Assembly (NCBI GenBank): GCA_019510335.1
Contig: JAEKKO010000039.1
Location: 1-34,207 of the forward strand
From: Novosphingobium sp.
Lineage (GTDB): Bacteria; Pseudomonadota; Alphaproteobacteria; Sphingomonadales; Sphingomonadaceae
Reading direction: 5' to 3'
Length of the DNA: 34,207 nt
In this document: piece after piece, positions 1 through 34,207 of the stretch
Layout: each line of letters begins with the position of its first letter
How positions within the stretch are numbered: the first letter of the stretch is position 1
Position numbers and translations under genes: made by a program
The notes under the pieces: generated by a model
What the model saw: the letters and a program-made list of their open reading frames with translations, nothing else
What the model was told of the DNA's origin: nothing
Databases searched by the model: none

Positions 1-1061
1 GTCACCTCGCGGATGCGGTACTCGTCGCGGACCATGTCGATGGTCTTGGCGTCGAAGATCTGCACCGCCACGCGCTGCGGTTGCTTCATCACCTCGCGCC
101 CGTACTTGGCGTACGTGTAATTCCGCATATCGGCGCCCTCGTCGATGAAGCGCTTGCCCTCCATGTTGACGACGATGCCGATCGGGTACGAATGCTTCTG
201 GAAATTGTCGAGGATCACCCGGTCGCCGTAGGGCGGTGCCGAGATGTCCCACTGCACCGCATGGCAGCTCGACCAGCCGCCGTGCGGGCGCGCGCCGATC
301 TTCAGCGCGGCGTTGATGCCGTCGCCGGTGTTATGCTGCGTGCCACGGACCCGGCACAGCTCCCACCCGGCACCGAGGTAGCGGACGCGCATCTCGGGGT
401 TGGATTCGAACCCGCCGCAAGCCAGAACCACCGCTTTGCCAGCAATGTCCTCGTAGCCGTCCGGGCCGAACGCGCGGACGCCGACGACGGCGCCCTTCCG
501 GTCTTGCAGCAGTTCGCGCAAGCCGGTCTCGTAGCGGATGGTGATGCCCATCCGCTCGCACGCCTGCACCAGCATGTCGACCAGGCCCCAGCCGCCGCCG
601 ACCGCCTCGATGTTCACGCCGCCGTAAAAGTGGTGCTTGCCCTCGATCTTGAAGGATTGGCGGCCGAACATCGGGATGAAGCGGATCTTGTGCTTGCGCA
701 TCCACCGCATCGTGTTGCGCGAATCGTCGATGAGGATGTTGGCGAGGTCCTCGTCGGCGTTGTTCTCGGTCACCCGCATGAGGATTTCCATGAACGTTTT
801 GGCCGAGAGCGGCGGGAGGTTGCCGATCGAGGCGTATTCGCCCTCGGTCATGTCGTCGAGGATGTCCTGGCGCAAGTCCTCGACGCCGTCGTGGCAGAAG
901 CGGAAGCCGCCGGCGGTGAAGGTCGAGTTGCCGCCGCGGTCCTCGAGCGTGGCCTTTTCGAGCACCAGCACCTTGGCACCCTGCTCGGCCGCCGAGAGCG
1001 CGGCGCAGAGGGCGGCGTTGCCGGCTCCGACCACGATCACGTCCCACGTCTGCTCGGCCAT
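1..1061 (-). CDS. TcuA/CobZ-like FAD-dependent dehydrogenase (3' end outside window)
   Basis: Translating the minus strand from the ATG at 1061 gives an unbroken frame of 353 codons that runs off the left edge. The start has GGAGG five bases upstream. The N-terminus shows a Rossmann FAD motif (VVGAGNAALCAA, residues 10-21), an EKA acidic strand end near residue 37, then GGNSTFTAGGFRF, and later AVVLACGGFESNPEMR and the sequence HNTGDGIN. This is the fumarate reductase/succinate dehydrogenase flavoprotein superfamily, closest in style to tricarballylate dehydrogenase TcuA and CobZ. Known members are about 480 residues, so roughly a quarter is missing. It follows a PrpF-like isomerase, which suggests oxidation of a small tricarboxylic or unsaturated dicarboxylic acid; the substrate is inferred. 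A palindromic operator lies 61 bases upstream of the start. An opposite-strand frame here (81-1076) is a shadow. Confidence 0.85.
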   Translation of the reverse strand, partial: MAEQTWDVIVVGAGNAALCAALSAAEQGAKVLVLEKATLEDRGGNSTFTAGGFRFCHDGVEDLRQDILDDMTEGEYASIGNLPPLSAKTFMEILMRVTENNADEDLANILIDDSRNTMRWMRKHKIRFIPMFGRQSFKIEGKHHFYGGVNIEAVGGGWGLVDMLVQACERMGITIRYETGLRELLQDRKGAVVGVRAFGPDGYEDIAGKAVVLACGGFESNPEMRVRYLGAGWELCRVRGTQHNTGDGINAALKIGARPHGGWSSCHAVQWDISAPPYGDRVILDNFQKHSYPIGIVVNMEGKRFIDEGADMRNYTYAKYGREVMKQPQRVAVQIFDAKTIDMVRDEYRIREV

Positions 1062-1121
1062 CCTGCCCTCCGCTAGTTCGTCAAACCCATCCGTTCGCGG
1101 CCGTTAAGCGAGTGCCTCCAA

Positions 1122-1140
1122 ACTGTCAACAGTTGACAGT
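1122..1140. promoter_or_regulatory. Palindromic operator ACTGTCAACAGTTGACAGT
   Basis: This is a perfect inverted repeat, ACTGTCAAC-A-GTTGACAGT, lying between the stop of the PrpF-like gene and the start of the TcuA-like gene and centred about 70 bases before the latter's ATG. A near-identical copy lies at 3589-3607, at a similar distance from another start. The form is that of a dimeric repressor site. The regulator is not identifiable within the window. Confidence 0.6.
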
Positions 1141-2282
1141 CACGCGCGGTAGAGCACCGCGCCCTCGAACAGCCGGCGGGCGCTGCGGTAGACCGCGCCG
1201 TACTCGGCAATCATGGCGCCGTCAGGCCCGGCGCTGACGGCGGCGTCGACCAGGATCGTGCCCGAAGGGTGACCAATGCGGATTGCCCCCTCGCCGGCGC
1301 GGCACAGCGCGTGCGGAATCGTCCCCGGCACCCGCGCGGCGACGGCCAGGCCGATAGCTCCAGTGATCGGCACGGCGCGGTGCGGCTGGCCGACCGAGAT
1401 CATGCGGATGGCGATGTCCATCTTGTCAGCCGCGAGCATGCGGCCCGACAGCGTCGGCGTGTCGAGCGGCGCGGCGACCACCGCCACTTTCGGGATCGCT
1501 CCGATCCGCCCGGCGGCGTTCAGGTCCGGCGTGAGGCCCATCCGCACCGACCCGGCGCGGCGGATCGCCTCGAGCCGCTCGAGCAAGGCGGCGTCGCGCT
1601 CGATCGCGTCGGGCAGCTCGGCGCCGGTCAACCCGAGGTCCGCGGCGGCGACGAACACCGCCGGATTGGCCGCATCGACGCACGAGGCGCGGATTGTCCC
1701 GAGCCTCGGGACCTCCAGTTCATCCACGGGCGATCCGCTAGGCAGCAGGCACCCGGTCTTGGCCCCGCCGGGATCGAGGAATTCGAGGCGGATTGGCGCG
1801 GCGGTCCCGGCGATGCCGTCAAGCGCCAGCTCGCCATTGGCGGCGAGGCGGCCATCCTCGACGGGAAAGCGCGCGACGATGATCTTGCCGGTGTTGGTGT
1901 TGTGGATTCGCACCACGGCCTCACCGTCGGCCGGGGCGGCGGCCAGGCCCTCCTCGATCGCAAACGGGCCGATCGCGGAGGACATGTTGCCGCAGTTGCC
2001 GGCGAAATCGACCGTCGTGTCGCTTACCCCGACTTGGGCGAAGGTGTAGTCGACGTCGGCATCTGCCCGGCTCGGCGGGGCGACGATGCACACTTTCGAC
2101 AGCGATGAGAGCCCGCCGCCCATCCCATCGAGCTGACGCCCGTGCGGATCGGGCGAGCCCATCGCAGCGAGGAACACAGCCGGCCACTCGGCGTGGTCAA
2201 CCGGCAAGTCCTCGGCCCGGAACACCAGCGCCTTCGACGTGCCGCCGCGCATGAACACGGCCGGGATCCGTTGGAGCTTCAT
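1140..2282 (-). CDS. PrpF / 4-oxalomesaconate tautomerase-family isomerase
   Basis: The protein is 380 residues from the ATG at 2282 (MKLQRIPAVFMRGGTSKAL). The opening FMRGGTSKA and the DFAGNCGNMSSAIGPF segment with its NCGNM motif mark the PrpF family, which has a diaminopimelate-epimerase fold. Its members shift double bonds in 2-methylaconitate, 4-oxalomesaconate or 3-methylitaconate. The length is normal for the family. The open frame extends 88 codons further upstream, but that part is the translated palindromic repeat at 2300-2546, so the family start is preferred. No good ribosome-binding site precedes it, perhaps because the repeat was inserted only about 20 bases upstream. The neighbours (TcuA-like flavoprotein, hydratase and CoA-transferases) fit unsaturated di- or tricarboxylate metabolism. 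The exact substrate is unknown. Confidence 0.85.
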   Translation of the reverse strand: MKLQRIPAVFMRGGTSKALVFRAEDLPVDHAEWPAVFLAAMGSPDPHGRQLDGMGGGLSSLSKVCIVAPPSRADADVDYTFAQVGVSDTTVDFAGNCGNMSSAIGPFAIEEGLAAAPADGEAVVRIHNTNTGKIIVARFPVEDGRLAANGELALDGIAGTAAPIRLEFLDPGGAKTGCLLPSGSPVDELEVPRLGTIRASCVDAANPAVFVAAADLGLTGAELPDAIERDAALLERLEAIRRAGSVRMGLTPDLNAAGRIGAIPKVAVVAAPLDTPTLSGRMLAADKMDIAIRMISVGQPHRAVPITGAIGLAVAARVPGTIPHALCRAGEGAIRIGHPSGTILVDAAVSAGPDGAMIAEYGAVYRSARRLFEGAVLYRA

Positions 2283-2299
2283 GCTACGGTGCGCGGGAA

Positions 2300-2546
2300 T
2301 TGGTTCACGCGGAGACGCGGGGACGCGGAGAAGTGAAGGGAAGCGAGTTGATCGCGCAGAGGCGCAGAGGCGCAGAGAGATCGCGCCCGCGGCGAAGCCG
2401 CCCTGCTCACCGAACGCAAAAAAGGTCTCAGCGTCTCGGCAATTTGAGGCGCCTTCGGCGCAGAACGGCCTCTCTGCGCCTCTGCGCCTCTGCGCGAGAA
2501 CAACTCTCTCCCCTTCTTCGCGCCTTCGCGGCTTCGCGTGAACCAA
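2300..2546. repeat. Large imperfect palindromic intergenic repeat with GCGCAGAG units
   Basis: This stretch fills the space between the epimerase and PrpF-like genes. The left arm begins TTGGTTCACGCGGAGACG and contains tandem GCGCAGAG octamers at 2354-2377. The right arm (about 2470-2546) is its imperfect reverse complement, ending CGCGTGAACCAA. The arms are about 75-80 bases around an 80-base centre that contains a smaller GCGCC/GGCGC hairpin. There is no transposase, and the frames crossing it are low-complexity. It resembles the TTCACGC-type interspersed repeats seen in many bacterial genomes. A related left end occurs at 10061. Confidence 0.75.
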
Positions 2547-2550
2547 TCGC

Positions 2551-3534
2551 TCACTTTGATTGCGCCTCGATCCAGGTGGTCAGGCGGCGGATGCCTTCTT
2601 CGACGCTGACCTCGGGCTCCCAGCCGAGCATGCGGCCGATCTTCTCGCGGCTGAGCTTGAGCGACGGGCTGCTGGTCGCCTTCACCGCGCCCGCCTCGTC
2701 GACGTACTCGGGCTGAAGGTCGCTGCCGGTCAGCTCGAGCAGGATCTCGGCGATGCGCTTGACCGTAGTCTCGACGCCGCTGACGACATTGAACGATTCC
2801 GCGGTGACCTCCGAGGCCATCGCCATGACATTGGCGCGGGCGACATCGGCGACGTGGATGTAGTCGTGGACCTCGCTGCCGTCGCCGGGCAGGGTCGGCC
2901 GCTCGCCGCGGCGGATGCGGTCATAGTTCTGGATGATGTAGAGGGCGTTGACGCCGCGGTAATGCTGGCGCTCACCGTACACCGTCGAATAGCGCAGCGC
3001 GACCGCGTCGATCCCGTGGCGCGCGGAGTAGAGCTTGCACAGCGCCTCACCGACCAGCTTGGTGCACGAGTAGAGCATCGAACCGGGCTGATAACAGGCG
3101 AGGTTGGCCGGCGCGTCCTCGTCGATGACGGTGTCGCCGGGTTCGCCGTAGACAGCGATCGACGACGAGAAGACGACCTTCTTCACCCCGGCGTAGCGGC
3201 ACGCCTCGAACACGTTGACCTGGCCCTCGACGTTGACCGCGAGCCCCAGCGGCGGGTTCTGCGACAGCGGCAGGGTCAGGAACCCGGCGATCGAGAACAC
3301 CCCGGCGGCGTCGGCAAACGCGTCATACAGCTCATTGATCCGGAGGATGTCGCCGCGCACGAGCGAGACGCGATCGTCGCCGTCGAGGTGGCGGACGGTC
3401 TCAGGCGTGCCGAGCGAGAAGTTGTCGAGCAGAACGACTTTGGCGGCGCCTTCGGCGAGCAGCCGGTCGGCGACGTGCGAGCCGATCAGGCTCGCCCCGC
3501 CAGTGATGACGAACCGGCCTCCATCGATCTTCAC
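2551..3534 (-). CDS. NAD-dependent epimerase/dehydratase (extended SDR)
   Basis: The protein is 327 residues from a GTG at 3534 (GTG AAG ATC GAT), preceded by AGGGAG; upstream codons in the same frame look non-coding. The nucleotide-binding motif is TGGASLIGSH (residues 11-20), and the catalytic Ser (SSSIAVYG, about 124) and YSCTK (Y155, K159) follow. This is the UDP-glucose 4-epimerase/nucleotide-sugar dehydratase type of extended SDR. In a catabolic cluster it may instead oxidise or epimerise a non-sugar substrate. The gene is read with the PrpF-like and TcuA-like genes. A palindromic operator at 3589-3607 sits 55 bases before the start, so a separate promoter is likely here. Confidence 0.8.
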   Translation of the reverse strand: MKIDGGRFVITGGASLIGSHVADRLLAEGAAKVVLLDNFSLGTPETVRHLDGDDRVSLVRGDILRINELYDAFADAAGVFSIAGFLTLPLSQNPPLGLAVNVEGQVNVFEACRYAGVKKVVFSSSIAVYGEPGDTVIDEDAPANLACYQPGSMLYSCTKLVGEALCKLYSARHGIDAVALRYSTVYGERQHYRGVNALYIIQNYDRIRRGERPTLPGDGSEVHDYIHVADVARANVMAMASEVTAESFNVVSGVETTVKRIAEILLELTGSDLQPEYVDEAGAVKATSSPSLKLSREKIGRMLGWEPEVSVEEGIRRLTTWIEAQSK

Positions 3535-3588
3535 GGGCGTCGCTCCCTTGCTGCCTGGGTCGGGCAAGCCATGAGAGGGAGGGCGCAA

Positions 3589-3607
3589 ACTGTCAACAGT
3601 TGACTAT
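3589..3607. promoter_or_regulatory. Second copy of the ACTGTCAAC palindrome
   Basis: The site reads ACTGTCAACAGTTGACTAT. It matches the perfect palindrome at 1122-1140 except for two bases at its right end, and it lies 55 bases upstream of the epimerase start. The matching position relative to two co-directional genes supports a real shared operator, probably a repressor site. Confidence 0.55.
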
Positions 3608-3638
3608 CTTCCCCCTCCAGGAAAGGGGCTTTGGTCGC

Positions 3639-4574
3639 TCACCTCTGATGCACCAGCGGCAGCCCCGGGCGGGGCCAGTCCAGGGCGATCAGGCGGCCGT
3701 AGCCGGACAGCGTCACGAACGCAGTGCGCAGGTCAGGTCCTCCGAAGCAGATGTTGGTGCAGTAGCGCTCGGGCGCTTTCCAGAACTCGATCAGCCCGCC
3801 CTCGGGCGCGAAGACGCTGATGCCGCCGTAGACGAGGGATGCGACGCAGATGTTGCCGTTGGCCTCGACCGCCAGCGAATCGAAGCGCTGGTAACCTTGC
3901 GGTCCGCCGACGAAATGGCCGCCGCTGGGCGAAGGCCACGCCTCCTTGGCGACCTCGCCGGGACCGACGATCGGCCATGACCAGAGGCGACCGGTCTCAG
4001 TTTCGGAAGCGTAAAGCGTCTTGCCGTCGGGCGAGAGGCCGACGCCATTGGGAGTGATCAGCGGGAACGCCGCCTCAGTGATGAACGATCCGTCCATCCG
4101 CGCGTAGAACACCGCGCCGCGGTCCATCAGCCGGTCGTAGCTCTTGCCATGGTCGGTGAACCAGAAGCCGCCGTCGTCGTCGAAGACGATGTCGTTGGGA
4201 CCCATGATCGGGACATCGCCGCAGTGTGTGTAGAGCACCTCGACGGCGCCGGTGGCGAGGTCGACGCGTTGGATGCTGCCGCCCGTGTAGGCATGGGCGC
4301 GGCCGTGCGGGCGGACGTAGCCGGTCTCCTCATAAACCCAGTTGAAGCCGCCGTTGTTGCAGACGTAGCACTTGCCGTCGGGGCCCAGCGCCGCGCCGTT
4401 GGGGCCGCCGCCGAGCTCGGCCGCGGTCTGCTTGGTGCCGTCCGGCAGCACCCGAATCAGCCGACCGCCCTCGATCTCGACCACTAGCACCGAGCCGTCA
4501 GCCATAGCGATCGGGCCTTCGGGGAAGCGCAACCCGGTGGTGATCTCGCGCTCAATGAGGTTCAGCAGCTTCAT
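3639..4574 (-). CDS. SMP-30/gluconolactonase/LRE-like protein
   Basis: The protein is 311 residues from ATG 4574. It is a six-bladed beta-propeller of the SMP-30/gluconolactonase family. Near the N-terminus is RFPEGPIAMADGSVLVVEIEG, with the metal-binding Glu in the FPEGP motif. Other signature segments are GGGPNGAALGPDGKCYVCNN, the metal-site GPNDIVFDDDGGFWFTD and the TPNGVGLSPDGKTLYASET strand. The family hydrolyses lactones or related esters with one divalent metal. There is no signal peptide, so it should be cytosolic. It is the last gene of the long minus-strand run starting at 9961 and could open a lactone formed by the nearby dehydrogenases or the Baeyer-Villiger enzyme; that link is inferred. 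Confidence 0.85.
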   Translation of the reverse strand: MKLLNLIEREITTGLRFPEGPIAMADGSVLVVEIEGGRLIRVLPDGTKQTAAELGGGPNGAALGPDGKCYVCNNGGFNWVYEETGYVRPHGRAHAYTGGSIQRVDLATGAVEVLYTHCGDVPIMGPNDIVFDDDGGFWFTDHGKSYDRLMDRGAVFYARMDGSFITEAAFPLITPNGVGLSPDGKTLYASETETGRLWSWPIVGPGEVAKEAWPSPSGGHFVGGPQGYQRFDSLAVEANGNICVASLVYGGISVFAPEGGLIEFWKAPERYCTNICFGGPDLRTAFVTLSGYGRLIALDWPRPGLPLVHQR

Positions 4575-4633
4575 TCAATCGACTCCCGCTCAATCCCTCC
4601 CCGGGGAGATCGAGATCGCCGCACCGACGGGGC

Positions 4634-5518
4634 CTACCCGTTGCACTTCTCGATCAGCTCGACGACCGCCGGGAAGTACTTGTCGCCGAGGCCTTGGTCC
4701 ACCGCGGCGCGATAGTATTCGGCGGCGAGACAGGGCAGGCGCGGGGTGACACCGGTCTGCTCAGCGAGCTCGATGGCGTAACCGAGATCCTTGAGCACGT
4801 AAGGCATCGGGAAGGCCTTCTCGGGGAAGGCGCGTGGGACCATCGCCTTCATCCCATGATTGCGCAGCGCGAAGCTGTCGCCCGAACCCTTCGACACGGC
4901 CTCGAGCAGCGTCTGCGGAGCGACGCCCGCGCGCTCGGCGACGACCATCATCTCGGCGAGCGCAGCGACATGCTCGAACAGCAGGGTATTGTTGATCAGC
5001 TTGACGACCTGGCCGCAGCCGACGTCACCGCAATGTGTGACGTCGCTGCCCATGTAGCGCAGCAGCGGCTCGATCTCCCCGTAAAGCGCGTCGGGCGCGC
5101 CGACCATGATGCTGAGCGTCCCTTCTTGCGCCGCCTGACGCGTGCGCGCGACCGGCGCATCGGCGAAGCGCAAGCCGTTGTTGGCGAGCTTGGCCGCGAC
5201 GCTGCGCGCATCGGCGACGCTGGTGGTCGAGAGATCGACGATCGTGGTGCCAGGACGGGCGTGGGCGGCCATCTCATCGCACACCGCGGCGACCTGCTTG
5301 CCGCCCGGGAGCGAAAGAAAAATCACCTCGGCTGCGGCAGCAACGGCTGCAACCGAAGCGGCTCGCTCGGCGCCCTCGGCGACGATCTCGTCGAGCGCGG
5401 CGGGGTTCATGTCGAAGGCGTGGACCGGCGCGCCGTGCTTGCCCACGACGTTGCGCGACATCGGCCCGCCCATCACGCCAAGGCCGATGAATCCGAGCAC
5501 AGGGGGAGTTTCAGCCAT
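4634..5518 (-). CDS. 3-hydroxyisobutyrate dehydrogenase-like NAD(P)-dependent oxidoreductase
   Basis: The protein is 294 residues from ATG 5518, six bases downstream of the SDR gene's stop. The N-terminal GFIGLGVMGGPMSRN (from residue 9) is the cofactor-binding motif of beta-hydroxyacid dehydrogenases. DAPVARTRQAAQEGTLSIMVGA corresponds to the substrate-binding region (usually DAPVSGG), and GCGQVVKLINN carries the catalytic Lys. The usual DAPVSGG is altered to DAPVART, so the substrate may differ from 3-hydroxyisobutyrate. Family members oxidise 3-hydroxyisobutyrate, tartronate semialdehyde or related hydroxyacids. It is co-transcribed with CoA-transferases and a hydratase, consistent with oxidation of a hydroxyacid made in the pathway. 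Confidence 0.85.
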   Translation of the reverse strand: MAETPPVLGFIGLGVMGGPMSRNVVGKHGAPVHAFDMNPAALDEIVAEGAERAASVAAVAAAAEVIFLSLPGGKQVAAVCDEMAAHARPGTTIVDLSTTSVADARSVAAKLANNGLRFADAPVARTRQAAQEGTLSIMVGAPDALYGEIEPLLRYMGSDVTHCGDVGCGQVVKLINNTLLFEHVAALAEMMVVAERAGVAPQTLLEAVSKGSGDSFALRNHGMKAMVPRAFPEKAFPMPYVLKDLGYAIELAEQTGVTPRLPCLAAEYYRAAVDQGLGDKYFPAVVELIEKCNG

Positions 5519-5524
5519 CGTCGG

Positions 5525-6277
5525 TCAATCCATCAACATGCCGCCGTTGACGTCGAGCGTGGTGCCGGTGATCCAGTTCGACGCGGGCGAGCAAAGAAAC
5601 AAAATGGCCTGGGCGATGTCCTCGGGCTGGCCGAAGCGGCCAAGGGGGACGCTACCATGGGCCTTGGGCGGCTCGCGACCGGTGACGTTCTGCCACATCG
5701 GCGTCTCGACCGGACCGGGGGCGATGATGTTGGCATAGACGCCGTGCTTGGCGCCGTCCTTCGCGGTCCACTTCATCAGCCCGTGCACCGCCGACTTGGC
5801 GGCGACGTACGCCGGGCCCGAGGCGACCCCGCCGATCTTGGCGGCAATCGAGCCGAGCGCGACGATCTTGCCGTAGCCCTGGCGCTGCATCACAGGGTAG
5901 ATCCGCCGCAGCGGGTTGACCACGCCCATGACGTTGACGCGCCAGATGCTCTCCCACTCGGCATCCGTCGAGTCGACGAGGTGGGTGTTGGCGATCGAGC
6001 CGGCGCACAGCACCAGCGCGTCGATCCGGCCGTGTTTGTTGACGACCTGGTCGACGATCGCGGCGGTCGCGTCGTCAGAGGTGACGTCGTAGCGCAGATA
6101 ATGGACTTTGGCATTGCCATCGAACGGATTGGCGTCGCCGATGTCGGTGGCGACCACGTTTGCGCCGGCGGCGAGAAACGTGCGCACCACCTCGCTGCCG
6201 ATGCCGCCTGCGGCGCCGGTGACCAGCGCGACCTGCCCGTCAAGCCGCGCCGGGCCGCTGATCGAAATGTTGGCCAT
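5525..6277 (-). CDS. Short-chain dehydrogenase/reductase
   Basis: The protein is 250 residues, the classical SDR length. The cofactor motif is TGAAGGIG (residues 20-27), followed by DV at 64-65 and CAG at 91-93. The catalytic tetrad is N115, S143, Y157 and K161 (GPAYVAAKSA). The C-terminal GTTLDVNGGMLMD ending is typical of FabG-like enzymes. An Asp at the end of the second beta strand (ATDIGD) points to NAD(H) preference. It lies between a CoA-transferase and the hydroxyacid dehydrogenase in a tight minus-strand operon. It would oxidise a hydroxy intermediate to a ketone, but the substrate cannot be read from the sequence. Confidence 0.9.
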   Translation of the reverse strand: MANISISGPARLDGQVALVTGAAGGIGSEVVRTFLAAGANVVATDIGDANPFDGNAKVHYLRYDVTSDDATAAIVDQVVNKHGRIDALVLCAGSIANTHLVDSTDAEWESIWRVNVMGVVNPLRRIYPVMQRQGYGKIVALGSIAAKIGGVASGPAYVAAKSAVHGLMKWTAKDGAKHGVYANIIAPGPVETPMWQNVTGREPPKAHGSVPLGRFGQPEDIAQAILFLCSPASNWITGTTLDVNGGMLMD

Positions 6278-6323
6278 GAAAACTTAGTCCTCCCAAGCTT
6301 TTGAAATCGCGGACGCACGGCCC

Positions 6324-7520
6324 TTAGTAGATAACCTTGTCGTCCTCGAGCGCCTGGCGTTCGGAGCGGGTCAGCCCGAGCAGCTCGCCATAGACGTAGT
6401 CCTCATGCTCGCCGAGCTTGGGCGTGCCGCGGGCGATGCCGATGTCGCCGCCTTTCGACAAGCGCATCGGCACCCCGACCGCAGCGCGCTCGCGGCCATC
6501 GGGCTCGCGCACGTCGACGATCGCGCGGCGCGCGTGGAGGTGCGGGTCGGCGACGAGCTCGGCGGCGCTCCACGAGGCGTGCGCGGCGATGCCGTCGGCC
6601 TGGAGGGCCGCGGCGGCGTCGTCGGCCGGGCGGGTGCGGGTCCATGCGGCTATGATGTCGTCGAGCGCAGCGCGGTTGGCGTGGCGCGCGGCCTCGGTGG
6701 CGAAGCGGGGATCGTCGGCGAGCTCCGACGCGCCGATCAGCTCGGCCAGCGCGCGCCATTCGGCGTCGCTCGCCACTGCCAGCGACAGCCACTTGTCGTC
6801 GCCCGCTGCGGGATAGACGCCGTGCGGCGCCATCCGTGGATGGTCGTTGCCAGTCCGGCCAGGCTCGCCCCCGGCCGCCGCAAGCAGCAGCGCTTCACCG
6901 AGCAGCGAGGACGCGACCTCGCGCGCGGCGACGTCGACCAGCGCGCCCTCGCCGGTCGCCTTGCGGCGATGGAGCGCGGCGAGCAAGGCGACCGCGGCAT
7001 TCATGCCGACGGTGTGGTCCATAACGTGGCGCATCTCGACCGGCGGACCGTCGGCAAACCCTGTCAGGTGGCCGAGCCCGCCCCACGCGCCGAACAGCGG
7101 GGCGTAGCCGGCGAAGTGCGAGTCCGGGCCGCTCTGCCCGGACGAAGAGACGGCGAGCACGATAATGTCGCACTTGACCTGCCGCAGCGCCTCGTAGCCG
7201 AGGCCGAGGCGATCGAGCACGCGCGGGCGGAAGCTCTCGGCGGCTACGTCCGACGCCGCCACCAGCCGCTTGGCCAGCGCGACACCTCCAGGGTGCTTGA
7301 GGTTGATCCGAACCGATAGCTTGTTCGAGGCGACCTGGTCGAACGTCGCCGGGCCCATCCGCCCGTAAACCGGGTGCGGCTTGCGGAAGATGTCCGGCCG
7401 CTGGGCGCTCTCGATCTTGATCACCTCGGCGCCGAGCTGCGACAGCAGGTGCGTGCAGAACGGCCCGGCATTGTGGACGGTGAAATCGGCGATACGGATG
7501 CCGGCGAGCGGGAGGGTCAT
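6324..7520 (-). CDS. CaiB/BaiF family III CoA-transferase, catalytic-type subunit
   Basis: The protein is 398 residues. The start is the ATG at 7520, which overlaps the stop of the upstream CoA-transferase by four bases (ATGA), so translation is probably coupled. It begins LPLAGIRIADFTVHNAGPFCTHLLSQLGAEVIKIE, the family's N-terminal signature. The nucleophilic Asp is present at residue 168 in HVMDHTVGM, matching the conserved position near 169 in the family. Family III enzymes move CoA between carboxylates through an aspartyl-CoA anhydride. The paired neighbour has Glu at this position, so the two may form a heteromer in the manner of benzylsuccinate CoA-transferase BbsEF. This is inference from gene order and residues. 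Confidence 0.9.
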   Translation of the reverse strand: MTLPLAGIRIADFTVHNAGPFCTHLLSQLGAEVIKIESAQRPDIFRKPHPVYGRMGPATFDQVASNKLSVRINLKHPGGVALAKRLVAASDVAAESFRPRVLDRLGLGYEALRQVKCDIIVLAVSSSGQSGPDSHFAGYAPLFGAWGGLGHLTGFADGPPVEMRHVMDHTVGMNAAVALLAALHRRKATGEGALVDVAAREVASSLLGEALLLAAAGGEPGRTGNDHPRMAPHGVYPAAGDDKWLSLAVASDAEWRALAELIGASELADDPRFATEAARHANRAALDDIIAAWTRTRPADDAAAALQADGIAAHASWSAAELVADPHLHARRAIVDVREPDGRERAAVGVPMRLSKGGDIGIARGTPKLGEHEDYVYGELLGLTRSERQALEDDKVIY

Positions 7521-8671
7521 GGCGCCGCCTCGGCCAGCACTTTGCCGTAGTCGCCGAGCGCCGGCGGGCCGCAGCGCAGGCGCGACGGGGCGTCGCCGAA
7601 GCGGAACGGCGAGACCAGCATGTCGAGCGCCCCGGCGCCTTCGATCGCCACCGGCTGGAACAGACCGCGGACGCCCTCGTGCGGATCGCGCAGGACTTCG
7701 GCCGGGGTGTTGTACTTGGCCAGCGGCACGCCGGCGGCCTGGCCCTCGCGGACAATGTCGGCGACCTTGCGGACCGCGGCCCAGGCGCGAATGTGGCGGT
7801 TGATCTCGGGCCCGCGGCGGCTGCGCTCGAGCGAATCGGAGAGCTCCGGGTCGAGCGCCCATTCGGGCCGGCCGAGTAGCTCGACCAGCGCCTCCCACTG
7901 GCGCTGCTCAAGTGTCAGCAGCTCGACGTAGCCGTCGGCGCACGGCAGCACGCCGCCATAACGGAACGAGCGCTCGGCGCGATGCTCGATCGAGCCGTCG
8001 CCGTAGCGCTGGATGGCGAACGCGCCGACCGCGAGCGCGGCGTCCTGGACGGCAATGTCGACGAACTGACCGCCAACTTCGTCTCGCACCCAAAGCGCGG
8101 CGAGCGCCCCGAGCGCGGCGGCGACCCCGCCCTGAAGCTCGGCGAAGTGGCCGAAGATCTTGACCGGCGGACGCTCGGGGAAGAGCTCGATGGTCAGGCC
8201 GTTTGGCAGCAGGTTGCCCTCGCCCGAGGCGTGCTGAAGGTTGATCTCTTCGGCCTTCCACCCAGCCTTGGGGCCGCTCGCGCCGAACGGCAGGACCGAG
8301 ACGTGGACCAGCTGCGGATGGCGGCTGGCGATCGCCTCGGGATCGAGTCCGCGCTGCTGGCGCTTGGCGAGCGGGCTGTCGTCGATCAGGATATCGGCCT
8401 CTGACAGTAGCGCGGCGGCGGTGTCGCGCCCCTCGGCGGAGTCGAGATCGCAGACCAGGCTGTGCGCGCCCGCGGCGTGGTAGGCGAACAGCGCGCTGAC
8501 CTGCGTCCCCGGCAGGAACGGCGGCTCGCGTCGCAGCGGAGTGCCCACGGGCGGCTCGAGCAGGATCGTCTCGGCGCCCATGGTCGCCAGCAGCCGCCCG
8601 GCATAGGCGGCGGCGACGCCACCGGCATGGACGACGACGCGGAGTCCGGTGAGCGGGGCTGTGTCATTCAT
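7517..8671 (-). CDS. CaiB/BaiF-type CoA-transferase, probable non-catalytic partner
   Basis: The protein is 384 residues from ATG 8671; an earlier in-frame start at 8704 adds eleven residues that do not fit the family. It has the family fold (LTGLRVVVHAGGVAAAYAGRLLATMGAETILLE). The stretch that should carry the catalytic Asp reads GHFAELQGGVAAA, placing Glu at residue 178. The glycine-rich N-terminal motif is also degenerate (HAGG). It overlaps by four bases with the next CoA-transferase, which has a normal Asp. A divergent subunit next to a normal one suggests a heteromeric family III enzyme. It could alternatively be an independent enzyme with altered chemistry. Confidence 0.8.
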   Translation of the reverse strand: MNDTAPLTGLRVVVHAGGVAAAYAGRLLATMGAETILLEPPVGTPLRREPPFLPGTQVSALFAYHAAGAHSLVCDLDSAEGRDTAAALLSEADILIDDSPLAKRQQRGLDPEAIASRHPQLVHVSVLPFGASGPKAGWKAEEINLQHASGEGNLLPNGLTIELFPERPPVKIFGHFAELQGGVAAALGALAALWVRDEVGGQFVDIAVQDAALAVGAFAIQRYGDGSIEHRAERSFRYGGVLPCADGYVELLTLEQRQWEALVELLGRPEWALDPELSDSLERSRRGPEINRHIRAWAAVRKVADIVREGQAAGVPLAKYNTPAEVLRDPHEGVRGLFQPVAIEGAGALDMLVSPFRFGDAPSRLRCGPPALGDYGKVLAEAAP

Positions 8672-8694
8672 CGCAAGCGATCCCCCGCCTTCCC

Positions 8695-8730
8695 ACTTCG
8701 TCACCCTGAATTTGGTTCAGCATGACGAAG
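8695..8730. repeat. REP-like hairpin between hydratase and CoA-transferase genes
   Basis: CTTCGTCA (8695-8702) pairs perfectly with TGACGAAG (8723-8730), with an inner CTGAA/TTCAG pairing around TTTGG. The gap between the MaoC-type gene and the next gene downstream consists largely of this element. Related CACCCTGA-type sequence occurs at 14889-14908 and 27060-27080, so it is an interspersed element more than a site-specific terminator. Confidence 0.5.
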
Positions 8731-8746
8731 CGGGCCGGCGTAGTGT

Positions 8747-9961
8747 TCAGCGCACCACCGGCAGGTCGAGGTCGAGGCGGGCGCCGTCGAAGAACACCGG
8801 AATGTTCGGGTCGAGCGAGGGCAGGATCACCGTGGCGAGGCCGGGGGTGGTCAGCTCACCACGCTGGTTCTCACCGCGGATCTCGATATCGACGAGCGCA
8901 TGGCCATCCTTGACGTACTTGCGCGTCACCTTGCCGCGGCACCAGGTGCTGTCGCCCATGGTGTTGAAGCGGCTCATCCGAGTGCGAATGCGCTTGAGGA
9001 AGCCGGCGTCGCCCATCCAGTTGGTAACCAGGCTCGCCATCCACGCAGAACGCTGCGGGCCGTAGTCGTAGACCCCGGGCACCCCGACTTCCTTGGCGGT
9101 CGATTCACGGTGGTGGCCGATACCAGTGTACTCGATCCCGCCGCCCGCTTCCGGGTTGCGGAAGAAGTGGCCCGGGTGCTTGACCGCGTTTTTGAAGATA
9201 ACGCCGTGGGTGTGGCCGCGGCCGCAGCCGACGAGGAAGCCCATCGTGTCCATCAGGCTCAGCGGACCACGGACGATCTCGGGCAGCTCCTCGCCTTCCT
9301 GGACTTCCTCCCAGTAGCGGACGTTGCCGCCGCGCATGTTTTTTTCCTCGTCGAGGATCGCCTGGTCGATCCGCTCGAATTCCTCGGGCTTGTATTCATG
9401 GGTCTTGATGTCGGAATACTTGCCGGCATCGCGGGCCGCCTTGCGCTCGTGTCGGGTGCAGGTGCCGAGCGCCCGGGCGACGATTTCGCCGCGCTGGTTG
9501 GAGTAGGTCGCCTCGACGTACTGGAGAACCAGAGTGCCGGAGAACTGGCTTTCCTTGACCTCGACGCCAACGACGCGCTCGATCGCGGTGATCCGGTCGC
9601 CGGGGCGGACGTGACGATAGCACTCCCAGTCATTGCCGGCGTAGAACCCGTGGACCCCGGGCAGGCCCCAGCGGGTGCGACCGACCCAGCCGAATGCCAT
9701 CGGGAAGTTCGGGTGGGCGACGATCGAACCGTGGCGGGTCAGCCGACCGTATTCAAGATCGCGGTAGAGCGGATTGAGGTCGCCGATGCCATTGCAGAAG
9801 TTGCGGATCGTGTCCTCGGTGGCGTCCTGCAGGTAGGGACCTTCGGGGCGCAGTTGCATGCCGATCATGTTCTCGGCGGCCTTGATCGCCTCGGGGGTGA
9901 TCTTGCCCTCGGCGGGCGCGCCGCCGACGTCTGAAGTCTTGTCCAATTCGATCGTGCTCAT
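8747..9961 (-). CDS. MaoC-like / FAS1-like dehydratase (double hotdog acyl-CoA hydratase)
   Basis: The protein is 404 residues from ATG 9961, chosen because AGAGGAGA precedes it; an earlier ATG at 10021 overlaps the operator. It has two hotdog regions. The N-terminal one carries FCNGIGDLNPLYRD (residues 55-68), which matches the hydratase-2 motif GDxNPLH with Asp61 conserved but the His replaced by Tyr66. The second covers roughly residues 215-380. Enzymes of this type hydrate or dehydrate enoyl-CoA thioesters. It is the first gene of the minus run with two CoA-transferases and two dehydrogenases, and it lies 52 bases downstream of an ATAATGCATTAT palindrome. The His-to-Tyr change makes the exact activity uncertain. 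Confidence 0.8.
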   Translation of the reverse strand: MSTIELDKTSDVGGAPAEGKITPEAIKAAENMIGMQLRPEGPYLQDATEDTIRNFCNGIGDLNPLYRDLEYGRLTRHGSIVAHPNFPMAFGWVGRTRWGLPGVHGFYAGNDWECYRHVRPGDRITAIERVVGVEVKESQFSGTLVLQYVEATYSNQRGEIVARALGTCTRHERKAARDAGKYSDIKTHEYKPEEFERIDQAILDEEKNMRGGNVRYWEEVQEGEELPEIVRGPLSLMDTMGFLVGCGRGHTHGVIFKNAVKHPGHFFRNPEAGGGIEYTGIGHHRESTAKEVGVPGVYDYGPQRSAWMASLVTNWMGDAGFLKRIRTRMSRFNTMGDSTWCRGKVTRKYVKDGHALVDIEIRGENQRGELTTPGLATVILPSLDPNIPVFFDGARLDLDLPVVR

Positions 9962-10319
9962 CGCCACATCTCCTCTGGGGCGCACCGGCGCCGCGAATCT
10001 GGTGTCGCGTGCATAATGCATTATCTTGCCGCGTCAAGTGCAGAGCGGCGGGTTGTTTGGTTCACGCCAAGACGCTAAGACGCGACGGCGGTGGTGGCGA
10101 AGGAGTTGCCCGCGGCAACGCGCGGCAAAACCTCGCGCATCCCTACCCATCCCTGTCATTCAGGCCAAAGCGGGGACCCATCACCGCGCCACGCCGCTTG
10201 GTGAGAGGTATGAAAATGAGTTCCCAATTTCGCGGGAATGACGCAGTTTTTTCTGACTTGGAAGCCGCAGCCCTAGCTAGCGGCGGCGAGCGCCAGCCCC
10301 TCGGCTCTCGCTCTTCCGC
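9962..10319. other. Intergenic region holding the operator and interspersed repeats
   Basis: No gene is visible in this 358-base gap. It holds the ATAATGCATTAT operator near its left end, a TTCACGC-type repeat end at about 10061-10090, and an inverted GTCATTC/GAATGAC pair at 10155-10242 of the GTCATTCCCGCG type common in sphingomonad intergenic DNA. The frames here are composed of repeat sequence. Confidence 0.6.
10013..10024. promoter_or_regulatory. Perfect palindrome ATAATGCATTAT (candidate GntR operator)
   Basis: This 12-base perfect palindrome is 52 bases upstream of the hydratase start that opens the minus run. Similar sites lie 25 bases before the CoA-transferase at 13860 and 53 bases before the hydratase at 14034. 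A GntR/FCD regulator gene sits between these units, making it the natural candidate ligand-controlled repressor. Confidence 0.6.
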
Positions 10320-10901
10320 TCAAGCGTTCCAATCGAACTCCGCGCTGTTGACGATCCTGGCGAAGCGGCCGAGGCAGGCGATCGCATGCATGTGCTCATC
10401 GGGGGTGACGCCGGCGCAGCAGTCTTCGAAGATAATGCATTCATAGTCGCGGTCGTGGCCGTCGCGCGCGCCCGAGTGGACGACGCCATTGGTCGAGACT
10501 CCGCACAGCGCCAGCCGCTGGATCGCGTTGGCGCGCAAGATCGGCTCGAGCGCGGTGCCGTAGAACGGGCTGACCCGGTGCTTGACGATGTCGAAGTCCT
10601 CGTCGCGCCGGCCGAGCGCCGGGTGAATCTCGGTGCCGTGGGTGCCGAGCTTGAAGATGCCGTTGTTGCGCGCGCCCGAAAAGATCGGTGAGGCCGGCGG
10701 CGCCTCGCGGTAGTCGGGCGAGAAACCGACCCGGACGAACCCGACCCGCGCCCCCGCGGCACGCGCCGCCGCGATGGCATTGGCCGTGTTCTGGATCACA
10801 TTCCGCTCCTTGACTTGAATGCCGTAGGTCTTGGCGTTGAAGCCATCCTCGGCGACGAGATCGTTCATCATGTCCATGGCAAGGAACAGCGTGTTTTTCA
10901 T
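10320..10901 (-). CDS. Isochorismatase-fold hydrolase lacking the usual nucleophilic Cys
   Basis: The protein is 193 residues from ATG 10901 (MKNTLFLAMDMMNDLV). The fold is indicated by Asp10 in LAMDMMNDL, Lys107 in VKHRVSPFYGT, and the GVSTNGVVHSGARD segment at 134-147. In amidase-type members the last segment reads GVxTDxCV; here the Cys position is Val140. Isochorismatase-type members (EntB, PhzD) also lack the Cys and hydrolyse vinyl ethers, and many uncharacterised TN-type proteins share this pattern. The gene follows the GntR regulator by 32 bases and is the last gene of the CoA-transferase operon. A nicotinamidase or carbamoyl-sarcosine-type activity is unlikely without the Cys. Confidence 0.85.
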   Translation of the reverse strand: MKNTLFLAMDMMNDLVAEDGFNAKTYGIQVKERNVIQNTANAIAAARAAGARVGFVRVGFSPDYREAPPASPIFSGARNNGIFKLGTHGTEIHPALGRRDEDFDIVKHRVSPFYGTALEPILRANAIQRLALCGVSTNGVVHSGARDGHDRDYECIIFEDCCAGVTPDEHMHAIACLGRFARIVNSAEFDWNA

Positions 10902-10933
10902 GGCGGTAGCCTCTTGTGAGATAGTCAGGAGAA

Positions 10934-11593
10934 TTAAGCGGCCGCCCCGCCCTGCACGTGGTCGCGCAGTTCGAGCCACCCGGATTCGATGTGCTGGCGC
11001 GTCGCCAGCATCGCCGCCGCAACGTCAGACGAGATGAACGCCTGGAGCAGCGCCTCGTGCTCGTCCGCGGCGCGGACGACGCGGCCCTTGAGGCGGTTGA
11101 TCAGGTCGAACGGATAGCGCGCCCACAGGATCTGCACGAAATGCAGGGTCTGCGGCATCCGCGCGATCTCGAACATGCGGTGGTGGAACCGGTAGTTGGC
11201 GGCGCGGGCGGTCTCGTTGTCCCCGGCGGCGAACGCCTGGGCGAACTCACCGGCGAGCACCCGCAGCTCTTCGATGTCGGCTGACGTCGCCTGCTCGACC
11301 GCGCCCCGGACCAGCTGCGTCTCGAGCAGGATGCGCAAGTTCAGGGTCTCGCGCGAGGCGTCGATGTCAAACGGCGCCACCGTCGCCCCACGATAGGAAT
11401 CGCCAGTGACGTAGCCTTCGGCCTCGAGCAGCTTGAGCGCCTCGCGCACCGGGGTGATGCTGGTCTGCAGCAGCGTGGCGATCTCCTGCTGCTTGAGCCG
11501 GGCGCCGCGCGGGAAGCGCCCGGCGATGATCCCCTCGCGCAAATAATCGGCGACTTGCTCTTCCTTGGTGCGGAAATGCACCGGCGCGTTCAT
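10934..11593 (-). CDS. GntR-family transcriptional regulator, FCD subfamily
   Basis: The protein is 219 residues from ATG 11593, which overlaps the aldo/keto reductase stop by four bases. The N-terminal winged helix-turn-helix (residues 10-72) has the family sequence VADYLREGIIAGRFPRGARLKQQEIATLL followed by TPVREALKLLEAEGYV. The C-terminal FCD helical domain carries candidate metal or acid ligands: H137/H138, H179 and H201. FCD regulators usually bind small carboxylates and repress catabolic operons. It is embedded in the operon it probably controls, and ATAATGCATTAT-like palindromes precede three local transcription units. Both the ligand and the operator assignment are inferred. Confidence 0.92.
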   Translation of the reverse strand: MNAPVHFRTKEEQVADYLREGIIAGRFPRGARLKQQEIATLLQTSITPVREALKLLEAEGYVTGDSYRGATVAPFDIDASRETLNLRILLETQLVRGAVEQATSADIEELRVLAGEFAQAFAAGDNETARAANYRFHHRMFEIARMPQTLHFVQILWARYPFDLINRLKGRVVRAADEHEALLQAFISSDVAAAMLATRQHIESGWLELRDHVQGGAAA

Positions 11594-12636
11594 GCCGGGT
11601 GCGCCGGCGGAAGCAGCGCCGGCGGCGGGTTGCGCTCGGCCATGAAGCTGCGGTGCATGTCGTAAGGATAGATCGGCGGGACCGCGCTGGCTTCGTCGAG
11701 CCGGGCGATCTCGGCATCGCTGAGCGACCACTGCGCGGCGGCAAGGTTGTCCTCGAGCTGGGCGGTGGTCCGGGCGCCGACCAGGATCGTTGCGACGCCG
11801 GCCTTGCGCACGATCCAGTTGAGCGCGACTTGCGAGGGCGTGGCGCGGTGATCGGCGGCGATCTCGTCGATGACGGCGAGCACCGCGCGCGAGCGTTCGT
11901 TGTCGAGCGCCGAAACCGTGCCGCGCGCGCCGAGCCGGGTTCCGGCGGCATCGACCTGCCCACGGAACTTGCCCGAGAGGTAGCCCGAGGCGAGTGGACC
12001 CCAGATCACCGCGCCGATGCCTTCGTGGATGCCGAGCGGCAGCAGCTCGTTCTCGGCGCTGCGATCCAGCAGCGAATAGCGGATCTGCTGCGAGATGTAG
12101 CGCGTCAGCCCGAGCCGGTCGGCGACGGCGAGGCTGCGCATTTGGGTCCAGCCCGAGTGGTTGGACGAGCCGATGTAGCGGACCTTTCCGGCGCGGACGA
12201 GGTCGTCGAGCGCGCGCAGGGTCTCCTCGGGCGGCACCGCGAGGTCCTGGTTATGGACCTGGTAGAGATCGATATAGTCGGTGCCGAGGCGCTTGAGGCT
12301 CGCCTCGCAGGCCTCGAGGATGTGCTTGCGGCTGGAGCCGAGGTCGTTGACCCCCGGACCCATCCGCGCGAGGCACTTGGTCGCGATCAGCACCTGTTGG
12401 CGCCGCGGTCGAAGGATTTCGCCGAGGATCTCCTCCGACTGACCGGCACTGTAAACGTCGGCGGTGTCGAACAGGTTGATCCCCGCCTCGAGGCACAAGT
12501 CAATCTGGTGGGCCGCCTCGGCGCCATGGGTGCTGCCGACGGTGCCGAACATGCCGGTGCCGTCGCCGAAGGTCATCGCCCCGAAGCCAAAGGCCGAGAC
12601 GACGAGGCCGCTGCGTCCGAGCGAACGGTATTCCAT
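11590..12636 (-). CDS. Aldo/keto reductase
   Basis: The protein is 348 residues, beginning MEYRSLGRSGLVVSAFGFGAMTFG, typical of the YajO/YghZ/Tas-like group. The catalytic tetrad is visible as Asp and Tyr in DTADVYSAGQSEE, Lys in ATKCLARMG, and His in YQVHNQD. The phosphate-binding NADPH segment near the C-terminus is ILVGARTTAQLEDN. It is six bases after the CoA-transferase stop and overlaps the GntR regulator start by ATGA, so the three are co-transcribed. It should reduce an aldehyde or ketone with NADPH. Substrate unknown. Confidence 0.9.
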   Translation of the reverse strand: MEYRSLGRSGLVVSAFGFGAMTFGDGTGMFGTVGSTHGAEAAHQIDLCLEAGINLFDTADVYSAGQSEEILGEILRPRRQQVLIATKCLARMGPGVNDLGSSRKHILEACEASLKRLGTDYIDLYQVHNQDLAVPPEETLRALDDLVRAGKVRYIGSSNHSGWTQMRSLAVADRLGLTRYISQQIRYSLLDRSAENELLPLGIHEGIGAVIWGPLASGYLSGKFRGQVDAAGTRLGARGTVSALDNERSRAVLAVIDEIAADHRATPSQVALNWIVRKAGVATILVGARTTAQLEDNLAAAQWSLSDAEIARLDEASAVPPIYPYDMHRSFMAERNPPPALLPPAHPA

Positions 12637-12642
12637 CTTGCG

Positions 12643-13860
12643 TCAGACCTTCTCGCGCACCGGGGCCCAGGCGAAGTCGGCTGGGCCGCCGGCCTTGACG
12701 GCGCCGCGCTCCTGCAGCGCCGCGCGTTCGGCCTCGCCGTAGCCGAGCTGAGCGAGCAGTTCGAGGGTGTGCTGCCCGATTTCGGGCGGGGGCAGATTCG
12801 GCTCAATTGCGGTCTGACCGGGGAACTCGGGGACGTCGAAATGCAGCCCGCGGTAGTCGAGCTCGCGCAGCTTTCCGGGCTGGCGGGCCTGCGGCTTGTC
12901 GAGCACCCGCTCGAGCGGCAGGACCTCGGTGAAGCCGACGCCGGCGGCGCGCAGCCGCGCCTCGATTTCATCGAAACTGAATTGGCCGACCGCGGCGCGC
13001 ACCGCCGCCTCGACCCGGTCGCGCTGCTTCTTGCGCTCGCGCAGCTTGGTGAGCTCGGGCGCGTTCGCCTCTGGCATGTCGAGCGCCTGGGCAAGCTTGG
13101 CCCAGTGGGCGTCGGTCAACACCAGCAGGTAGACCCAACGGTCGTCGCCGGTCAGGTACGAGCCGTAGCCGGGCATCGCGAACTCGCCGCCGGCCTCCTT
13201 CTCGGGCCGGCCGAGCAGCTGCGTCTTGAGCTGGACCCCAGCGAGATCGCGCGCGGCGAGGTGTAGGCCTGTCTCGTAGAGGCCGATCTCGATGGTGCGC
13301 TGCTCGGGGCTCGCAGCCGGATCTAGCATTGTCGCGAGGATCCGGATCACCGCGTAAGTGCCGGCGAACTGGTCGTGGTACGACGGCCCGAGGCGGCTCG
13401 GGCGGCCATCGATGCGGTGGTCGTCCATCACCCCCGTGGCGGCCTCGGCGACCGGGTTAGTGGCGAGGTCGTCGGCTTGCGGACCGTGGGCGTAGCCCTT
13501 GATGTGGCAATGGATCAGCGCGGGATTGACCGCGTGGCAGTCCTCGGCGGTGACCCCGAGCTTGCGCGCTGCCGACGGGGCGAGGTTGTGGATGACGACG
13601 TCGGCGGTGGCGGCGAGCTTGCGGAACACCTCCTTGCCCTCGGCTGTGGTGAGGTCGAGGCACAGCGCCTTTTTCGAATGGCTGTACGCGATCAGCGTTC
13701 CGCTCGGACCGCCGCGGACAAGCGCGCGGGTGGTGTCGCCCGAGGGCGGCTCGATCTTGATCACCTCCGCGCCAAGGTTGGCGAGGATGTGCGTGGCGAA
13801 CGGCGCGGCGACCATCGTGCCCAGTTCGATCACGCGGCGGCCGGCGAGAGGATGGCTCAT
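12643..13860 (-). CDS. CaiB/BaiF family III CoA-transferase
   Basis: The protein is 405 residues from ATG 13860 (MSHPLAGRRVIELGTMVAAPFATHILANLGAEVIKIE). A longer start at 13893 would place the initiator inside the operator palindrome and is not favoured. The catalytic Asp is in SYHDQFAGTYA. It is divergent from an itaconyl/mesaconyl-CoA hydratase-like gene. That pairing is known from itaconate and mesaconate catabolism, where a CoA-transferase activates the acid and the hydratase makes citramalyl-CoA. No lyase is present in the window, so the pathway call is tentative. Confidence 0.9.
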   Translation of the reverse strand: MSHPLAGRRVIELGTMVAAPFATHILANLGAEVIKIEPPSGDTTRALVRGGPSGTLIAYSHSKKALCLDLTTAEGKEVFRKLAATADVVIHNLAPSAARKLGVTAEDCHAVNPALIHCHIKGYAHGPQADDLATNPVAEAATGVMDDHRIDGRPSRLGPSYHDQFAGTYAVIRILATMLDPAASPEQRTIEIGLYETGLHLAARDLAGVQLKTQLLGRPEKEAGGEFAMPGYGSYLTGDDRWVYLLVLTDAHWAKLAQALDMPEANAPELTKLRERKKQRDRVEAAVRAAVGQFSFDEIEARLRAAGVGFTEVLPLERVLDKPQARQPGKLRELDYRGLHFDVPEFPGQTAIEPNLPPPEIGQHTLELLAQLGYGEAERAALQERGAVKAGGPADFAWAPVREKV

Positions 13861-13884
13861 GGGGCTCTTCGGTTCGGGAGAAGG

Positions 13885-13896
13885 ATAATGCATTCT
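13885..13896. promoter_or_regulatory. ATAATGCATTCT operator-like site before the CoA-transferase operon
   Basis: It is one mismatch from the perfect palindrome at 10013-10024 and lies 25 bases upstream of the CoA-transferase ATG at 13860. A regulator bound here would control the operon that contains the GntR gene itself (autoregulation). Confidence 0.5.
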
Positions 13897-13969
13897 ATAG
13901 CGCGCTGCGCGACCGCGGCAAGCCTCTGCAGCCGCAAAATCGAACTGCCGATGCGCTGTGCCTCAGGCG

Positions 13970-13981
13970 ATGATGCATTGT
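13970..13981. promoter_or_regulatory. ATGATGCATTGT operator-like site before the hydratase gene
   Basis: It differs from ATAATGCATTAT at two symmetric outer positions and keeps the ATGCAT core. It is 53 bases upstream of the plus-strand hydratase start at 14034, the same spacing as the perfect site has to the start at 9961. Confidence 0.5.
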
Positions 13982-14033
13982 TAGCAAGCCTCCAATCGGC
14001 TACGGGCGGGCCGAGCAGCATCGGGGACAGCGC

Positions 14034-14858
14034 ATGAGTGACGATTTTTCGGCCTGGGTCGGCAAGACCGAAACGCATGAGGACGTGCTCGAGCCGGCGC
14101 GGAGCAACGCCTTGCGCGCCGCGCTCGGCCAGACCGGCACGCTCGCGCCGGGCGATCCGCTGCCGCCCCTGCACCACTGGCTGTACTTCTGGGACGTTCG
14201 CCCACCCCACGGCCTCGGCGTCGACGGGCACCCGCAGCGTGGCGGGTTCCTCCCTCCGGTGCCGCTGCCGCGGCGGATGTGGGCCGGCGGACGGGTCAGC
14301 TTCGTCACGCCGCTGCGGCTCGGCGAGATGGCGACGCGGACCTCGACGATCCTCAAGGTCGAGGCCAAGAGCGGGCGCAGCGGCAACTTGGTTTTCGTCA
14401 CCGTCGAGCACCGCATCGCCGGCGAGCACGGCCTGGCGATCGTCGAGGAGCAGGACCTCGTCTACCGCGAGGCGGCAGCGGCGGGATCGATTGCAGCGCC
14501 CGCCGCCGGGCCGACTCCCGAGGCACCGTGGGTCGAGGCGGTCGAGCCCGACACCGTGCTGCTGTTCCGCTACTCGGCGCTGACCATGAACGGCCACCGC
14601 ATCCATTACGACCGGCCATATGCGATGGACGAGGAGGCCTACCCCGCCCTCGTCGTCCACGGGCCGCTGCAAGCGACGCTGCTCGCCGACCTCGCGGTGC
14701 GCAAGTTCGGCCGCCCGCTGGCGAGCTTCAGCTTTCGCGGTCAGGTGCCGGCGTTCGACGGCGTCACCCTGCACGTCTGCGGCGAGCCGGCCGACGCCGG
14801 TGCGAGCCTGTGGACCGAACAGGGCGGCGGCAAGAACATGGTCGCGACGGCGAAGTAG
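14034..14858 (+). CDS. Itaconyl-/mesaconyl-C4-CoA hydratase-like protein (COG3777 type)
   Basis: The protein is 274 residues. The N-terminal half shows GDPLPPLHHWLYFWDV, GGFLPPVPLPRRMWAGGR and RSGNLVFVTVEHRI. The C-terminal half shows FRYSALTMNGHRIHYDRPYA and VVHGPLQATLLADL, with the NGHRIHYD segment at the hydratase active site. This pattern is that of the HTD2/COG3777 hotdog hydratases, which include mesaconyl-C4-CoA hydratase and itaconyl-CoA hydratase. It is transcribed divergently from a CoA-transferase operon, with an operator-like palindrome in front of each. It probably hydrates a branched unsaturated acyl-CoA; the true substrate is inferred from family and context only. Confidence 0.85.
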   Translation: MSDDFSAWVGKTETHEDVLEPARSNALRAALGQTGTLAPGDPLPPLHHWLYFWDVRPPHGLGVDGHPQRGGFLPPVPLPRRMWAGGRVSFVTPLRLGEMATRTSTILKVEAKSGRSGNLVFVTVEHRIAGEHGLAIVEEQDLVYREAAAAGSIAAPAAGPTPEAPWVEAVEPDTVLLFRYSALTMNGHRIHYDRPYAMDEEAYPALVVHGPLQATLLADLAVRKFGRPLASFSFRGQVPAFDGVTLHVCGEPADAGASLWTEQGGGKNMVATAK

Positions 14859-14891
14859 CACCAAAGCTCAAGAATCAATCCACATCCCACG

Positions 14892-16331
14892 TCACCCTGA
14901 GCTTGTCTCACCGTTCCAGCCTTCAAGCTTCTTCGGCGCCCCCCGGCCTTCGAGCCAATCGGCAAGGTTGCGGTGGAGGTTGATGACCTTCTGCTCCTGG
15001 TGGGGGTTGGGGATCGTGCCGCGGAAGCCGCTCGACTTCATGCCCTTGTGGACGAACTCCATGTTGGAGAAGTCCTGCGCCAGCACGGAGCCCCAGTTCT
15101 CGCCGTTGGGCTCGGCGTAAACCCACTCGGTCTGCGGCTCCTGCCCTTCCGGAAAGCGCTCGAGCGCATAGCTTTCGAACACGCACTTGTTCGGGTCGTC
15201 GCCGTACGGGCGGACCCGGTAGCACAGCGCGAAGGTCTCGCCATGAAGGATGTTCTGGTTCGGCCACAGCCCCCAGGCGAGGCCGGCTTCCTGCTTGATC
15301 TCCGGCGGCACCTCGGGCCAGATCACTCCGCGCGCGGCGTCGTCGGCCTTGGCCGACTTGAGCCAGTGGGCGATGCACTCCTGCGGGGTCGCGGTTTCCG
15401 GCAGTTCGTCCTTCAAGCGGCTGGCGGCTTTGACCAGCGTCTCGGTCGAGGCCGAGTAGTTGACCGTCTCGTAGTTCTCGCGGATCAGCTCGTAGGTCGA
15501 CACGCGCGGGTCGTCGCCCTTTCCGGCGCGGGTCGTCCCCGAGCTTTCACTCATCTTGAACTTGGCGTCGCGGGTGTCGTAGCTCGATACCGAGTGCAGC
15601 CCATACTGGCGCGAGAGCGCGTAGTAGTCGCCGTAGGCGAGCAGCTGGGTATGCGTGCCGGCGACGTGGTAGGGCTCGAGGAACGCCTCGATCGCGACCT
15701 TCCAGTTGCACGGATAGATCGCCCACTGGCGCCACTTGTAGCGCATCTTATCGAGCTGGAAGTAGTCGAGGATCTCGCCGGCGCGGCCCATCCACTCCTT
15801 CAGCGAGCAGGCGTCGGGATCCATGTTGATGTAGATGTAGCCGCCCCAGGTATCGACCTGGACCGGCGTCAGGCAGGTCCGCTCGGGCGTGAGCGCGCCG
15901 TGCCAGTCCTGCGGATCGAGGATGTAGGTGTTGTTCCCGTCGAGATCGTAGGTCCAGCCGTGAAACGCGCAAATGAAGTTCTTGCGGTTGTTGCCGCGCA
16001 CGTCGTGGACTTTGCCGGGGAGATGATCGGGCACGGCGACGAGCTGACGGCCGCGGTGGGGGCATACGTTGTGGAACGCGCGGAGCGAGCCGTCGTCCTT
16101 GCGCAGCACGATGATCGACTCATCGGCGACGTTATAGGTCAGCCAGTCGCCGGGGTTGGGGATGTCGGTCTCGCGCTCCACCATCTGCCAGATCTTCGGC
16201 CACAGCAGCTTCTTCTCAGCGTCGAGGTATTCGCGCGAGAGGAACGCCTCGGTCCCGTACGTCACCGGCACTTCGGCAACCATGTCTTCGGGGGTGATGT
16301 TGTTGGCGGCGATCTTCGACAGCTCGTTCAC
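14892..16331 (-). CDS. Rieske non-heme iron aromatic ring-hydroxylating oxygenase, alpha subunit
   Basis: The protein is 479 residues from a GTG at 16331 preceded by GGGAGAG. The Rieske [2Fe-2S] ligands are C90 and H92 (VCPHRG) and C121 and H124 (CAFHGWTY). The gap between the two halves is 28 residues, longer than the usual 15-20. The catalytic iron ligands are H222 and H227 (EPYHVAGTH). The enzyme hydroxylates an aromatic or alicyclic ring and needs separate ferredoxin and reductase partners, none of which is in the window. It lies downstream of a Baeyer-Villiger monooxygenase on the same strand. The last residues and the stop codon are encoded by a CACCCTGA-type repeat, so the native C-terminus may have been altered. 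Confidence 0.92.
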   Translation of the reverse strand: MNELSKIAANNITPEDMVAEVPVTYGTEAFLSREYLDAEKKLLWPKIWQMVERETDIPNPGDWLTYNVADESIIVLRKDDGSLRAFHNVCPHRGRQLVAVPDHLPGKVHDVRGNNRKNFICAFHGWTYDLDGNNTYILDPQDWHGALTPERTCLTPVQVDTWGGYIYINMDPDACSLKEWMGRAGEILDYFQLDKMRYKWRQWAIYPCNWKVAIEAFLEPYHVAGTHTQLLAYGDYYALSRQYGLHSVSSYDTRDAKFKMSESSGTTRAGKGDDPRVSTYELIRENYETVNYSASTETLVKAASRLKDELPETATPQECIAHWLKSAKADDAARGVIWPEVPPEIKQEAGLAWGLWPNQNILHGETFALCYRVRPYGDDPNKCVFESYALERFPEGQEPQTEWVYAEPNGENWGSVLAQDFSNMEFVHKGMKSSGFRGTIPNPHQEQKVINLHRNLADWLEGRGAPKKLEGWNGETSSG

Positions 16332-16386
16332 GGATGCTCTCCCAGGCGTTTGGCGCGATGTAGCTCACGCCGCGGATCGAGGAAAC

Positions 16387-16410
16387 CGGCCGGGCGACGC
16401 CGCCCGGCCG
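16387..16410 (-). terminator. Strong hairpin between Baeyer-Villiger and Rieske genes
   Basis: CGGCCGGGCG (16387-16396) and CGCCCGGCCG (16401-16410) form a perfect 10-base-pair stem with a 4-base loop. On the minus strand it follows the monooxygenase stop by ten bases and is followed by GTTTCC. It may attenuate transcription into the Rieske gene or stabilise the upstream message. The T tract is weak, so full termination is uncertain. Confidence 0.5.
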
Positions 16411-16420
16411 ATCGATATCG

Positions 16421-18268
16421 TCAGGCCGGCACGGGTTCGTCGAGCCGCAGCCCTTCCATCTCGCCGTTGCTGCGCCACTCCTCCTGCATCTGCACCCAAT
16501 TGTCCCAGCCCAGGCCCCAGCCGCGGAACAGGAACCACTTGGCCTCCTTGTCGCCCTCGTTGGTGAAGTAGCTCGGGGTGCACTCGTTGAGGAAGATCGA
16601 GAGGTCGAGCGAGATTTCCTTGAACCGCTGCAGATAGGCGTCCTGCGCCTCCTGGGTCGGCTCGACGGCGGCGACGCCGCGGCGGAGCGCCTCGGCGATG
16701 ATCCACGACGCGTGGTGCGCCTGGGTCCCGAATTGCAGCGTGGTGGTGCCGTTGAGCCCGCCCTGGACGTAGCCGGTGTAGAACATGTTGGGGAAGTTGT
16801 GTGCCATCGTCCCCTGCCAGGTCTTCGGCCCGTCCCCCCAATACTCGTAGAGCGAGGTGCCGCCCCGGCCGACGACGTCCTCGAACCCCCAGCGCCGCCT
16901 AAGATCACTGGTGACCTCGAAGCCCGAGGCGAAGACCATGCAGTCGACCTCGTACTCCTGCCCTTGCGCGATGAAGCCGTTCTCGGTCATCGCCTCGAGA
17001 CCTTGCGTCAGCGAAACGTCGATCAGCTTGACGTTGGGCCGGTTGAAGGTGTCGTAATAGTCGTTGTTCGACAGCGGCCGCTTGCACATGAAGCGATAGT
17101 ACGGCTTCAGAGCCTCGGCCGTGGCGGGGTCCTCGATCAGCTCGTCGCAGCGGCGGCGGACCCGCTCCATGACGCGGAAGTCCATCTCCTCGCGACGCCG
17201 CATGAACTCTTCCATGCTGATCTCGGGCCAGCCTTCCTCCTCGAGCTCGGCGTTGATGTTGCGGTTGATCTCGGTCCAGAAGTCGCAGATCAGGTCCGGT
17301 GCGCCGCGCGGCAGGATCTCGTTGGCCGCGCGCAGGAAGTTTTCCTGCCGCCGCGCCTGCCAGCCGGGCGTCAGCGTCTTGACCCACTCGGGATCGGTCG
17401 GCGGGTTGGGCCGCTCGTCGACGCTCGATGGGGTGCGCTGAAGGATATAGAGCTGCTTGGCATACTTGCCGAGGTACGGCACCGCCTGGATCGCGGTGGC
17501 CCCGGTGCCGAGGATGGCGACGCGCTTGTCCTTGAGGTTGTCGAGGACCGGGTTGTCCCACTCGCCACCGGTGTACTCGTAGTCCCACCGCGAGGTGTGG
17601 AACTTGTGGCCCTTGAAGCTGTGGAGTCCGCGAATGTTCGGGAACTTCGGCGTGTTCAGCGTACCGCCAGCCATGATCACGAAGCGGGCGCGGATGTCGT
17701 CGCCGCGATCGCTGCTGATCCGCCAGCGCTTGATCGATTCGTCCCACTCGAGCCTGGTCACCTCGGTGTGCATCAGGCCCTTGTCGCGGAACCCGAACTT
17801 GTCGACGATCAGCTGGATGTAATCGAAGATCTCCTTGCCGTCGGAGAACTTCTTCGACGGCATCCACCCGGTCTCCTCGAGCAGCGGGAGATAACAGTAG
17901 GCGTCGTTGTCGCACTGGATGCCGGGGTAGCGGTTCCAGTACCAGGTGCCGCCGAAGTTGCCGGCATGGTCGATCATGCGGAAATTGGTCACCCCCGCGT
18001 TCGTCAGGTGATAGGCGGCGAGGATCCCGGTCCAGCCGGCGCCGAGCACGGCGACGTCGATGTCTTCGTCGAGCCCATCGCGCGGCACCACGGGCGTGAA
18101 CGGGTCATGCTCCTTGGTGTCGTGGGTCAAGTGGTCGGCCGGTGCCGCGTACTGCTCGCCGCCTTCGGGGCGCATCCGCTTGTCGCGTTCGTGGCGGTAC
18201 TTCTCGATCAGCGCCGGGATGTCGATTTCCTCCGGCGCGGGGATGTTTGTCTTCTTGCACTCGAACAT
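16421..18268 (-). CDS. Type I Baeyer-Villiger monooxygenase (FAD, NADPH)
   Basis: The protein is 615 residues from ATG 18268, with GGAG upstream. It has a 70-residue N-terminal extension, then the FAD motif GAGWTG (76-81), the Baeyer-Villiger fingerprint FKGHKFHTSRWD (218-229, matching FxGxxxHxxxWD), and the NADPH motif GTGATA (254-259). The length and the extension resemble the large cyclopentadecanone/steroid-type group of these enzymes. The reaction inserts oxygen next to a ketone to give an ester or lactone, in the cytosol. It is read with a Rieske oxygenase and is divergent from a transglutaminase-fold protein. An SMP-30 lactonase-like gene in the neighbouring run could open a lactone product; that link is inferred. 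Confidence 0.93.
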   Translation of the reverse strand: MFECKKTNIPAPEEIDIPALIEKYRHERDKRMRPEGGEQYAAPADHLTHDTKEHDPFTPVVPRDGLDEDIDVAVLGAGWTGILAAYHLTNAGVTNFRMIDHAGNFGGTWYWNRYPGIQCDNDAYCYLPLLEETGWMPSKKFSDGKEIFDYIQLIVDKFGFRDKGLMHTEVTRLEWDESIKRWRISSDRGDDIRARFVIMAGGTLNTPKFPNIRGLHSFKGHKFHTSRWDYEYTGGEWDNPVLDNLKDKRVAILGTGATAIQAVPYLGKYAKQLYILQRTPSSVDERPNPPTDPEWVKTLTPGWQARRQENFLRAANEILPRGAPDLICDFWTEINRNINAELEEEGWPEISMEEFMRRREEMDFRVMERVRRRCDELIEDPATAEALKPYYRFMCKRPLSNNDYYDTFNRPNVKLIDVSLTQGLEAMTENGFIAQGQEYEVDCMVFASGFEVTSDLRRRWGFEDVVGRGGTSLYEYWGDGPKTWQGTMAHNFPNMFYTGYVQGGLNGTTTLQFGTQAHHASWIIAEALRRGVAAVEPTQEAQDAYLQRFKEISLDLSIFLNECTPSYFTNEGDKEAKWFLFRGWGLGWDNWVQMQEEWRSNGEMEGLRLDEPVPA

Positions 18269-18299
18269 ATCATCTCCGGTGATTCGCTGGCGGTCGCGA

Positions 18300-18340
18300 C
18301 GAGATACCATACAACGCTGTTGATTAGTATCAAGGGGCGA
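18300..18340 (-). promoter_or_regulatory. Candidate promoter with palindrome for the monooxygenase gene
   Basis: On the minus strand TTGATA, a 16-base spacer and TATGGT resemble sigma-70 -35 and -10 boxes, ending about 35 bases before the monooxygenase start. The -35 box overlaps an inverted repeat, TTGAT-TAGT-ATCAA (18320-18333), which could be an operator. No regulator gene is adjacent. Confidence 0.35.
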
Positions 18341-18468
18341 GTTTGGCACTGAGTTACCCCTGAAAGCGGGTCCGCGTCCATCGCTCCCGCGTTTCCGCAC
18401 GGATGCGTTGCGGCCCCAGTCTTTGCCCGCTAACCGGGCGCTCAGCGGCAACAGACGGAGCATGAGCC

Positions 18469-19518
18469 ATGCAGCGACGGGACGTGATAAAGGCGGGTGC
18501 AACGCTGGCCGCGACGACCGCGATGCCGATCCGCGTCGCCGCGCTCGACCACCCGTCCATGCGGCAGTTTGAGGTGACCACTACGGTCGAGATCGCCGCG
18601 CCCGCAGCGGGGCTCCAGCTGTGGCTGCCGGTGTTCGGGTCCAACGCCGCCTATCAGAAACGGCTGGCCGCTGCCTGGGACGGCACCGGCTCGGGGCGGT
18701 TGCGGAGCGACGCGTCCGGAGCCGAGCTGCTCCACGTGCGCTGGAGCGATGGCGCGCAGCCGCAGCGGGTCACACTGGTGCAGCGCCTGGCGACTTGGGA
18801 GCGCACCCGGCCGGTCGCCAAGCCGGTCCTCGGCGGCGCCGAGCGCGCGCGCTGGACGGCTTCGACTGCGGCAATCCCCACCGATGGCATCGTCGCCGAA
18901 ACCGCCCAGCGGATCGTCGGCAGCGAGCGTGAGCCACGCGCGCGACTCGCCGCCCTTTACGATTGGGTGGCCGCCAACACCTGGCGCGATGCGGCGACGG
19001 CCGGCTGCGGCCGCGGCGAGGTCGCATCGATGCTCCGCTCGGGTCGGCTCGGTGGGAAGTGCGTCGACATCAGCCGCCTGCTCGTAGCCCTCGCGCGGGC
19101 CGTCGGCCTGCCGGCGCGCGACGTCTACGGCATTCGCCTCGCCCCGTCCAAGCTGTCGCCCTCGCTCGGCAAAGGCCCGGTGATCACCGGCGCGCAGCAC
19201 TGCCGTGCCGAAGTCTGGCTCGACGACGCCGGCTGGTTCGCGGTCGATCCGGCTGACGTGCGCAAGGCGATCCTCGAAGACAAGCTCGACCCCGCGGGCG
19301 CCGACGTCGCACGACTCAAGGCGCACCTGTTCGGCGCCTGGGAAGACAACTGGGGCGGCTACAACTCGGCGAGCGGGATCGCGCTGCCCGGTGCGATCAC
19401 GCCGGCGCGATTCGACTTCCTGATGTACCCTACGGCGATCGGCGCGAGCGGTTCGGCCGACTGCCTCGATCCCGCGCACTTCACCTACCGTATCGAGTCG
19501 CGCGAGATCATCGCCTGA
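18469..19518 (+). CDS. Exported transglutaminase-fold protein (probable Tat substrate)
   Basis: The protein is 349 residues. The N-terminus MQRRDVIKAGATLAATTAM has a twin-arginine start and a short hydrophobic stretch ending near VAA (residue 25), suggesting Tat export. The transglutaminase-like catalytic triad is visible as C198 (GGKCVDISRLL), H244 (GAQHCRAEVWL) and D260 (FAVDPADV). Bacterial members act as cysteine proteases, amidases or transamidating enzymes in the envelope. It is divergent from the Baeyer-Villiger gene, with 200 bases between. Its role in this cluster is unclear. A hairpin-like AGCGGCG/CGCCGCCGCT follows its stop. Confidence 0.8.
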   Translation: MQRRDVIKAGATLAATTAMPIRVAALDHPSMRQFEVTTTVEIAAPAAGLQLWLPVFGSNAAYQKRLAAAWDGTGSGRLRSDASGAELLHVRWSDGAQPQRVTLVQRLATWERTRPVAKPVLGGAERARWTASTAAIPTDGIVAETAQRIVGSEREPRARLAALYDWVAANTWRDAATAGCGRGEVASMLRSGRLGGKCVDISRLLVALARAVGLPARDVYGIRLAPSKLSPSLGKGPVITGAQHCRAEVWLDDAGWFAVDPADVRKAILEDKLDPAGADVARLKAHLFGAWEDNWGGYNSASGIALPGAITPARFDFLMYPTAIGASGSADCLDPAHFTYRIESREIIA

Positions 19519-19605
19519 GCGGCGCGTCTTGGCGCCGCCGCTTGGGGCTTGCGCGGTCCCGATCCCGGCGCGCATGATCGCCGCCGAGATCGAGAGGAGC
19601 ATGTC

Positions 19606-20121
19606 ATGAGCGATGAATCCGCCGCCGAAATCCGCGCCGAGCGCAAGGACTGGGTCGTCGAGCACCGTGAGATGTACCTCCGCTCCGGCGGGGCCAAAGG
19701 CCACATCATGGACATCACCGCGGTCGGCGGACGCAGCTTCGCCACCCATTGCATGATCAAGTACCGCGGAAGGAAGTCGGGCAAGATCTTCATCACCCCA
19801 CTTTGCTACGGCGACATCGGCGGGGAGGTGGTGATCGTCGGTAGCAAGGGCGGCGCCGACGAGCATCCGGAATGGTACCTCAACGTGCGCGAGATGGACC
19901 AGGTCGACTTCCAGGTCGCGACCCAGGCGTTCCGCGCCACCTGGCGCGAGCCGCAAGGCGCCGAGCGCGACAAGGTGTGGGCGTTCATGGTCGACTGCTT
20001 TCCGTTCTATGCCACCTACCAGGCCGGGACGAGCCGACAGATCCCGCTGGTGATGCTGAAGTCGGTCCAGGAGATCCCGGTGTTTCGCGAAGAGGACGCC
20101 ACCGGCACCCGCAAGTTCTGA
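19606..20121 (+). CDS. Nitroreductase/deazaflavin (FDOR, DUF385-like) family protein
   Basis: The protein is 171 residues from ATG 19606, with GAGAGGAG upstream; the frame opens earlier but the preceding 19 codons look non-coding. The segments GRKSGKIFITPLCYGDIGGEVVIVGSKGGADEHPEWYLNV are diagnostic of the split beta-barrel flavin/deazaflavin family typified by mycobacterial Ddn: K-SG...PL, GSxGG, HP.WY.N. Members bind F420 or other flavins and often reduce or activate small organics. F420 synthesis genes are not in the window, so cofactor identity is open. It follows the transglutaminase-fold gene by 87 bases on the same strand. Confidence 0.8.
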   Translation: MSDESAAEIRAERKDWVVEHREMYLRSGGAKGHIMDITAVGGRSFATHCMIKYRGRKSGKIFITPLCYGDIGGEVVIVGSKGGADEHPEWYLNVREMDQVDFQVATQAFRATWREPQGAERDKVWAFMVDCFPFYATYQAGTSRQIPLVMLKSVQEIPVFREEDATGTRKF

Positions 20122-20181
20122 GCCGTCAGCGCCAAGGCCGAGCCACCGGTAAGCAATCCCGCGAGCGCCGCGGCCGCGAGC

Positions 20182-20197
20182 CTGAGGGGAGCCTCAG
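20182..20197. terminator. Hairpin between convergent genes
   Basis: CTGAGG-GGAG-CCTCAG is a perfect 6-base-pair stem between the converging deazaflavin-family and EthD-like genes; it overlaps the stop codon of the latter. There is no clear T tract on either side, so termination is only possible. Confidence 0.3.
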
Positions 20198-20610
20198 TCG
20201 CCGTGTCGGAGCTCGACCGTCGTCTCCTCGCCATTCGGGCCCATCGGCGAATCGAACTCCTCGAACACGCTGCACACGGGGTTGTGGTGGGTGGCGAACA
20301 AGTGCTCCTCGTCCTCCTTGATCGCCGGAAGCCGAGTCGGGTCGCTGATCACCCGCTGCGAGTTCTCGAAGTCCTCGCGGCTGTTCCACCAGATCTCCAT
20401 CAGGCAATCGTAGCCGGGATCGATGACTTCGCCGGTTACCGGGTTCCTCTCGGGCTTGAGATAGCGGCGGACGTAGCGCTGCGCGCCGGGCAGCGAAGGG
20501 GCCCGGCCCATCCGCTTGGACAGCTGCGAGTGCTGGTTCTCGTAGTAGTCCATGAACTCGTCCATGGTCATGTCCGAGCGCTTGCGGAAGAAGCAGATCT
20601 GCTTGAACAT
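20194..20610 (-). CDS. EthD-domain-like (dimeric alpha-beta barrel) protein
   Basis: The protein is 138 residues from ATG 20610, with AGGA seven bases upstream; the TTG three bases earlier is less likely. The opening FKQICFFRKRSDMTMDEFMDYYENQHSQL is typical of EthD-like proteins, in which the two-strand ferredoxin-like fold carries a conserved His in the YxxxH segment. DPGYDCLMEIWWNSREDFE forms the second half. EthD-like proteins accompany oxygenases and cytochrome P450s in degradation clusters, with poorly known roles. It lies 24 bases after the NHL-repeat gene, in an apparent selD-NHL-EthD operon. A link to selenium metabolism is only contextual. Confidence 0.75.
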   Translation of the reverse strand: MFKQICFFRKRSDMTMDEFMDYYENQHSQLSKRMGRAPSLPGAQRYVRRYLKPERNPVTGEVIDPGYDCLMEIWWNSREDFENSQRVISDPTRLPAIKEDEEHLFATHHNPVCSVFEEFDSPMGPNGEETTVELRHGD

Positions 20611-20634
20611 CAATGGGTCCTTTCGCTCGATGCT

Positions 20635-22230
20635 TTAGCGCCGGCGCAGCGCGAGGACGCTGCCTTCGGCATCGCCGGAGACGTAGAGCGTGCCGTCGGG
20701 CGCCGCGGCGATCCCGCAGAACGGCCACATCGGGCCGCACATGTCGCCGACCCCGCCGAGCTTCTTGAGCACGATCCCCGGGGGCGCGCCGACCGGCAGC
20801 CCGCCGGCGAGCGTCTCACGGCCGCCCCCTGACAAGTCGCACGCGACGACCTGCTTGCCGCGCACGTCGACGGCGACGAGCTTGCCGTCGGCGATGATCA
20901 AGCCTTCGGGCTGGCCGATCCCGTCGAGCACGCTCTCGGCCCGGCCGCGGGCGAGCTTGACGATCCGCCCGGCGTGCGATTCGGCTACGTAAACGGTGCC
21001 GTCCGGGCCGACCGCGACGCCCATCGGCTTGTCGAGCCCGGTGGCGAGCTCGGTGACGTTGCCGCCTTCGAGCGAGAGCACGCGGCCGGTCCCGGCCTCG
21101 GCGAAGACCACCGCGCCGCGCGGGCCCAGGGCTACGCCCATCAGCCGGTCGTAACCGCTGACAACGTTTTCGCTGGCCTGCTCGGCCGGGCGCCAGCGGG
21201 CGACCTCCCCGTTGGCGGTGGTGACGATCCACTCGCCCGGCCCCGAAGCCGCAACATCGCGGACCCAGCCGGGGAAGCCGGGGCTGAACAGCATGCCCGC
21301 GAGCTGGCGCTCGCCGCCGCCCGCGGCGAGGGTGTAAGTGAAACCGCCATCCGAGATGAACAGCGTCCCGTCCTCCGCGACGGCGAGGCCGATCGGCCAT
21401 TGGAGGCCACCCTCGACCAGCGGCCGCGCATCACCCGGCGCGTGGATCTCGTGGATCGAGCCGGTGATGTGCGAGACGAAGGTCCGGCCGTTGACGAAGG
21501 CGACGTTGTCGAGCCCCGGGCCGATGTCGGCGAGTACCTGCTTGTCGCCGGTGCGCGGATCGACCTTGAGCACCTGCCCGCTCGCGACCTGCGTACTGAC
21601 GATATAGCCGTCGGGGTGGAACTTGACCGAGTCCGGCACGCCGAGGTCCTTGGCCACGATTTCGGGTGCGCCGCCGTCGAGGCTGATCCGCCAGATCTCG
21701 TTGGTGCCCATCACCGGGAAGTAGAGCTTGCCGTCGGGCCCGACCTCGAAGGCGTTGACCATCGGCACGTCGGCGAGGATCACCCGCGGCGCGCCGCCGT
21801 TGCGGTCGAGCTCCATGATCCGCGCACCGACCCGGCACTCGCCGGCGATCAGGCGGCCCTGGTGGTAGGTGATCGGGTTGGCGACGGGCATGTCGCCCTG
21901 GATCACCCGCGAGCTGCCGTCAGGAGCGAGCATGCTGACCCGCCCTTCGGTGATCTCTGTCAGGTAGAGGTTGCCCTCGTCGTCGAAGGCGAGGTCGTCG
22001 GGGCCGACGATCGGACCGCCCATCGGGGCGATCGTCTCGATTTCGCCGCTGTCGACGTCGATCGCGCTGACCCGGCTGCCGGCGACCTGAGCGATATAGA
22101 CGCGGCCGTCGGCCCCGGTGCGCAAGCCGTTGGCGCCGGTCAGGCGGCTCGGGCGGACCACCCGCTCGAGGCTCCAGCCTTCGGCGAGCTGCGCCGGTGG
22201 CGGCGTATAGCGCGGGGTTTGCACGGTCAT
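20635..22230 (-). CDS. NHL-repeat / SMP-30-like beta-propeller protein, probably cytosolic
   Basis: The protein is 531 residues without a signal peptide or membrane segment. Repeated blades follow the pattern GP/D-G-x-LYF/VYV: GADGRVYIAQVAGSRV, FDDEGNLYLTEITEGRV, VGPDGKLYFPVMGTNEIWRI, VGPDGTVYVAESHAGRIVKL and APDGTLYVSGDAEGSV. The repeats make one large or two smaller propellers. The closest families are SMP-30/gluconolactonase and NHL proteins, but catalytic metal ligands are not obvious. A cluster of Cys occurs near the C-terminus (GDMCGPMWPFCG). The gene lies 39 bases after selD and 24 bases before the EthD-like gene, all on one strand, so it may be co-expressed with selenophosphate synthesis. 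No function can be assigned. Confidence 0.75.
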   Translation of the reverse strand: MTVQTPRYTPPPAQLAEGWSLERVVRPSRLTGANGLRTGADGRVYIAQVAGSRVSAIDVDSGEIETIAPMGGPIVGPDDLAFDDEGNLYLTEITEGRVSMLAPDGSSRVIQGDMPVANPITYHQGRLIAGECRVGARIMELDRNGGAPRVILADVPMVNAFEVGPDGKLYFPVMGTNEIWRISLDGGAPEIVAKDLGVPDSVKFHPDGYIVSTQVASGQVLKVDPRTGDKQVLADIGPGLDNVAFVNGRTFVSHITGSIHEIHAPGDARPLVEGGLQWPIGLAVAEDGTLFISDGGFTYTLAAGGGERQLAGMLFSPGFPGWVRDVAASGPGEWIVTTANGEVARWRPAEQASENVVSGYDRLMGVALGPRGAVVFAEAGTGRVLSLEGGNVTELATGLDKPMGVAVGPDGTVYVAESHAGRIVKLARGRAESVLDGIGQPEGLIIADGKLVAVDVRGKQVVACDLSGGGRETLAGGLPVGAPPGIVLKKLGGVGDMCGPMWPFCGIAAAPDGTLYVSGDAEGSVLALRRR

Positions 22231-22269
22231 GTCCTTGCCTCTCCAGTCGTTCGATGATGCTGCCGGCGT

Positions 22270-23355
22270 TCAGCCGGGAACTGCGATGCGCGGGCTCCCC
22301 TGCTCCATCGTGCCGATCACCGCGGCCGCAGCGAAGCCGGATTCGCGCACCAGCGCAAGCACTTCTCGGGCGAACTCCGGCGCTACGGCGATAAGCAGCC
22401 CGCCGCTGGTCTGTGGGTCGCACAGCAGGTCGCGCTGCCATTCGGCGACTCCGAGGCCGAGCATCACCTCGTTGCCGTAGCTCGCCCAGTTGCGCACCGC
22501 GGCGCCGGTGCGGCATCCGGCCTGGGCAAGCGCGGCGACCCCCTCGAGGAGCGGCACTGCGCCCCACTCGAGCCGCGCCGCCAGCCCCGCGCCGCGGCCC
22601 ATCTCGAGGGCGTGGCCGAGCAGGCCGAAACCGGTGACGTCAGTCACGGCGTGGACCGCACCCAGTCCGGCCAGCGCCTCCCCAACTGCGTTGCGCTGGG
22701 TGGTCGCGGCGATCAGCGCCGCATAAGCCGCCTTCGCCGCCACGCCGTCGAGCTGACCCGACTTGAGCGCGGCGCTGATCACCCCGACGCCAAGCGGTTT
22801 GGTCAAGATCAGGCAGTCGCCGGGCTGGGCGCCGGAGTTGCGGAGGATGCGATCCGGGTGGACGAGGCCGATCACCGCCAGGCCGTAAATCGGCTCGGGA
22901 GCGTCGATCGAGTGCCCGCCGGCGACCGGGATGCCCGCTTCGGCGCAGACCGAGGCGCCCCCGGCGAGGATCGCGCCGACCGTCTCCGGGGCGATCTTGC
23001 CCAGCGGCATCCCGAGGATCGCCAGCGCCAGCAACGGCCGGGCGCCCATCGCGTAGACGTCCGACAACGCGTTGGTCGCGGCGATCCGGCCGAAGTCGGT
23101 GGGGTCGTCGACGATCGGCATGAAGAAGTCGGTGGTCGCGACCACCGCCTGGTCGTCGCTGATCCGGTAGACCGCGGCGTCGTCGCCGGTCTCGGTGCCG
23201 ACGAGCAGGTCGGGAAACGCCTGCATCGCCGGGAGCCCGCCGAGCAGCTCGCGCAGCACCGCCGGCGACAGCTTGCAGCCGCACCCACCGCCATGGGCGA
23301 GCGCGGTGAGGCGGACCGGGGCTTCCGGTGCGAGGACGTCGGCCGCGATGGTCAT
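22270..23355 (-). CDS. selD: Selenide, water dikinase (selenophosphate synthase)
   Basis: The protein is 361 residues from ATG 23355. It makes monoselenophosphate from selenide and ATP, the selenium donor for Sec-tRNA synthesis. The active-site loop [10 protein letters not shown] carries C25, C27 and K28, corresponding to the Cys-Gly-Cys-Lys loop with C17 and K20 of E. coli SelD; the position that is Sec in some homologues is Cys here. ATP-binding segments include GDDAAVYRI, the acidic [34 protein letters not shown] region and [18 protein letters not shown]. It is divergent from selA across a 431-base gap. It heads a minus run with the NHL and EthD-like genes. No strong ribosome-binding site is visible, and a small GGTAC hairpin precedes the start. 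Confidence 0.96.
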
Positions 23356-23786
23356 TGGCGAAAGGTACCGAAAGTACCGCCGAAACAGATATTCCCTCGA
23401 TCAGTCCGGGTGGGGTGATCGGAAAAGGCGATCGGCGGGAGGGCGGAGCTCGGCACGGCCGCCGCCATGTCACGGATGGGGGGCTGTAGGAAACATCGAA
23501 ATGGCGCGGGCGTTTGCGCGGGTGCTTCGACAGCTCGGCACGAGCGGATGTTTCTAGAGCGGGCGGGCGTCGCGCGAGTGGTTCGACGGGCTCACCTCGA
23601 GCGGGACTTGGGTTTTCAGGACACCTGCAGGAAACTCCGCAGCACCCCCCGAAACCCGCTCGTCCTGAGCCTGTCGAAGGACGCGCGCCCAGATTTCGAA
23701 TGCGATTTCGGTCGCTGGGTCGACGGCCGAGCTGCAAGGCTGATAAGGCGCGACCATGGGCTTCTCTCAAATCGCCGGGGCGCACG
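23356..23786. other. selD-selA divergent intergenic region
   Basis: No gene is supported in this 431-base gap. It contains an inverted GGTAC-CGAAA-GTACC (23364-23378) next to the selD start. It also holds three copies of an interspersed TTCGACAGGCTC-type repeat: 23526-23547 and 23582-23604 in one orientation and 23656-23678 in the other. Reading frames through it (one is continuous with selA) are repeat sequence and lack a family match. Promoters for both genes must lie here, but no convincing -35/-10 pair was found by eye. Confidence 0.6.
23526..23678. repeat. Three REP-like TTCGACAGGCTC repeats
   Basis: Copies at 23526-23547 and 23582-23604 start TTCGACAG or TTCGACGG and end CGAGCGG; the third, at 23656-23678, is in opposite orientation (CCGCTCGTCCTGAGCCTG then TCGAA). 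The third copy is an exact reverse complement of one at 29997-30019, beyond selC. These look like an alphaproteobacterial interspersed palindromic element and not a SECIS or operator. Confidence 0.55.
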
Positions 23787-25142
23787 ATGGCCGAGGGTGA
23801 CAACCTGCGGCGCCGATTGCCGCAAGTGCAGCGGCTGCTCGAGCTCTCCGGAGCGGCAGCGCTGGTTGCGAAGTATGGGCGCACCGCGCTCGTCGCTGCG
23901 CTGCGGGGGGAGCTCGAGGACGCCCGCTCCTACATTACGGCCGGCCGGATGACCGGCGCGCCCTCGCCCGAGGCAATCCTCGCCCGCGCCGGGGACGCGT
24001 TGCGCGCGCGCAGCCGCCCGGGCTTGCGCCAGGTAATCAACGCCAGCGGAATCGTGCTCCACACCAACCTCGGGCGTGCGCCGCTCGCCGCGGAGGCGAT
24101 CGCCGCGATCGCCGAAGTCGCGGCCGGCTACGCCAACCTCGAATTCGACCTCGCCAGCGGAACGCGCGGCTCGCGCACGGCGGCGATCGAGCCGCTGCTG
24201 CGCGAACTGACCGGCGCCGAAGCCGCGCTGGCGATCAATAACGGCGCGGCGGCGATCCTGCTTGCGCTGAGCGCGCTCGCCGGCGGCGGCGAGGTGATCG
24301 TGTCGCGCGGGGAATTGGTCGAGATCGGCGGGGGCTTCCGTATCCCCGACGTGATCCGTCAGGGCGGTGCTCGACTGGTCGAAGTCGGCTCGACCAACAA
24401 GACCCGCCTCGCCGACTACCGCGAGGCGATCGGCCCCGAGACCAAGGTCCTACTCAAGGTCCACCAAAGCAATTTTTGCACGATCGGCTTCACCGCCGAA
24501 GTCGGCATTGACGAGCTGGCTGGGCTGGCGCGCGAGCATGGGCTGCTGGTCGTCGCCGACCTCGGCAGCGGGGTGCTGCGGGAGGTGCCCGGCAGCGCCG
24601 AGCCAAGCGTCGGCGCCGCGCTCGCCGCGGGGGCCGACCTCGTCACCTGCAGTGGCGACAAGCTGCTCGGCGGACCGCAAGCCGGGCTGATCCTCGGCGG
24701 TTTGCGAGCGGTCGAGCCGCTGCGCCGGCACCCGCTGCTGCGCGCGGTGCGGCTCGACAAGCTCTCGCTTGCCGCGCTCGAGGCGACGCTGCGGCTGCAT
24801 CGCGACCGTCCCGAGGCGATCCCCGTGCTGCGGATGCTTGGGCAAACCGAAGCGGGACTGAACGCGCGGGCCGAGCGGCTGCGGGAGCTGGTTGGCGCGG
24901 GGATGATCGAGTCGAGCGAAGGCTTTGCCGGCGGCGGCTCGCTGCCCGAGCAACGGATCGCCAGTCGCGCGCTGGCGCTGCAGCCGGCGATGAGCGTCGA
25001 CGCGGCGGCCGCGACGCTGCGGACCGGTCCGAGCGCAGTCGTGGCACGGATTTCCGATGGGCGGCTGCTGCTCGACATGCTGGCGGTCGCCGATGACCAG
25101 CTGCCGGCGCTGGCGGAGGCGGCGCGGGCGGTGCTGGCGTGA
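23787..25142 (+). CDS. selA: L-seryl-tRNA(Sec) selenium transferase
   Basis: The protein is 451 residues from ATG 23787 (MAEGDNLRRRLPQVQRLLEL), chosen over upstream in-frame starts because the family begins at the RLPQVxRLL segment. It is a PLP enzyme that converts Ser-tRNA(Sec) to Sec-tRNA(Sec) using selenophosphate. Signature segments are INASGIVLHTNLGRAPL (84-100), NLEFDLASGTRGSR (117-130), VGSTNKTRLADY (200-211) and CSGDKLLGGPQAG (288-300), with the PLP lysine at K292 (K295 in E. coli). The length is close to the usual 460. Its stop overlaps the selB start (GTGA), so the two are translationally coupled. Confidence 0.97.
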   Translation: MAEGDNLRRRLPQVQRLLELSGAAALVAKYGRTALVAALRGELEDARSYITAGRMTGAPSPEAILARAGDALRARSRPGLRQVINASGIVLHTNLGRAPLAAEAIAAIAEVAAGYANLEFDLASGTRGSRTAAIEPLLRELTGAEAALAINNGAAAILLALSALAGGGEVIVSRGELVEIGGGFRIPDVIRQGGARLVEVGSTNKTRLADYREAIGPETKVLLKVHQSNFCTIGFTAEVGIDELAGLAREHGLLVVADLGSGVLREVPGSAEPSVGAALAAGADLVTCSGDKLLGGPQAGLILGGLRAVEPLRRHPLLRAVRLDKLSLAALEATLRLHRDRPEAIPVLRMLGQTEAGLNARAERLRELVGAGMIESSEGFAGGGSLPEQRIASRALALQPAMSVDAAAATLRTGPSAVVARISDGRLLLDMLAVADDQLPALAEAARAVLA

Positions 25143-27028
25143 AGCGCGTCGTCGTCGGCGTGATCGGCCACGTCGACCACGGCAAGACTGCGCTGGTCGC
25201 CGCGCTGACCGGGACCGATACCGATCGCCTGCCCGAGGAGAAGGCGCGCGGCATCTCGATCGCGCTCGGCTTTGCCCACCTCGCGCTGCCCGGCGGCGGC
25301 CACGTCGACTTGATCGACATGCCCGGGCACGAACGCTTCGTGCGAACGATGATCGCCGGAGCCACCGGGATCGACGCCGTGCTGCTGGTCGTCGCGGCGA
25401 ACGAAGGGGTGCGGCCGCAGACGAGCGAGCACGTCGACATCGCCGGACTGCTGGGGATCGGACGGGCGGTGGTGGCGGTGAGCAAAGCCGACCTGGTCCA
25501 GCCGGACCGGGCGGAAGCCGTCGCCGCCGAAGCGAGCGAGCTGCTCAGGGAAGCGCGCATCGAGCCGGTGCAGGCGATCGTCACGTCGGCTGCGGACGGT
25601 GCCGGTATTGCCGAGCTGCGTGCCGCGCTGGCTGGGTTGGCGGGGGCGACGGAGGCGGTGCCGGACACCGGCGTGCCGTTCCTGCCGATCGACCGGGCGT
25701 TCAGCATCGCCGGGCATGGACCAGTCGTGACGGGCACCTTGCGCGGAGGCGCCATCGCCACAGGCGACATGCTCGAGCTGTCGCCGGCAGGGCACCGGGT
25801 GCGGGTGCGAGGGCTGCAGGTCCACGGCGAGGCGGTGAGCAGCACGCCGCCGGGGCAACGCGTGGCCGTCAACGTCCGCGGGGTAGAGCACGGCGAGCTC
25901 GGCCGGGGCATGGCGCTGGCCGCGCCCGGAGCGCTGGCGCCCTCTCCGTGGCTCACCCTGTCGATCCGCGTCCCGGGCGGCGCGCCGCCGCTGCGCAATG
26001 GCCTGCACCTGCGGGCGCTGTTCGGCACGGCCGAGGCCGACGTCCGCCTGCGCCTGCTCGACCGCGACGAGCTCGCGCCGGGCGAGACGGGATTGGCCCA
26101 GCTGGCGTTTAGGGAACCGGTGGAAGTGCCCGCCGGCGAGCCGGTGATCCTGCGCATCGCCTCGCCGCCGCAGACCGTCGCCGGCGGGCGCGTGCTCGAG
26201 CCGGTGACCCGGCGGCTGCGGCGCCATTCGCCGGCGGTGCTGGCGCGGCTGGCGCGGCTGCGCGACCTTGCCCCAGGCGAAATGCTCGCCGCCGAGATCG
26301 CCCAGGCCGGGGCGGCCGGGACGACGCTGGTGGAACTCGCCCGGCTCGCCGCTCTCACGCCGGCGCGAGTTGGCTCGCTGGTGCAGGGGGCGCCGGTCGA
26401 GGTCACCCGCTCGGGCCTGGTGGTCGGGAAAGCCGCGCTCGAGGCGGTGATCGCGCGCATTCCGCGCCTGCTTGCCCGTGAAGCCGAAGGACTGCCGCTG
26501 GACGCGTTGCGAGGCGCGCTGCCGCGGGTCGGGCCGACGGTGCTCGACGAGGCCCTGGCGCGGCTGCTCGCCCGCCGCGCGATCGTCAAGCGCGGCAGCC
26601 GCTTCGCCATTCCGCGCCCGGTCGAGGACCGCGCCCGCGCCGATGGGGAGACCGCGATCGCCGCGCGGATTGCCGAGACGCTGCGAAGCGGCGGCCTCGC
26701 CCCGCCGACGCCGGCGCAGATCGTCACCGATCCCGCGGCCCGCCGCGCCGTCGACCAACTGCTCCGCGCCGGGACGCTGGTCCGCGCCGTCGATCGCGCC
26801 AAAGCCAAGGAAATCCTGTTCCACCGCGACGCCATCGCCGAGGCGCAATCCCGCCTCGCTCCGCTGCTCGACGGCGACGGCCCCGGGCTGCTGGTCACCG
26901 AGATCGCCGCCGCGCTCGGCATTTCGCGCAAGTACGCGATGCCGCTGCTCGACCACCTTGACACCACCCGCTTCACCCGCCGGGTCGGTGACCGACGCGT
27001 GCGGCATGCGACGACGCCGGTGCGATGA
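25139..27028 (+). CDS. selB: Selenocysteine-specific elongation factor SelB
   Basis: The protein is 629 residues from a GTG at 25139 that overlaps the selA stop. It brings Sec-tRNA(Sec) to the ribosome at UGA codons next to a SECIS hairpin. GTPase motifs are G1 GHVDHGKT (10-17), G3 DMPGHE (60-65) and G4 SKAD (115-118); RGISIALGFA (38-47) corresponds to the switch I region. Elongation-factor beta-barrel domains follow (about 175-370). The C-terminal 250 residues form the winged-helix repeats that bind the SECIS RNA (ending AAALGISRKYAMPLLDHLDTTRFTRRVGDRRV). The length matches the family (614 in E. coli). An extensive opposite-strand frame across selA and selB is a high-GC shadow. Confidence 0.97.
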   Translation: MKRVVVGVIGHVDHGKTALVAALTGTDTDRLPEEKARGISIALGFAHLALPGGGHVDLIDMPGHERFVRTMIAGATGIDAVLLVVAANEGVRPQTSEHVDIAGLLGIGRAVVAVSKADLVQPDRAEAVAAEASELLREARIEPVQAIVTSAADGAGIAELRAALAGLAGATEAVPDTGVPFLPIDRAFSIAGHGPVVTGTLRGGAIATGDMLELSPAGHRVRVRGLQVHGEAVSSTPPGQRVAVNVRGVEHGELGRGMALAAPGALAPSPWLTLSIRVPGGAPPLRNGLHLRALFGTAEADVRLRLLDRDELAPGETGLAQLAFREPVEVPAGEPVILRIASPPQTVAGGRVLEPVTRRLRRHSPAVLARLARLRDLAPGEMLAAEIAQAGAAGTTLVELARLAALTPARVGSLVQGAPVEVTRSGLVVGKAALEAVIARIPRLLAREAEGLPLDALRGALPRVGPTVLDEALARLLARRAIVKRGSRFAIPRPVEDRARADGETAIAARIAETLRSGGLAPPTPAQIVTDPAARRAVDQLLRAGTLVRAVDRAKAKEILFHRDAIAEAQSRLAPLLDGDGPGLLVTEIAAALGISRKYAMPLLDHLDTTRFTRRVGDRRVRHATTPVR

Positions 27029-27121
27029 AAGAGCGTACAATTGCGCCGCCCACCCCTCGACCGTCATGCTGAACTTGTTTAAGCGCCCATTTTTCCCCAC
27101 GGGCGGTCGTCTGTTGGGCGT

Positions 27122-28117
27122 GTGCAGGAGAAAACCACCTTGGTGAGGCCGCTCAAGAACCTGGCCGAAGTCGCGGTGATCGGCGGCGGCCTCGCAGGGC
27201 TGAGCGCGGCGCGCCAGGCGGCGCGGCTGGGCAAGCTGGTGACGCTGTTCGAAGGCAGCGGCCTCTACGGCGGGCTGGTCGCAACGGTCGGCGAGGTTTC
27301 GGGCTTGCCGTTCGGAGGAGAGCCTTCGGGGCAGGAGATCGCCATCGCCGCGCTTGAGGAGTGCCAGAAGGTCGGCGTGCGCGTGATCGAGGCCGGGGTC
27401 GCTCAAATCGGCCTTGGCGAGCAGCTGTCCCTGACCGATGACCTCGGCGAGTTTCACCAGCCCGACGCGGTGATCGTCGCCTCGGGCGCGTCGCTGCGCC
27501 GGCTCGGCGTGCCCGGCGAAGAGGAATTCCTCGGCCGCGGCGTCTCGCGCTGCGCCACCTGCGACGGCGGGTTCTACCGCGGCCGAGAGGTCGTGGTGAT
27601 CGGCGGCGGCGACAGCGCGGTGCACGAGGCGCTGGTGCTGGCGCGGACCAGCGGCCAGGTGACGGTGGTCTCGCGCAGCCCGCTCAGCGCCCAGCGCGAG
27701 TACATCGACAAGCTCGACGCGCGCGAGAACGTGCGCTTCGTGTGGGGCAGCGAGGTCACCGCGATCGTCGGAGAGAATGGCGTCTCCGGCGTGCGCCTCC
27801 GCAATCGCAACGACGGCAGCGAGAGCGAGCTGGCCTGTTCGGGCGTGTTCCCGTTCATCGGCCTCGAGCCCAACACCCGCTTCCTCCCGCCCACGCTGCT
27901 CGATGCCGACGGGCTGGTGCGGACCAACGCCGACTTCGCCTCGGCCGACCCGCGGGTGTTCACCGTCGGCGCGGCGCGGGCCAATTATGGTGGCCATCTG
28001 ATCCAGGCGATGGCAGAAGGCGTGGGCGCGGCGATGGCCGCGGCCCGCCTGTTCAAGCCTGGCCCGAACGAACACGAGCAAGGAATTCGCCATGCCAAGA
28101 AAATCGTCGCCCACTGA
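27122..28117 (+). CDS. Thioredoxin-reductase-like NAD(P)H/FAD oxidoreductase
   Basis: The protein is 331 residues. The FAD motif is GGGLAGLSAA (21-30), the redox motif is RCATCDGG (C144, C147) and the NAD(P)H motif is GGGDSAVHEA (161-170), followed by VFTVGAARANYGGHLIQAMAEG for the FAD C-terminal contact. The domain order is that of bacterial thioredoxin reductase. The start is a GTG at 27122; a TTG at 27140 with GGAG nine bases upstream is an alternative. Its end overlaps the selenoprotein start by 26 bases. Thioredoxin reductases pass electrons to CxxC partners, so it is a plausible electron donor to the adjacent Cys/Sec-rich UGSC centre. No thioredoxin gene is adjacent. Confidence 0.9.
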   Translation: MQEKTTLVRPLKNLAEVAVIGGGLAGLSAARQAARLGKLVTLFEGSGLYGGLVATVGEVSGLPFGGEPSGQEIAIAALEECQKVGVRVIEAGVAQIGLGEQLSLTDDLGEFHQPDAVIVASGASLRRLGVPGEEEFLGRGVSRCATCDGGFYRGREVVVIGGGDSAVHEALVLARTSGQVTVVSRSPLSAQREYIDKLDARENVRFVWGSEVTAIVGENGVSGVRLRNRNDGSESELACSGVFPFIGLEPNTRFLPPTLLDADGLVRTNADFASADPRVFTVGAARANYGGHLIQAMAEGVGAAMAAARLFKPGPNEHEQGIRHAKKIVAH

Positions 28118-29837
28118 CGGCCAATACCAGGTCGTCTGGCCGGTGGCCGAGCGGCGGCTCAAGGTCCGCCCGCTCGCCAAGCGGCTCGACAGCCTCAAGG
28201 GCAAGACCGTCGCTCAGCTGTGGGACTACCTGTTCGCCGGCGACGTCGTGTGCAGCGCGATTGAGGACAAGCTGCGCGACGAATACCCCGACGTGAAGTG
28301 GGTCAGCTGGCGCGAGTTCGGCTCGACCCACGCGATCAACGAGAAGGAGCTGCTGGCCTCGCTGCCGCAGCGCTTCAAGGAACTGGGAGTGGATGCAGCA
28401 ATCAGCTGCATGGCCTGCTGAGGCAGTTGTACGCCCGCCGTGCTGCGGGCCAGTGAAGTTTGCGAACGCGCGGGGTTCCCGACCTCGTCGCTGGTCTGCG
28501 AGGGCTTCCTCGGCCAGGCCGCGGCGACGGCGGTCGGCCTCGGCATGCCGAATCTCCCGGTGGCGACGATCGTCGGCCACCCGGGCGCGCAAAGCGAGGA
28601 CGAGATCGCCCGCTTCGCCGCCGAGGTGACCGCGGCGCAAGTTGTCGAGAACCTGACCCGCCAGCCCGACGTCATCGAGCTCGGCGACGAGCCGGGCTCC
28701 CGCGACATCGTGTTCAGCGGCAGCTTCGAGGAGGTCAACGAGCACTTTGCCGCGCAGGAGTGGAGCGACGGCTTGCCGATCGTCCCGCCGACGCTGGAGA
28801 AGATCGCGGAATTCCTCGCCTTCACCGACCGCGACCCGAACGAATCGCTCGGCATCGTCCTGCCCGCCAGTCGCGCGGTGACGATCTGGTCGATCGCGGT
28901 GAACGGAGTAATGGCCGGGTGCCGGCCCGAGTACATGCCGATCCTCGTCGCCCTCGGCGAGGCGATGGCCGACCCGTTCTACGGCGTCGAGCACTCCGGC
29001 AACACACCCGGCGCCGAGACCCTGATCGTGCTCAACGGGCCGATCATCAAGGAGCTGAAGTTCAACTTCGAGCAGGGCGTGCTGCGCGACGGATTCCGCC
29101 CCAACACCTCGGTCGGCCGGTTCTGGCGGCTGGCGCTGCGCAACATCGCCGGATTCCTCCCGCACAAGACCGACAAGGGCACCTTCGGCAACACCTTCCG
29201 CGTGGTCCTCGCCGAGAACGAGGACTCGCTGGCCAAGATCGGCTGGCCGCCCAACAGCGCCGACATGGGCTTCGCCGCGGGCGACAACACCGTGACCATC
29301 ACGCGCCTGACCGGCGGCGGGGTGTTCCCCTCGGTCACCGGCAGCAGGCCCGAGCAGATGATGCCGTACATCGCCGACGCGGTGGCCGCGCAGACCGGGT
29401 GGGAGATCGTCTTCACCGTCGGCGGGCTGACGTATGGCACATTGCGGCCGCTGCTGATCCTCACTCCGATCCTCGCCGAGACCATCGCCAAGGCCGGGTG
29501 GAGCAAGGGCGACGTCAAGCGCTACTTGTTCGACCACGCCCGCATGGCCGCGTGGCGGGTCGAGAAGTTCACCGAGGAATGGGCCGACTTCCCGATCGGC
29601 TCGCTCAAGCACCAGGTCAATATCGGCAAGCTCCCCCCGGTCTTCGCCGAGAGCGACGATCCGAACCGCATGGTGCCGATCGTGATGGAGCCGGACGATT
29701 TCATGGTCCTGATCTCGGGCGACCCTCTGCGCACCAACGCCTACACGTTCACGCAGAACGGCTACCTGGGCTTCCCGACAGCGAAGAAGATCGAGCTGCC
29801 GAAGAATTGGGCGAAGCGGGTGAAGGCGGCAGGCTGA
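28092..29837 (+). CDS. UGSC-family selenoprotein, two domains, Sec at codon 110 (in-frame TGA 28419-28421)
   Basis: Reading the TGA at 28419-28421 as Sec joins two same-phase frames (28092-28421 and 28422-29837) into a 581-residue protein. Start ATG 28092 has AAGGA eight bases upstream. The junction reads CMAC-U-GSC: C106, C109, U110, C113, a dense redox centre containing the UGSC motif that names this uncharacterised family. Residues 1-200 form the UGSC domain. A second domain begins near 210 (FEEVNEHFAAQEWSDGLPIVPPT) and continues through VMAGCRPEYMPILVALGEAM and GFRPNTSVGRFWRLALRNIAGF. This DGLPIVPPT-type domain is found in uncharacterised bacterial proteins, and I know no function for it. 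A hairpin 11 bases after the UGA (28433-28450) fits a bacterial SECIS. selA, selB, selD and tRNA-Sec are adjacent. Standard gene callers would split it. Confidence 0.93.
28419..28450 (+). promoter_or_regulatory. UGA codon and candidate bacterial SECIS hairpin
   Basis: The TGA at 28419-28421 is followed by GCCCGC (28433-28438), a six-base loop CGTGCT, and GCGGGC (28445-28450). The stem is a perfect 6 base pairs. Seventeen bases separate the UGA from the loop, within the 16-37 range known for bacterial SECIS elements. A G is the second loop base, and the loop contains GU as in known examples. Confidence 0.8.
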
Positions 29838-29851
29838 AGCGGAGCCGCCAT

Positions 29852-29944
29852 TGGCGGAAGCGGATGGGAATCGAACCCACCGCCCGCTGTTCGCGGGCCG
29901 CTGGTTTTGAAGACCAGGGAGGCCACCAGGCCCCAATCGCTTCC
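29852..29944 (-). tRNA. selC: tRNA-Sec (anticodon UCA)
   Basis: On the minus strand the sequence begins GGAAGCGATTGGGG and ends GATTCCCATCCGCTTCCGCCA, with the 3' CCA encoded. The first seven bases pair with CGCTTCC at the 3' end. The anticodon stem CTGGT..ACCAG encloses CTTCAAA, so the anticodon is TCA, which reads UGA. A long variable arm (CCCGC-GAACA-GCGGG) and a T arm with TTCGATT are present. The total length of 93 bases, the GGAAG start and the long extra arm are those of bacterial tRNA-Sec. It lies 14 bases after the selenoprotein stop, on the opposite strand. Confidence 0.95.
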
Positions 29945-29996
29945 GTCAGGCTGCTGTACAGTGGTGGGCGGCGCGGGGAAAGGGTGGCGCGCGTTC

Positions 29997-30019
29997 TTCG
30001 ACAGGCTCAGGACGAGCGG
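29997..30019. repeat. REP-like repeat copy
   Basis: TTCGACAGGCTCAGGACGAG followed by CGG is the exact reverse complement of the copy at 23656-23678. The two bracket selA, selB, the thioredoxin-reductase-like gene, the selenoprotein and selC. Confidence 0.6.
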
Positions 30020-30057
30020 CTGTTTTGGGAACTCGGACGTTGCGCGCGAACCCCGCG

Positions 30058-30519
30058 CTAATGCCCCTCGACCCGGATGCGCTGGATCCGCAGCGTCTGG
30101 ATCTGCCAGGCGCCTCCGCGCTTGACGTATGTCTCGTGGTAGTAGCCGTGGCCGATCATCACTGCGTACTCCGCGCCCTCCGGCAGGTAGAGGCGGTCGG
30201 TCATCGGCCAGATCGCGCTGGCGCTGTCGGGGCCGGTGACGGTGACTTCGCCGAGATGGCCGTGATGGGTACTGACGATGCCGAACGATTTCATCCCGCC
30301 GTCCGGCCAGGAATCGCGCCCTTCCATCACCGTGTTCATCTGCGGCAGGTAGTCGCGCCCGCTGTCGGGGTCGGTGCAGCAGCCGCGGTAATCGAGCACG
30401 CAGTTTTCGGCGAGAACCGAGCGGACCAGCGCCGCGTCGCTGGTGTCGACGCCGCGGAAGTACTTGGCCTTGGCTTGCTTGATCGCCTCGATCGCCGCCA
30501 GCTGCTCGGTCTCGGTCAC
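30058..30519 (-). CDS. SnoaL-like / NTF2-fold protein
   Basis: The protein is 153 residues from a GTG at 30519 preceded by GGGAGAG. The opening EQLAAIEAIKQAKAKYFRGVDTSDAALVRSVLAENCVLDYRG is typical of SnoaL-like cone-shaped domains, and the end YHETYVKRGGAWQIQTLRIQRIRVE is the closing beta sheet. Family members include polyketide cyclases, dehydratases, isomerases and the small subunits of ring-hydroxylating oxygenases. Here it stands alone, divergent from an LLM-class oxidoreductase. The specific reaction cannot be deduced. Confidence 0.85.
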   Translation of the reverse strand: MTETEQLAAIEAIKQAKAKYFRGVDTSDAALVRSVLAENCVLDYRGCCTDPDSGRDYLPQMNTVMEGRDSWPDGGMKSFGIVSTHHGHLGEVTVTGPDSASAIWPMTDRLYLPEGAEYAVMIGHGYYHETYVKRGGAWQIQTLRIQRIRVEGH

Positions 30520-30614
30520 AGCGCTCTCCCGATATCGCCCGGCGCTAGTCTATCGCGCTTCCGGCACCGATCTATAAGCGCCAGGAAAGATCGTGGGAGC
30601 GTGGAGAGAGCGGC

Positions 30615-31481
30615 ATGGAATACGGCGTTTCGTACCCGACCAACGAAGTGACCGCCGATCCCGCGGCCGTGCGCAAGTTCGTCCGGGCCGCCGAGGAGCT
30701 CGGGTTTTCGCACATCATGGCCTACGACCACGTGCTGGTCGGGCCGCACGACAACCGCGATCCGCCGCTGACGGGGCCGTACACCGAAGAGGACAAGTTC
30801 CACGATCCCTTCGTGCTGTTCGGGCACATGTCGGGACTGAGCGAGACGCTCGGGTTCGTCACCGGCGTGCTGGTGCTGCCGCAGCGCCCGACTGCGCTGG
30901 TCGCGCAGCAGGCCGCGACGCTGGCGCATGTTTCGGGCGACCGGCTGCGGCTGGGCGTCGGGATTGGCTGGAACTACCTCGAGTACGAGGCGCTTGGGCA
31001 GAACTTCAAGGTCCGCGCCAAACGGCTCGAGGAGCAGGTAGAGCTGCTCCGACGGCTATGGACCGAGCCGGTCGTCGACTTCACCGGCAAGTTCGACCGG
31101 GTCGACCGGATGGGGCTCAACCCGCTGCCAACGCGGCCGGTGCCGCTGTGGATCGGCGGCTATTCCGAGCCGGCGTACGAGCGCGGCGCGCGGATCGGCG
31201 ACGGCTTCGTGTTCGCCGCCGGCGCCGATGACGCCGTGGCCGCATGGGGCCGCGTCAAGCACCACCTCGCAGAGTTCGGCCGCCGGGAGGACGAGTTCGG
31301 CCGCGAGCTGCTGACGATCTTCGCCAGGACCCCGCAAGAAACCGCCGACACGCTCCGGCGATTTCGCGATGCCGGGGGCACGCATGGCACGATCCACTCG
31401 CTCCAAAAGCGTCTCGGCCCGGAGATCGACGCGCACATCGATTGGGCAGCGGAGACCAAGCGGCTGATCGACGGGGGGTAA
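30615..31481 (+). CDS. LLM-class (luciferase-like) F420-type oxidoreductase
   Basis: The protein is 288 residues from ATG 30615 with GGAGAGAG upstream. It has the family TIM-barrel markers: EELGFSHIMAYDHVLVGP, a LGFVTGVLVLPQRPTALVAQQAATLAHVSGDRLRLGVGIGWNYLEYEALG core, RAKRLEEQVELLRRLWTEPVVDFTGKF, and PVPLWIGGYSEPAYERGARIGDGF. These match the probable F420-dependent group of LLM enzymes. Cofactor identity, F420 or FMN, cannot be read from the sequence. It is divergent from the SnoaL-like gene. Together with the FDOR-type protein at 19606 it is the second F420-style gene in the window. Confidence 0.88.
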   Translation: MEYGVSYPTNEVTADPAAVRKFVRAAEELGFSHIMAYDHVLVGPHDNRDPPLTGPYTEEDKFHDPFVLFGHMSGLSETLGFVTGVLVLPQRPTALVAQQAATLAHVSGDRLRLGVGIGWNYLEYEALGQNFKVRAKRLEEQVELLRRLWTEPVVDFTGKFDRVDRMGLNPLPTRPVPLWIGGYSEPAYERGARIGDGFVFAAGADDAVAAWGRVKHHLAEFGRREDEFGRELLTIFARTPQETADTLRRFRDAGGTHGTIHSLQKRLGPEIDAHIDWAAETKRLIDGG

Positions 31482-31493
31482 AGCGTCGATCCT

Positions 31494-31511
31494 CCCCTCC
31501 CGGGGGAGGGG
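31494..31511. repeat. CCCCTCC hairpin repeat after the LLM gene
   Basis: CCCCTCC-CGGG-GGAGGGG lies in the gap between the LLM-type gene and the convergent uxuB-like gene, with further CCCTCCCC sequence to 31610. It is of the CCCTCC palindromic repeat type also seen at 32998-33086. It could terminate both genes, but no T tract follows. Confidence 0.4.
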
Positions 31512-31620
31512 GCGGCCCGAAGGGCTGATGGAGGAAGCGCCTTCAGGCGATGCGTTCGCGTTGGTCGCCCTCCACCGCCCGTCGGGCGGTCCCCTCCCCC
31601 GATGGAGAGGATCGGTTGGC

Positions 31621-32991
31621 TCAATGCGGCACCGCCATCGTCTCGATCTCGCCTTCGTCCGGCGCCCATTCTCCCGCCATGACCCCGCCCCGCGCAAACA
31701 GCGCGCGCACTGCGCCGGCGAAATCCTGCCCATCCCATGCTGCGCGCAGGCGGTCGGCCATCGGGTCATCGACCGGGTGACCGTCGCCGCGGACGTGGCG
31801 CACCCAGGCGGCGAGCGCCGCGAGGATCGCGGGGCGCGGCCGGCCCGTCGCCCGCATCGCCGCAAGCGTCGCCAGCCAGCGCTGCGGGATCTTCTGGCTG
31901 CCGTCCATCGCGATCTGGGCGAGGCGGTGGTTGAGCGCCGGGTTGGCGAAGCGGGCGAGCAGCGCGTCGGCATAAGCGTCGAGGTCCTGCCCCGGCGCCG
32001 GGGTGAAGCTTGCGGCGGCCTCCTGTTTCATCAGCCGTTCAATCAGTGGCCGCAGCGCCGGATCGGCGATGGCCTGATGGACATACGTGTGGCCGCGCTC
32101 GAGCCCGAGATAGGCGAGCGCCGAGTGGGCGCCGTTGAGCATCCGCAGCTTGGCCGTCTCGTACGGCGCGACGTCACCGACGAGCTGGGCGCCCACTTTC
32201 TCCCACGCCGGCCGGGGCCCGGCGAAGCGGTCCTCGATGACCCACTGGCTGAACGGCTCAGTGACCACGGCGGCTTCATCGCGAACCCCGAGCGGGGCGG
32301 CGACGGCGGCGCGATCCTCATCGGTGGTGGCGGGGACGATACGGTCGACCATCGTCGCCGGGCAGGCGCATTCGGCCTCGAACCAGGCGCGCAATGACGG
32401 CTCGTGGCGGTCGAGGTACTCGCTCATCAGGCGGGCGAGCTGGTGGCCGTTGTCGGCCAGGTTGTCGCATGACAGCAGCGTCAGCCCCGAAATTCCCGCA
32501 GCGCGCCGTTGCTGCATTGCGTCCGTAAGAATTGGGTAGATGCTACCTTCGCCGACCCGGTCAAAGTCGAGCGATCCATCAGGCGCGCGGCAGTAGCCTT
32601 TTTCGGTGATCGTCAGGCTGACGATGTGCGTCGTTGGCGTGATGAGACTGATCGCAATGCTGGCACGGCTGCGCGGAGCGACCAGCACCTCGCGCACGGC
32701 GCCGACGATCCGCATGGCGTCGCCCGCGGCGGAACGCTCGGTGACGCTGTAGAGCCCGTCCTGCGGGTTCATCTGGCCTGCAACCTCGGCCGAGCGCAGC
32801 GACACGCCGGCGATCATCCAGTCGCGGTCGCCCGCGTCCATCGCCCGGTCGGTGTACCACGCCTGGTGCGCGCGGTGGAACGCGCCGATGCCGAAGTGGA
32901 CGATCCCGATCGCCTGGGCGGCGCGGTCGTAGGCGAAGCGGGGGATGCCGGGTGGGATGGCGTCCAGCGTGGCCACGGAAAGCCGCCTCAA
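31621..32991 (-). CDS. uxuB: Mannitol dehydrogenase-family oxidoreductase, probable fructuronate reductase
   Basis: The protein is about 456 residues. It belongs to the long-chain mannitol dehydrogenase family: N-terminal IGIVHFGIGAFHRAHQAWYTDRAMD (cofactor site), SLRSAEVAGQMNPQDGLYSVTER, VSLTITEKGYCRAPDGSLDF, and the later catalytic region ending with AKLRMLNGAHSALAYLGLERGHTYVHQAI. The TITEKGY and KLRMLNGAHS segments are family hallmarks. The neighbour uxaC makes fructuronate from glucuronate, so fructuronate reductase is likely. The start is uncertain: a GTG at 33006 lies inside a palindromic repeat, while TTG at 32991 and GTG at 32976 fit the LRRLSVATL opening of the family. The ribosome-binding GGGAGGG is contributed by the repeat. 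Confidence 0.85.
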   Translation of the reverse strand: MRRLSVATLDAIPPGIPRFAYDRAAQAIGIVHFGIGAFHRAHQAWYTDRAMDAGDRDWMIAGVSLRSAEVAGQMNPQDGLYSVTERSAAGDAMRIVGAVREVLVAPRSRASIAISLITPTTHIVSLTITEKGYCRAPDGSLDFDRVGEGSIYPILTDAMQQRRAAGISGLTLLSCDNLADNGHQLARLMSEYLDRHEPSLRAWFEAECACPATMVDRIVPATTDEDRAAVAAPLGVRDEAAVVTEPFSQWVIEDRFAGPRPAWEKVGAQLVGDVAPYETAKLRMLNGAHSALAYLGLERGHTYVHQAIADPALRPLIERLMKQEAAASFTPAPGQDLDAYADALLARFANPALNHRLAQIAMDGSQKIPQRWLATLAAMRATGRPRPAILAALAAWVRHVRGDGHPVDDPMADRLRAAWDGQDFAGAVRALFARGGVMAGEWAPDEGEIETMAVPH

Positions 32992-32997
32992 GCTTCC

Positions 32998-33086
32998 CTC
33001 CCGCACGCGGGAGGGGCCGGGGGAGGGCCTGTCAGCACCCGCCGCTGAGGAACAGGCCCTCCCCTAGCCCCTCCCGCAAGCGGGAG
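32998..33086. repeat. Large palindromic repeat between uxaC and uxuB
   Basis: The left arm, 32998-33032 (starting CTCCCGCACGCGGGAGG), and the right arm, 33052-33086, are reverse complements over 35 bases with four mismatches. Each contains its own CTCCCGC/GCGGGAG hairpin. The centre is a 19-base spacer. It overlaps or abuts the uxuB translation start and may affect expression, but it looks like a mobile REP-type element and not a regulatory site. Confidence 0.7.
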
Positions 33087-33106
33087 CGGAATAGCGGCTC
33101 GCCGTT

Positions 33107-34207
33107 TCACAGCCGATAGGCCTGCTTGACGAAATTGTACGCCAGGTCCTGCGCCAGTTCGGCGGCTTCCCAGTCCTCGAGCCGATGCTCGATCACCAGC
33201 TCGGCGAGGAAGCTGCAGTCGATGCGGCGAGCAAGGTCGTGGCGCGCCGGGATCGAGAGGAACGCGCGCGTGTCGTCGTTGAAGCCGACGGTGTTGTAAA
33301 AGCCCGCCGTCTCCGTGGTCATCCGGCGGAACCGGCGCATGCCTTCGGGGCTGTCGTGGAACCACCACGCCGGGCCCAGCTTGAGGCACGGGTAATGCCC
33401 GGCGAGCGGCGCCAGCTCGCGCGCATACGTGCTCTCGTCGAGCGTGAACAGGATCAGAGAGAAGCGCGGCTCGTTGCCGAAGCGGTCGAGCAGCGGCTTG
33501 AGCGCATGGACGTACTCCGTGCGCATCGGCAGGTCGGCGCCCTTGTCGCGGCCGAAGCGGGCGAAGACCTGGGCGTTGTGGTTGCGGAAGGCGCCGGGGT
33601 GGAGCTGCATGACCAGGCCGTCGTCGAGGCTCATCGCCGCCATCTCGGTCAGCATCTGGGCGCGGAACAGCTCCGCCAGCTCGGCCGTGGCGTTGCCGGT
33701 CTGGACCTCGTTGAACAGCGTCTCGGCTTCATCGGAAGGCAGGTCTGCGGTGCGCGCGGTGGGGTGGCCGTGGTCGGTCGAGGTCGCGCCCATCGTCGCG
33801 AAGAACAGCCGCCGCCGGCGATGCGCGGCGAGGTAGCCGCGCCAGCTGCGGCAGTCCTCGCCGGTCAGCTCGGAAAAGCGGTCGAGATTCGCCTGGAAGC
33901 CCTCGAACTCGGGATCGACCACCGGATCGGGGCGGTAAGCAGTGATCACCCGACCGCGCCAGCCGCCGTCGCGGCGGTTCTCGGCCCGGATCGCCTGGTG
34001 GTGAACGAGCGGGTCGAGCGGGCTCTCGGTGGTCGCGATCACCTCGATTCCGAAGCGGTCGAACAGCGCGCGCGGACGGAATGCATCGGTGGCGAGCGCG
34101 GCGGTGATCGCGTCGAAATAGAAGTCCGCGCTTTGCGGATCGAGCCGCATCGTCAGCCCGAAGACTTCGGCGAACACCCAGTCGAGCCAGACCCGCGACG
34201 GCGTTCC
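33107..34207 (-). CDS. uxaC: Glucuronate isomerase (5' end outside window)
   Basis: The frame enters from the right edge, reading GTPSRVWLDWVFAEVFGL, and ends at 33107, giving 366 residues of an approximately 470-residue protein. UxaC hallmarks are TTESPLDPLVHHQAIR, a central FATMGATSTDHGHPTARTA (metal or substrate-binding His-rich segment), MQLHPGAFRNHN, FTLDESTYARELAPLAGHYPCLKLGPAWWFHDSPEGMRRFR and the ending GFNDDTRAFLSIPARHDLARR. It interconverts glucuronate and fructuronate (and galacturonate and tagaturonate). It lies next to a fructuronate reductase-like gene, so this is the beginning of a hexuronate locus unrelated to the upstream Sec module. Confidence 0.95.
   Translation of the reverse strand, partial: GTPSRVWLDWVFAEVFGLTMRLDPQSADFYFDAITAALATDAFRPRALFDRFGIEVIATTESPLDPLVHHQAIRAENRRDGGWRGRVITAYRPDPVVDPEFEGFQANLDRFSELTGEDCRSWRGYLAAHRRRRLFFATMGATSTDHGHPTARTADLPSDEAETLFNEVQTGNATAELAELFRAQMLTEMAAMSLDDGLVMQLHPGAFRNHNAQVFARFGRDKGADLPMRTEYVHALKPLLDRFGNEPRFSLILFTLDESTYARELAPLAGHYPCLKLGPAWWFHDSPEGMRRFRRMTTETAGFYNTVGFNDDTRAFLSIPARHDLARRIDCSFLAELVIEHRLEDWEAAELAQDLAYNFVKQAYRL

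Follow-up and report, generated by a model that had tools for sequence, protein, structure and literature searches.

The window, the whole stretch of DNA analysed here, spans positions 1 to 34,207 (34,207 nucleotides) of contig JAEKKO010000039.1, part of a 3.03-Mb Novosphingobium sp. MAG (395 contigs, 81% complete). Its right-hand part carries genes for the selenocysteine (Sec) machinery, a thioredoxin-reductase-like (TrxR-like) flavoprotein and a split-looking gene whose reading as a single selenoprotein is the subject of this work (Table 1). The frame of that gene translates as MPRK...SCMAC-TGA-GSCTPAVL...KAAG-stop, with the TGA as its sole interruption, and begins downstream of an AAGGA that we take to be a Shine–Dalgarno-like motif. 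The original prediction had described one 581-codon frame with Sec at codon 110, in the context Cys-Met-Ala-Cys-Sec-Gly-Ser-Cys; reading of the frame returned the same arrangement and the same codons around the TGA. It had also anticipated that standard annotation would report a 109-residue protein plus a second one starting at GTG 28440, and mechanical calling of open reading frames gives exactly these, 28092–28421 (109 aa) and 28440–29837 (465 aa, GTG start). The complete Sec machinery that it had placed next to the gene is there as well: selD, selA, selB and tRNA-Sec were all matched and all lie within 22270–29944. The family match of selA starts at residue 100, so its true start is probably near 23811. 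Farther away, 1140–19956 (minus strand as scanned) holds a catabolic-looking set of genes (PrpF, CoA-transferases, Rieske oxygenase, FAD oxidoreductase, aldo/keto reductase and SMP-30), and genes similar to this set were found on Sphingobium plasmids.

Table 1. Features of the Sec locus, in window coordinates.
Feature	Position	Strand	Basis and remarks
selD, Cys type (GGCGCK)	22270..23355	-	TIGR00476 422 bits, NF002098 490 bits
selA	23514..25142	+	TIGR00474 504.7 bits; 23811-25121 in genome-wide profile search
selB	25139..27028	+	TIGR00475 305.4 bits, cut-off 242
TrxR-like flavoprotein, CATC motif	27122..28117	+	TIGR01292 219.5 bits, below cut-off 343; overlaps start of UGSC gene
AAGGA, Shine-Dalgarno-like (presumed)	28080..28084	+	7 bases 5' of ATG 28092, read from sequence
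UGSC selenoprotein gene, 581 codons, predicted Sec at TGA codon 110	28092..29837	+	PF24696 and TGA in relatives
UGSC domain, residues 14-189	28131..28658	+	PF24696; Rossmann-like model; homology to GrdB/PrdB Sec domain
TGA, predicted Sec110	28419..28421	+	codon 110, comparison with relatives
SECIS-like hairpin, stem 28433-28438 / 28445-28450, loop 28439-28444	28433..28450	+	comparative, fold
C-terminal domain, residues 199-581	28686..29834	+	no Pfam or NCBIfam family; relatives also stand-alone genes
tRNA-Sec, anticodon TCA	29852..29944	-	ARAGORN; RF01852 77.7 bits

An alignment of homologues across the TGA had been set beforehand as a check, and it upheld the prediction. The best 80 of 555 confirmed related loci were compared; these are the ones closest to the query, and distant Cys forms are therefore under-sampled. 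TGA occupies the codon-110 column in 79 of the 79 loci readable in frame (L108, which is frameshifted, was left out), within a UGSC, UGAC, UGGC or UGNC motif. By record title these 79 loci come from Alpha-, Beta- and Gammaproteobacteria, Actinomycetota, Chloroflexi, Nitrospinota, Rokubacteria, Acidobacteria and Clostridia; titles are labels only, and nine loci (L032, L036, L037, L039, L048, L082, L095, L102 and L106) are titled Bordetella parapertussis, with bins that look environmental. Cultured carriers among the related loci include Xanthobacter aminoxidans ATCC BAA-299 (L035), Steroidobacter agaridevorans (L058) and Vineibacter terrae (L096). Cys stands at the Sec column in five Cys forms, namely P0014, which is 65% identical, and four proteins from three relatives that lack selA (G095, G016 and G012). 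Among 55 aligned members C/U110, G111 and C113 are invariant, which is the UGSC-family pattern of a motif that opens with Sec or Cys and has Cys three positions on, and the conserved in-frame TGA with Cys homologues is the pattern of a bacterial selenoprotein. Named relatives (L064 and P0079, Sphingomonadales; P0137, Novosphingobium) indicate that the genus is likely a sphingomonad one, yet a copy from Steroidobacter (82%) is as close, which suggests gene transfer; a plasmid search matched 24 records, all below 60% identity, and so gave no sign of a plasmid-borne cassette.

The original prediction had further placed a perfect hairpin at SECIS spacing, to be scored with a SECIS model. The hairpin, GCCCGC / CGTGCT / GCGGGC, lies just 3' of the TGA and was compared in 85 genes (the 79 loci, the window and five relatives of the genus). 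Its six-pair stem is complete in 71 of the 85, with five pairs in 11 more, and the loop is CGTGTT in 58 genes and CGTGCT, as in the window, in 5. Codon choice at stem and loop is strongly skewed: Pro is CCC in 79/82 cases (background 0.31), Val is GTG in 76/83 (0.50), the rare Leu codon TTG is used in 59/64 (0.12) and Arg is CGG in 80/85 (0.24), with p-values that are too small because the 85 genes share ancestry. Codons +1, +3, +10, +13, +14, +16, -2, -4 and -6 show no significant silent-site excess, and codons -5, -1, +11, +12 and +15, outside the stem, are also biased; the strongest bias falls on stem and loop. Outside the stem, TGT encodes 38/56 Cys at -1 (background 0.16), TCC encodes 42/72 Ser at -5 (0.17) and AGT encodes 30/70 Ser at +11 (0.08); the window itself uses TGC at -1 and AGC at -5. 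Single-sequence folding energy was uninformative as a SECIS test, the value for the window being ordinary (z -0.30, and z +0.94 against synonymous shuffles), and the mean folding z over the 85 genes is -0.89 versus -0.16 in 339 control stretches. Rfam SECIS models gave no match in 28380–28500. The window's own energy and the lack of a SECIS model match count against the hairpin. The hairpin appears to be under selection at silent positions, a case that is comparative and not energetic.

Conserved TGA, Cys forms, a hairpin constrained at silent sites and adjoining Sec machinery together support, at the level of sequence comparison, the predicted UGSC selenoprotein with Sec110, and very likely the split-looking gene encodes one selenium-containing enzyme, with selenium incorporation as a prediction. 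If the TGA were instead a true stop, two proteins of 109 and 465 residues would be made, as mechanical calling has it and as database entries would have it too: in a list of the 120 best database proteins, 119 are 448–470 aa long, the window's own entry among them. The UGSC domain nevertheless runs across the TGA, which is present in 79/79 loci and is replaced by Cys in the Cys forms, and GTG 28440 falls inside the hairpin loop with nothing like the AAGGA upstream of it on inspection of the sequence, all of which makes two separate proteins highly improbable. Since only one of those 120 proteins spans the Sec codon, close copies appear to be commonly truncated in databases. The source being a single, 81% complete MAG, such a TGA might also stem from faulty sequencing or from mutation in a pseudogene; relatives refute this and leave it a negligible chance, because the 79 loci share this codon, as do six relatives within the genus, and both halves are under coding constraint. 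In the first half, differences from L010 at codon positions 1/2/3 number 21/18/43, so that it evolves as coding sequence, and the third-position excess is seen on both sides of the TGA against 11 relatives, more weakly in the first half of L045 and L035, the two most distant.

The N-terminal domain, which spans the TGA, matches PF24696 with 96.4 bits (cut-off 25) over residues 14–189, as do 55 of the 55 aligned members; against the NF041046 equivalog model the protein scores 43.8 bits (cut-off 125). UGSC proteins were catalogued among the main selenoproteins of the GOS data in 2008, where a UGSC/Unknown_1 fusion was named and a Trx-like fold proposed (PMC2398784), and a 2026 review lists them. 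Because family and fusion were described in 2008, the Sec reading made here adds a further member to the UGSC family. The Unknown_1 of that fusion is likely the C-terminal domain seen here. The model of the UGSC domain (pLDDT 93) looks Rossmann-like, with PurE, SDR and sugar-binding folds among the matches listed; no thioredoxin fold is among the matches listed in the structure searches, an absence that excludes nothing. Foldseek with the whole model returned no match at E <= 0.001, and PDB sequence searches returned nothing convincing. For the C-terminal domain the best Foldseek family is class I fumarase (E 3.6e-4, prob 0.77), a weak match that we did not adopt; Cys277 is conserved without exception in the 55-protein alignment, and every name shown among 120 listed for the stand-alone domain is hypothetical protein. 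Outside the window, the genome that contains it has a second UGSC-domain gene, without TGA (G000:C69:307-795, minus strand), adjoined at the contig end by a gene fragment for the C-terminal domain; this pair likely represents the fusion split over two genes.

Among 98 genomes, the window's own included, the TGA gene occurs in seven, all of them among the eight with selA above cut-off, and in none of the 90 without; in five of those 90, one or both domains have relatives that lack the TGA. The eighth selA genome (G041, 64% complete) gave no UGSC match. A search covering the eight selA genomes found tRNA-Sec at 66.8 bits or more in every one. Each of the seven TGA genomes has exactly one TGA-bearing UGSC domain, three having in addition one without TGA, and none of the 32 PF00384 (molybdopterin-oxidoreductase) matches in the eight selA genomes carries the TGA of an FdhA-type selenoprotein. 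Because of these counts, we predict that the UGSC gene is the main Sec client in this bacterium and its close relatives, in a comparison that covers two families. According to a passage of PMC4741004 (2016), the absence of selenoproteins extends to all sequenced sphingomonads; that statement would be revised by what is likely a sphingomonad genus with eight selA-bearing genomes. The genomes of the Steroidobacter and Xanthobacter loci (G101, with L058, and G104, with L035) have two selB matches above cut-off each, one of those in G104 adjoining a TGA-bearing UGSC domain.

Profile comparison linked the UGSC domain to the Sec domain of the glycine and proline reductases. Against three GrdBs the UGSC-domain profile reached an hhalign probability of 93.2 and a score of 54.8, the best of 40 column-permuted controls scoring 20.3; the whole-protein profile gave 89.5, and single GrdBs gave 84.6–94.4 with scores of 44.9–57.1, the top decoy outside the paralogue cluster scoring 23.4. 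Against PrdB-like proteins the probability was 92.5 with Sec aligned on Sec. The shared part is short, 43–113 aligned columns; within it Sec110 and Cys113 align with the UGTC of GrdB and PrdB. These matches argue for homology between the UGSC domain and the GrdB/PrdB Sec domain. PF07355 (GRDB, the part before Sec) was not among the 21 families matched by the 55 members at E up to 5, in a search subject to HMMER filters that discard weak hits; as its end seems to lie near Sec, the PF07355 model covers little of the shared part. The C-terminal domain was also tried as a GrdE/PrdA pyruvoyl proprotein and rejected (hhalign score 19.0, with 40 permuted controls reaching 22.5), which leaves a pyruvoyl group unsupported. 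In those parts of the UGSC literature that were consulted we found no published statement of a relationship to GrdB/PrdB; this homology, the TrxR-like partner and the main-client pattern are what is new here, and the homology provides testable chemistry and a candidate reductase for the UGSC protein.

That reductase is likely the TrxR-like flavoprotein. Its gene adjoins the UGSC gene in seven of the seven TGA genomes; the order selA-selB-TrxR-like-UGSC is preserved in G010, G026, G053 and G056, and in G013 and G043 selA lies elsewhere with the TrxR-like and UGSC genes still together, a fixed pairing that argues for a functional partner. More widely, in 80 loci (the 79 and the window) surveyed within 3 kb, a TrxR-like gene is present in 17, window included, and none was seen in the other 63, some of which are cut by contig ends. 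Nine of the 80 have the order UGSC fusion, C-terminal-domain gene, TrxR-like gene, and a stand-alone or second C-terminal-domain gene occurs in 26. Genes named by sequence reading within the same distance encode a TctC-type binding protein (22 loci), a CoA-transferase-like protein (5) and MmgE/PrpD (4). These neighbours elsewhere, the binding protein being of the tripartite carboxylate transporter kind, suggest small carboxylic acids as substrates; TctC genes are common in Betaproteobacteria, so the TctC link is weak.

We propose, with a probability of roughly 65%, that a single gene with its TGA decoded as Sec encodes a two-domain enzyme in which a selenolate attacks a small substrate as in GrdB/PrdB and is re-reduced by the TrxR-like protein. 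In the scheme proposed for the glycine and proline systems (PMC3091704, PMC10298544), the Sec of GrdB/PrdB attacks the alpha carbon, a thiol then cleaves the selenoether, and reduction of the Se-S bridge follows, which in the glycine system draws on NADPH via thioredoxin reductase and thioredoxin. Here, SelB with Sec-tRNA would read the TGA; Sec110, flanked in the model by a strand and a helix, would act as nucleophile on the small substrate; Cys113 would cleave the covalent adduct, leaving a Se-S bridge; and the TrxR-like flavoprotein would reduce this bridge, either itself or via thioredoxin, using NAD(P)H as electron source. The C-terminal domain may bind and activate the substrate, the role of the pyruvoyl subunit in PrdA/GrdE; since the pyruvoyl part is unsupported, activation would have to differ from that in the GrdB/PrdB systems. 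By analogy the parts would fit: a nucleophile in Sec110, a resolving Cys113, an adjoining reductase and a large second domain for the substrate.

The same parts could be put together differently. A UxxC motif and a TrxR-like neighbour suit any thiol redox enzyme, and the protein might be a selenoprotein that works as a general thiol/peroxide oxidoreductase, its Sec/Cys pair alternating between the selenol and Se-S states and forming no adduct with carbon. The Trx-like fold proposed in PMC2398784 and a title on the peroxidase activity of GrdB itself in the reference list of PMC3091704 point the same way, and we consider this rather unlikely. It is also conceivable that catalysis resides in the C-terminal domain, which might be hydro-lyase-like, with the Sec domain serving only to maintain a metal or thiol site in reduced form; the fumarase match and the invariant Cys277 would accord with such an enzyme, which we regard as improbable.

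Beyond selenolate chemistry at this one locus, UGSC proteins may form a large overlooked class of cleaving enzymes that depend on selenium, one that joins a GrdB/PrdB-type Sec domain to exchangeable substrate domains and a TrxR-like partner of its own. Stickland-type selenoether chemistry would then have been carried from amino-acid-fermenting anaerobes into general carboxylate catabolism, the class, as main client, would keep up the entire Sec trait of a sphingomonad genus, and its amplification in one of the Chloroflexi from groundwater would have produced the largest selenoproteome so far observed in a bacterium. We put forward this broader picture tentatively, at somewhat short of even odds.

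One MAG titled Chloroflexi (G105, JACPQD01), the genome of L087 and L099, whose prefix L080, L081, L085 and L103 share, carries selA and selB. After scoring of 150 of its 208 UGSC candidates, 137 of the 141 UGSC domains among the matches listed have the in-frame TGA and 4 do not; the new upper bound stated in a 2026 review is 63 selenoprotein genes in one MAG, a figure qualified there by a caveat of co-assembly, and the same caveat, co-assembly of strains, holds for the G105 count. In 374 kb picked for hits (L130-L149), TGA lies at UGxC in 80 of 83 UGSC domains; the 80 all have distinct following sequence and come two to six per 11–20 kb stretch. A tRNA-Sec was not found, the best scored candidate in G105 (43.1 bits, cut-off 47) being a tRNA-Ser and about 71 kb read of the 73-kb contig that bears selA and selB (C84) yielding none. 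On the selA/selB contig, a sub-threshold Rfam SECIS_3 match (L157:9127-9185; 39.9 bits, cut-off 63) is perhaps the site of a further selenoprotein.

Three known systems bear comparison with the locus. With the UGSC family (PF24696; NF041046; the GOS 'UGSC-containing protein') the protein shares motif and domain, but it has an extra domain of 383 residues and stays below the NF041046 equivalog cut-off. Its partner resembles thioredoxin reductase (TIGR01292) as a flavoprotein with a CxxC, here CATC, but its score below the cut-off of that model marks it as a divergent, likely dedicated relative. GrdB and PrdB differ in that the UGSC protein has no PF07355 match and a second part that shows no relation to GrdE/PrdA; they are alike in the Sec-containing UGxC, which aligns on UGSC, and in profile homology around it, and, just as reductant in the glycine system comes from thioredoxin reductase (PMC3091704), a TrxR-like gene adjoins the UGSC gene here.
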